Of a DNA stretch of 64,000 nt, positions 1 through 64,000 are shown piece after piece. Made by a program: the position numbers and the translations under genes. The stretch is from Macrolepiota albuminosa (lineage: Eukaryota; Basidiomycota; Agaricomycetes; Agaricales; Agaricaceae): contig JAMWFC010000051.1 in the NCBI GenBank assembly GCA_027475525.1, positions 881,205 through 945,204 of the forward strand, read 5' to 3'. A model generated the notes under the pieces. That model made no database searches and was not told the DNA's origin. It saw only the letters and a program-made list of their open reading frames with translations. Each line of letters starts with the position of its first letter. Positions within the stretch are counted from its first letter, which is position 1.

Positions 1-556
1 CTGCATGTAAGTAAGGGGACTAATGTCAATCAATGCATACTCCAGTGAGCAATATCAAGCTTTTGTGCATCGTAGCTTCTAGTCAAGGTTTATCTCATAT
101 TCAATCCGAATATCCGGACCTAGAGGTGAGTGTTCAGTCATGGTCTTCATAGTCTAGGCTCAATAGTGTTAGATATGGGCTGCCGCCGTAGATCAAGATT
201 TGACGCCCGAAGGCATCATTAGCCCCGGACTGGGTGATGCTGTAGGTGTCATCCTTTTGACTGCATACTTGCTGTCTGATACCTTGCGAACAAGGGAGAT
301 CGCCAGTTTAGCACAGTCCATGCATGAGTTATGCGAATTGCCCCTATTTCGTAGTTGGGACGATCATCTTACGTTAGTTCACGGTCACGTGAACTTCCCC
401 ATATGCCTTCGGAAAATAGATCAACCTTTTACAGTTCCTTTTTGGTTTACACGCAATGTGCCAATTTTATTGAATTAAGCAAGACATCAAGATTGAGACA
501 TAGTGAAATCAACAAAGACCATCTCTATAACCAACACATTGAATAGAAATTGTATT
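1..556. other. Unassigned flank left of the DDE transposon
   Basis: No convincing gene. A 92-codon open frame (200-478, +) has no motif I recognise and no visible exon partners. CpG is present at ordinary levels, unlike the island from 3.8 kb on. The sequence is the left flank of the TA target site used by the neighbouring transposon. Confidence 0.4.
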
Positions 557-558
557 TA

Positions 559-593
559 TGGTGCCGATCGCCTAGTCACCACAACAATGTGAC
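559..593 (+). repeat. Left terminal inverted repeat of the DDE transposon
   Basis: Starts TGGTGCCGATCGCCTAGTCA. Pairs with 3658-3692 with two mismatches, at repeat positions 28 and 30. Confidence 0.9.
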
Positions 594-816
594 AAAATTT
601 TCGGAGGTTGCAAATTCCACTTGAATCAAATTTTCTCTTGACAAAACACTCCTTTCTACTATACAAAACAATTGTCTAGACCGATTTTCAATAGCTTCAA
701 AACTGACAGAGTTCGGATTTTTTTTGAGGGTTGATTTGGCCACATACCATATATGGTGATTAAATAAGCATCAAAAGATGACTAATATCCCAAAAAGGAA
801 CACTCTCTCTTCACAT

Positions 817-3472
817 CTACTTATCCATAACTACTGCGACAGTCTCAGGAATACGACGGTGAGATCTATACCTTATAGAACTGAAGGATTTGACTTTAAG
901 TTGGGCATCCTGGGTGTCTAGTCCCTCTCTGTAAGCTTCCATCCACCGATGCATCCTATGCTCCCATTTTCGGATGGTTGAAAGTGGGACTGATTGCATT
1001 GCAAGTGGCATATTTGTTTTCAGTGTCTCAAAGATCATGTCACAATGCTCGCGAAGATACTTTTTGACTGCACCCCAAAAAAACTCAATAAAATTGAGTT
1101 CACAGTGGAATTTCGGAAGAAGAATGCAGAAATGACCTGCTTTTTCGATCACTTAAACAAGTGATTTTTGAGCAAGAAAATCAGGTTGATTCTCCATAAT
1201 GCGGCGGCAACAGCAGTTTGTAATACCAGGCTCGCACTTCTTGCATTTTCCTCGTAAATTAAGTGCCTTTGTGTCAATTCCACGTTCAAGAAGCACCTGT
1301 CGAAGTCCTTTTGCTTGATCAGGATAATCAGGATGATTAGCAGGAAAGATCATCTTTTGAGTAACTTTCATGCCATTTTGAATATACCATCCATCTCGCA
1401 TTCGTGATTGAGCACCTCCAGAGTTAACATTCATTCTTGATGCTACAAGAGCATCCTGAGAATATGCTGAGTGACCTTGAGAGTTGTCAACCAAAAAGAA
1501 AGCTTGATATCCTGGACCATGGATGGCTTCAAAAGTTGGAATAATCTTAGTCTCAAGCTAAAAAAATGTATCAGAATGAGTAGTGACAATACAATAAACA
1601 AATGTGTACCTGTTTCACAAATAGCTCGCCAGTCCAATAACCATCATAATTTTTCCCATATTCAAGAGTTTGACTGGCATCTTTCATCCATCCAACCGTT
1701 GAGCAGATGACATCACTTTGATGCAGCCCTCGCCCAGGTCCTTTCTTTCGAAGTTCATGTTGATTGTTAAATACCCAGCTTTTCAATTGAGTATCATGGG
1801 CTTGAGCAGTCATTTCGTCTTGAGCAACAAGAACCAGAGGTCGTTCAACAAAATTGTGAGGTAAAACTTCTTTCTCTACATCACCAGGAGTATACCGGAC
1901 CAGCCGAGAGAAATATTTCTGCATTGCAGGCAGAAAGACTTGCTGTCGATAATTCACGACATCGGGTCGATCATGTCCATCAAAATATAGTCCCTTGTTG
2001 AATGTGATGTAACGAAAACCCTCACTCTTCAGCCATCGACAAGCTGTAACAAGTGATACTCCATGTGTGGCCTTCATCTGAATGCGTGGAAACAACTCCA
2101 ACTCCATATATTTCTTGAGTCCTTTCGGCATTTCTTCATTTACAAGTTTATGAAGATATGAGTCTGCAACACTTGGAATCATTTTACGCTGTGAAAACTC
2201 CTGGAGTTTGGCAGGATTTACTGCCCATTTTTGTGATCGCACAAATGCTCGAAGCTCATTCTTGACAGATGGATCATCAAGAAGCGAAAATGTTTTGCGG
2301 TGAGTGCCTTGTCGTGATTTTGGCAGTTCTCTCTCTTTCAGCCACATCTTTGTCCATGATCGCACATTCCTTCCACCCCACCTTGGAGCAAATCCATGAC
2401 TTTCTGCTGCACGTTCGGATGCATCAATTTCATTGCGACCACCTTTGATAAGAATGTGGAGATAACTCTCAATAGCCCGAGTACGATGAGCCTGCAGGCC
2501 ATTGTGGCCACCAAAAAAGTTGGTTTTTTTGGAGCTGAGAACCTTTTGGATTGCAGTGAGTCCTGTTTGAAGCTCTTTTGAGCGCTCCTCTTTCTTTAAA
2601 TCACGAGCCTTTCGAATAGGGATGTTGTAACGAATACGTTTGAGTGGTGGGACAGCAGAGAGTTGATGGTGAGACTCAGGATGGAATGAGGAGGATTTTG
2701 ACAGTGCAGAATCTAACTCTTCATCATCTGCTTCATTTCCGCTACCATACTCTGATATTTCTTCATCCAAATCATATATTGCTAGTTCTGCTGGTGTACA
2801 ATCTTGTGATTGAACTTCATCAAGCACCGCTGCATCTTCTATAATTTCGTCACCTGAAACCATTGTTGGACGGGCCTTGAAGAAATCTCGCATCAATGTG
2901 ACCTGTGGGTTATTACTATGTGGCCAGTTGAGCTCTTTCCAATGTCCTTGTGTTGGGAGAACTTACGATATCTTTGCCTCTTTCCTCTTTTGCTGCTGTT
3001 TACGTGCTTCAAAGTCACGTCGTCGTTGTGTACGTTTTGATAGTCCGTTGTAACCAAGTGATCGGTTGGCCTCAATCTTCTTCCATTTCTTTATAGACTT
3101 CCCCATCTCTAGCTGAGAAACCAGCCCTTCTGCTGCTTGGTCCCCTCTTTCTTTCAATTCCCTCACATCCTTCTCATCAAATTCCAGCAACGATTCATCC
3201 CCACTGCCATCTGACATTCCATTCTCCTCCCCCACCGACCAAAAGTCTTCATCTGAGCTCAAGATAGTGTTCACACCACCATAATACCCAGACTCTGATT
3301 CAGAAGTTACTATTTCAATGACCAGTGAGTTCTCGATGCCATTATCGTTCATTGGTCCTGATGCAGTTTCTATTTCAGAGATCGGAAGCAGGATCGTGGT
3401 CGATGCCCTGAGAGCTGTTCGGGCCTGACGTGCACGCGCAGCGGCTTCTTTTCGATATTGTCATGGTGCCAT
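817..3472 (-). pseudogene. DDE transposase, spliced, with two in-frame stops
   Basis: Three exons can be read: about 3472-2970, 2896-1611 and 1558-817, with short introns (for example 1559-1610, GT at the pol-distal side of FVKQ and AG before LETK). The acidic N-terminus and basic linker (QRRRDFEARKQQQKRKEAK) precede the catalytic core. Candidate catalytic residues are Asp in AQDEMTA, Asp in VDNSQGH and Glu in ELNFIEFFWG, the last matching the LN-IE-W signature of the IS630/Tc1 superfamily. The second Asp and the Glu are about 130 residues apart because of an insert rich in Cys (CKKC...CCC). Stops: TAA at 1153-1155 within the catalytic region, with the frame continuing unchanged on both sides, and TGA at 3461-3463 two codons after the likely ATG at 3472. 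Similar proteins are common in mushroom genomes; that is from memory. Confidence 0.8.
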
Positions 3473-3657
3473 TGGATTGGGGAGCTATCAGTTGACTGGT
3501 TGGCTCGAAAGTTTTCTTAGTTTTCTTGTAAATTAATGGTTAAGTTACCGAAAAACATGTTCTATAGTACACTATTCGGGCCTAAAAACAGAGGAAAATC
3601 TACGAAAATGCATGAAAATTCCTAATTTTTTTCCGGCCTCCGGCAGATTTGGCCACT

Positions 3658-3692
3658 GTCACTTCGTTGTGGTGACTAGGCGATCGGCACCA
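3658..3692 (-). repeat. Right terminal inverted repeat of the DDE transposon
   Basis: Reverse complement of the left end with two mismatches, followed by the TA target duplicate. Confidence 0.9.
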
Positions 3693-3694
3693 TA

Positions 3695-5530
3695 GAAGTA
3701 TTGTGGTCCTGTTCAACTATTTCCCATGGTTAACCAATTTCTGGTTAGAAGGCTTGTTCATTGCTGACCTGTTAGACCAAGTAACATAGGTTTATGTGGA
3801 TGTCTGGAGCAGGGAATAGAAACATATTTGTACAGAAGATTGAAAAATAGTATCTCTTAAAAATAGTAATAGGCAGAATTGGAGTTCTATTTGGCAACTA
3901 ATTTTTCACATTGTGGTCAGTAAACATGTAGGGTAATTTTCTATAAAAATCTGCCTAATGTCAAGTAGCAGGCTCTGTACTTTGAAAAAGCACCCTGTGT
4001 ATTACTTTACTGAAATAAAGTATTTTACTGACTGAAATGTGGTGAGAAGAGATCTTGTGCTCAAAGATTCCCACTACTTTATTAGTGGGTCTATGGTCTG
4101 TAAATGATAGTGCTCATTTTTTCAGGTCTGACAATTCATCAACTTTGTTTTGTTTTTTTTCTACCTGTTTCTATTTTAACCACCTTTCATTTCTTTTTCT
4201 TTTTCTGCATCTCATTTCATATTCATATTGTTTTTGCCTCTTGTGTCATAATTTTACAAGTGGCAGGCTCTGTAGTCAGAGAGCACTCTTTGGTTTATGC
4301 TATTCAATGTCATGCTCAAAGCTTACTAGTACACTCTGGACAGTGGAGCTGATCATGTGACCACATTTTAGAAATGCATCATCTGCTCAACCAGTGCTTG
4401 ATCTCAACAAGCTGCTTCTGTCTTCAGCATGGAAGACATTTCTGCTGCATGGATATCAGCAAGGACTTTCCCATGCAGCACAAATCTATTGCTGTCACCA
4501 ACCAGAACAAATCTTCTGTTCACCCAGAAGCAAAAAAAATGTCTTTATAGCATTGTTTCTGGAGACTGTCTGAGCTTTTTTGAGAAAGCTCAATGTTCAC
4601 TTGTACATCACAGATAAACTCACTTACCTTGATCTAACAAAATGTCAGGCTCCTTGCAAGAGTATACTTAAGACTTTTACAAACATTCTACATAATGAGA
4701 AAATTTAGAATAATACAAGAAAATCATTTGGTAAATGATGTGTCAGCTTTGCACTCAATATATATATTTGTCTCATCTGGAATTTGAAGAAGAACAAAAT
4801 AACAACACTCAATCATCCTCTCTTTCTGAGATGCCTGATTAGTCTGTGCATCTACCTATCAATAAAAATGCTTATCCAGGTGCATTTCAGGGCAACACAT
4901 TATATGGAGATGATAAGATGGACCTTGATGATGATGTTCAATGTGGTGCATCTCTTCTTTCTGTTTTGGCCATGACTAATGTTGAACCTGGATTAGCCTA
5001 TAATGACAGCTTCTTAGCAGAAAGTAGCTTCAGGAACTAAGATGATAAATATTAGTATAGTTTATGCTGATAAAGATGGCAATAGTAATAAGTAACAAAG
5101 TGTGAGTTCAGCAATGGATAAATCAGAAGTTGGTGCCATTGCCTTACCTCTGTAGTCTATCCCAGTACTTGGATTAAAACTAAGAGCCAAGCCATTGTGA
5201 CCAAGAAGTTTCTCATCAAGCAGATTTGCTGACTATTATAAGAAAGTCATCCACTCTAGTTTTTTCTCAAATGATTATCACCTGTTGCTCAGATTTTCTC
5301 TGCCTCTCTCAAATAACAGGTTGTGAATATTTCCAAAATACTCAGCCCAAGTGGAATTGAACACTTTAATCCTGATTTTAATAACTTAATAAACCTTATA
5401 AAACATTTTCCAAAATACTCAGCCCAAGTGGAATTGAACACTTTAATCCTGATTTTAATAACTTAATAAACCTTATAAAACATGGAGAAATGCAGTACAA
5501 AATCATAAACTTATTAAAATTGACAATATA
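3695..5530. other. AT-rich, CpG-depleted relic DNA
   Basis: No gene. Open frames at 4055-4360, 4784-4975 and 4846-5040 are short, have no motifs and lie in very AT-rich sequence. From about 3840 CG dinucleotides almost vanish while TG and CA are plentiful. This is what long-methylated or hypermutated repeat DNA looks like. I read it as old transposon remains too decayed to name. Confidence 0.6.
5330..5483. repeat. 77 bp tandem duplication, probable assembly artefact
   Basis: 5330-5406 is repeated exactly as 5407-5483 just left of the Tc1-like element; the bases outside the unit differ. It interrupts no gene. Confidence 0.85.
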
Positions 5531-5755
5531 TAGTGGCTCAAAAAACTGTCCCAATGTTTCATACTTTTTGAAAGATGACATTGGCATGAAGGATGGGAAG
5601 TACGTAAAAGTCTGATTAAATTGTATAAAATAATACTATGGCATCATAGCTACAAAATGAATCTAGGTTTATGTAATCAAAATCAAAACTGATGGAGCAA
5701 TAGCCATTTTAAAATATTCACTCATTGGGACAGTTTTTTGAGCATCTCTAATTTT
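5531..5755 (+). repeat. Left inverted arm of the Tc1-like element
   Basis: About 225 bp that recurs in reverse at 6994-7216. The arm is itself bracketed by a 21 bp motif (GCTCAAAAAACTGTCCCAAT plus G, 5536-5556) and its reverse complement (5723-5743). Confidence 0.8.
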
Positions 5756-5760
5756 AGTAT

Positions 5761-6880
5761 CTAGTACTTTGTATGTCCTCCATTTGCCTTAATAACTGCT
5801 TGAATCCTTCTAGGCATGCTTTCTATTAGTCTTTGGCATACCTCTGGTGGTATTTTATCCTACTCCTTTGCAACCCTCTCCCATAATTCATGCACACCAT
5901 AAGGAGGTGTTTTATATTGCCCAAGTTGCTCTTTGAGATACTCCCAGAGATGTTCAATAGAGTTGAGATCAGAGGATTGGGCTGGCCACCAAAGGACATT
6001 AAAGTTGTTGTCCTCATACCACTTGTCAGCCCTCTTAGAGTTGTGTTTGGAGTCATTGTCCTGTTGAAAGTAGTAGGCACCCTCCTCCATCTCCAACTTC
6101 TCAAAGTTCTTCTTTGCTCCATCATCTAAAATTTCACAGTACTGCTCTGCATTCATAATCCCCACCACCTCTACAAGCTTTTCTACCCCATTCCAACTCA
6201 TACAGCCCCATACTATGAGATTATTCCCTCCTCCATGCTTCACAGTAGGTGTAGTTGTTTGGTCTGAAATGTCTTCTCCTTGTAGCTTCCACACATATTG
6301 CTTCCCATCTGATCCAATTCTGTTAATCTTTGTCTCATCTGTCCACAACACCCTTTTCCAGTCCTCTATAGTCCAGTTTTCCCATCTGATCCAATTCTGT
6401 TAATCTTTGTCTCATCTGTCCACAACACCCTTTTCCAGTCCTCTATAGTCCAGTTTTGATGCTTCTGAGCCCATTTAAGCTGTAGTTGTCAATATTTAGC
6501 TTTGAGCATAGGAACTTTTCTCTTGGTAGCAGACCAATACCCCTCCTCCTTCAACACATTTCAGACAGTCTTGGAAGAGACAGGGTTGGAAATGATATTG
6601 TTGATAAAATTAGTGGCCTGGACAGCTATATCAAGTCTCCTAGTTGAGATTTGTTGAACAATAGCCTGTTTATCATATGGAGTAAGCTTAGCAGGATGGC
6701 CTCCAGGATGGTTTTCCTTGTCCATCTCCAACTTTTTACCAATCCTCCTAGTAGTAGACTTCCCTAGACCAGTTTGAGCCCCAATCTGACCAGAGAATAC
6801 CCTTGAGCAAGAAGAGAAACAACAGTAGAGTGTTGTGCAAAAGGAATAGGTTTCATGATAGTGGTTGAAGGTCAAGATGT
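5761..6880 (-). pseudogene. Tc1-like transposase, broken
   Basis: The order is a helix-turn-helix region (IGAQTGLGKSTTRRIGKK, then GGHPAKLTPYDKQAIV), then a catalytic core with Asp in LWTDETKINRIGSDGK, Asp in QQDNDSKH and Glu in LNSIEHLW. Counting from the first Asp of DND, 34 residues separate it from the Glu, the DD34E spacing of Tc1. The end reads IQAVIKANGGHTKY before a TAG at 5763. Breaks: two TGA codons between the HTH and the core (before NVLKEEGYWS and before QLQLKWAQKHQNW), each easily explained as CGA to TGA; a TAG after ERVAKE; a frameshift near 6800; and the 77 bp duplication at 6302. The Ser in LNSIE replaces the usual Pro. Confidence 0.8.
6302..6455. repeat. 77 bp tandem duplication inside the Tc1-like transposase
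   Basis: 6302-6378 is repeated at 6379-6455 (two more bases also match by chance). It separates the TDETK catalytic segment from the upstream QNWTIEDWKRVL segment. Confidence 0.85.
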
Positions 6881-6993
6881 GGTTCAACCAGCTTGAACTA
6901 CTCCCAAATATATCTAAACATGGTCACATGACTTTGTTTATATTTCCACATGCAACTTACTCTTTATTTCTGAGTAAAATAGGGATAAACCTG

Positions 6994-7216
6994 AAAAATT
7001 AGAGATGCTCAAAAAACTGTCCCAATGAGTGAATATTTTAAAATGGCTATTGCTCCATCAGTTTTGATCTTGATTACATAAACCTAAATTCATTCTGTAG
7101 TTACAATGCCATAGTATTTTACATGATTTAATCAGAATTTTATGTACTTCCCATCCTTCATGCCAATGTCATCTTTCAAAAAGTATGAAACATTGGGACA
7201 GTTTTTTGAGCCACTG
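6994..7216 (-). repeat. Right inverted arm of the Tc1-like element
   Basis: Mirror of the left arm. The same 21 bp motif is at 7007-7027 and its reverse complement at 7191-7211. Confidence 0.8.
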
Positions 7217-8311
7217 TACATTATTAGTTTTGTGTCCTTGAAAACTACTGACTTTCTTGTCAATAGTTTCTCATATCAATTGAGCAATTCTTTGCAATCA
7301 TGGTATAGGACTTCACATGGGCTAAGTGCATCAATAGCAGGCCATAGCAGCATGGCACAGGCTTAGGATACTTTAGTGCATGCAATTTATTCATTTTAGG
7401 CAATATCCAATGGCTATGCACAGCAAGGGATGGATCCAATCAGTGATAGTGCTGGCAGCTAGAATGACAGGTGACAGATATGGCATCACTTATTTGGCAA
7501 ATGATACATCTAGCCAATGGCAGTGCTTAGCAATCTAGAATGATGAAGTTTTTTCATGACTGATAGCTTGACATTTTATCTTGGCATCTGACATTGCTTA
7601 GTGCTTTTGCTGACTTGGACAGACAGCAGGCTTGTAGATTTCTTAGTATATAGTTTAATTTACAGTGTTTATTTACATTCTTTCAAGTTCACTGCTCTTT
7701 GGCAATGCTTAGCCACTTAGCATGTAGCGTAGTCCGCTATGTGGCGTTGGCCACATAGCTTTACTTACTTTACAGTAGATACTATTATATTATATTTATT
7801 ATAATATAATATTAATTTACATTACTATATAAATTAGTTTACCAGCTGCTTACAAAGCAGCTTACTTTTGTGTATACTACATTGCCAATAGACTGGTCTG
7901 GTCTGATTTAGTGTCGTGTGTGCACACTAAGCTCTCTAAACTTCGTAACTTCGTTACATTTTTTTGAATCTGCCAGCTAGGATCTATTGCCTAGCATCCG
8001 ACGTCAGTCGTTGAGTTCGTTGACAGAACTCTATCAGCTTCTTGAGCTTTTTGCACAGCCACACCATGCAAATTTCAAACAGGGGATCAATGAGTAATCC
8101 CATACCTGCAGTGCCCACTGACGGCAGGTGAAATGCCCACGATCTACGGGGAGACCCAGCAGACACCCAGGACGCGTCAGCGTCCAATGCGGGTCAGGTA
8201 AGACCCAAGGCTCGAGACCAAGGTCAGAGTACCGACCTGGCTGGGAATGAGAGCGAGGCCTGGAGAGCTGAAAGCTCACAGCAGGACGGTCCGCAACGCC
8301 TCCAGGACAAG
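7217..8311. other. Relic DNA and 5' region of Gypsy-1 (LTR boundaries not resolved)
   Basis: 7217-7720 is CpG-poor and anonymous. From about 7720 CpG returns, and a hairpin cluster (7736-7862) is followed by sequence without a clear gene up to the first Gypsy-1 reading frame at 8312. The 5' LTR of Gypsy-1 should lie here, but no second copy exists in the window to define it and I could not place a primer-binding site. Confidence 0.4.
7736..7862. repeat. Cluster of three perfect hairpins
   Basis: GCTATGTGGC / GCCACATAGC (7736-7745 and 7750-7759, 4 nt loop); TATTATATTATA / TATAATATAATA (7783-7794 and 7800-7811, 5 nt loop); AGCTGCTT / AAGCAGCT (7844-7851 and 7855-7862, 3 nt loop). All stems are perfect. 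Confidence 0.75.
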
Positions 8312-10930
8312 ATGCCCAGGGGATTAACGCCCCCAGTTACGCAGCTGCCAGGAGGACCACGACGGTCTAGCCGATTGGCTTCCAAAGGGCCCCCGCAGGA
8401 CGGCCAACAGTCAACCGGCGCCGATGGCGCCCCAGGAGACGCCGAGTCGTCAGTACGGACTGGAAGAGCCCTCTCTGCGAGCCGGAGCAGTGGGACCAGG
8501 CGGTCCACAGCGGGTCCAATGCCGTCTAAAGTAGCGGAAGCCCGCTTAAAAGAGGTACCAGAGGAGGCTGCAAGGCCTGAAGTATACTGCGCGGAAGATC
8601 AATTCCCACGCACACCAGCAGTGGAGGAAGCTCCGGAGGTTGTAGAGCTTCCAGAGGAGGTGATGGAGTCGTCAAGTGACAACGACGCCGGAGCAGAGGA
8701 ACAGCGGCTGAAAACCGCGTACACCGTGCGCTTGCAGGTGTTCTGAGACTTGCACCCAGAGGTGATGAAATACACCACCCAAGCGCGACTCGAGCGCCAC
8801 GCATCAGCCCATATAGTAGCACTTAGGCGACAAGGGCACAAAGTGCCCAATGTATTCAGTACAAAATATACTGATTTGATGGTGAGAGTGCTCACTATGG
8901 AGCTGCAAATGTATGTGCAGCGTAAGGCCACACGGCAATCGGGGGTCTCGACCCCCTGGAGCCACACGTCCGAGGAATGCTCGGCACGACGCAATCAAGA
9001 CGTCGGAATCGAGCTAGTGGAGGCACTAGCACGGGCGCAAGAAGTGCCCAAAGTAAGACCGGTGAGTACTTTTTATACTTCAGCAGGACAAGGGTGGCGT
9101 GAGGAGCCCCCACACATGCGTAACCATGACCGTAGGACAGATATGTCAGGTCTGGATGGGCACGATAGTACCGTGCTCAAAGTGGAGAGCGAGGCATCCG
9201 TGATGCCACGCGTGCCCATGGCCAAAACGTTGAGCGACAGAGTCGCGTATCAACGTATGCGCAATGGCGACCTCAGGACTAAGGGACAGTCCCTTATTGA
9301 CGATCAGGGCATCGTATTCGAGGGCACTAAGCCCATTGACGAGATGCGTCGTCAATTTGTCATGCAGGGTCAGGAGAATCAAGCTTCTCCAGGGCCAGGG
9401 CGGCGCAATGATCATGATCGAGGAGACTTTCCCGATCGAGATGGCACCACAAGACGTGATGTCCCTGGTAACGGCTGGGATGACGGCCCTAGGTCGATTC
9501 CTCAAGACGAGGGCAATTATGCCCACAGTCGAGGAGGCTTGGGACGTCCTCCGCAAGGCGGACGGGGGAAGTCACTTCCCCATGCTGCTGATTTGGCGAC
9601 TAGATCCCTGGGTCAGCGGGAGGCCATTTGAATGCATTGTGAAGCCATGCACGATTGCCTGCATCGAGTAGTCGATGATGCCCTGGGCGTAACCTTACGG
9701 TTACCAGACGGAGTGAAGCTGCGTAAAGCAGACAGTAGGCACATTTGCGCCTATACAGGCGCGTCCAAGTTCAGCGACCTGGAAGATTGGGCGATGGATG
9801 TATGCACCCATCTTGCCATGTGCTTATACGGAGGTGACCGTATGGAACGAGAACGAATTTTCGTTCTGCCTGAGTTCTTGGCCGGAGAGGCCATGGGTTG
9901 GTTTCAACGGGCAGTACTGCACGTCAATCGTGTCCAATATGACTGGACGTTTAAAGGAGTCCTTACAGGACTGTACAATCGATACGGGCAGTACTGCACG
10001 TCAATCGTGTCCAATATGACTGGACGTTTAAAGGAGTCCTTACAGGACTGTACAATCGATTCGTACACCCCTCAATGCTCCAGGATGCAAGGCGGGACTT
10101 CCAGTCCGCCAAGTACACCGAGAAGTTGGGAGTACAAGGGTTCTATGATACCCTTAATGACCATGCCCAGAACATGGCAGTATACCCGGACGGGTATACA
10201 ATGCTCGAAACGTTCTTGGATGGCATTCCAGCAGACATGCGCTGCTATTTGATACGTGAGGACGGATTGTCCCCAGAAGTCAACGATGTGGAAGAATTTG
10301 TGGCATATGCCATCCGGTATGAGCAGTCTCTGAAGACTGCTAACCACTATGAACATCGGAGTGGACACAAAGGGGGACCCAGGCGACTACCGCCTGGTGG
10401 GACACCCTCACGGGGTCAGCATGTGGGGACCTTCCTGGCCAAAAAGACCAATTTGGACCGTGACCGCAACACGCAGTTTGTTGTACGCAGAAACCCTGCT
10501 GCGAACCGAGGGCGGAGCCGCCTACGCCCAGAGCGGGTGCCAGACGGAGAACGTCCTAAACCAAGGCTGGACTTCAAGCCGGCCAACCCACCAGGGCAGT
10601 CGGGGACTTGTTTCGCGTGTGGCCAACCAGGCCACTACGCTACCAACTGCCCTGCGAAGCCAGGAACCCCGAGGAAGGGGTATACACCCCGCGCCCACCT
10701 TCGAGCTGCACATACTGCAGCTGCGAGTGGGAGTGATGGAGACGTATCTGCCGATTCTGAGGCAGAGCACCCCACAAACGACCAGGAGCCCCCAGAGGAG
10801 GCATTGGGCGCCGAGCCCGAGAGTGTGGTCGTGGAGGGGGAGGAGTACGTCACAGTCGACGTATATGACGACGTCTACGACAATGAGTATTACAGTCGCA
10901 ACAGCGACTCTGAGTGCCTAGCGGCGATGA
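8312..10930 (+). pseudogene. Gypsy-1 gag with zinc knuckle, broken
   Basis: The reading starts MPRGLTPPVTQLPGGPRRSS and runs through a disordered Arg/Ser/Pro/Glu-rich leader into the capsid-like part (VVDDALGVTLRLPDGVKLRK, then FLAGEAMGWFQRAVLHVNRV, then ETFLDGIPADMRCYL). A CX2CX4HX4C knuckle (CFACGQPGHYATNC) sits near 10606-10650. An acidic tail follows. Damage: TGA at 8744-8746 where the frame continues on both sides (VRLQVF stop DLHPEV); a local frame change between about 9375 and 9650, where the conserved-looking text (PTVEEAWDVLRKADGGSHFP, DPWVSGRPFE) lies one frame over; and the 77 bp duplication at 9907. Confidence 0.75.
9907..10060. repeat. 77 bp tandem duplication in Gypsy-1 gag
   Basis: 9907-9983 equals 9984-10060. 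Dropping one copy joins LTGLYNR directly to FVHPSMLQDARRDF. Confidence 0.9.
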
Positions 10931-10980
10931 CGGATTGGCCGTCCACAAATGATCCCGAACGGAATAACGTGGTTCGGATG

Positions 10981-13206
10981 AAGAAGGTGACCCTTTGTCA
11001 TGCAGAGGGCACTTTGCAGCGCCCTACATTGAAACGAGCAGACAAGGAGTGCCTGGTATCGTATGTGGACGTAGACGGCCACAAGGCATGGACCCTATGG
11101 GACTCTGGGAGTACTACATTGGGCATAACGCCCCAGTTCGCCCATGTGTACGGAATATCCATGCAGGAGTTGGATACGCCATTGGCGTTACAGCTGGGCA
11201 CCGTAGGGAGCTGAGCCATGGTGCAGTATGGGACAAATGTGAATGTCCAAATGCCGGGCTCACGTAGCCGGGAATACATGGATGTAGCGAACTTTGATCG
11301 CTACGATATGATACTGGGAACGCCATTCATGCAGCGTAACAAAGTCATACTAGACTTTGACCAATGTCAGGTACTAGTGAATGGGAAAGTGATCCCAGCC
11401 AAACAAGCTACAGCAGACGACACTGATAATCGTCTGCAACGTGTCAGGTACTAGTGAATGGGAAAGTGATCCCAGCCAAACAAGCTACAGCAGACGACAC
11501 TGATAATCGTCTGCAACGTCATCGCACTATGGAGAAACGCAAGGACTCTCCATGACTGGGCCGGCGCAGAGTACCGGCCATGGAGGATGTGGAGGAGGAA
11601 GTGCAGGCTATGCCTGGACTGAGCGCAGACCACAACGTGGTAATGATGAGCGAGGAGGAGTATCAAGCCTCCAAGAGGAGCAACGAGCGAATAGTCGCTC
11701 TGGAGATTCAAGACGCAAGGCCTCCAGACAAACGCCATTGAAAGGCGAGACGACGGGAGGACTCAGTGGATGTATGTCCACCTACGTCCTCACGAGTCAA
11801 GTTGGAAGACTTGAAAGATAGCATCCGAGAGGCGGAAGCCTCAGTAGAGGGGGACACACGGTTCCTATGGGAGCGACCAGCCCCCCTACCAGAGTACGAC
11901 TAGGCATACGACCCCCGAATGCCGCAAGAGTGGAACGAGCTGGTGGCAGCCACGTGTGCGTGAAATGCGCACCAGAGACGGATGACCATCAAACCAGCGT
12001 ATCGCCAGCCAGCCCCGGACAAGGTATCCGTAGCGTACTCGCTTGTACGTGACGGAAGAAGCCTCATGGCTTATAAGGCAGCGGCAGCGGGTGCTCCGCT
12101 GAGACTACATATACCTGATGACAGTGTCAATCAGGTGCTCGCAATGCGCGAGCAGTATGCACCGCCGCCTCGGCCACCCTCAGAGACGGTGGAAGTACTT
12201 CCCCCGGTACGCATGAAGGGGAAACAGAAGGCGACAAGCCTTCATGAGGAAGATATTCCTCGCTTGCGTCAGCAATGGCAAGAAGAATTTGCCGACATGG
12301 TCAATGGGACCAAGGAGGAGCTCCCGCCATGGCGGGAGGTGAACCATGAGATTAATCTCATAGACGAGAACAAGCAGTATAAGTACCACTTGCCGCGCTG
12401 TCCGCGCGCCCTCCAGGAGCAACTACGCAATAAGACTAATCGCTATTTGAATGCTCAATGGTGGTCCCCATGCACCACCGCTCAAGCTGCACCATTATTG
12501 TGCATCCCGAAGAAGGATGGAACCCTTCAAACAGCTCTTAATGCACGTCAGCGCAATGACAATACCATAAAGGATGTAACTCCTTTACCAGATCAAGAGG
12601 TGATCCGGGAAGACGTGGCTCGGGCGAAGTATTGCTTGAAGATTGACCTTACTGACGCTTACGAGCAGGTGCGCATTCGCACCGAAGACGTACCCAAGAC
12701 CGTATTTGCATCGATCATGGGCACGTTCACGAGCAACATAATGCAGATTGGAGACTGTAATGCTCCAGCAACTTTCCAGAGGCTAATGACCTCTATCTTC
12801 CGAGACGTAATAGGACGTTTTATGCACGTCTACTTAGATGACATATTCATCTACTCGGATACTATGGAGGAGCATGAGCAGCACCTCAGAGTCGTATTCG
12901 AACGACTGCGCAAGTACAAGTTGTACTTGAAGTGGAAGAAATGTGAGCTCTACGCTCAGAGTATAGACTGTCTAGGGCATGTCATAGATGAGCAGGGTAT
13001 CCACCCCGATCAGGACAAGCTCGATCGTATTCGGGAGTGGTGCACGCCCCGAAACTACAATGACATCCAACGCTTCGTTGGCCTTGTCAACTACATATCA
13101 AGCTTCTTGCCCGATGTCACAGCCTATACTGGGCCACTTATGGCCATGACGCAGAACGGGTCACCATTCAATTGGAGGCCGTTGCACTAGCGGTGCTTTG
13201 AGATGG
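10981..13206 (+). pseudogene. Gypsy-1 protease and reverse transcriptase, broken and truncated
   Basis: Protease active site LWDSGSTT (about 11095-11118) and a second protease segment DRYDMILGTPFM. The reverse transcriptase has CLKIDLTDAYEQVRI, FQRLMTSIFRD and the catalytic box YLDDIFIYS, then the connection text GLVNYISSFLPDVTAYTGPL. In one frame the region holds TGA at 11212-11214, then (after the 77 bp duplication at 11365) TGA at 11553, 11739 and 11961 and TAG at 11901 and 13188. The TGA codons fit CGA to TGA change. The reading stops at RCFEM where element A was inserted. Confidence 0.8.
11365..11518. repeat. 77 bp tandem duplication in Gypsy-1 protease
   Basis: 11365-11441 equals 11442-11518. 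It ends the protease frame early at 11454; collapsing it joins that frame to the RT frame. Confidence 0.9.
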
Positions 13207-14147
13207 TGATGACACCCAAAGTTTTGGTCAGCAACAAATGTAACAAAAGTGTTGCCGGTACCAAGAGCTTGCGTTGGGCGCGCTAAAAGTAATATGAGGA
13301 GTCCCGGGCAGGTCCCAGAGAACGCGCCTATGAAAAAGAGGAAAGTCGGTAACGGGGTCGGCAAGTGTCAAGCGCTAAGGTAAAGCGCCTAAGGAAAATG
13401 CGGTAAGTGAACACGGCAATGTGAGCGGCAAGAGCACGATATGCTTAGCGAAGTCTAAGCGTCGATAATGCCTGCCGTAGTTGCAAGGCGCGAGTATGTC
13501 GAGTGTTGGCGAGCGTCTGCAACTGCCGATGAGTTTTGACGTTGCTGACCATAGCGTAAATGAGCTCTTGAGCGTAAGTGAGACTGAAGTAAGTGGGGGA
13601 AACTCTGGTCTATTGTTCTGATGATGTATGTACAAGTCGGTAAGTAATATATATACTACAAGGAGTTCACCGTCGCCAGTGACCAACCATCGCCAAAGTG
13701 CGGTAAACTGGAAAATTTCATAGGGGTAGCTCCAACGGTTTCAGATTCCTACCGTCCTTTCAAGACCCTTGGCGCCACCAGGCGGCAGATCGCGGTGCTA
13801 AACCATCAATCCATCACCCTTCTGTCTGCCCAAAGTGCTTAGCGATGTCAGGCGCCGAATCGAGACGCTAAGCGGTGTCAAACGCCAAGGTCAAACGCCA
13901 AGCTGTCCATCAGTTTTTGATAGATCATCAAGCTTCTCACTAAGCGCTGTCGTCAGTGACTGATGCCATCTGTCAGTTGTCATTCCTGCTGCCGTCGGCG
14001 CTATCATTGGTTGGATCTGCTTCTTGCCGTGCACGGCCATCAAATATTGCCCAAATTGGATAATTAGCGCGTGCTAAGGTATTTTGAGTTGGTGCCGCGT
14101 TGCTGTCGCCTGCCGTTGATGTGCTGATCCTGTATGGGGTCCTATCA
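13207..14147 (-). repeat. LTR A (3' LTR of element A)
   Basis: On the plus strand it begins TGATGACACCC and ends GGGGTCCTATCA, about 941 bp, homologous over its length to the 952 bp LTRs B and C but with scattered substitutions and small indels. Confidence 0.85.
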
Positions 14148-14317
14148 TCTCCCCCCAACTGAAAAATTGACTGTCCTCAGTCACCAAATATGGTTACCGT
14201 TACTGCTTTTGTGACAGGTGGTCCGTGCGTTCTTGAAATTTTGTTTATAGTCCTGGCACGTGAGTTTGGACTTCGTTTCTTCTCCCCATCTTTTTCCTGG
14301 CGCTCCAATAAAAAAAT

Positions 14318-15227
14318 ATGTCTTTCCGTATTCCAACTCCTCCCCCCGTTCCGTCTCAGGCTGCTCAAGAAGCCGCCTACGCATACATCGCTAAGGCTAA
14401 CCGGTTTATTCGGCACATCGAGGGCGTTGGCGCCGAGGCGTCTCAAAATTTGGTGGTTGGCGTCATGAAGCTGCTGGAGAAGTGGTATGAGGTGAGGGTC
14501 CTTGGCGTTGGCTGGGATCGCGAGATCGAGGTGCGGGAGTGGTGCCGTGCCTGCTATGTGGATAATCGTGGCGCGGAGTGGTTAGCGCCGTTTTCTCGTT
14601 TTGTAAGTGCTTTTAGCCCTTGCCGTGTCGCTTAGCTAATTCCTCCCTAGGCGCCTCCCCCCGTCCTTACTATCGAAGATGAACTTGAGGACATCCTTTC
14701 TGGCGCGTTGCCGATGACCGTAAGCGCATCGGCAACAGAGTAAGTAGCTTCTGACCTTCCCTTCTCTAGCTATGGACTGAACTGTCTCCTCGTAGTAAGC
14801 AAGAGGTACTGGAGCCCCTTGCTCGATTGCAAATCGAGCAGGAGCAGGAGGAGGCTGCCGCTGCTGCTGCCGCGCACTCCTTGGCGGTGGCAAGGGCCGA
14901 GCTCGCCAAGGAGCAGAAGAAGGAGTCCGTTGCCGAGGGTTCCAGCAAGGGGTCTCGCGCCGGCAGTGTTCAGAGCCCCACACTGCCGGCAGGCACACAG
15001 GGTTCGCCTACAAAGCCTGGCAAGGCTTTGAAGAAGAAAGTGAGTCTGCCGTCATTGGTGTTTCTTCTTACCGATGGTAACTTTTGCTAGTCTCGCAAGG
15101 GAAAAGGTCCTCAATACGAGGTATGCCGTCGTGACTCTTTGCCGACTTTCTACTGACTCTCCCCCAGCTCCCTAGTCAGACCACTTTCGACAACAAGGAG
15201 TTGAAGGGTCTGCTCTTGCCGCGCCGG
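14318..15227 (+). pseudogene. Antisense zinc-cluster gene of element A, 3' part missing
   Basis: Exons 14318-14602, 14651-14739, 14796-15039, 15091-15120 and 15168-15227, all bounded by GT..AG. The first exon is 285 nt and the second 89 nt, exactly as in Gypsy-2; the third is 27 nt shorter and the fourth 3 nt longer, so all differences keep the frame. The protein starts MSFRIPTPPPVPS, has an Ala/Glu-rich coiled-coil stretch, and stops at ELKGLLLPRR where the Gypsy-3 LTR begins. There is no internal stop in these exons. The zinc-cluster exon is lost. Confidence 0.75.
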
Positions 15228-15628
15228 TGATAGGCTTCTACTCGGACTGAGCGCATCAAGGGACATTATAGGCCAACCGACACTTGATGTATTCAGGACT
15301 CTAGCGACCAGTTGGGAATATAGAGCAGCTCTAGCTCTGGCAAATTACTACAGGATGTGGAAACTTATCCTAACCCCTAGCTACCAGGCCTACAGCGCAC
15401 TCCTTTCACCTAGCCCAAGGACGAAGGAGGCTCATAACGTATAGCGCTAACACAACGGCGGGAGAGGACTATAACTAAACCCCGATCACTTCCAGAAGGA
15501 GCCAGCAGCAGGCGCCGCCATTGGATGAGGCACTTCAATCAGAAGTCTAAAGGGATCAATGACGGCGGCACTGGATATACTTAAATCCGACATCTGGACC
15601 GGACAGGAACTAATACAATGAGTAGCGC
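15228..15628 (+). repeat. Gypsy-3 5' LTR, left part
   Basis: Starts TGATAGGCTTCTACTCGG, like the pol-sense start of the Gypsy-2 LTR (TGATAGGACC). It continues at 27231 on the other side of Gypsy-2; together about 1.07 kb. It contains no gene. Confidence 0.75.
15625..15628. repeat. Target site duplicate GCGC left of Gypsy-2
   Basis: GCGC stands directly before the LTR and is repeated at 27231-27234. If the boundary is moved by one base a 5 bp duplicate GCGCT is also possible. Confidence 0.75.
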
Positions 15629-16657
15629 TGATGACGCCCAAAGTTTGGTCAGTAACAAATGTAGCAATTGTGTTACCGTACCAAGAGTGTGCGTTGGGCG
15701 CGCTAAAAGTAATTTGAGGAGTCCCGGGCAGGTCCCAGAGAACGCGTCTGTGAAAAAGGTGAAAAGTCGGTAACGGGTGCCGGCAAGTGTAAGCGCTAAG
15801 GTAAAGCGCCTAGGAAGAAGCGGTAAGTGAAGACGGCAAGGGTGAGCGGCAAGAGCACGATAAGCTTAGCGAAGTTCTAAGCGTCGATAATGCCTGCCGT
15901 AGTTGCAAGGCGCGAGTATGTCGAGTGTTGGCGAACGTCTGCAACTGCCGATGAGTTTTGACGTTGCCGACCGTAGCGTAAATGAGCTCTTGAGCGTAAG
16001 GGAGACTGAAGTAAGTGGGGGAAACTCTGGTCTATTCGTCTGCTGGTCCATTGTACAAGTCGGTAAGTACTTTTATACTACAAAGAGTTCGCCGTCGCCA
16101 GTGACCAACCATCGCCAAAGTGCGGTAAACTGGAAAATTTCATAGGGGTAGCTCCAACGGTTTCCGATCCCTACCGTCCTTGGAGGACCCTTGGCGCCAC
16201 CAGGCGGCAGATCGCGGTGCTAAACCATCAATCCATCACCCTTCTGTCTGTCAGAGCACCTAAGCGACGTTTGGCGCCAAATCGAGACGGTAAGCGGTGT
16301 CAGACGCCAAGGTCAAACGCCAAGCTGTCCGTCAGTTTTTGATAGATCATCAAGCTTCTCGCTAAGCGCTGTCATCAGTGACTGATGCCATCTGTCAGTT
16401 GTCATTCCTGCTGCCGTCGGCGCTATCATTGATTGGATCTGCTTCTTGCCGTGCGCGGCCGTCGGAAATGGCTTAAAATGGGTAGAACGCGTGCGCTAAG
16501 TTCGGAACGAGTGCGGCAAGGTTTCCGGAGCCGGTGCCGAGCCTATGGCTTAAAATGGGTAGAACGCGTGCGCTAAGTTCGGAACGAGTGCGGCAAGGTT
16601 TCCGGAGCCGGTGCCGAGCCTACCGTTGATGCGCCTAACCTGTATGGGGTCCTATCA
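15629..16657 (-). repeat. LTR B (3' LTR of Gypsy-2)
   Basis: Begins TGATGACGCCC and ends GGGGTCCTATCA on the plus strand. 1029 bp as given; 952 bp after removing the duplication at 16468, the same length as LTR C. Confidence 0.9.
16468..16621. repeat. 77 bp tandem duplication in LTR B
   Basis: 16468-16544 equals 16545-16621. LTR C has the unit once. Confidence 0.95.
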
Positions 16658-16667
16658 TCTCCCCCCA
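16658..16667 (-). promoter_or_regulatory. Polypurine tract of Gypsy-2
   Basis: On the minus strand TTGGGGGGAGA abuts the LTR start TGATAGG. This is the plus-strand primer site expected just upstream of a 3' LTR and fixes the element's orientation. The same text stands next to LTR A at 14148. Confidence 0.75.
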
Positions 16668-16816
16668 ACTGAAAAATTGACTGTCCTCAGTCACCAAATA
16701 AGGCTACCGTTACCGCTTTTGTGACAAGTGGTCCGTGCGCCCCAACTGAAAAATTGACTGTCCTCAGTCACCAAATAAGGCTACCGTTACCGCTTTTGTG
16801 ACAAGTGGTCCGTGCG
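16663..16816. repeat. 77 bp tandem duplication next to the Gypsy-2 polypurine tract
   Basis: 16663-16739 equals 16740-16816. It lies in the leader of the antisense gene; element A has the unit once. Confidence 0.9.
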
Positions 16817-16872
16817 CTCTTGAGATTTGGTTTATAGTCCTGGCGCATGAGTGTGGACTTCGTTTCTTCTCC

Positions 16873-16875
<3 letters not shown>

Positions 16876-16906
<31 letters not shown>
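16876..16906. repeat. T31 tract upstream of the antisense gene
   Basis: 31 T on the plus strand, ending 20 bases before the ATG at 16927. Element A has only a run of five T at this place, so the tract has grown or is a sequencing estimate. Confidence 0.9.
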
Positions 16907-16909
<3 letters not shown>

Positions 16910-16926
16910 TGGCGCTTAATATTAAA

Positions 16927-19319
16927 ATGTCTTTCCGCATTCCAACTCCGCCCCCCGTTCCTTCTCGCGAGGCTCAAGACGCTGCCTCTTCCTATATCGC
17001 CAAGGCCAACAACTTTATCAAGCGCATCGAGGGTGTGGGCGCGGAGGCGCCTTCAAACTTGGTGATCGCGGTAATGAAGTTGTTGGAGCGCTGGTACGAG
17101 GTCCGTGTCCTTGGCGTAGGCTGGGACAGGGAGATAGAGGTGCGGGAGTGGTGCCGGGCGCGCTATGTGGATAACCGTGGCGCGGAGTGGTTAGCTCCAT
17201 TTTCTCGTTTTGTAAGTGCTTTCAAGTCCTTGCCGTGTCGCCAACTGATTGGGTCCCTAGGCGCCTCCTGCCGTCCCTACCATCGAGGACGAGTTGGAGG
17301 ATATCTTGTCGGGTGCCTTGCCGATGACGGTAAGCGCTCCCGCGCCTGAGTAAGTAACTCTGATTTTTATCTCTAACTTAGCTGTGGTCTGACCTGTCGC
17401 CTCATAGCAAGCAAGAGGTGTTGGCGCCCCTGGCGCGCATGCAGGTGGAGGAGGAGATCGCGACACGGCAAGAGGAGGTTTCCCGCGACTCCCGTGAGAT
17501 TATGAGGGGGCTAGAGGAGCGGGAAAGAGCAGCAGCCTTGGCGGCGGAGATGGAGGAGATTGCGGAAGGAAAGGCGCCTGCCGCCAAGAGGCAGGAGACT
17601 GAAGAATCCGGCAAGGTAGGTCGCGCCGGCAGCACGTCGAGCTCGCCGAGGAAGCCGGCAGGTGCTTCCAAGCGTAAGGTAAGTGCTGATTTTCGCTTGC
17701 CGTTGCCGACGGTCGCTAACGACCTTCGCAGAGTCGCAAGGCGGCTCCTCAATACGCGGTAAGTGGTCTTTTCTTTTTGTACGGAAATTACTAAGTCTTT
17801 GTAGGCGCCAACACAAAGCTCCTTTGACGACAAGGAGCTCAAAGGATTGTTGTTGCCGCGTCGTGAGGAGGCAGTCCTTGATGAGGGGCAAGAGGCCGGG
17901 GTCGTTATGGAGGAGATGAAGGGAAAGAAGACCGTTTCCCTGGCGACCCGGCAAGCGTTCAAGGAGGCGCGGGGAGCGGTAAGTGATTTTTTTTGGTTCC
18001 TTTAGTTTCTTGCTGACTTTTAGCGCTAGTGCGACAAATGCTGGGCGGACAACGACCCAGAAGGCTGTTGGTTCCCGACTGGGGCCCAGCCGTGTTATCG
18101 TTGTGGCGCCCTCAAGCGCGCCTGTACTATCGACGGGGCGAAAAGTCGCGAGCGTGGCGGCGCGCCAGATGCTTTGGTCGAGAAGACGTTCTCGCGCGCT
18201 GTGTTGGTGAGGAGGGCCAGGGAGTTTGTGGAGGGCCAGAAGAGGAAGGTTGCCGCAGGAGGGATGGCGGCCATTGGACGTGCCTCCTTGGCGTTGCCGA
18301 CGCGCCAAGGAGATGGGACGGAATCAGTCGGCAATCGAGGCGCCGGCGAGCGCCAAGGGACTTCGGTCCCAGAAAAACGTCAAGCCCCTTCCCCAAGCAA
18401 AGGGAAGGGCAAAGCAAAGCGCCCTCGTGTGGTCTCGTCGTCGCCTTCCCCCTCGCCAACGCCTCGCGATACCGAGATGGCCGACCTGGAGAAGGCGTTG
18501 GCGGCGAGTCGCCTGCCTCCTCGCGATTCTGAGGCAGGCCCAAGTGGCCTCCTGTCGCCTATTCATTTGGCGGCGAGGTCCCTTGGCGAGGAGCAGGAGG
18601 AGGGAGAGCGGGAAGCGGTTGGCGACACGGCGCCTCAAGAGGAACGGGAAGAGGCTCCCGTCGACATCGAGATGGGGGAGGAGAAGGCAGAGGGAGCGGC
18701 AACGGGAGGAGATGAGGACGCTGAAGGGGAGGAGGACGAAACCTTGGCGACGCAGCGCCAAGGTGACGAGGAGATGGTAGCGGGAGAGGGCAAGGGAGAA
18801 GGGGAGGCAGCGGCAGAAGTCGCCCGGGAGGAGCCTCAGTGGCGTTGGCTGCCGCCTTACGGCAACGTCGCCCCTTGGGAGGTGTCAGATCCTGAGGACG
18901 TTGTAGGGCTGGAGCCAAGGCGTCCCGTGATCGCCAGGGTTAATCCTGCCTGGACCCCGCAGCCGCAGCCGACAGTGACTGGCGACGCTTTCCAGTGGCT
19001 GGGCCAGGACCTCGTTTACCCGGTTATAGCGCTCAATCCTCGCGACATGTTGGAGCGCTATTCCCGGAGAGCGGCAACGATGGAGGCGACTATGAGTCGG
19101 GAACGGGAGCGAGTGCGCGGTCAACTGATGGCGCTGCGACTGCGCTATTCCAACCTGGGTCGTAGCCTTCGCGTGCTTCGCGATTACCAGGGGGATTGCC
19201 AAGCAGCCATGGATTGGCAAGCTGCCAATAACATTCTTCCTGGCGACCTTCTCCCCCTTCGCGACTCTTCCTTGCCGGTATCTGACGATTCCCTGTCATT
19301 AGAGGACGATAGCGAGTAA
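16927..19319 (+). CDS. Antisense six-exon gene in Gypsy-2; zinc-cluster-like protein of unknown function
   Basis: Exons 16927-17211, 17261-17349, 17408-17678, 17732-17758, 17805-17978, 18030-19319; introns of 46-58 nt, all GT..AG. The spliced length is 2136 nt, giving 711 residues. Order: a conserved N-terminal region (MSFRIPTPPPVPS, then WYEVRVLGVGWDREIEVREW) of about 95 residues; an acidic coiled-coil stretch; a basic patch; six cysteines at the start of exon 6 (CDKC, C, CYRC, C; spacing CX2CX8CX8CX2CX6C, ending KRACTIDG); a long Glu/Ala/Pro-rich part with a basic KRPR motif; and a C-terminal region with a helical stretch (RERERVRGQLMALRLRYSN). The cysteine array resembles fungal Zn2Cys6 DNA-binding clusters but the spacing differs, so DNA binding is only inferred. 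It is transcribed against gag-pol, so its introns survive retrotransposition. I know no named family for it. Confidence 0.75.
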
Positions 19320-19398
19320 ACGGACCTTAGCGTAGATAGGCCGTTTTTGTATATTTTTCTTTTTGTTACCGTCTCATATATATTTGTCTTGCCGCCTC

Positions 19399-19450
<52 letters not shown>

Positions 19451-19783
19451 AGTGAAAAGATAAGTCCCAGAAACCTGAGTTAGCGCAACAGCCGAGAGCC
19501 AAGAAAGTAAGGCAAAGAGAAAGCAAGCGGTAAGTATTCGAAAGTAAGAGGAGTAGTAGATGTGGGACTTAGACAAATTTTTGAGAAAAGGGAAACGCTC
19601 AGTAAATCATCATGGCGAAAAACCCTTGGCGAGATTTGCGCAATGCGCTAAGCGTTGGCGACACGCTAGCGCTGCGACTTGACTATGTAAAGAATTGTCT
19701 GTTGGATATAGTACAGTAAGTATCGGCAAGAGAGATAAGTAAGATAGGTAATAGAAAAAGAGAGCTCATCAATATATTCTTTT
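19320..19783. other. Convergent 3' spacer between the antisense gene and pol
   Basis: No gene. Holds a T50 tract (19400-19449; poly(A) in pol sense) and AT-rich sequence on either side, where transcripts of both genes would end. Confidence 0.6.
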
Positions 19784-22700
19784 CTAATCATTTTCTTCTT
19801 CTTCAACTAAAGTCGGCAAGTCATCATCGTCCAATAATTCTGTTTCTTCAAGTTCTCGTAACTTGGCGGTGTCGATATCTAGCGCTTCAAGCGGCAAGTC
19901 GAGTCGTTCCCTGGCGAGATACGGTAGTAGGCGAAAAGCGGCAACAGGTCGATGCAGTACTGAACCATCTAGTTCACAGAGCACGTAAGCGCCTCCACGG
20001 TTACGGGAGATAACTACCAAAGGTCCAAGATAGCGCGGGCGCATTTTCTTGTTGTAAGAGGTCTCGATTTTGGAGTTGCGCATGAGCACTAGCGCTCCTC
20101 TCGGGAAGTTGTAATCTTTGATGGTGGCGCTATGCTCGGTTTCGAATCGTAGGGCTGCTTGGCGACGGGCGCTGAAGACTACCTCGTGGAGTCGCTCTAA
20201 ATCTTCTTTCCTTCTTTGGAGATCAATAGCTCGTCTGGCGACAAGGTCGGTAGTCGCTAAGATACTGTTGGGTGCTGGCTGAAGATAGGTCGCTTCTATA
20301 ATGTCGGCAGGGAGTAAAGGATGGGTGCCAGTAGCCGCGTAGTAGGGAGAGCAACCCATGCGCTTACGAATAGTAACTCTTTCCGACCAAAATACTGAAT
20401 AAGTCGCTTCACTCCAACGAGACTCGTCGCCATCGACTGCCTTAAAGAGCGCTTGCCGAACGTCAAAATGTGGTCTCTCTACCAGGCCATTGGCGCGTTT
20501 GTTATAGCCAGATACTCGAATGTGATGGATATTGTATTTCTTGGCGAGGTATGTTAGCGCTTTGATGATGGGCGCACCGTTATCCGTGACGATTTCCCTT
20601 AGCGCTCCCCAACGGCAAATGACGTCTTCAAATAGCCACTTGGCGACCGCGTCGGTATTTTCTCTTTGAAGCATTCGAAATTCAGGCCAGTGGATTAGCG
20701 AGCAACGACCTTGAATGATGTACTTGTAGCGACCAGATTTGGGCATGTGCATGGTATCGACGTAGATTTTGCTGAAGAGGGGAGCTGGCGTTGCAACGGT
20801 TGGCGGTATGAGCACTTGGCGTGTCTGTTGGATTTGGCAGAGGTGGCAGGTCCTGATGTACCAGGCGATGTCGGCACTAGCGTGTGGCCACCAGAAGCGT
20901 TCTAACAGAGAAGCTCGAGTAGCGTACAGACCTCTATGACCTAGCTCGTCATGCATAGCGCGCAAGACTCGTAAGCGACCTTCTGGCTTGATGATCAGCT
21001 TGTGGGCTCCATCTCGATTTCGTCGCCAAAGTCTGTTGTCGGTAAAGAAGAAACGGGTAGCGTAGCGGATAAAGGTCGCGTATTGTTCGTCGGTAAGGCC
21101 TGCGGGTCGCTTAAGGTCTTGTAGCCACTGTTCAACGATTAACAAGCGGCTGTCTTCTGCCTTTGCTTTGGCGGATCGGGGGACGGCATCGTAGGTCAAG
21201 TTTCTGCTGTCTTCCCTTAGCGGATGGGGCTCTTGTACGACTTTTACTGGAGGCGAATTTTGACTGAAAATGCTTGCCGTGTAGAATGTGAGGGGTGCGC
21301 TAAAGGTCTCGGGGCGGTAAGGGACAATGGGATGTAGAAGGATGCTGGCAGGCTGTTGCCGTCGTAGTAAGGGAATTGGCTGTTGTATGAGGTGCACGAA
21401 ACCATGTAAGCGGTCGATCCAGTCCTCGAAATCGCTATCAGCCTGAGGGTCCACTACCGGGTCGCCAGGCTGCCGTGGTCGCCTAGAGAGTCCATCTGGG
21501 CCGTGGAAAGAGCTCTTGACGTGTACCAGCTCAAAATGGAACATGAGGATGGCGACTACCCACCGATTCATGCTAGCGGACGGCTGGATATCAGGATTCT
21601 GCAGCATGCCCTTGATGTACCTAGCGTCGACTTCAACAATCAGATTCCGCACGCCAATCAAGTACATCTTTAGCGACCGGAAGGCTTTGAAGAGTCCATA
21701 GAGCTCTAGCTTAGGCTGACTGTAGCGAGACTCCCTGTCGTTTAGCGTAATAGACCCAAAGCGGTTGTAGCGTCGCTGTTTCCGATTGTCGCTAAGGCAT
21801 TGGCACAAAAAGTAGCCAACGGCAATGTACGAGGTATCCACCGCCAAGATAACAGGATCGGCAGAGCTATAGTCGATGGGAACTAGGGGCTTGGCGTCCT
21901 GCAGAGCTTTTACCAAGTCTCGTTGAGCGGTAACCTGGTCTGGCCCAAATTCGAAGGGCTCGTTAGCGCGGGTGAGTCGGTTAAGGGCATGTGCGCGATG
22001 GGCAAAGTTTTTGACGAATATCCTGAGAACGCCAACGGTGCCAAGAAAGGCGCGAACTTCAGATAAGTCGCGGCAAGGACCCCATCGCTCTAGGAGTGCT
22101 AAGCGAGACTCGTCGGGAACGCGACCGTCGGGAGTGCAGATGTGACCAAGTATTTTGAACTTAGGCGCGCAAAGGAGGAGTTTGTGACCGCTAAAGGTAC
22201 CACCGCTATACTTCATACGTTGGAGAACTCGGTTGAGCAACTGGAAAAAGTCCCATAACGCTAAGCGAATATTGGGGTTCTCGGGATGGGTCGCCGGTAA
22301 GCCGTTCATGAGTCGCCAGTCTTTGGGGCCTTTGACGCCAACGTCATATTGGGGTTCTCGGGATGGGTCGCCGGTAAGCCGTTCATGAGTCGCCAGTCTT
22401 TGGGGCCTTTGACGCCAACGTCGTCAATGAAGCTTAAGACGTTATGCGGTATCTCGGGTTGGAGGATGAATGTGATGTCGTCATGGAATATGGGGACTGA
22501 GTTTGTCCAGCCCATCGGCAAGGTGACTAGGCGCAGTGCGCCAAACGGAGTTTGAAAGGTGGTGAGGTCACGGGAAGATGGGTGTATTAAGCGTTCATCG
22601 TAGCCAACATAAAGATCAAGGGTGGCGCCACAGACACGCCCGGCAAAGGACTCGGCAAAGTGGTCAGGGAAAGGCGGTACGCCAGAGTGTCGTATGGTTA

Positions 22701-23610
22701 CTCTATTCAGCGGCTCAAGACTGTGAACTATGCGTAGATTGCCGTTCTTTTTGAGAACACAGAACCAACGGGAGCGGTAAGAACTATTAGAGGGCTCGTA
22801 GACGCCAGCCTGTATCTTAGTCCTAATAATCTGGCAGACCTCGGCTTCGATTCCAGGCGGTAACGGTCGGTTGTGCTCAGTCCACGGCACGTGAGGGATG
22901 GTCGGGATTACGACAGGCGGGAAGAAATCTGTGCGAAGGCTGCCGCGTTCTGAGTCCTCCCAAGCAAAGGCTTTGTCTTGCTTAGCGACAAGATCGGTAA
23001 GGACGTTCAACTCATCTTTGGTCAAAAATCCTGTGTCGTGCTCCTTGGCGAACTGCTGCTGGCGTTCCTCGGTAAAACGTCCTGTGGGCTGAAAGGGTGG
23101 CGGATTCGGCGATAAGGTCGGCATGTCGGCAAGAGGGTCGCCAATGATCTGGCGCTCGATTCTAAAAGTCTCGGGAGAGTGCGTAGCAACGGGTTTTGTT
23201 TTAAGCGCAACTGGCTTATATTTCTTTTTAACTTGTACCCCTTTCCTTTTGGGAGCGTTAGCTTGGTTATATACAGAAGTGGAAAGGGGAACTGTAGCCT
23301 GAGGAGCGGCAAGTCCAAGAACGGCAGGAGACGAGGCTCCGGGAAGAGTGGTAAGATAGGTATCGGTAGACGCAAAACTTTGAAACGATTCTGAGGCGGT
23401 AAGATATAAGTAGGCAAGAGAGGAGTCGGTAATATTTTGATTTTTCTGGGAAGGCTCTGCGTCGGTAGTGGGTAAAGTAGTTAAAACGTCTTCGTCAAGA
23501 AAAGCAGTAGACAAAACAGTTACAAGACCAGTTGAATGGTCAAATTCCAGCGTTAGCGCCACATCTCCGTGATCATTGCCAATCACCTCCTCGATGGTCT
23601 GTGAAAACAC
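19784..23610 (-). CDS. Gypsy-2 pol: reverse transcriptase, RNase H, integrase
   Basis: After collapsing the duplication at 22269 this is one frame of about 1249 residues. RT: LDLYVGYDERLI, FGALRLVTLPMGWTNS, and the catalytic box SFIDDVGV (Phe-Ile-Asp-Asp in place of Tyr-x-Asp-Asp). RNase H: LAVDTSYIAVGYFLCQ and the NDRESRYSQPKLELYGLFKA stretch. Integrase: an HHCC zinc domain (HDELGHRG...CHLCQIQQ) and a DDE core with Asp in IYVDTMHMP, Asp in VTDNGAP and Glu in GLVERPHFDV. No chromodomain is visible; the tail is acidic (ELLDDDDLPTLVEEEE). The frame overlaps gag-protease by 28 bases in the -1 frame. It starts without an ATG at the overlap, so it is probably made as a frameshift product. Confidence 0.9.
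22269..22422. repeat. 77 bp tandem duplication in Gypsy-2 pol
   Basis: 22269-22345 equals 22346-22422. It splits the RT frame between GPKDWRLMNGLPATHPENPN and IRLALWDFFQLLN. Confidence 0.95.
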
Positions 23611-25895
23611 CGGTGGGGTCGTTCGTTGGCGTGCTGGTCGGTAAACTCCGGTGGCTTAGCGAGGGCGCCTTTTCGTTGTCCCCTAGGGAACGTTGGCACC
23701 GTTCGTCGGATTCCGGAATTAGGGTCGCTAATGGTTAATGTCGTCTCGTCGTCGGTAACAGTCTTGACGACTGATCGCGCCAAGACGTCGAAGGGTCTGC
23801 CGAGTAATAAGTCGTATGCTGGGGAGCGTAAGATGTGTATCTGAAGGTAAAATGTAATGTCGCCAAGGGTGCATGGCACGTTCTTGGCGAGGCCTAAAGA
23901 TCTGTCCACTGTACCGTTAGCGCTCTGCATGTTTAATATAACGGTAGGGTCATAAATGAGGCCTAAATCGTTAGCGACTTCTGCTGCCATAGAAATGATC
24001 TGGGAACCGCTATCCACGATCGCCTCTACCTCGTGCTTGTTGTCTACCGTTAGCGCGACTGAGCGGATAGCGTGTGATTCTTGAGCGACGGTAAGGATAG
24101 CGGGGTCCTCTCCATGGTCCACCGACCTAAGGTAGGTCTCCACTGGGTCCACAGAGGTGGCGTTAGCGATGGAGTCGGCAGATGTATCTTCAGTGTCGGG
24201 AGCGTCAATGGTAACAGAGAAACCAGGAAGCGCGTCGTCGAGTTCATCAACCTCGGCAACGGCTGTCGCCAAGGGTCGTCGAGGAGTGACTGCCGTTTTG
24301 ACCTGGTTGCGGACGTCGGGAGCAATACTGCAAAGCTCTTCTACTGACAAGGTAACGGCGGTTTTCATGATGCGGTTAAAGACGTGGTTCGATTTTTCTA
24401 TGTCGAAAATTGGCGCGGTAGGTCGGTAGCCACCCTCAGGACGCTTCTCGGGAGCGGCAAAGTTTCGTTGTGCGGGAGCATGGTAACGGTCGGGAATCCC
24501 TGAGTAGGGATGGAGAGGCGGCAAAGGCGGTTCGGGAGCGGTAGCGGACGACGAGGGTTCTGGAGCAGGAGCAGGAGCAGTAGCAGGCGGTGCGGCAGGA
24601 GAAGGTGTCGGTAACTTGCTAGCGGGAGGCATTGGCTTGTATCCTTTAAGAGGTTGTTTAGGCTGCTTAACTTCAACCCCATCAAAGACCTGGTTCTTTA
24701 GCGAATCTAATTCCTGCTGCAGCTTGGCGATACGCTCTTCCCGCGAGAAAGTAGGGTGGTCGCCAACGCTGTCAAAATGTAGGACCTCGTGAATCATCTG
24801 CTGTTGGGTCGCCTGTTCGGGGTCGGGGTTAGCGTTGCCAGATAGCGTGCCGGTAACGATTTGTCCTGGGTTGCGCCTATGCCATTCATCAACTCGCTCC
24901 TGGAAGGACTTCTTGTCTGGGTAGTTGGGGATGGTGGCGCCAGTGGTGAGGACTATCTTGCCGTCGATAGCTCGTCGAATTCTACCTTGGCGAACGTAAT
25001 TCTCGAGGGTAGCGCAGCGTCCTCTAGTCATGGTGTGGCCAATTTCCCCACAGAAGTGGCAAGGGCCAGGTGCGGGTACGTTAGCGGGTCGGTTAGCAGT
25101 CAGGTTGGTGGTAATCATAGTTTCGATACGTGTCATCGCGGAAGCGACAGCGGCGGTAATGGCAGCATTGAGCTCCTCTTTCTTAACGAAGTCGGTAGTG
25201 GGAGGCGGGATGGGAATAATACCGTTGGTTCGCTCAGGGGGTGGGCTCGTCCTAGCGCGTTGTATACCAACGCCAGTGTCCGTTCCCTTGAGAACCCATT
25301 TACCGGCTTCAAAGACGTCGGCAACGTTATAGGGCTCGTCTGGGTGATGAGCCTGATGAACTATCTCTAGGCGACGAGCAATACGCGTCCACAGTGAAGT
25401 CGGGATGCCCTGCTGAAATAGGCGACGCTCCTCGTTAATATAGAGCTTGCCGTTCTGCAGAAGCCACCTAGCGACTTTCTGGAATTCGCGGTAATATGTA
25501 GAGAATGCGCCAAGCGACGATGTGCCACTGTCGAAAGATTCCTGTACTAGTTTCTGTAACTCGTTTACCGTGTATCGGGTAGCCTCCTCGGCGCCAGGGT
25601 ACAGCTGGATAACTGCCGTCTTCCAGTCCTCATACGAAGCGCCTTGAGCTGGAGCTGGCGGTGCGGCAGGGACAAAGGCGGCAAACTCCGTAAGACCTGT
25701 CCACGTCTCTGCCGTGTCATACGATACGTATCTTGCCGCGTACTCCTTCATCTGCGTGTGGTCGGTAATGTTACAATCTCTGAATAGATACTCCAACTCC
25801 TTGAAATACTGGGAGAGCTCCCGTGGCTTGGTCTCGTCCCATTTCGGTGCCGAGAAGTGGTTGCGTGGCGGCATGCGCTGGACTTGTTGTTCCAT
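23583..25895 (-). CDS. Gypsy-2 gag-protease polyprotein
   Basis: 770 residues from the first ATG (MEQQVQRMPPRNHF). The capsid-like region holds DETKPRELSQYFKELEYLFR, QLYPGAEEATRYTVNE and RRLFQQGIPTSLWTRIARRL. The zinc knuckle CHFCGEIGHTMTRGRC has the spacing CX2CX4HX6C, two residues longer than the usual last gap. A Pro/Ala-rich linker leads to the aspartic protease (AIVDSGSQIISMAAEVAN, and LLLGRPFDVLARSVVK). The frame stays open upstream of this ATG with text like the Gypsy-3 leader, so a non-ATG start further up is possible. It ends with TGA at 23583-23585, inside the start of pol. Confidence 0.88.
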   Translation of the reverse strand: MEQQVQRMPPRNHFSAPKWDETKPRELSQYFKELEYLFRDCNITDHTQMKEYAARYVSYDTAETWTGLTEFAAFVPAAPPAPAQGASYEDWKTAVIQLYPGAEEATRYTVNELQKLVQESFDSGTSSLGAFSTYYREFQKVARWLLQNGKLYINEERRLFQQGIPTSLWTRIARRLEIVHQAHHPDEPYNVADVFEAGKWVLKGTDTGVGIQRARTSPPPERTNGIIPIPPPTTDFVKKEELNAAITAAVASAMTRIETMITTNLTANRPANVPAPGPCHFCGEIGHTMTRGRCATLENYVRQGRIRRAIDGKIVLTTGATIPNYPDKKSFQERVDEWHRRNPGQIVTGTLSGNANPDPEQATQQQMIHEVLHFDSVGDHPTFSREERIAKLQQELDSLKNQVFDGVEVKQPKQPLKGYKPMPPASKLPTPSPAAPPATAPAPAPEPSSSATAPEPPLPPLHPYSGIPDRYHAPAQRNFAAPEKRPEGGYRPTAPIFDIEKSNHVFNRIMKTAVTLSVEELCSIAPDVRNQVKTAVTPRRPLATAVAEVDELDDALPGFSVTIDAPDTEDTSADSIANATSVDPVETYLRSVDHGEDPAILTVAQESHAIRSVALTVDNKHEVEAIVDSGSQIISMAAEVANDLGLIYDPTVILNMQSANGTVDRSLGLAKNVPCTLGDITFYLQIHILRSPAYDLLLGRPFDVLARSVVKTVTDDETTLTISDPNSGIRRTVPTFPRGQRKGALAKPPEFTDQHANERPHRCFHRPSRR

Positions 25896-26278
25896 AGCGA
25901 CTGGGTTGGCGAGTTCGGTTAGCGGTTGTGGGGAAGGAGTTCTAGAGGTTGGCGACGGGGTGAGCGAAATGACGAGTTGTGAAAGCGGTGTTAACGGAGT
26001 GATAGGGGTAACTGATTGCGGTAAGGTAAAGGGCGACGCTAAGGGGTCGTCGGTACTATAATCGAGGGAATGCGGGAAGAGATCAGGAAAAGCGTCTACA
26101 GTGGCGTTCTGTAGTTCCTGGGCTAGAGAGAGACCCGGTAAGGCACCAGGTGGTTGTGGAGTTGATGGGTGGGAAGGAGCTATGCCTTCTGCCGACTGAT
26201 CTAGCAGGCGGCGCCTACGCTGGAGACGGGTTTCTGGCGGAATTCTGCCCTAGAGATCCCTCGCGGTGGGCTCCAATT
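25896..26278 (-). promoter_or_regulatory. Gypsy-2 leader with primer-binding site
   Basis: Between LTR C and the gag ATG. Next to the LTR (pol sense) is TTGGAGCCCACCGCGAGGG (about 26258-26276), identical in core to the same place in Gypsy-3. TGG fits pairing with the CCA end of a tRNA; I cannot name the tRNA. Confidence 0.7.
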
Positions 26279-27230
26279 TGATGACGCCCAAAGTTTGGTC
26301 AGTAACAAATGTAGCAATTGTGTTACCGTACCAAGAGTGTGCGTTGGGCGCGCTAAAAGTAATTTGAGGAGTCCCGGGCAGGTCCCAGAGAACGCGTCTG
26401 TGAAAAAGGTGAAAAGTCGGTAACGGGTGCCGGCAAGTGTAAGCGCTAAGGTAAAGCGCCTAGGAAGAAGCGGTAAGTGAAGACGGCAAGGGTGAGCGGC
26501 AAGAGCACGATAAGCTTAGCGAAGTTCTAAGCGTCGATAATGCCTGCCGTAGTTGCAAGGCGCGAGTATGTCGAGTGTTGGCGAACGTCTGCAACTGCCG
26601 ATGAGTTTTGACGTTGCCGACCGTAGCGTAAATGAGCTCTTGAGCGTAAGGGAGACTGAAGTAAGTGGGGGAAACTCTGGTCTATTCGTCTGCTGGTCCA
26701 TTGTACAAGTCGGTAAGTACTTTTATACTACAAAGAGTTCGCCGTCGCCAGTGACCAACCATCGCCAAAGTGCGGTAAACTGGAAAATTTCATAGGGGTA
26801 GCTCCAACGGTTTCCGATCCCTACCGTCCTTGGAGGACCCTTGGCGCCACCAGGCGGCAGATCGCGGTGCTAAACCATCAATCCATCACCCTTCTGTCTG
26901 TCAGAGCACCTAAGCGACGTTTGGCGCCAAATCGAGACGGTAAGCGGTGTCAGACGCCAAGGTCAAACGCCAAGCTGTCCGTCAGTTTTTGATAGATCAT
27001 CAAGCTTCTCGCTAAGCGCTGTCATCAGTGACTGATGCCATCTGTCAGTTGTCATTCCTGCTGCCGTCGGCGCTATCATTGATTGGATCTGCTTCTTGCC
27101 GTGCGCGGCCGTCGGAAATGGCTTAAAATGGGTAGAACGCGTGCGCTAAGTTCGGAACGAGTGCGGCAAGGTTTCCGGAGCCGGTGCCGAGCCTACCGTT
27201 GATGCGCCTAACCTGTATGGGGTCCTATCA
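26279..27230 (-). repeat. LTR C (5' LTR of Gypsy-2)
   Basis: 952 bp, TG..CA on the plus strand. Every stretch I compared with LTR B matches. In pol sense it should hold the promoter for gag-pol. Confidence 0.9.
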
Positions 27231-27904
27231 GCGCTGACATTAGCGCTCACGGCGTCTGTTGAGGATTTTCCGACCATATCCTGGAACGGCCTGGCCAATC
27301 GGAGTTATAGAAAAGTGAACAGACTCATACAACTCTAAGTCAATATAGAGTCACCGCAGGTCGCCGTGGGTCATAACGCCGTTGGTCGCCGTCAGCCATG
27401 TGCACAAGGTCGCCGTTGACAGGTCACCGTTAGAGTAAACCACGAGGAGAGGTGCTAGGAGGTAGCGCCGCAGATGGACTTGTATCTTGGCAAACACGGT
27501 AGCGCACTGTATATAAAATAGCTACTTTTCATGTATATAACAACGAATCGTAACCCCTCGAACACACAGTTACACTTAGCGTTCAACTCGCGCTAGCCTC
27601 CTCCGACTTCGTCACTAAGTCGGGCGCTAGCTCCGTCTATCTCGTCTTCATCGTTTACGGTGCCACTTACGGGCACAATACGCTGCGCTACTCGTCTTTT
27701 CTCCAATATCTTTGCCTAAAACCACGACACTAACCGTCTGCCAGGTAGCCCCTGAAGCGCTACAATCTAGCGCATTGTTTTACTACCTCCACTCGAGCAC
27801 ACCGGGACCCTGTCAGGACTCCTCACAACTACGTACGCCAAGCGCTGGAGACGGCGTTGTACTGCGTATACGTCCAGCGCACCCAACCACAGTTGGCGTT
27901 ATCA
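27231..27904 (+). repeat. Gypsy-3 5' LTR, right part with promoter
   Basis: Starts with the second GCGC target duplicate and ends GTTGGCGTTATCA, two bases before the primer-binding site. A TATA-like TGTATATAAAA lies at 27508-27518. No gene inside. Confidence 0.75.
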
Positions 27905-27906
27905 TT

Positions 27907-27923
27907 TTGGAGCCCACCGCGAG
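27907..27923 (+). promoter_or_regulatory. Primer-binding site of Gypsy-3
   Basis: TTGGAGCCCACCGCGAG follows the LTR end after two bases and matches the Gypsy-2 site. Confidence 0.75.
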
Positions 27924-28292
27924 GGGTTCTTCTGAGACAGAATTCCGCCGGAAACTCGAGCCCAGCGACAGCGCCGCCTCCTGTTGGAGAGCGCGCTTGA
28001 ACCAAGTACCACCGAATCACCACACTTACCAGGCGCGCTACCGAGACAGACTTTGGATCAGGAGCTTGAGGCCACACCAGACAGCTTAGCCGAGAGTTTT
28101 TTCCCGTTTTCCCGACCATTTGAATACTTAGCAGGCGAAAACCATACGCCGCTTACGCCTCTAGAAGAGTTATCTAGGCTATTATCGCCAGAACCTAGCG
28201 ACTCGGAGCTAACTGAGCCGGTACCTACGACGTCGACGCTAAGTAACACGAGCACCACCACCCTTCCTACCTCGACAAATACACCTATCGGT

Positions 28293-30652
28293 ATGGAACA
28301 GCCGAACAATCAGCGCATGCCACCCCGAAACCACTTCTCGTCGCCAAAATGGGACGAAACGAAACCTCGCGAACTAACGCAGTACTTCAAAGAGTTGGAG
28401 TATCTGCTACGCGACTGCCGGGTGACCGACGATACACAGATGAAAGAATACGCCGCCAGATACGTCTCATACGACACAGCCGAATCATGGACAGGGCTGA
28501 AGGAGTTCCAAGGACTTACTAGTGACGCACCACCTAGACCTTTTACCTATGATGAATGGAAAAAGGCTATCATTCATTTATATCCTGGCGCCGAAGAAGC
28601 TACGCGTTATACGGTAATGGAAATCCAGAAGCTAGTACAGGACACCTTCGCGGCTGGTATCTATACTTTAGGAGCACTATCAACTTATTATCGCAATTTC
28701 CAGCGGATAGCGAGATGGCTGGTCCAAAATGGGAAGTTATATGGGAATGAGGAGCGCCGTTTATTTCAACAAGGATTCCCGACTTCGTTGTGGACTAAGA
28801 TTGCGCGACGCTTGGAGATCATTATGCATGACCATCACCCCGAGGAACCATACGACATAGAAAAGGTCTTTGAGGCAGGAAAGTGGGTATTAAAGGGCAC
28901 GGATACGGGTATACCATTACAGCGACCTGGGGCGGACCATGGAGGAATGGCACCCAAGACAGAGTCGCCAGCACCTAGCGCCGCCAATGACCGTAATGGG
29001 TACGTCAAGAAGGAGGATTTGGAGAATGCCGTTAACAATGCAGTCGCTAACGTCATGAATAAACTGGAAACCTTGATCTCGACTAGTCTTTCGGCGCCTA
29101 GAAACAACGTACCGACGGGACTTTGCCATTTTTGCGGCGAGGCAGGACATACCATGACCAGGGGTAGGTGCGCTATTCTTGAACAATATCTGCGACAAGG
29201 GAAGGCGCGCCGGGGAATGGACGGGAAACTAGTCTTACCCTCGGGCGCTATCATTCCCCTATATCCCGAGCATAAGACGTTCCAGGGACGCATTGACGAG
29301 TGGCACCGTCGGAACCCCGGGAACTTAGCGACAGGCAACCTGAATAGCACGACGACAACAGAAGCGGAGGCGACTCCTCAACAAGCACTAATTCACGAGG
29401 TACTCCAGCTAAACGCTATCAGTGACCGACCCACGCTGTCCCGCGAGGAAAGGATTGAGACGCTAGAAAAGGAACTGAGGTCGCTAAAGAATCAGGTCTT
29501 CGATGGAGTGGAGATCAAAAAGGGCAAACAGCCTTTAAAGGATTACAGGCCGTCGGGCGCGACGACAGGCCCCGCCCCAACACCAGCCTCAACCTCTAGC
29601 ACTAACGACAAAGTACCAGAAGCCACCAAGGCGCCGGCCGTTCCGGAACCACCGCTACATCCTTACGCTGGCCTAGGGGGCAACTACGCCCCGCCCCTAA
29701 ATCGTAACTTCGGAGCGCCAGATAAACCTACGGGGGGATATCGACCCACAGCGCCTATATATGATCTGGAGAAGTCGAAGTTAGTTTTTGATCGCATCAT
29801 GCAAAGTCGGGGGGATATCGACCCACAGCGCCTATATATGATCTGGAGAAGTCGAAGTTAGTTTTTGATCGCATCATGCAAAGTCAGGTTATGCTATCGG
29901 TAGGAGAGTTATGCAGCGTGGCGCCAGATGTCAGGAACCAGATGCGTACCGCGGTTACCCCTCGACGAAACGTAGCTAACAATGTAGCGACGGTGGACGA
30001 ATGCGACGACGCGCTGCCTGGTTTCGCATATATAACCGAGACGGTAGCTCCTGAAACCAAGGAAGAGGTCGCACCACCTAAAGAAGCCACGTCCGTTGAC
30101 CCGGTCGAAACCTACCTCAAATCGCTAAGATCTAGCGACGATCCCGCCATCTTGACTGTAGCCCAAGACTCTCACGCGATTCGCTCAATTATGCTGACAG
30201 TTGATGGGAAAAGCGAAATAGAGTCGATCGTGGATAGCGGATCCCAAATTATTTCAATGGCTGCCGACGTCGCTAACGAGCTGGGTATCATTTACGATCC
30301 AACAATCATTCTTAACATGCAGAGCGCTAACGGCACGATTGATCGATCCTTGGGGATGGCTCGGAACGTGCCATGTGCTATAGGCGATCTAACGTTCTAT
30401 CTACAAATTCACATACTTAGATCGCCTGCCTACGATTTATTATTAGGAAGGCCCTTCGATGTGCTAGCCCGATCAGTAGTCAAAACAACGTCCGAGGAGG
30501 AAACGACGCTAACTATTAGCGACCCCAATTCTGGAGTCAGGAGAACGGTACCGACATTTCCCCGAGGGAGGTTCCAGAAGCCTGGACCAAGAAAGCGACC
30601 TTACGTTAGCGACGAACCTTGCGAGTGTTTTCCGGCGCCATCGAGGAGATGA
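28293..30652 (+). CDS. Gypsy-3 gag-protease polyprotein
   Basis: One frame of 760 residues from ATG 28293 (MEQPNNQRMPPRNHF) when the duplication at 29731 is collapsed. An open frame upstream from about 27984 lacks an ATG but reads like leader sequence shared with Gypsy-2. Capsid-like region, zinc knuckle CHFCGEAGHTMTRGRC (CX2CX4HX6C, near 29123-29170), Glu/Lys-rich helix (LSREERIETLEKELRSLKNQ), Pro-rich linker, aspartic protease (SIVDSGSQIISMAADVAN, LLLGRPFDVLARSVVK). The stop TGA (30650-30652) overlaps an ATG of the pol frame as ATGA. Confidence 0.88.
29731..29884. repeat. 77 bp tandem duplication in Gypsy-3 gag
   Basis: 29731-29807 equals 29808-29884. It splits gag from protease after DLEKSKLVFDRIMQSR. 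Confidence 0.95.
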
Positions 30653-33600
30653 GTGATGAGGATCATGGAGATGAAGCGCTTGTTTTGGACTATAATCATC
30701 GGACTGGGCAAGTAACCCTTATATCATATACCCCTTTAGCCCCTGAGATCTTGAACACTTCTACGTCGCTTACTAGCGAAGCGTTATCCTACTTATACCT
30801 CACTGCATCCGATATTACTGAAAATCTTTCGACAGACACTTATTTCGTTTCTTCCCCTGATTCTAAAGAACCTTTGATATCCGGTTTCGCTAGAAACCAG
30901 AGTTCCATTTATAATACGTTTGCTAACAACAGTACCCCTAAGCGCAAAGGGGTTCAGGTTAAAAAGAAATACAAGCCAGTAGCGCTTAAAACGAAACCGG
31001 TAGCGAGCGGCGTACCCGAAGAATTTCGCATCGAAAGAAAGATCATTGGAGACCCGTTAGCGACCCTTCCAAACCGGTAGCGAGCGGCGTACCCGAAGAA
31101 TTTCGCATCGAAAGAAAGATCATTGGAGACCCGTTAGCGACCCTTCCTGAGCTTAATCCGAACCCGCCACCCTTTGAGCCTACTGGACGATTTACGGAAG
31201 AACGACGAGCGCTATTCCTTAGCGCCCACGATACAGGCTTTCTATCGACGGCGGAACTAGATGTATTGACCGACATTATGCGAAAACAAAACGAGGCATT
31301 TGCTTGGGAGGATTCCGAACGCGGTAAACTGAGAACTGACTTCTTTCCGCCAGTGGTTATACCAACGATACCTCACGTACCTTGGACCGAGCATAACCGC
31401 CCTATACCGCCGGGTATTGAAGCTGAAGTTTGCCAAATTATTTGTTCCAAAATAGCGGCAGGAGTTTACGAGCCTTCCAATTCGGCATACCGGTCACGAT
31501 GGTTTTGTGTACTGAAGAAAAATGGAAAGCTACGTATAGTTCATAGTTTGGAGCCGCTAAACAAAGTCACGATTTGTCATTCAGGGGTACCGCCCTTCCC
31601 TGATCACGTCGCTGAATCGTTCGCGGGAAGAATATGTGGCGCTACCCTGGATCTGTACGTTGGCTATGACGAGCGCTTAATTCACCCTGCCTCTCACGAC
31701 TTAACGACATTTCAAACGCCATTCGGAGCGCTACGACTGGTTACACTTCCCATGGGGTGGACGAATTCGGTACCCATATTCCACGACGACATTACGTTTA
31801 TTCTACAACCCGAAATACCCCACCATGTGCTTAGTTTTATCGACGATGTTGGCGTTAAGGGCCCAAAAGATTGGCGCCTTGTAGATGGCAAGCCCGAAGT
31901 GCACCCGGAAAATCCTAATATCCGCATGGCGCTATGGGACTTCTTCCAATTGGTCAACCGGGTGCTTCAGCGCATGAAATATTGTGGTGGAACGTTCTCA
32001 GGACACAAGTTGGTTCTTTGCGCGCCACAATTTAAAATTTTAGGGCACGTTTGCACGCCAGAAGGCAGGATCCCTGAGGAGAGCCGATTAGCGCTTCTAG
32101 AGAAGTGGGGAGTCTGCCATAACCTCTCGGAAGTTCGCGCGTTTCTAGGCACGGTAGGCGTGCTGCGCATGTTCATACACCATTTTTCACATCGAGCGCA
32201 CGCGCTAAATCGCTTAACTCGTTCAGGGGTCCCCTTCGAATTCGGACCCGACCAAATTAACGCCCAAAAAGACTTAGTGAAGGCACTGCAGGAAGCGAAG
32301 CCATTGGTACCCATCGATTATACTACATCTGATCCAGTTATACTTGCCGTCGACACCTCTTACATCACGGTCGGCTTCTTTTTATGTCAATGTGATAGCG
32401 CGAATCGAAAAATCAGACGCTACAATCGCTTCGGATCAATTACCCTTAACGACAGAGAGTCGCGCTATAGCCAGCCCAAACTGGAATTATACGGATTGTT
32501 TCGAGCGTTTCAGGCGCTACGCATGTATCTTATTGGGGTTCGAAACCTGATCGTCGAAGTCGATGCACGCTACATCAAAGGGATGCTTCAGAACCCAGAC
32601 ATTCAACCTTCGGCTAGCATGAATCGCTGGGTAGTAGCGATACTAATGTTCCACTTCGAGCTCGTGCATGTTAAGAGTGCGTTTCACGGACCTGATGGAC
32701 TATCTAGGCGACCTAGGCAGCCGGAGGACGAAGCGCTAGACGAAAGCGATAACGACGTATTTGACGACTGGATTGACCGGTTGCACGGTTTCATACATAT
32801 TATTCAATTGCCTATTTCGGCCCTTCGCGAAGACCAACCTATCTCAACCTGGCTACACCCTATCATTCCGTACCAACCTAAACCGTATCAGGCTCGGCCC
32901 TTCGCGAAGACCAACCTATCTCAACCTGGCTACACCCTATCATTCCGTACCAACCTAAACCGTATCAGGCTCCATCGACTTTTTACACGGCCAGTATCTA
33001 TAACGTCGCTAAGCCGCATAATGATCTAAAGATAGTCGAGGAACCAAGACCCTTACGGGAAGATAGTCGCAACCTTCCATATTCGGCGGTACCTCGTAGC
33101 GCCAAGGCTAAGTCAGAAGACCAACGAGTTGATCAGGTTAGGAAATGGTTACAGGATTTGCGCCGACCATCAGACCTTACGGACACGGAATACGCCACCT
33201 TCATTCGATATGCAACGACTTTCTTTATGGTTGAAAATCGGCTTTGGCGACGAAATAGGTCTGGCGCGCACAAATTAGTAATCAAGCCCGAGGGCCGCGT
33301 CAGGATTTTGCGCGCTATGCATGATGACTTGGGACATCGAGGACTCTACGCGACGCGGGCGAATTTATTGGAACGTTTTTGGTGGCCTCAAGTTAGCGCC
33401 GATATCGCATGGTATATTCGTACTTGTCATCTCTGCCAAATCCAACAGACGCGCCAAGTCCTTATTCCCCCAACCGTAGCGACTCCAGCACCCTTGTTCG
33501 GAAAAATATATATCGACACTATGCACATGCCCAAGTCGGGGCGCTACAAGTACATTATTCAGGGAAGGTGTTCTTTGGTACATTGGCCGGAGTTCCGTAT

Positions 33601-34282
33601 GCTCCAGCGGGAAAATACCGACGCTATAGCTAAGTGGCTCTTCGAAGATGTTATTTGCAGATGGGGAGCCCTTCACGAGATTGTTACAGACAACGGAGCG
33701 CCGATAGTTAAGGCGCTTACCTACCTCGCTAAGAAATACAACATACAGCATATTCGGATCTCAGGATACAATAAACGCGCTAACGGTATAGTGGAAAGGC
33801 CACATTTTGACGTACAACAGGCGCTATTTAAGGCGGTAGACGGCGACGAAAGTCGCTGGAGCAAAGCGACTTATTCGGTCTTTTGGTCTGAACGAGTTAC
33901 CGTACGGAAGAGGATGGGCTGCTCTCCCTACTACGCGGCGACTGGCACCCATCCCCTGCTTCCAGCAGACGTTGTGGAGGCAACATACCTACAACCCCCA
34001 CCTAACTCAATCCTGTCCTCTACCGACCTTATCGCTAGGCGCGCCATTGACTTACAACGACGCATGGAGGATCTAGAGCGCCTACACGAGGTGGTATTTC
34101 AAGCTAGACGACAAGCCGCATTACGATTTGAAAGCGAGCATAGCGCTACTATCCGAGACTACAACTTTACAGCTGGCGCCTTAGTGCTAATGCGCAACTC
34201 AAAAATCGAAGTAACCCATAACAAAAAGATGCGACCTCGATACCTAGGGCCCCTCATAGTCGTTTCCCGCAATAGGGGAGGA
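30649..34282 (+). CDS. Gypsy-3 pol: RT, RNase H, integrase; C-terminus lost
   Basis: The frame is open from 30619, with the first ATG at 30649 (MSDEDHGDEALVLDY) overlapping the gag-protease stop. It is -1 to gag. RT has GALRLVTLPMGWTNS and SFIDDVGV; RNase H LAVDTSYITVGFFLCQ; integrase zinc domain HDDLGHRG...CHLCQIQQ and DDE residues in YIDTMHMP, VTDNGAP and GIVERPHFDV. Two 77 bp duplications (30994, 32817) are the only frame breaks. The reading leaves the family sequence after RNRGGA, so the last 60-70 residues seen in Gypsy-2 are missing. Confidence 0.85.
30994..31147. repeat. 77 bp tandem duplication at the start of Gypsy-3 pol
   Basis: 30994-31070 equals 31071-31147. Confidence 0.95.
32817..32970. 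repeat. 77 bp tandem duplication between RNase H and integrase of Gypsy-3
   Basis: 32817-32893 equals 32894-32970. Without it IIPYQPKPYQA runs on to the integrase frame. Confidence 0.95.
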
Positions 34283-34920
34283 GCACCGGAGGGGAGACGA
34301 ATGGCAGCGTTAGGCGGAGCAGAAGGAGCGACTGGAGGAGGAGGTACGGGAGCGCGAGGAGGAGGCACGGGAAGTGCGATTGTAGGTGGAGCGCGGGAAG
34401 GACCCGGGGGAGCGGCGGGACGAGTAGGGGACGAGTACCACCCGGCCTCGTCCAAGCAACGCTCTAAAGCTGTGAAAGGAACGATTACGCGGTCAAGCAC
34501 GGCTCTACTAGCGCTAAGGTTGACGAGAACCGGAAGAGGGAGCCAGGAAAGGCTCTAGAAAAGGACAGGGAGTTAGCTAACCAAAGCTAGGCGAAAAAGG
34601 GGTATAGGTACTAACCAAACCCCCGGTCTCGTGGAGAAGACTATGAAGGCTCAACGCGGTACCAGTAATGGTCTGCTCCTACGACACACATAAGTATTAC
34701 CTAAAGCATGCGCTAATAAAGGGTTTACGGTGACTAGGGCCGGGTCCGTATCTATCTCCCATTCGGCAGAGGCCGCTAGCAGGATCCGGTATCGGCGCAC
34801 AAGGGTCAATATGTTGCTGTTCTCCTGCGGAAAGCCGCTGTCAGGCATTAACGCGAGGAAGCGCTTGAGGCGATCTAGGATGAGAGGCCGGTGAACGAGT
34901 ACGGGGTCATCAAGAAGGAC
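34283..34920. other. Unassigned CpG-rich segment after the Gypsy-3 break
   Basis: No recognisable gene or LTR. One plus frame reads like a broken coiled coil (ERLEEEVREREEEAREVRL) with TAG stops on either side, so a decayed repeat gene is possible. The composition matches the Gypsy nest and not the AT-rich DNA that begins at about 34921. Confidence 0.4.
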
Positions 34921-36790
34921 TTATACCTTTTCTTACTGCACAACTTCTTTATTGATGTGTTCTCTGGAACTGTTAGGAGACCAATTTCCAAATCATGTCT
35001 AACTTTAACCTGAGCTTAGTCTGATGACATGCCCACTCTTAGCATATCTGAATGACTGCTCAGCTCATCCTATTTACTTTTGTCTTCTAGTAGTCAGCCT
35101 AGATGAGTCATATGCATGGATTTTACTCAGCACTGATTATTGTTAGTCATACTTCATTACATACCAGGGCCCAATTAGTTAAACAGTATTAGTAATAGCA
35201 CAGCCACTAATGTAGTATATAAAGACAGTCTGTGGATAGAATATCTCCAGGCTGAACAATAGTAGTGTTCTTTTGGCCTACACACTGAACCAACTGTAAG
35301 CTCTCTAGCAATGTCTGACTGCTTAGTGAGGCCTTGCCAGTTCCTTGCCTGACTCTTGCTTGCTTCTACACTTGCTCAACTCCTGCTTGTCACCAGTGCT
35401 CACTGGCTCTGTAGAAGGAGTTCTGCAGATGTTAAGTGTTCATCTTACAAGGACCTGCCCAGGACTCCCTCACATACTTAGTGTGCTTAATTTTCATGTT
35501 AGTAGCTGTAAACTGTGTTTGCTACTGACCAACTTTTGGGTGTCATCAATGGGTATCAAATTTATGGACAAGCTGACTGCTCTTAAACAATCCTTAACTT
35601 GCTTTCTGCTCCTACATCTCAAAAGATTTAGAAGCACAGATTGAAAAGAATAAGGCAGACTTCTTGTAAGCAGAAAATGAAGCAGCAAAGATTACTCCTG
35701 AGCTCTTTACTGAGTATTTTAAAGCAGATAAAAAGAGACAAGCTGAGCTTCTTGTCAATCTAATGGTCTCAATTGAATATAAATGTTTAAATGTTTAGCA
35801 ACTAACTATTTGCATCAGCATCAACTGCAGTTGATTTGAACAAACATCTGAGTCCTAGGAATCTGATTAGTATGATTGGAAGCTACAATGGCTTGAAGGT
35901 CTTCATATTATGTACTATTTATTGTATTTTCTTTTTACTCAGTCCTCCTAATACCTTCCTATGATGCTAAAATTCTGAAAACTATTAGAGCCTCAGTAGG
36001 TAACCTGATTCCTGTTCTAAGGCTGCAATATGAAGAAATTAAGAAAGAACTTGATAGAGATTCAGCAGAAGTTACAGATATAAAATTCATGACAAGAAAT
36101 ATCTTAACAAATTGAAAGTCTCAATCACAGAACAAAAGTATGCTTTGTTATTGTTACAGTTTTAATGCTGATTTTCCCTTTCAGCATTGAAGTTGAAGCT
36201 CTTTGGGCGATATTTGTGGAAAGCAAAGCAAAACTTCTCTTGCTTCAGAAACAATTAAGGGAGACTACCACTGAAAAGCAACAAACTAGAGCTATGATCA
36301 ACAAAGCTCAATGTGTTTTGCATCTACAGAAGAATGATAGCTGTGCAGAAGTCTTTAAACTCAAAGATAAGTCTCCTGCCATTGTTGCTAAACAGAAATC
36401 CCTCAACTTTTCACTAGATGAACTCAGATCATTGGAGGACTTCCATATTCCCACTACTTTAGTATGTAAACAATATTTGCAATCTTACCATTCATCATGT
36501 GCATCTATCTATCATGGCCTGTTTCTTGTCCTTTGCAGATTTAGAGGTTTTTCACCTGCTTTCTGTTTTTGCAGCCTTTTTTTTCTTTGGCATCTCATTT
36601 CATGTCTTTTGTACCTCTTTGTCTTTTGTTTTCACTTGATTTTTTGAGTCCATTATATATTGGCTTTGTTTTAGACCTTCTGATTTTCTTTGCTTCCCCA
36701 TTCTTCATTATGATCTTTTTGGAGTCGCACTACCCATCAAACCAACTGCAGACTCGTCTGGGATTCACTGCCAGGTTTATTTAGGCTGGG
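34921..36790. other. AT-rich, CpG-depleted relic DNA
   Basis: Same composition as 3.8-7.7 kb: CG is nearly absent (one at about 36209). A TATA-like element at 35218, fragments of Lys/Glu-rich coiled coil (35620-35800 and 36165-36470, such as LLLLQKQLRETTTEKQQTRA) with stops between them suggest an old gene or element that has decayed. Normal CpG content returns at about 36725. Confidence 0.55.
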
Positions 36791-37246
36791 CGATTGGGAT
36801 TCACTTCGGGATATTGATGCAGGTGAAATATGAAATAACAGGAATAAAATGAGCAATAAATCAATCTATCTATTTTGCATGATTTGAAGTTAAATGATTT
36901 ACCGTATGGTATGTCGGATGATTGACTTTTCAAAGGTGTAATCTACGTTTCTTTTCCTGACATTAACCGTCCCATCTTCATGCACGTTGTGTCCTTCTAT
37001 TCCTACACTGTGACCAACTATTTACAAACGTGCACTGCAAAAAGTAGCGGGCTATGCGGCCGCAAGTAAAAGTTTGAGATCGCGTGATGTGATCGACGGG
37101 TTTTCATCACATGATCGTCGCTGAAGACGTAATTCTGAGCACGAATTGCTCAATCGCCTGTGAAGTTTTTTCCTTGAAAAACGGAAAAACACAATGGCGT
37201 CCGTTCCGTTGAAGAAATCAAAACTTGTCTTTCGCTTGTTGTCAAG
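36791..37246. promoter_or_regulatory. Upstream region of MET10
   Basis: No gene. An imperfect inverted pair, TGATGTGATCG and ATCACATGATCG, lies at about 37085-37124, roughly 130-160 bases before the start codon. It may be a regulator site, but I cannot tie it to a factor. Confidence 0.35.
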
Positions 37247-40200
37247 ATGTCGACTGCAAATACTTCCGGTGTCTCGACCCCATTTTCATCGACGACAACC
37301 CTATCGCCCCCTCCATCCCCCCTCTTGAAACCTTCCGCGGTCACTCTTGACCGGGAAATCTATTACAATCCTCGTCTTTCGGCATCAAACATTGTTGAAT
37401 TCATCGCTTCTCGGGATACTTCTAGTTCTACGATCTATATCTACGATCTTGCAGAGCAGGTGGGCTTTGGTACTTGGACCAAAGAATGGGCAAAGTCTGG
37501 AACCGGCACCGCACCCGTGGTAAGCCTTCAGACTCGAGCAGGTGCTGGTTTGAGCCTTGTAGGAAGGCTGTCAGAGGGAACTAGTCGAGATACTGTGAAA
37601 GGAGCGGTGTTGACCGCATATACCACACCTAGTGGACTCTCCATGATGGCGCCATCACTCCCTCACATCCCAGTCGCCACTACTTCAAGTAGATTAATAA
37701 TCCAAGTTCCAGTCGTTCTCCCTTTTGGTGAAACTTTCTCACTCTCCCATTCGTTGGCTCCCCTCGCATCTGCATGGCCCCTTCTGCCAGAGAACCTCGT
37801 AGTTTGCCTTTCTGCAACTCCCCAGCAGACCATCGACTTCACTACGCTTTCCTACAAACTCACCAACTGTCACGTCGTGCATTTCTTTGACCAACATGGG
37901 AGCTCCAGGGAGACTGGCTACTCCCTCACACCGACATTGACTAAAGAGTCAAGTAACATTGCTGAGGTCTTCAGCCACGCAGGATACAGATTTTTCGATT
38001 TTTTCGGAGATGCTCAGGCCCATACCGTGCTTGTCTTGCTCAATGGACCTCTAGCACTGACTGCGGCTACGCTCGCCAAACACACCGATGGTCTAGGCGT
38101 TGTAATTGTCAATGTTCTTCGTCCATGGGACGAGATCGCCTTCAGAAATAGTTTGCCCAAAAGTGCAGTGAATTTCCACGTTGTGGATGACGTTCCGAAT
38201 GCCTCAACCCAAGGTCCGCTGTACGTTGAAGTTTTTGGCTCCCTGTTAGAGAGTGCCAATGCTTCAGTGCATGCCCATCGCATTACTCCATCCCAATCAC
38301 ACGAATACTTGAACAAAAACGGTGCTTTTGCCGCGTTCATCGCTAGTCTCGTGCCAAGCGTCCAAATATCCCCTCTTGAATCCTCTACTGCCAAGCGTGT
38401 CCTCGTTTTTGGCGCACCGCAAGCTCCCATCGCCGCTCTGCCACGCATCTTTGAAGCCCTCTTCGTTTCTAGTAAAGGTGTGAGTGTTCGTTCACTCACT
38501 GACTATGACGCCTTCTCCAAGCCCGGAGGCATTGCCGCTACCCGTATAGTTCTGTCACCCAAATCTGAGTCCACAGAATTTATCCCACTTGGAGTCACTC
38601 TGCCCTTCGACTCGGAGGGTAACGGCACGATTGACTTCCTTGCCGTCCTGGACCAGAGTCTTCTGAAGTCCCATGCCATCCTCAATTATGCTCGACGTGG
38701 TGCCACAGTCCTTGTGATTACTACTTGGACTGCAGAAGAACTCTATTCCAACCTTTCACTCGAAGTGACGTCTCTCATCACCGAGCTCAATCTTCGTCTC
38801 TTCACATTCAATGCCAAGTCCTCTGCCACCGAGCTCGTGGGGGCTTCCAGTCCAACATCCGATATTCTCCAACTCATTCTTACGCATCTAACATTCGTGA
38901 GGTTATACCTTGGTGGGGCCGCTACGGAATCCAAAGTTCTGGCTGTGACTCAACCAACCTTGGGCGATATAATCGAGGGCATTTCGTTGGAGAAAATTAA
39001 TACCCAGGCTTGGTCAGGTCTGGAGGAGGTCGAGTTTACACAGACTAGTGAAGCAGGATCGCCCCTTAAACCTTTCGAGTTTAACGCCATTGTAGTCGAG
39101 ACAGAGGATGAAACAGTGGTAAACGGCGCTCGCCTATCGTCATGGCACGACGCCGCGAAACACCTCATTTTCCCTACCGCCTTTTCTCCGTCTGTAGGAC
39201 TATCGACACAAGAGTACCCACAAAACCCCGCTTTGCACCCGGAGAGCCCTGACCGTACCTATCTGGTCACATGTACCGTCAATCGTCGTCTCACTCCCTT
39301 AGAGTACGATCGCAACGTCTTCCATCTGGAATTTGACACCACGGGTACAGGATTGAAATACGCTATTGGTGAAGCTCTTGGAGTTCACGGATGGAACGAC
39401 GAACAAGAAGTTCTTGACTTTTGCAAGTGGTATGGTGTGGACCCGGCCTCGCTCATCACTATTCCTGTGGCTGCCGGCGAGGGCAAGGTGCACACCCGTA
39501 CTGTTCTGCAGGCGCTCCAGCAGCAAATTGATCTTTTCGGCCACCCCCCTAAGTCCTTCTATACCGATCTTGCCGCATATGCCACGACATCCGTTGACCG
39601 TCATGCTTTGCTCTTTATTGGTTCTCCTGAGGGTTCTGCGACTTACAAGAAGCTGTCGGACAAAGATACTGTCACGTTCGTGGATGTGCTCGAGAAATTT
39701 CCCTCCGCGAAGCCGGGAATCGAGAAACTCTGTGAATTAATTGGGGACATAAAGCCTAGGCATTACAGCATCGCTAGTGCCCAGAGTGTAGTAGGTAACC
39801 GAGTGGACCTTTTGGTCGTCACGGTTGAATGGACGACTCCATCAGGTTGGACAAGCTGAATCTGTCTCTTATCTATGATTTGACTCATTACAAACATGCA
39901 GGCACCCGTCGGTATGGACAATGTACTAGATATCTCGCTGGTTTGCGCATGGGCCAGAAAGTCACAGTATCTATCAAGCCCAGTGTAATGAAAGTATGTT
40001 TTAAATTTGTTTTCACATTGCAAAGAGAATTCAATCGTTTGTTATTCTCAGCTTCCTCCTAATCCGAAACAGCCGATTATCATGGCTGGCCTTGGCACTG
40101 GAGCAGCTCCTTTCCGTGCTTTCTTGCAACACTTCGCCATGCTCGCTTCACAGGGACAGGAGATCGGTCCTGTCTATTACTACTTTGGATCTCGGCACCA

Positions 40201-40577
40201 AGCGTCCGAGTACCTTTACGGAGAGGAGATTGAGGCATTCATTCTCGATGGGATAATTACCCGTGCTGGCCTAGCGTTTTCTAGAGATGGACCTAAAAAG
40301 GTTTATATCCAGCACAAGATGCTCGAGGACTCCGAGGCGCTCGCAAAGATGCTTCATGATGATGAAGGTGTATTCTACTTGTGCGGACCTACATGGCCCG
40401 TTCCAGATGTTTATCAGGCGCTTGTAAATGCACTCGTAAAGTACAAAGGTTCCGATCCAGTTAAGGCTGGTGAATACTTGGAAAGTTTGAAGGAGGAAGA
40501 GAGATACGTCTTAGAGGTCAGGACCGTCAATTTCATATACAGACATGAATCTGACACTTGAACACTAGGTTTACTAA
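37247..40577 (+). CDS. MET10: Sulfite reductase (NADPH) flavoprotein subunit
   Basis: Makes the flavoprotein (alpha) subunit of assimilatory sulfite reductase, which passes electrons from NADPH through FAD to the sulfite-reducing subunit in cysteine and methionine synthesis. Exons 37247-39845, 39902-39993, 40052-40516, 40569-40577; 1054 residues, close to the yeast protein. The N-terminal half is the pyruvate-oxidoreductase-like region with no own catalysis; the FAD-binding domain has RHYSIAS at 838-844, and the NADPH domain GLGTGAAPFR at 910-919. The last intron (GTCAGG..AG) was chosen because it yields the family's C-terminal end YVLEVY; reading through instead adds 16 unrelated residues. 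It converges with the GH9 gene, with 180 bases between stops. Confidence 0.93.
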
Positions 40578-40757
40578 TTTAAGGCAACATGTATTAACCG
40601 TTTTATCTTCTGCCAAAATGATTCGGAATTGGGTATACCTAGGATACATTATCTACTGGATATACATACATACATCGATCATCGAATGCTATAAAATCGT
40701 TCCGTTTTCTAAAACAAGAGCCAAGAAGTTGTCAAGGACGAAGAATGTGTTGAAACG

Positions 40758-44005
<3,248 letters not shown>

Positions 44006-45780
44006 ATGTTGGACAATGAGGCCTTTTATGCCGACAAAATCCAGAAACTGGAAGCCGAATTAAGCGTTTATAAAAGGGCCTACAATGATGTCGACACAGA
44101 AAGGCGTCAGCTTGAGAAATTACAGCAAGATGCAGTGAGAGAAAGGGAAGACTTGGAAAATCAGATTAAGGTATGCATATCTTCTGACCGCGTTCGCCAT
44201 TGTATGTAGACCTATTATTATCAGGGATTTCGTGTCGTAACCCTCCTTGATGGAGATGGCGCTATATTTTCTCCCGACTTGATCGTCCAAGGACGGGTAG
44301 GCGGACATGCCGCGGCCCAGAAATTATCTGACTATATCCTTCAATATCTGACATCGAACTTTGGGGCTAACCAATATCAACTTTGGGTTTACGTGTTTTT
44401 GAACAAACGTGGACTAGTTGATACATTTGGACGTGTCGGCAATTTTACCGTGAAGTCGAGGTTTGACGATTTTGTCATGGGATTTAATCAAGCGGCTGAA
44501 CGATTCCTAATGGTGGATGTCGGTGACGCCAAAGAGGCCGCCGATGCGAAGATCAAAGGTGCTAGCTTTCCTACCGAGCTGGAATCACTTGTCATTATAT
44601 TGATTCCTATGCTAGCTCGCCTCGAAGACGAACTTCGCTTGCCTCAGACATACAGAATTATTTTTGGCGGTAAGTCTGTTGTTGAGGTTTTATCTCAAAC
44701 TGCATGCTAAATTTTGTGCGCCCGTTAGGGTGCCATGACAATGGTTATGTTACCAATCTTAGATCACAAATCACTGCAGGTTTCAAACAGAAAATGATTC
44801 TCCTTCGAAGCTATACTGAAATGGCAACGGGAATCGTCGACCTCGATCTTCCTGTTCTGACAATTCCGGAACTGTTCTTGGAAAGAAAGTTAATTATCCC
44901 ATCGCACTCCCCGCAAGCGGCGCTCGGACCAGTGATTCCTGCGAAAACGTCGCGCACCGGCTGTGTTGAGAGTCCAGCGTCACTACCTGCAGGGCTGGAT
45001 TATCCCGAACAAAGTCAAGGTTCTGGCGCGACGCCCGAACACACTCTGGAAACGGAGAACCCAACTCCTCCACGACGGCTTTCCATGCCATCTAGTTACT
45101 CGTCTGTAGTGCAGGTCACTCAAAAACGTGTTCCAACCCCTGATTTGGATTCAAGCGAGAGTACCACGAGTGAGGCGAGCGACGATCTCCCTGAGCTCCC
45201 GATCCCAACATTCAGGGGATCGAGACATGTTAACCCAACTATCGTGAGTTTGATGGTGTCATTCGAAGCTTTGTGAACGGAGCTTATTGTGACCACCATG
45301 TATCTAGCCCTTGTCGAAACGTACGTATACTAAGCATCCCATCGTGATCTTACGTTGATCCGTACTAAAGACAAACCACCTCCGTGTACTTTGTTCTACC
45401 TGGCAAACTGCAAGCACGGTGCAGACTGCAAATACGGACATGATTACCTCCTCGAGGCGGAGCATTTCAACGAGATCCGCCTGAGTGCGAAGAAGGCACC
45501 GTGCCCTGCTATTAATAAAGGTGGGGTTTAATGTCCTTGTTCCTTGGTCAATTGATCGGTAAAGTTAATGACCGAATCGTAGGAGAGGTATGTGTTTGGG
45601 GCGACGATTGCTGCTATGGTCATTATTGCTCGCTGTCGACCAAATGTCATTTCTTCAAACAGGGACGATGCAAATTTGTAGGAGGTGAGCGTTTTGATGA
45701 AAGCCTTAGTAATTGGCTGGTTGATATCGATACTAGTTGACATGCATAAAGAACCGAAGGTAAACGGCTCTGAGGTATAA
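44006..45780 (+). CDS. CCCH zinc-finger protein 1 (coiled coil, conserved fungal domain, zinc fingers)
   Basis: The N-terminal coiled coil (IQKLEAELSVYKRAYNDVDT) is followed by a globular domain (VVTLLDGDGAIFSPDLIVQG, GHAAAQKLSDYI, RFLMVDVGDAKEAADAKIK), a Ser/Pro-rich linker, and CCCH fingers: CTFFYLANCKHGADCKYGH (CX7CX5CX3H) and C-PAINKGEV-C-VWGDD-C-CYG-H (CX8CX5CX3H), then CHFFKQGRCKF. The globular domain is, from memory, the DUF7923-like domain found with CCCH fingers in basidiomycetes. The end is the short exon 45732-45780 (DMHKEPKVNGSEV). About seven introns. Role unknown; RNA binding is the usual guess for CCCH fingers. A paralogue follows in the same direction. Confidence 0.75.
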
Positions 45781-46276
45781 GTTCTAGCGGGAGAGAGGAG
45801 TGAAGATACGAACGAGTATCTGCCTTGGCATTGAGATGTAAAAGTATTATGAAGTAAACGGCTCTGAACGGAGACTAGTTTAAACCCAGCGAATTTTGAT
45901 CGAGGAAAGAACACCCTCGAGATTGATCTGACTAAGTGGTTTGTCTCTCAGTCTCTCCCTCGAATCAATTAACCAGAGATGAATGTATCCTTGATATCAT
46001 GATACTTTGATTGTTCAACATATAAGGTATGAGCGCAACTGAAGTCGCATCCGTTTGGTGGGGCGCGCCTATATTGCCCCCATCTGTTCGTGTGACATTC
46101 GAAGCTTGGACCAAGTTGCCCGCTCCATTGGTACCTTTCTCAGTCTGGCAATAGAACCGGAGAAGCCGTCTTTAGCTTTCATTTGTATGGAAGGCCGTCG
46201 TACTTAAAACCACCCCACGTTTTGACTCATTCATACACCTCCTGCCTCCCACTCCACACATTCCTCTCAGCCTATC
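45781..46276. other. Spacer between the CCCH paralogues
   Basis: No gene. GTAAACGGCTCTGA occurs both at the end of CCCH-1 (about 45760) and again at about 45855, a small local repeat. Confidence 0.5.
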
Positions 46277-48218
46277 ATGGCAACCCAACCGCTGGCAGAG
46301 GCCAGCCAGCAGCTTTGGTATGCTCTCAACTTCAATGTCGCAACAGTCAACTTAGGTCAGATTTTACTCTCAATATTAGGGACGAGACCCTCACCAGGCT
46401 GCTCAGTAAATCCTTCATCCTAACGGTTCCTTTACAATGATTAGTTGACGTTATATAACAGATCTCTCTACGGCGACGGTGAAGCGCAATGTTGAACTCG
46501 AGAATAGAGTCTCCGAATTGGAGGTCGAACTTTCAGTTTGGAAGCAAGCTCACTCGGTCGCTCTTGAGGCATCCGAACGCGAAACGAAAGCACATAATGT
46601 GCAAGTTGCTGCTTTGAACCGTCAAATATCGAATTTGGACTGCTTTAGAGGAGTATCCTTCCCTCATTGATCGTTATTTTAGGATCCTAACAGGACGCCA
46701 CAGAATCAAAATCCTCTTATTCTATGTATCGTCAACGGCGACGAAAACGTATTTATTCGGGACCTTTTTGTTCAAGGACAGCAAGGCGGCCGGGCGGCAG
46801 CTCAACAGCTCACGAAATCTATTGCGGAATACCTCTCTAATGAGGATGTCCACGTATTTGGTCGACTTTCTTTCTGGATTACTGTATACTACAACAAGAT
46901 TGAATGGGACGATCTTCTGAGGACAAATAAGATTTGTACTTCGGAACAATTTGAAGGATTTCTCTCGGTACGTTGTCTTCGTTATCTTTCATGGTCCCTA
47001 ATTCTCAAATCGCTTGCTATTCAAGGGTTTTAGTCAATCCTCCCCTCGGTTTTTAATGGTCGATGTTGGATATCATAAAGACACCATTGACTCAAAGATT
47101 AAAGGTTGATTTTTGGTCCTATAATCTGCCCGCTTGCGTTGACTTTTGGCTTAGAATACTTGCAAACTTATATGCGGTTCCCACAAACATTACGTGTGTT
47201 CTTTTGTGGTAAGAAAGTGACGGCCAACAATCAGCATTGTCTATTGATTTGCAGTCCAGGCGGCCGGTCCGACGTCTCAGGATACATGTCGACGTTCGAT
47301 ACTTTGGAGAAGGAGCAACTGCTGGGCAAGATAGTCATCCTTCGTTCATCCAATGAGCTGGACCTGGACTCGAGACTCCCTTCTTTGCCAAGGCTTACCG
47401 TAGAGGGGTTGTTCATGGCGGAGAAACCGTCAGGAAGAGGTTTTCCGAAGCTTACACCGTTGACTGTGGGCTCATTTAGCAACGTGACAACGAACGGTGG
47501 GCTCATAAGTCCGCAGTCCCCGACTAGAGCAGGTGGGCGTATGGTTGATCCTTCGCTGGTGTGTAAATGAACGGTGGGCTCATAAGTCCGCAGTCCCCGA
47601 CTAGAGCAGGTGGGCGTATGGTTGATCCTTCGCTGGTGTGTAAATTTTCTTGATAATCAAGAACATGCCAGATCTACAGCTTTATTTTAGCCCTTACATA
47701 GGCGTATGTAATTCGCGTCTTCTTCGCCGAAATTGACTTGAAAGGGCCACAGAAAATCCGCCGCCCTGTAACGAACATTACCTGATGACGTGTTCGAAAG
47801 GGGTGACTACTTTCGATAGATTCCGTACGATTGACGACTGACTGCTGGTTCAGGCTGCGATCTGTAAATATTCGCATGATTATATCTTGACTCCTGAACA
47901 ATTGTCGTCGCTTGCTAGTAATGCGAAGAAGGCTCCGTGCAATTGGCTTAAAAATGGTGCGTCACAATTGAACTGCGGCGTCACCCCGCTTATTAGTGAC
48001 CGGTAGGCGTTCAATGTCCATATGGAGAGAATTGTTGTTGGGGACATACCTGTCCAAATGGCCCTAAGTGCTTCCATCTCAGTAAAGGAAAATGCTGGTT
48101 CAAAGGAGGTAAGCTAGACAAATGCTTGCCTTGAATTGCATTATTAAATGCCGGATTAGAAGCGATGCACTCCGTACTCCCTTCTGGCGAACGATCTCCT
48201 TCGTCAGGCTCAAACTGA
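46277..48218 (+). CDS. CCCH zinc-finger protein 2, paralogue of the previous gene
   Basis: Same plan as CCCH-1: a start at MATQPLAEASQQL (tentative), coiled coil (LENRVSELEVELSVWKQAHS), globular domain (CIVNGDENVFIRDLFVQGQQ, GRAAAQQLTKSIAEYL, RFLMVDVGYHKDTIDSKIK), linker, then fingers CNEHYLMTC...CKYSHDY and CNWLKNG-VQ-C-PYGEN-C-CWG-H with CFHLSKGKCWF. The last exon reads AMHSVLPSGERSPSSGSN and ends with TGA at 48216-48218. The 77 bp duplication at 47492 lies across the splice donor after DPSLV and disappears when collapsed. The exons after 47690 are short and were joined by frame and by comparison with CCCH-1. Confidence 0.7.
47492..47645. repeat. 77 bp tandem duplication in the CCCH-2 gene
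   Basis: 47492-47568 equals 47569-47645. The only case outside transposon DNA; the gene belongs to a multi-copy family, which may be why the assembly broke. Confidence 0.9.
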
Positions 48219-48567
48219 TACATATACTTTAACAGGAAAGAATACCCCGCGGCCATTAGTCGCTCTATACTATTTCTGATATGTCGCTCAATTCTTTGGT
48301 TATCTATCAATGATCTTCGGATGGAATTCAGTGGTCGCAACCATTAGTTATAATTGTGGACAAACTATCTGTTTTACATATGAAGCCGTTGCCAACGTTT
48401 GATTTCAACATTGACAGAAGGCAGTGAGGGGGAGCATGATTTGGGGGTAATGTTTGGTTCAAATTGCAATCTGATGGCGGCAAATGCCGTATCGATGTGA
48501 CCAAAGCGCCTAGTGCTCTAAACTCCAAATCTAGCCGATTGTTTCTGCCATTATTTCAACTACAGCC
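48219..48567. other. Spacer between CCCH-2 and RDI1
   Basis: 349 bases with no gene; 3' end of the former and promoter of the latter. Confidence 0.5.
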
Positions 48568-49546
48568 ATGTCCGCAGTAGGCATATTCTCTTACGCTGTT
48601 ACATGTTGATTTGACCTCATGTTCAGCACGAAGGAGACGATGATTTCCAGCCCTCTACCACTCCTGGTGCAGTCAATTGCAAACAAATGCTGATTGAAAT
48701 CGGGTACTGATTGACAATCATTCTAGGCTACAAAGTCAGTGCTGCCAAGTCAGCAGAGGAATACGCTAAGCTCGATGCTGAGGATGAGAGTTTGGCCCGC
48801 TGGAAGGCAACACTAGGCATTGTTCCTGGTGCTATGGGCAGCGAGACGAGCGGCCCCAAGGTACGTGAGGGCAGTCTGATGACTCATATTTGACCATCAT
48901 CTTTCCAGGTCACGGTCCTCACTCTTGAGCTAGACTCTCCGACATTGCCTGCAGGGAAGAAAATCATCTTAGATCTGAAGGATCCCATTCGCCTCGCAGA
49001 AGCCAAGAAGAATCCTATCACTATAAAGGAGGGCGTCGAGTATAAGTAGGCCAAGGAAACAATGACTTCTTTCGAGAGCTAACGATGAGTCTCACAGTGT
49101 CCGTATCACCTTCAAGGTGAATCACTCAATCATCTCGGTATGTACTAATCGCTTTGAAAGGTGAGATCTGGGTCATAGATACTGTTCAGGGTGTTCGATA
49201 CATACAAGTGGTGAAACGGGCTGGCCTGAAAGGTACTGTTGAAAGCTATTAGAGCGGCAGCTACTCTCAATTAAAGGCATAAACCAGTTGATAAGCTCGA
49301 GCAAATGCTTGGATCGTACGGTCCTCATCCAAATGGCGAGGCATATGCGAAGAATTTTGACACTGAGGAGTCGCCTTCTGGATTGATGGCCCGAAGTGGC
49401 ACTTATAGCGTCCGCAGTCGTGTTGTCGACGATGACGGAGAGGTCTACGCTGGCATGTCTGTTCTTGTGTTCATCGTTTCGTGTATGCTCATTACGTGCA
49501 AATCGCAGATTGGGAATGGTCCTTCAAATTAGCAAAGGAATGGTAA
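48568..49546 (+). CDS. RDI1: Rho GDP-dissociation inhibitor
   Basis: Holds prenylated Rho-family GTPases in the cytosol in their GDP form. The first exon codes only MSA (48568-48576), then HEGDDDFQPSTTPG, then the helical arm (YKVSAAKSAEEYAKLDAEDE, SLARWKATLGI) and the immunoglobulin-like domain (GKKIILDLKDP, IKEGVEYN, VRITFKVNHSIISG, VRYIQVVKRAGLKVDKLEQM, GSYGPHPNGE, EESPSGLMARSGTYSVRSRV, DDDGEVYA), ending DWEWSFKLAKEW as the family does. Six introns. The start was chosen because it splices in frame into the conserved arm and puts HEGDDDF next to MSA. COQ2 follows on the same strand. Confidence 0.92.
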
Positions 49547-49720
49547 ACAAGGACCATAATATCTACCTCTCATATTTTTTCATGAGCTTGACCTGTCATT
49601 CATGTACATTGTCACTTCACATTGCATTATAGTTTTTGAAGAATAACATACCCATATGTATAAAACTGCCTTGATTTAATTAGGAGAGAAGACTGACTGA
49701 AGCGTGGGATTTTGTAGTTT

Positions 49721-51069
49721 ATGCTTTCCCCTATCGTGGTCGTTCCTTATAGTGGCAGATGCCTCACGCGTCTTCAGTGCAATACCTTGCGTAACAAATC
49801 ACACTCCCATTTTCTGAGGCGACCCCTCACCCGGTCCAGTCCGCTATTTTCGCATGTCCATGCGCGTTGTTCTACTTCCAATGCTATTTCGGTCTCCACA
49901 TCATGGGTAGACCATCTTCCTCAAAAGGTCCAGCCATATTTATACCTGACACGTATAGACAAACCTATTGGGACTCTTCTGCTGTTTTACCCGTGTGGTA
50001 CGTCTTTTTGACCGATTGTGTGCATTGTTGAAGTCATCGCAAGACACTGTAAACAGCATGGTCTATCACGATGTCTTCTTACGCTCTACAACTACCATTT
50101 ACGACACCTCTGACATATATCGGACTTTTTGGGCTCGGGGCAGTCGTCATGCGTGGCGCAGGCTGTACAATCAATGACATGTGGGACAAAAATCTCGACA
50201 AAGCTGTCGGTGAGTTGAGATAGGACTTAGGACATTGATTCAATATTCAGATTCCTAGAAAGAACCAAGGCCCGACCATTAGCAAGGGGCGATATATCAA
50301 CCACTCATGCTATTGTCTTTCTGGGCGCGCAATTGACTGCAGGTCTGGGTGTATTGACGCAACTCAACATGTATAGGTACGTGAAGTTACAACTCGATCA
50401 TTAATTTTCACGAAAAGCATTTTATTAGCATCTTACTTGGTGCTTCTTCACTGTCGCTTGTAACAATATACCCCTTCATGAAGAGGGTAACTTATTGGCC
50501 CCAGGCCGTACTCGGTATAACTCGACTTCCATGGGTGTGGTTTCGGGAGATCTAAGTATCCCTCTGTTTAGGCCTTGCCTTCAATTGGGGTGCGTTACTC
50601 GGATGGTCAGCTGTGGCTGGAGCCGTCAACTGGACGGTTTGCCTTCCTATGTATGCTGGTGGCGTCTGTTGGACATTGGTTTACGACAGCATTTACGCCC
50701 ACCAAGTAAGCATACCGCAACTGCTGCATCTTTCATGCTGACTGAGTGTGTTAGGACAAGTCGGATGACGTCCTGGTTGGAATTCAATCAACCGCTCTTC
50801 TCTTTGGAAATCATTCTCGATCGATCCTTAGTGGACTCTCGATGTCCACGGTCTCCCTAATATCATATGCAGGTTATTTAAACGGCCAGGGGATACCATT
50901 TTACGTTGGCATGGGCCTTGCGGCTCTGCAGCTCACGCGCGTGTTGTACCGAACTGATTTTAACAATCGTCCTAGCTGTTGGCGAGGATTTGTTGGTTGC
51001 GGTTGGGCAGGGTTCTGGATCTGGATGGGTGCCTTGGGGGATTATTCTTTATTATTATATCTCTCGTAA
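49721..51069 (+). CDS. COQ2: 4-hydroxybenzoate polyprenyltransferase, mitochondrial
   Basis: Attaches the polyprenyl tail to 4-hydroxybenzoate in ubiquinone synthesis at the mitochondrial inner membrane. An N-terminal basic stretch ([20 protein letters not shown]) fits a mitochondrial presequence. Then [28 protein letters not shown], the first Asp-rich motif [22 protein letters not shown], the second motif [13 protein letters not shown], and the end [16 protein letters not shown]. Several hydrophobic helices as in UbiA-type enzymes. About six introns (for example after FYPC and after DKAV). The stop is TAA at 51067-51069. Confidence 0.93.
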
Positions 51070-51479
51070 AAACAAACATGAAGCGTGGAGGTGCTGACGA
51101 TGACGCCTGACTGATCAGAAAAGGCTGGATGAAAAAAGAAGACAGTCGTAAAAAGTTTTATCATTCGACTAGAAAAACCTTATTTGAAAAAAAACGATAG
51201 TCGTGTTGGTATCTCCATTTTGAACATTGCAGCCCATCTACCAACAGACTCCCGCAACTCAATTACACGCTGTTTATATACCAGGAGAACCAGAGGGTTA
51301 GTTACGATATATCGGGACCAGCGCCTCCATGTGATGTGAGCGCTTGAGCAACCGGAGACACTCACGTGACTTCGTTATAGTACAAAACTCATGCAGTATA
51401 TTGATACAGACCAAGATCGGAAACAGAAAAGTAGGGGGTCAAGATATGACGGATGTAAGTGCGAATGGTCGGCCAATCT
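51070..51479. other. Convergent spacer between COQ2 and RPA3
   Basis: No gene; 3' ends of two convergent genes. Confidence 0.5.
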
Positions 51480-51969
51480 TTACATGAACATCCGTGTCAG
51501 AAATCGAGGGTCGTGGATGAGCTCCACGGTGTCATTAACAAGCTTTAGATCTACCAGAGGTACATTTTGATCAACGAAAACGCTGTAAAATCCCTAGAAA
51601 CGTACCAAGGTCTGAACCTTGATTCACCACCATCATTGCCTTTATCGTCGTTCCATCCATCACTTTGCCAATCACTTCAATGAAGGGGTCGTCAATCGTA
51701 ATACCCTGCTGGTTCTCAGCCGCATGTTTTTGGCTTTGATAAATAAGACATACCGTATGTAGCTGTACTGTGACTTCTCCACCATCACTTGCCTGGACAG
51801 TCATGAATTCTGGATTTTTCTACCATATGTCGACGCGTGCTCAAGAAATCTGAAGAGGGTAGATTACCTGCAGAGTTCTACACGCTAGTCTGACAGTTTT
51901 TCCAACATAATCAGGAAGACGCGCTGCGTTAACGCGTGTAGAGAGGTGTTCCGAAGCCCCAGTAGCCAT
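51480..51969 (-). CDS. RPA3: Replication protein A small subunit (RPA3/Rfa3-like)
   Basis: Small OB-fold subunit of the single-strand DNA-binding RPA complex. Four exons on the minus strand: MATGASEHLSTRVNAARLPD, YVGKTVRLACRTLQ; then KNPEFMTVQASDGGEVTVQL, HT; then NQQGITIDDPFIEVIGKVMD, GTTIKAMMVVNQGSDLG; then LKLVNDTVELIHDPRFLTRM, FM. About 110 residues, the usual size. The phrases vgktVRL, FIEVIGKV and the end with Leu-Val-Asn..H.P.F fit the family. A LINE has inserted 172 bases upstream of the start codon. Confidence 0.85.
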
Positions 51970-52124
51970 GCAAGTTGATTTGGCAAGTTAAGAGGGTAAA
52001 TGCGTTCAATCACGAGGGTTAGCCATAAATGGACGCGACAAGAACTGAGTTTGAATCTTTGAACAATGTTTTCGCTCAAAATCCAGCAAAACTCGGAATT
52101 CAATCCTTATGATGATTTTTGAAC

Positions 52125-52140
52125 GAAATCCAAAAGATCT
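52125..52140. repeat. Target site duplicate left of the LINE
   Basis: GAAATCCAAAAGATCT, exactly repeated at 60053-60068. Confidence 0.95.
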
Positions 52141-52557
52141 GGCGGGGCCCTTGACCATAAACAACCATCATCACCAAATAACTGGTGCCGCAACCAAGCC
52201 ACAGGCTGGTCTGCCATACACATTCCTCTATAACGAGAAGCTGCCTGATGAGCAGAGTCGGGCCCCCCCCACAAACTATTCCTCCAACCCTCCTAGCAGG
52301 TTAGGAGAAGGGCATATGAGCCGTTACAGTGAGGAGGTAGGCCCCAACTCTCGTTGCTGGCGAAGTTGAACTTTCCTGTATATCACCCGAAAAGGAAGCT
52401 GACATGAACACGAAACACATTGAAGGACACACAATGTCACACGAGGTTAATGTAAGTCAGGGATAATATACGGCAACCCAAAAATTCACCCAAGAAGCAC
52501 CACATGTCAAATAAAAGACAGACAGTAAAATGATCGTCAAAATCCATCGCACTGCCC

Positions 52558-54161
52558 ATGACCCCCGCGGAAGCTCAGAGAAAACGAGCGCAGTCGGCCA
52601 GCCCAGCACAACAGAAAGGTGTTAGGTCCCACGACAAAAAGAGGAGACAAGTATCGAGCCCTGTCACTATGTCGGATATGGAAGTCTCGGAGGAGGATAC
52701 ACGTAGCCCCCTGACCTTGAGTATCCCCCCACCTCCAGACATGGGGAACCTATCGATATCTTCGGATGCCTCTCGTGGTATACTTACTGACGGAGACACA
52801 ACCCTAGTAAGCCCACTGCTCTCCCCCTCCTCTCTGCCACTAGCAGGAGGAGAATCGACCCCAAGGAATACAGGCCTGGATGACCAGGAGACTCACAACG
52901 ATCCGCCCTGGATAGTCAAACGTTCTCGAATCACACCTGCAGGCCCGCCGTTCACTCAGGCGACACTGATGACTACCGCGATTAATAAAGCAGGAGGACA
53001 GACGCCCTCGGCGAAGAGTAAACCTCCCCAACTCCCAAAAGGCTTAGCGCGGACTCCAGCACCAATTGGCGGGTTTCCGATTATACACCTCTCCACCCCC
53101 CCCTGGTACAATCTACTGCCGGACCAGCGAGACCACTTTGACGCCTACCCTGAACCTAAGCTGTGGGTTAGAGACTGGCAAGCTAGCCAGGACGCCGACC
53201 TCATGACCACTAGCGACAAGCTTAAGGACCTCGTAAAGCAGATTACAGGCGAAAGAGCGAAACTATCTACCCCCCAAAAGGAGAAGGAAATCGTCACGAA
53301 GAGGCGCAACGATAGATATAAGCCCCCTTACCACTTCCTTATATCCGACATCTCTCAGAAAGCCTACGATCTGTTGACGGGACATCCCATAATATCCACA
53401 GCCAGCGCCACGGCCTTCTTTTTACCATACACCCCACCCACACCTCGACTCTTATGCACCATCGAGGGCTTTACACTTAGCATCAGGACGCCGGACGCTG
53501 TCCTTGAATCCGAAGAAATGGCTACGAGGATTGTCCAGACTACCTTGACCACGAACGAGACCATGATTACGCTTCTAAAGAATAGGCTAATTGCAGACGA
53601 AACCTCCCAACATAACATGGGACCCGCAATCGAACTCATACGTACTCTAGAAGTCAAGCTGGTGAGAGGCGAGGAGACAGTGGACCGGGCCACAGCAGCG
53701 AGACCTACGAAGCCACTATGGAACGTCTTCTTCAAACACCCCCCCCACATCTCCTGGACCAGTTTCTTCGTTATCCTACAGAACATCCGTGACATAAAAT
53801 TTATTGATATGGACTGCGGAAGTGCAACGCTAGTCGATGAGGCAAGCCGACTCCACTGTTATAAGTGCAAGGGCAATTTATTGATATGGACTGCGGAAGT
53901 GCAACGCTAGTCGATGAGGCAAGCCGACTCCACTGTTATAAGTGCAAGGGTGCTGACCATAATGCCCCACAATGTGAATACGCCGCCATGGAAGGATGGC
54001 ATGGGAACGAGGGAGCAGGAAAGGTCGAAGAAACTGTAGAGTTCGCTACTTCAAGCCGGGAACCTTTGCAAGGAAGGAACAGAAATGAGCGCCGCGCTGA
54101 AAGTTGGAGAGGTGGTAGCCGCTACCCGGGCTTTGGAGGAATCAGACGCGACCATAAATAA
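52558..54161 (+). CDS. LINE ORF1: gag-like nucleic-acid binding protein
   Basis: ATG at 52558 (MTPAEAQRKRAQSASPAQQK). The Ser/Pro-rich N-terminus is followed by a Pro-rich part (STPPWYNLLPDQRDHFDAYP), an alpha/beta region (IEGFTLSIRTPDAVLESEEM), and one zinc knuckle CYKCKGADHNAPQC (CX2CX4HX4C). The tail is Arg-rich. About 508 residues after collapsing the duplication at 53798. It should package LINE RNA into a particle. Confidence 0.85.
53798..53951. repeat. 77 bp tandem duplication in LINE ORF1
   Basis: 53798-53874 equals 53875-53951. It splits the zinc knuckle. Confidence 0.95.
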
Positions 54162-54540
54162 TTTTAGTACTACTGCATTAACGATGTTTTTTTCACCCGC
54201 TCTTTTTGAAATGATGACTCCCCTCTCAATGAATTCAGCTTGACGGCCACATAGGGCAGAAAAACCGAGATGAATTTACTGAGTTCTATGAACGACAGGT
54301 AATCTCAGGTTAGCCCCCGACGGCCACATAGGGCAGAAAAACCGAGATGAATTTACTGAGTTCTATGAACGACAGGTAATCTCAGGTTAGCCCCCCACTG
54401 GGCTGGGAAGAGCCCAGACGGCATCGTATTTACGATGGACAGTGCCGAGCAGCGCTCCTGCTTAAGTCTGATACTCAAATTGACGACATTGTCCACCCCC
54501 CCACAAACCTGTCACAATAAGAGAAGAAACACAACATTGG
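54162..54540. other. LINE inter-ORF spacer
   Basis: No gene. Contains one 77 bp duplication (54242-54318 equals 54319-54395); the true spacer is about 302 bases. Confidence 0.7.
54242..54395. repeat. 77 bp tandem duplication in the LINE spacer
   Basis: 54242-54318 equals 54319-54395. Confidence 0.95.
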
Positions 54541-57500
54541 ATGAATACAAACGGTAACGGTTACAGCCCCACTCGGGTAGGAGAGGATAGCAGCTCCACC
54601 ATCGGCCACACCCTTAATGACGACCCGAGAGGGATCGGAGATGGATCGACGGCATCCCAACCCTCACTGAGGACACCGGGACTATACCCTTCACAGCCCA
54701 CTGTGGGTACAAGGGATGAGAACGAAATCAATGGAGAACAGAGCCTACGAGCCCAACCAGAAATACAAGCCCCACAGACCTCACAACCACAGGCTCGAAT
54801 AAGGATCCCGAACAAGTCAAAGAGAGGAGGAATTAAAATAGCTTCGCTAAATATGAAAGGCGGAGGGTCCGAACTGACAAGATCGAAATGGAATGAAATA
54901 TGTCAACTGGTTAGAGAAGAAGGCATAGACATTCTAGCAACTCAAGAGACGCACCTAGATGATACTCTTAGAGAGAATCTAAATGAGCTTTTTGAAAGAC
55001 AGATACACATACTGTCAGACTTAGACGCGATGCATCCAAATGCTAAAGGAGTGGCTTTTATACTCAACAAAAGAACGACGAGGTGGAGAGAAGCTAAGCT
55101 TACCAAACTTGTCCCAGGCAGAGCAGTAATGATAGAACTACCGTGGACCGAGAACGAAACATTTAGATGTGTAAATGTTTATGCCCCAAATGACGCAAGT
55201 CAAAACGAAGATTTCTGGAGAGAATTAAAAGACCTATGGTACACAGGACGACACAGGCAAAAACCCCAGGTGATACTGGGAGACACAAATATAGTGGAGG
55301 ATGCACTGGACAGACTCCCTGCACATGAAGATAACCAGCAAGCAGTGAGCGCCCTGACTGAACTAAAGTCCTACCTAGGACTGGTTGATGGCTGGAGAAG
55401 AGAAAACTCGACTAAAATTGACTTCTCATTCTATATGGTGGGAAGAATGTGTCAATCAAGGATTGACAGAATATATATAGAGGAAACACTATTATCCCAT
55501 ACGTATGACTGGAAGATAAAAAGAACTGGTATAAATACTGACCACCTGCTTGTAACTGCTAGGATCCTGAACCCTTGGACGCCACAGATAGGCGAAGGGA
55601 GATACGCGATCCCAATTAAACTTCTGGAAGACGAAAAACTGATAAGTAAGCTAGAGAAAATGGGTATGGAACACATACAAGGCTTCGAGAACACAACATG
55701 CGATCGCTGCGGGATGGAAAGCCTGCAGGTAGCCTACAAAAACCTTAAAAAGAAGATGATAAAAGAGATAAGAGAATACTCAAAGATAAACTCACATAAA
55801 ATTAAAACAGAACTCGAGAACCTGCGGAGCGACAGAGAAGCGATTCATAACGATACTGCGCTGGATGAGGAACGTAAAGGCTTAGAGGCAGCCTTATTAG
55901 ATGATAGAATACGGCTTCTCGAAAGGTGGAGATTTGAGAGAGCGAGAGACACAGTGACGGCAAGCTTCGAAATATACGGCGAGACAATTACAAAACCATG
56001 GATTAATATGAACCGAGAGGCGAAGCCGAGAGATTATATCATAGCTCTGAAACGGCCTCCGGAGGAAGGTGGAGGACTTGAAAGGAGATCACACAAAATG
56101 GCAGAAGCCATGAGGAACTTCCACGAAAACCTCCAGAATGATGGAGTACCAAGGGAAGAACATGAATATGATTCCAGACTAAGGAAAGTTCTGTCAAATA
56201 TAGATAAGAAGGTCCCAGAGGAGGACAAGATATCAATTGGGGAGGACATAACATGCAAAGAGATAGAAGTAGCAATAAACAAACTTCCAAATGGGAAAGC
56301 TGCGGGCCTAGATGGGATCCCGCAGGAACTGTGGAAAGCGCTACTGGAAAGATTTAATCAGAGAAAGGCTGATGACACAGTGAGATTCGACGTGGCAGAA
56401 ATGCTGAAAAATGTCTTCAATAGCATTAAGGTAGACGGAATGGAAATAGGAACTGGCTTTGCAGATGGGTGGCTATGCCCAATATACAAAAAGGGAGATA
56501 GAACGGACGCAGGAAACTATAGGCCTATTACAGTACTAAACACAGATTACAAGATCTTCACAAAGATCCTTTCAACACGGCTAAGCAAAGTAGCGCCCGG
56601 AATTATACACGCGAACCAAGCAGGTTTTATGAAAGGGAGAAGGATAGAGGACCAGACAGAATTGGCGCACCTCATGATAAGAAGATGTGAGGAAAGGAAA
56701 GAAGACGGGATGATAGTATGCCTTGACCAGGAAAAGGCTTATGACAGAATTCTACACCCTTTCCTGTGGGCGTCCTTACAAAAATTCAACTTTCCGGACG
56801 CTTTCATTAATATGATCAAGGAGTTATACAAGGATGCGAAAACAAAGGTCATATTGAATGGTGAACTAAGCACAATGTATCAGGTAACAAGAGGTGTTCG
56901 ACAGGGTGACCCAATGTCATGCCTGCTTTTTAACATAGCCATAGAATCACTAGCGCAAATGTTAAGAAGATCAAGACTTAAAGGTTTTAAAATTAACGAA
57001 GGATTGGAAAGGTTGATCGCAACCTTATATGCCGACGACACTACGGTCTATCTATCCAAAGATGACCGATTCAAAGATCTCACAAAGATACTCAAGAAAT
57101 GGTGCGGAGTATCAGGGGCAAGGTTTAATATCCCGAAAACCGTCGTTGTCCCGGTTGGAACTAGTGAATATAGAGATAACCTCATACTGAGCAGAAGGAG
57201 CTCTGGAAGAGGATCTAAGATCCCGAATAATATAAAAATAGCGAATATAGAGATAACCTCATACTGAGCAGAAGGAGCTCTGGAAGAGGATCTAAGATCC
57301 CGAATAATATAAAAATAGCTAAGGAAGGGGAGGCAACACGGCTCTTAGGAGCCTTTATCGGTAATGGCGTAGATGATAATGGTATCTGGACTCCCACAAT
57401 TGAAAAAGTTGCCAGTGACCTGAAAAGATGGAGCCGGAGCAAACCTACAATAGAAGGCAAACGTCTGATAGTGAATATGGTAGTAGGAGGACGTACACAA

Positions 57501-59847
57501 TACAGGACGAGTGTACAAGGGATGCCTAAACACGTAGAAATTGAGCTTACTAAGATGATAAAAGTTTTCATATGGGGAGACGGAAACAGACCAACTATAG
57601 GCTTGGATACATTGTGCCTCCCACATGAGAGGGGTGGAAAGAAACTAATGAACCTCACGTTACGAAACGACGCAATTGAACTAATGAAGGTTAAAAGATA
57701 CCTAAATTTCGGCGCATCAAGACCCACGTGGGCGCGTTACGAAACGACGCAATTGAACTAATGAAGGTTAAAAGATACCTAAATTTCGGCGCATCAAGAC
57801 CCACGTGGGCGAGTGTAGCAGACGACATCCTGGAATCGAGAGTTGCGAAAAAGTGGACAAAACCAGAAGGGAACACATTCTACAACCCATTCCTGCAATA
57901 CCTAGATGTTGATGCTAGAAAAAGGGAGGAGGGCCTCCCCACGTCAATGCAGCGAATGATAAGAACAGCGAGAAAATACTCAGTAAATTTCTGCCCTCTA
58001 GCACTTGATGAAAACATCAAAAGACAGCTACCAATATGGTTCCACCTTGGATTGGAAGGAACGAAGAATTTAAGGATAAATTCGGAACAAGCGACCTGCC
58101 TAAGATTAAACCATAAGGTCATGACTGTAGGAGAGATGGCTGACCTTGCAGATCTTCTAGATGCAAGTATCAACCAGAGTCACAAACCAAGGAGTAATTG
58201 CGCCTGTACTACCTGCAAAAAGATGAGAAATGAGGGATGTGATAACCCAAATAAGTGTGGGAAATGCGCAAAGGAGTGGCTAGATAAACTAGGGCATAAA
58301 TGGTCTCCACGCACGAAGACGGACACCCGAGACTTGACCGAGGAAGAGAGAACCCTATTGGAGGAGGTAGGGGGCCAAATCTTCGACCCAGAGATAGTAA
58401 TGAAGTCCTCGCTGAAGGACGGCTTCAGAGTCTTCACGAAAAGCAAAAATGTACAAGCCACAAAGGATGATAACTACTGTAGAGAGAGCCCTTCCCCATT
58501 AATACTAACAACAATATATACGGATGGCTCGTGCATTAAGAACGGCTCCGTCGATGCGGCAGCGGGAGCCGGTATCTGGTTTGGGAAAGATGATATGAGA
58601 AACGAGGCTATTAGACTTCCCAGAGACCTCGTGCAGTCGAATAACACAGGGGAAGCAATGGCTATCCTGAGAGCGGCCTACAGGCTATTAGACTTCCCAG
58701 AGACCTCGTGCAGTCGAATAACACAGGGGAAGCAATGGCTATCCTGAGAGCGGCCTACGTTACACCGGATGAAAAGCCCATGAAAATCATAAGCGACTCG
58801 AAGCTCGTTCTAGATAGTCTGACGACGCACCTAGCGAAAAATGAGGATAGCGGCTGGATAGGAGTCGCAAACAAGGAGTTAATGCGAACCCTTGCGGCAA
58901 AGCTTAAGAGCAGAAGAGGCATCACTATTTTTGAGAAAGTGAAAGGACACTCTGGAGATGAAGGAAACGAAGGTGCTGATAATCTTGCGGGCCAAGGAGC
59001 AAGGAACAGCGACCCATTAAACATTGATATGGAAATCCCTGAAAAATACGACCTACAAGGAGCAAGGCTGAGTAAAGTAACCCAGGCCTTACTGTATAGA
59101 GCTATGATAGAGATGAAAGAGACACCTGCAAGACGCGGAACGTTAACCCACCTTGACATGACAAGATGGGCTGTGAACGACATTAATAATGACGCACCAA
59201 CTGACGAAAGAATATGGAGGTCACTTAATGATAAAGACTTATCGAAGGAAACCCGATCCTTTCTATGGAGGACAATGCATAACGGTTACAAGATCGGGAG
59301 TTTCTGGGAAAATATACCGAACTTTGAGAGAAGGGCGTACTGTACAATATGTGACAATGCTACTGAATCCATGGAACACATCCTTACAGAATGCTCTGCA
59401 TCGGGGCAAGAGATCGTGTGGAAGCTAGTTAAGAAGATTCATGAAAAAAGAGGTATTGAATTTGAAAAACCAACGCTGGGAGAGCAGCTCGGATGCGCCC
59501 TGATTAGGAGGAAACAAGTAAGAAATAAGTCAGGGGCAGATAGATTCTCGAAGATTGTGGTGTCGGAGGCTACAAGGACAATCTGGAAGATACGATGCGA
59601 ATGGAGAATCTCTAGGGAAGCGAACCCGGAAAACATGATAAACGAGATCGAAATAGTAAATAAATTGAGAAAGGCGATTGCCCAAAGACTTAAGCTAGAC
59701 TGCCTGATGACAGATAAATCCCGCTTTGGTAAGAAGGCGAAGAGGACGAAAAGGGTCCAGAATACATGGAAGAATTTCTTACCGGAAGATATTGAACCCC
59801 TCAAGGCTTGGAGGACAGCAACCGAGGTTTTAGTGGGTATTGGATGA
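54541..59847 (+). CDS. LINE ORF2: endonuclease, reverse transcriptase, RNase H
   Basis: After collapsing three duplications it is one frame of 1691 residues. Endonuclease from about residue 98: IKIASLNMKGG, ATQETHLDD, VNVYAPND, VILGDTNIVED, QSRIDRIYIE, NTDHLLVTAR. Reverse transcriptase from about 580: LPNGKAAGLDGIP, YRPITVLNTDYKIFTKIL, NQAGFMKGRRIEDQT, DQEKAYDRI, TRGVRQGDPMSCLLFN, and the catalytic box LYADDTT near 830. RNase H from about 1270: IYTDGSCIKNGSVDAAAGAG, NTGEAMAI, IISDSKLVLDSL, VKGHSGDEGNEGADNLAG. A zinc-like CTICDNATESMEHILTEC follows near 1520. Three frame breaks coincide exactly with the duplications at 57166, 57658 and 58605. Confidence 0.9.
57166..57319. repeat. 77 bp tandem duplication in LINE ORF2 (1)
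   Basis: 57166-57242 equals 57243-57319; just after the RT domain. Confidence 0.95.
57658..57811. repeat. 77 bp tandem duplication in LINE ORF2 (2)
   Basis: 57658-57734 equals 57735-57811. Confidence 0.95.
58605..58758. repeat. 77 bp tandem duplication in LINE ORF2 (3)
   Basis: 58605-58681 equals 58682-58758; inside RNase H. Confidence 0.95.
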
Positions 59848-59996
59848 ATGAGTCCCACACAATGTGCGTAAATGCATTTCCTTCGGGGTGGATCCAACTC
59901 TTGAACGGTTACGAATATGGAAGTTACATGATTTTTTTGTCCTAGGCTGCGGAGGTCGACTTTGTGGACTGTCCGCACACCTATAGTGATAACCAC

Positions 59997-59997
<1 letters not shown>

Positions 59998-60052
<55 letters not shown>
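59998..60052 (+). other. LINE poly(A) tail
   Basis: 55 A at the end of a short 3' untranslated part (59848-59997) and directly before the target duplicate. Confidence 0.9.
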
Positions 60053-60054
<2 letters not shown>

Positions 60055-60068
60055 AATCCAAAAGATCT
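60053..60068. repeat. Target site duplicate right of the LINE
   Basis: Exact copy of 52125-52140. Confidence 0.95.
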
Positions 60069-60963
60069 CTACAAAAACTTTCTAAAGGGTTGCCCGTGCG
60101 CGGAACCGGGACCTAGAAGCATAAACGTCTATGTAATGACTAACAGACCTCGCAGAATCAAAGTCATATGTGTACGCGGCCTGAAGCAGAGGCTTGACAC
60201 CAACTCGCGTTCGTATATCGAAGACTGGGAGTGATCCCGCAAGCTCATCGAAAGTAGGTTGGTCACAATCCTAGGCTTTCTGACAGAATAGAGACATCTC
60301 GAGATATCGAGTTGAATTGGATTTCACCATCACCATGAAGATGTTCGTTCGTTAAGGTCCTAAAGTCTTCAATCTTCTGGGTGTGATGGTACCAATTTCA
60401 GGAGATGCTCGGTGGACATGTGCGACGGATGTGTGTTCCAAGTCAAGCTAGGTCAGCTGAACTTAACCCAGGAAATATATTTGTTAATCGAGCTATTGTC
60501 AATATATTTTTTGGCCCTTGAAAAACGTTCACCAGCACCGTAGACACTGCACGCCGTGTATGTGATTGAATAGGTGGAATCAGTCACACTAAGTATGTAT
60601 GTCCGCGATCTACTACCTTCCTTTTCCAGGCTCTCTCAACCAAAGTTTTTTTACAACAGTCATTTGAGCTGTTTGTGGTCATGATCAGGCCTATGACCTT
60701 GAAATATAATTACTCTTTGCTAATATATCTTTGTTGAATTGCTAAACGAAGTCTAAATATTCTGTAGAAAGAATGTACAAACGTGTTTGTGTCGTCACTT
60801 CGTAATTCCGTCGTGGCTAGTAAATTAACAAGTTATAATAGTGGGCCAAAAGAAGCGTTAAGGCGAAAATAAAAATAAAAACAAGAGATTTGACCACTAC
60901 CAAATGACCTAGATTCGATGAAAGGAAAGATGGAATACTAAAAGAATAAGAGATGCGCAAGAA
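60069..60963. other. Host intergenic DNA, no gene seen
   Basis: Continues the sequence upstream of RPA3 after the LINE. Only short frames without motifs; ordinary CpG content. It may hold the displaced RPA3 promoter and the 3' end of the YTP1-like transcript. Confidence 0.5.
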
Positions 60964-63226
60964 TTAGGCAGAACTGCCATATGAGATAACAGGACATATT
61001 CGCGACTTGAGCAAGCCTTTGAAGCCAACGATAAATAACGTCCAGCAGAACGCAAAACAAGTTATCGCGACAGCAACGTTGAGGAACATCATAACATCTA
61101 GATGAACAAAAATTTAAATGATTTGATGAAAATGGAGTTAGCGAGGACAAACCATCACGTCCACGTCGCATAGCGGCAATCGTGACCTCCTCTGTTGAGA
61201 ACATGAATACCAAACCACCACAGGCAAGGAAAAATGATCCGAGAGCTTCTGTCGGGGGCCTCGAGGGTAGGACAGACTTTGGAGGACGAAGCCACAAAAA
61301 GAAATAAGTCAAGCAACGCAAGACTGAGAAGGAAACAAGAAGATTGCCCCAAAGTGTATGGATTTGAACCTAGGAGAAATAAATTCAATGTTGTCCAACT
61401 GATTTAAAAACGAACCTGGAAAAGATAGGTTTGAGCATGGGCAGCCATGGCAGCGCCTGTCACACCGATGACGAGGGCTGGGAAGGGGTTAAAGCTTGCG
61501 GTATAACTGTGAGGTTCCTCCACAGACTCTTGAGGGGCACGCTCAATTCGTGAAGTGTGAAAGGCTGAAGAAGCCAGCCATTTGCGAATGAGCTTAGACT
61601 CAATACCCATGCCTTCAAAAGAAGTTAGAGGTGATTTTCCATGAAAATATTCAGTATAAAGCTCACCGATCAGACCTGCGAAACAGAACATCACTGCGAT
61701 CCCAATATGCTGGATCTGCTTGGTCGTGAATGGATCACCAGCATGAGCTCCGAATCTCTCCATCCACATGTTTGTTGCTCCATACAAGAAGATAACAAAG
61801 GATTCAGTGAACTCCGCGGAGACATAGCTTTTGTTGTGTGGTGCTTGATTCCATGCCCAACCAAGGTCGGCGAAGGATCCAAGAAAACGAGCAAAAGTGA
61901 CGAGACCATATGACCAGAATATACCGCCCTCTGAGAATAATATTGAGAAGGTGAAAATTGTTACAAGAATAGATGAAACGCACTAATTAAATGGGCCAAA
62001 CAACCATTAACGTAGTTCCCACGGCATCCACCTAGATCATTGTCAACGGACGAAGAGTCATAAAAGTCTGAAGAAACGCACCAGTGTAGATAACGATGCC
62101 GAGGAGAGTCTGCCACAGACCTGCGAAAACCAAAGATCTTTCCACCACTACAAAACATCCCTTCCCAATCCGTTGTAGGAGCCCTACCTTCGATTTCAAA
62201 TTCTCCTTCACATGCTGAATTGTATCGAGAGAATGCGATGGAGAAGCGCTTCCAAAAAGAGTTCTTTCAGAAGCAGTAGAGTGTTTGCGATAGTGGTGAC
62301 GGTGATGGTGCACATTACTAGCCCACTGCGCAGTATCACCTGTATATTCCTCGATCGGGTCCAGATCTCCCGATTGCGGTTCCGGAGAAGAAAGGGTGAA
62401 TTTCGCTTCTTCGAATTCTTCTGCTTCATCGACGAGTCCAGCATATTCAGCAGAATATCGGTCGTGATCATTCTTATGTCCTAGAATTGCAATCTGCCAA
62501 AACGCCTTGATGGTGAATGTCTTTCCACTCCTGAAAAATGAGCAGATGCGGCGGAAGATTGTAAGGATATCAATCGTGGATAGCGAAAACACAACTGCAA
62601 GAGTGAGATATCCTTGCGTTGTATGCACTGAGCCTATCGCGCCAGGTTAATATCTCGAAATAGAGGTATGACGTCGACGAACCTTCGTACCTGTGCGTAA
62701 AGCCAAACCCATCAGATTAAGGAAACACACGATACAAATGCCGATCACATACATATTAGGCGTGAGCTTTTTATACAGGTGACTCGAAGCACATCCAAGT
62801 ACACACAATACCCAGAACGCGACCACAGCTAATCCTCGGGCCGCATGCTTAACAGACCTCATGGCAATTCCTGATATCTTAAGTCAGATCCTTTCTTTGC
62901 TGCTTGATTCTAGTATATTTGTTACCTATTGGTAGTGCGGCGAAGAAAGCGAGACTCATGAAGATGATATGAGCAATCATCAGCCCAGGATACCTTGTAT
63001 CCTCTCCTGAGCCTTCGTAGTCGATTGTGTAGTATGACTCAGGAGTTGGGGAATGGTACATGGTGACTTCGGTCTCGTTCAACACAGTGAGCGGGGCGGC
63101 ATGGGAATTATGGTGGTGAGATTGGTCCCTGGAAGCCAGAAGGACAGTGGACGCTTGGGCGCTTACAATGAAGAATGCTGCGATCAGAGCCAGGCCTTGA
63201 AGACGTGCAGGAGGCCGCGAGCGCAT
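60964..63226 (-). CDS. YTP1: YTP1-like multi-pass membrane protein
   Basis: The ATG at 63226 gives a signal-like start (MRSRPPARLQGLALIAAFFI, VSAQAS), then a His-rich lumenal stretch, and a first membrane part (GLMIAHIIFMSLAFFAALPI, GLAVVAFWVLCVLGCASSHL) typical of the DUF2427/cytochrome b561-like domain. A long acidic loop (LVDEAEEFEEAKFTL, then a VHHHRHHYRKHS His cluster) precedes the C-terminal half (GHAGDP-like FGAHAGDPFTTKQIQHIGIA, CFAGLIGELYTEYFHG, HTLWGNLLVSFSVLRCLTYF). It ends YGSSA with TAA at 60964. About five short introns. The biochemical role of the family is not known to me; a transporter or metal-linked role is only a guess from the His clusters. Confidence 0.8.
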
Positions 63227-64000
63227 GGTGTACAGAAGCGGGCTCCTTAGAACTCAGCAATCTCGTGTTTTATAAGACGGCTGACGATATGGACGGAAGA
63301 TGTGTGAAAGGATGATAGTAAGCAAGTTCCCGGGGAAAGATCAACTGTTGTGTTGACCATTCTCTTAAGTCTCGGTAGTGTTTAACGACGTTTCGGAAAC
63401 GAAGTTCCATCTCGGTCAAATCTCAAACTCGTGATCTTTCTGGCAAGTTCCATTATGTCGAATGTTGTTCCTTATTTGGTTCCATCCATGCGAATCTGAA
63501 TCGCTCAAACTTCCTCCGAGTTATTCTGGTTACTCCTGTGGTGTCTGGTCATGCGCGTTTTCCTATGTTTTTTCTAGAAGTACCAAATTAACCCGTCGAA
63601 GTGTTAAAGTTCCGCGATGAGCACCACTACTTGAGTCAGCAGTTATAGCGTGATGATTACGTATGATCTGTCCTTCCGCCGGTGTTGCCGCGCGTGTATG
63701 CATCTGTGCCGCGTGCTTGCTTTCAGTGTCGGGAAGCGGTTTTTGATTGTGGTGAGTCAACGAAAGTTTTTGTGCATACGGGCGGGATTCATGCATAATG
63801 ACATGCGCGTATTTAGACATGGCTTTTTTGGAGAGCGTCCGACGCTTTGTATGGGGCGCAAAACCGCCCACCAAGGCAGAAAGGACACTGCTTCGCAAGA
63901 TAGATTGGTTTATCCTTTCCTATTGCTGTCTTATGGTATGTCCGCGCAGTCCGTTTTATTCCGAGGAGATCAGATAGTGATGAATCTTCCCTGAAAAGTA
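63227..64000. other. Upstream region of the YTP1-like gene, no gene seen
   Basis: Short frames on both strands (63563-63898, 63650-63994) have no motif. Likely promoter of the YTP1-like gene and more distant spacer. Confidence 0.5.

Follow-up and report, generated by a model that had tools for sequence, protein, structure and literature searches.

The window analysed here is a 64,000-nucleotide stretch of a Macrolepiota albuminosa contig. It contains a Ty3/Gypsy element, Gypsy-2, which lies on the minus strand, ends in TG/CA LTR termini and is flanked by a 4-bp GCGC target-site duplication. Its two LTRs differ only by a 77-bp stretch that is tandemly duplicated in the 3′ one. The element and its immediate neighbor are made up as follows:

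13207..15230, plus strand: an older copy, cut short, that retains LTR, leader and exons 1-5 and represents another allele of the antisense gene described below
15629..16657, minus strand: 3′ LTR, including the 77-bp duplication
16658..16666, minus strand: putative polypurine tract, GGGGGGAGA, adjoining the end of the 3′ LTR
19784..23655, minus strand: pol, with RNase H and integrase zinc-binding domains above the Pfam cut-off and reverse transcriptase below it
23583..26249, minus strand: gag-protease frame, with a retropepsin-like protease above the Pfam cut-off and DUF4100 just below it
26279..27230, minus strand: 5′ LTR

Two overlapping frames make up the pol region, in which position 22269 marks another 77-bp duplication. 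The older truncated copy is separated from the intact element by 0.4 kb.

Between pol and the 3′ LTR there is an open frame antisense to gag-pol, which is the position of aORF-3R genes. A plus-strand gene of six exons, opposite to gag-pol, had been proposed in this interval by a first-pass annotation, and all exons were found at the places it implied. They span 16927-19319 and sum to 2136 nt when spliced; the proposed 712 codons are correct counting the stop, giving a product of 711 aa. Its parts are:

16927..17211, plus strand: exon 1, the ATG (in 40/40 sequences) and most of a helical N-terminal domain
17261..17349, plus strand: exon 2, 89 nt long in 40/40
17408..17678, plus strand: exon 3, where the protein varies most (residues 97-215, dN/dS 0.18)
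17732..17758, plus strand: exon 4, 27 nt in the window and 30 nt in 11/40, 10 of these with the acceptor 2 bases on
17805..17978, plus strand: exon 5, where the conserved core begins, 174 nt in 40/40
18030..19319, plus strand: exon 6, with the Cys6 core, an acidic stretch, a C-terminal helix and the stop
18030..18125, plus strand: six cysteines, CX2CX8CX8CX2CX6C, kept in 24/24 distinct intact proteins
19041..19232, plus strand: probable counterpart, by sequence correspondence, of the long C-terminal helix of homologue P0001, a possible coiled coil

Each of the five introns opens with GTAAG and closes with AG. The first of the six cysteines (from 18030) directly follows the end of intron 5, and from there the cysteine order can be read as it had been claimed. 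The ATG lies 269 bp internal to the 3′ LTR, and 464 bp separate the end of the gene from the stop codon of pol.

A search of the 100-Mb genome with exon 6 as query (98 scored of 1,240 candidates) gave at least 99 matches, with no stop in 69 of 99 rows counted from the table. The C-terminal part of pol adjoins the antisense gene, in convergent orientation, in all 41 fetched copies; judged from this sequence context, the antisense gene belongs to the element. For comparison, 40 fetched copies and L008, minus the partial copies L020 and L027 and plus the window, gave a set of 40 sequences. The spliced frame is intact in 28 of these 40 full-length sequences (the window and 39 copies) and broken in 12. 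Of the proteins encoded by the 28 intact sequences, 24 are distinct; their lengths are 705-722 aa, and CX2CX8CX8CX2CX6C is present in every one. The first-pass annotation had considered that the product might be a random frame with stops in all relatives, and with 28 of 40 intact this is not what the copies contain.

Splice signals are kept as well. All 40 sequences start with ATG; the donors of the 200 introns are GT in 197, GC in 2 and AT in 1, and AG acceptors are present in all five introns, counting ten copies in which the intron 3 acceptor is shifted by 2 bases. Branch-like motifs are found in 37 to 40 of the 40 sequences, depending on the intron. Exon lengths vary by multiples of three except in L018 (exon 1 +77), L024 and L036, and every intron falls into at least two length classes modulo 3 among the 40 sequences. 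No intron has been lost from any copy. That antisense introns persist had been predicted, and the presence of all five in 40/40 fits copying through RNA of the opposite strand; we propose that they persist because the genomic RNA that is copied is of opposite strand to the gene.

Mean pairwise diversity at codon positions 1, 2 and 3 is 0.075, 0.056 and 0.296, and in the introns 0.261. The median dN/dS of the intact copies is 0.102, to be read with dN lowered, since the copies were chosen by similarity to the window protein and are not independent of each other. By part, dN/dS is 0.071 at the N-terminus, highest in residues 97-215, 0.036 in the core (residues 226-345), 0.123 in the acidic part and 0.071 at the C-terminus. 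A median silent divergence of ~0.6 indicates that the copies are not merely young. With the introns as a built-in comparison, 28/40 intact and a Cys core common to element families, the comparative evidence for coding is strong. On the comparison between copies, the plus-strand six-exon gene is real, spliced and protein-coding, and purifying selection keeps the spliced protein functional in many copies.

A second element in the window, Gypsy-3 (27.6-34.3 kb), has an integrase ~87% identical to that of Gypsy-2. On the plus strand at 27600-34300 its DNA is ~73-76% identical to Gypsy-2 in pieces, and the 3′ part is missing there. Elsewhere in the genome, at least 58 of 89 Gypsy-3 integrase matches are followed downstream by a homologous exon in antisense orientation, as are at least 55 of 104 Gypsy-2 integrase matches (97-100% identical). 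The controls for each comparison, among the matches listed, gave 1 exon on the same strand and 0 upstream; 31 Gypsy-3 and 49 Gypsy-2 integrase hits have no antisense exon among the matches listed. In the Gypsy-3 copy L049, introns 1, 4 and 5 are at homologous places by eye, and identity to the window protein is ~42% over residues 225-453. Copy L054 adjoins a Gypsy-2 integrase (98% identical); the allele it carries is unbroken, encodes 661 aa in six exons that follow the order of the window gene, and has 59% identity to the window protein. From these alignments, a homologous antisense gene is in the same place in a related Gypsy family, and the Cys core is common to both.

Searches for related proteins were run three times, with 22, 61 and 27 entries listed, every one of them from Termitomyces (five strains); the first two scored only the 7,990 and 7,996 candidates that had the most words in common with the query, and the second was dominated by copies from one strain. 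No relatives outside Termitomyces were among the matches listed by this method, which requires shared 5-residue words. These matches suggest that the DNA comes from Termitomyces or a fungus close to it.

The 711-aa product matches no Pfam family at E up to 1, and the Cys6 core alone none at E up to 10, where filters drop most matches above ~0.1. Twenty homologues searched against Pfam gave four families with one member each (E 0.026 to 0.081), which are read as chance. An AlphaFold2 model of P0001 has a helical N-terminal domain (helices 6-104, block pLDDT ~83-93) and a C-terminal helix at 542-604 (pLDDT ~89-94), separated by a long low-confidence middle, with a pTM of 0.31. The Cys6 core has a pLDDT of ~40 or less and no confident model; it gave one fold match, at E 9.9, and the structural match search found no convincing fold. 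Neither a DNA-binding family or fold (Pfam, structure comparison) nor an RNA-binding family (Pfam) was recognised in the antisense product.

The Zn2Cys6 binuclear cluster (PF00172) has the spacing CX2CX6CX5-12CX2CX6-8C. The core resembles this Gal4 type in its six cysteines within 32 residues, in the CX2CX6C of the second half, in the acidic region and in the helix that may dimerise, but differs in a first loop of X8 rather than X6, in the missing Pfam match and in its place in the middle of the protein. The zinc-cluster likeness put forward earlier holds in part: the spacing fits in the second half and not in the first (CX2CX8C), Pfam has no match, and the core has no confident model. Membership of Zn2Cys6 was rejected, the spacing being CX2CX8CX8CX2CX6C in 24/24 intact proteins with no Pfam match. 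A regulator-like nature of the product is plausible. The HTLV-1 antisense regulator HBZ is a bZIP protein, and the 711-aa product has no bZIP match in Pfam at E up to 1.

Genes that lie antisense in this position have precedents in plants and in Botrytis Boty, according to the available part of one report (PMC7264820); a reading of the present gene as the first of its kind is not supported. Boty-like Ty3/Gypsy elements of Botrytis carry an antisense gene, brtn, in the sections available (PMC7264820, PMC8365987, PMC4227169); like Gypsy-2 they are fungal Ty3/Gypsy elements with an extra antisense gene, and brtn is compared here by its description alone. The pol of Boty-like elements is described with a chromodomain in the available text (PMC4227169), whereas none was recognised by Pfam in this element. 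Plant Grande gene23, RIRE2 and Retand TRP28 occupy the same place and orientation in most copies of their family, as far as the accessible passages go (PMC7264820, PMC11963269). In the same passages, Grande gene23 is nuclear and has its own promoter, with a regulatory role proposed and none proven (PMC7264820, PMC11963269), and Retand TRP28 proteins are proposed regulators (PMC11963269). The present gene differs from the plant aORFs in its five introns and Cys6 core, and no Pfam match to TRP28 (PF04195) was found in the window product or its homologues. HBZ of HTLV-1 is, in the available extract, a functional retroviral case of an antisense regulator from the 3′ end of a retroelement, with its promoter in the 3′ LTR (PMC10186651), whereas here the promoter seems to lie internal to the LTR. 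The roles of antisense accessory genes are reported as unknown in the part of the literature available (PMC7264820). The antisense accessory gene as such is therefore already known; what appears new is the combination of features such as five introns, a Cys6 core and a variability in excess of the rest of the element, and no description of an intron-rich, highly variable antisense form of ~700 residues with Cys6 was found among the open-licence papers listed.

Between the 3′ LTR and the antisense ATG is a leader with two conserved landmarks:

16678..16693, plus strand: palindrome TGACTG-TCCT-CAGTCA, arms intact in 40/40
16831..16836, plus strand: TTTATA, possible TATA box of the antisense gene, in 40/40

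TTTATA is placed 72-75 nt before the ATG in 34 of 40 sequences. The leader (16621-16860) has a diversity of 0.02-0.055, among the least variable parts of the element, with few countable columns at 16681-16800 because of the 77-bp duplication in the window. A second copy of the palindrome (16755-16770) is within that duplication, and the window holds 3 palindromes against 0.15 expected. In four Gypsy-3 loci the 33 bases that run from the polypurine tract through the palindrome recur with no more than one change each; one change falls in a palindrome arm (arms kept in 3/4), and the sequences differ right after the block. A 23-mer including the palindrome has 423 genome sites at up to 2 mismatches, and a control pattern has 0. 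In DNA the palindrome could serve as a binding site for a dimer, and in the genomic RNA it could fold into a hairpin next to the polypurine tract. The antisense gene probably has its own promoter, beside or internal to the 3′ LTR.

An accessory gene is present and selected as protein, so what might its role be? We give about an even chance to the reading in which this true accessory gene of the element is transcribed opposite to gag-pol, from a promoter next to the 3′ LTR, and its product acts in the nucleus as a dimeric regulator. Metal and nucleic acid would be bound by the Cys6 core, dimers would form through the C-terminal helix, and host factors would be contacted by the acidic and N-terminal parts. 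As its target the leader palindrome is the likeliest, lying as it does between polypurine tract and antisense ATG; through it the protein would control its own promoter and the neighboring LTR. Transcription would end before pol. The conserved leader, the palindrome arms kept in 40/40 and the long C-terminal helix of P0001 argue for such a regulator. Against it are the 12 of 40 broken frames, the non-Zn2Cys6 spacing, a core with no confident model and no recognised DNA-binding family or fold; the palindrome, which also adjoins the polypurine tract, may have its role in reverse transcription instead. The conserved palindrome is a concrete candidate target, and this gene opens the role of such genes to direct tests.

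The same palindrome bears on a different function, in which the protein handles genomic RNA, for example by binding a UGACUG-AGGA-CAGUCA hairpin upstream of the polypurine tract, in export, packaging or strand transfer. Read from the sequence, such a hairpin would form by the polypurine tract, and CERV of Caenorhabditis elegans Cer1, an LTR-element accessory protein made from a spliced mRNA as here, is required for genomic RNA export in the portion of the report available (PMC10309623). The likeness is drawn from descriptions of the two, and the CERV mRNA is taken as sense whereas the gene here is antisense. With no RNA-binding family recognised, RNA handling is unlikely, though it fares best among the alternatives to a regulator.

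That the protein counters host silencing, or steers integration via a host chromatin factor bound by its N- or C-terminal helices, is distinctly unlikely. The helical N-terminal domain is conserved, as its low dN/dS indicates, and the genome encodes Argonaute-like domains (24 of 26 rows above the cut-off), but no domain of such function was recognised. The Argonaute matches include equal-scoring sets on different contigs.

The gene is more diverse than its surroundings. Stepwise along the element, diversity is ~0.04-0.13 in the LTR, rises near 16,870, is 0.06-0.31 in the gene and its 3′ flank and drops near 19,560 to ~0.03-0.10, a step that assembly collapse of near-identical copies could exaggerate. 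Among 24 intact sequences the median dS is 0.60 in the gene vs 0.24 in pol (median ratio 2.5), and the dN/dS of pol, 0.03, is lower than that of the gene. In 14 copies free of 77-bp duplications the step held: diversity at third codon positions is 0.311 for the gene against 0.149 for pol, the LTR value is 0.076, and 89 of 91 pairs differ more in the gene than in pol. Copies L009, L010 and L011, compared with the window, have lower silent divergence in the gene than in pol. The transition/transversion ratio is 1.34 in the gene and 3.61 in pol, the lower value being expected of older divergence.

Such excess silent diversity over pol could point to silencing escape. The gene would then be a hypervariable locus, with old nucleotide lineages of one conserved protein kept inside a more uniform pol and LTR, since sense/antisense overlap would draw homology-dependent silencing or copy-number control between copies. 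We consider this rather improbable; if true, silent divergence would be an escape or incompatibility type and the protein would regulate the shared palindrome.

Very unlikely is a role of the antisense RNA more than of the protein, by which it pairs with genomic RNA and limits copy number via small RNAs. All of the gene lies within the stretch that forms the 3′ part of the genomic RNA, the existence of Argonaute-like domains makes a dsRNA effect possible, and the idea has been stated for plant elements in the available part of one report (PMC7264820); a dN/dS of 0.10 and frame-keeping indels nevertheless show selection on the protein. A role-less captured host gene or chance open frames, to which the restriction of relatives to one genus among the matches listed might point, is barely credible given a median dS of ~0.6 with dN/dS 0.10 and homologues in a second Gypsy family and five Termitomyces strains.

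Some features of the assembly affect these counts. The window has 15 tandem duplications (exact, 20-200 bp, low-complexity excluded), all of period 77 bp, at 5330, 6302, 9907, 11365, 16468, 16663, 22269, 29731, 30994, 32817, 47492, 54242, 57166, 57658 and 58605, and 53 more are present in 49 fetched loci. They look like untrimmed k=77 assembly overlaps, and frame breaks at them may be artefacts. Pairwise copy profiles look mosaic; mosaics were not counted as recombination and were set aside as evidence, because the 77-bp overlaps suggest that assembly paths could create them. Several matches recur at a constant offset within one contig, 281,388 bp on C126 and 44,048 bp on C110; with the equal-scoring Argonaute sets, this may mean that copy numbers are raised by large false duplications or by the presence of two haplotypes.

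Runs of T occur at the gene edges in the window (16879-16906 and 19400-19449). As a general feature of gene edges they were rejected, since runs of at least 9 T are found before the ATG in only 4/40 sequences and after the stop in 12/40, several of them of exactly 50 T. Elsewhere in the window, long open frames on the plus strand at 37178-40561 resemble what we take to be a host sulfite reductase flavoprotein gene.
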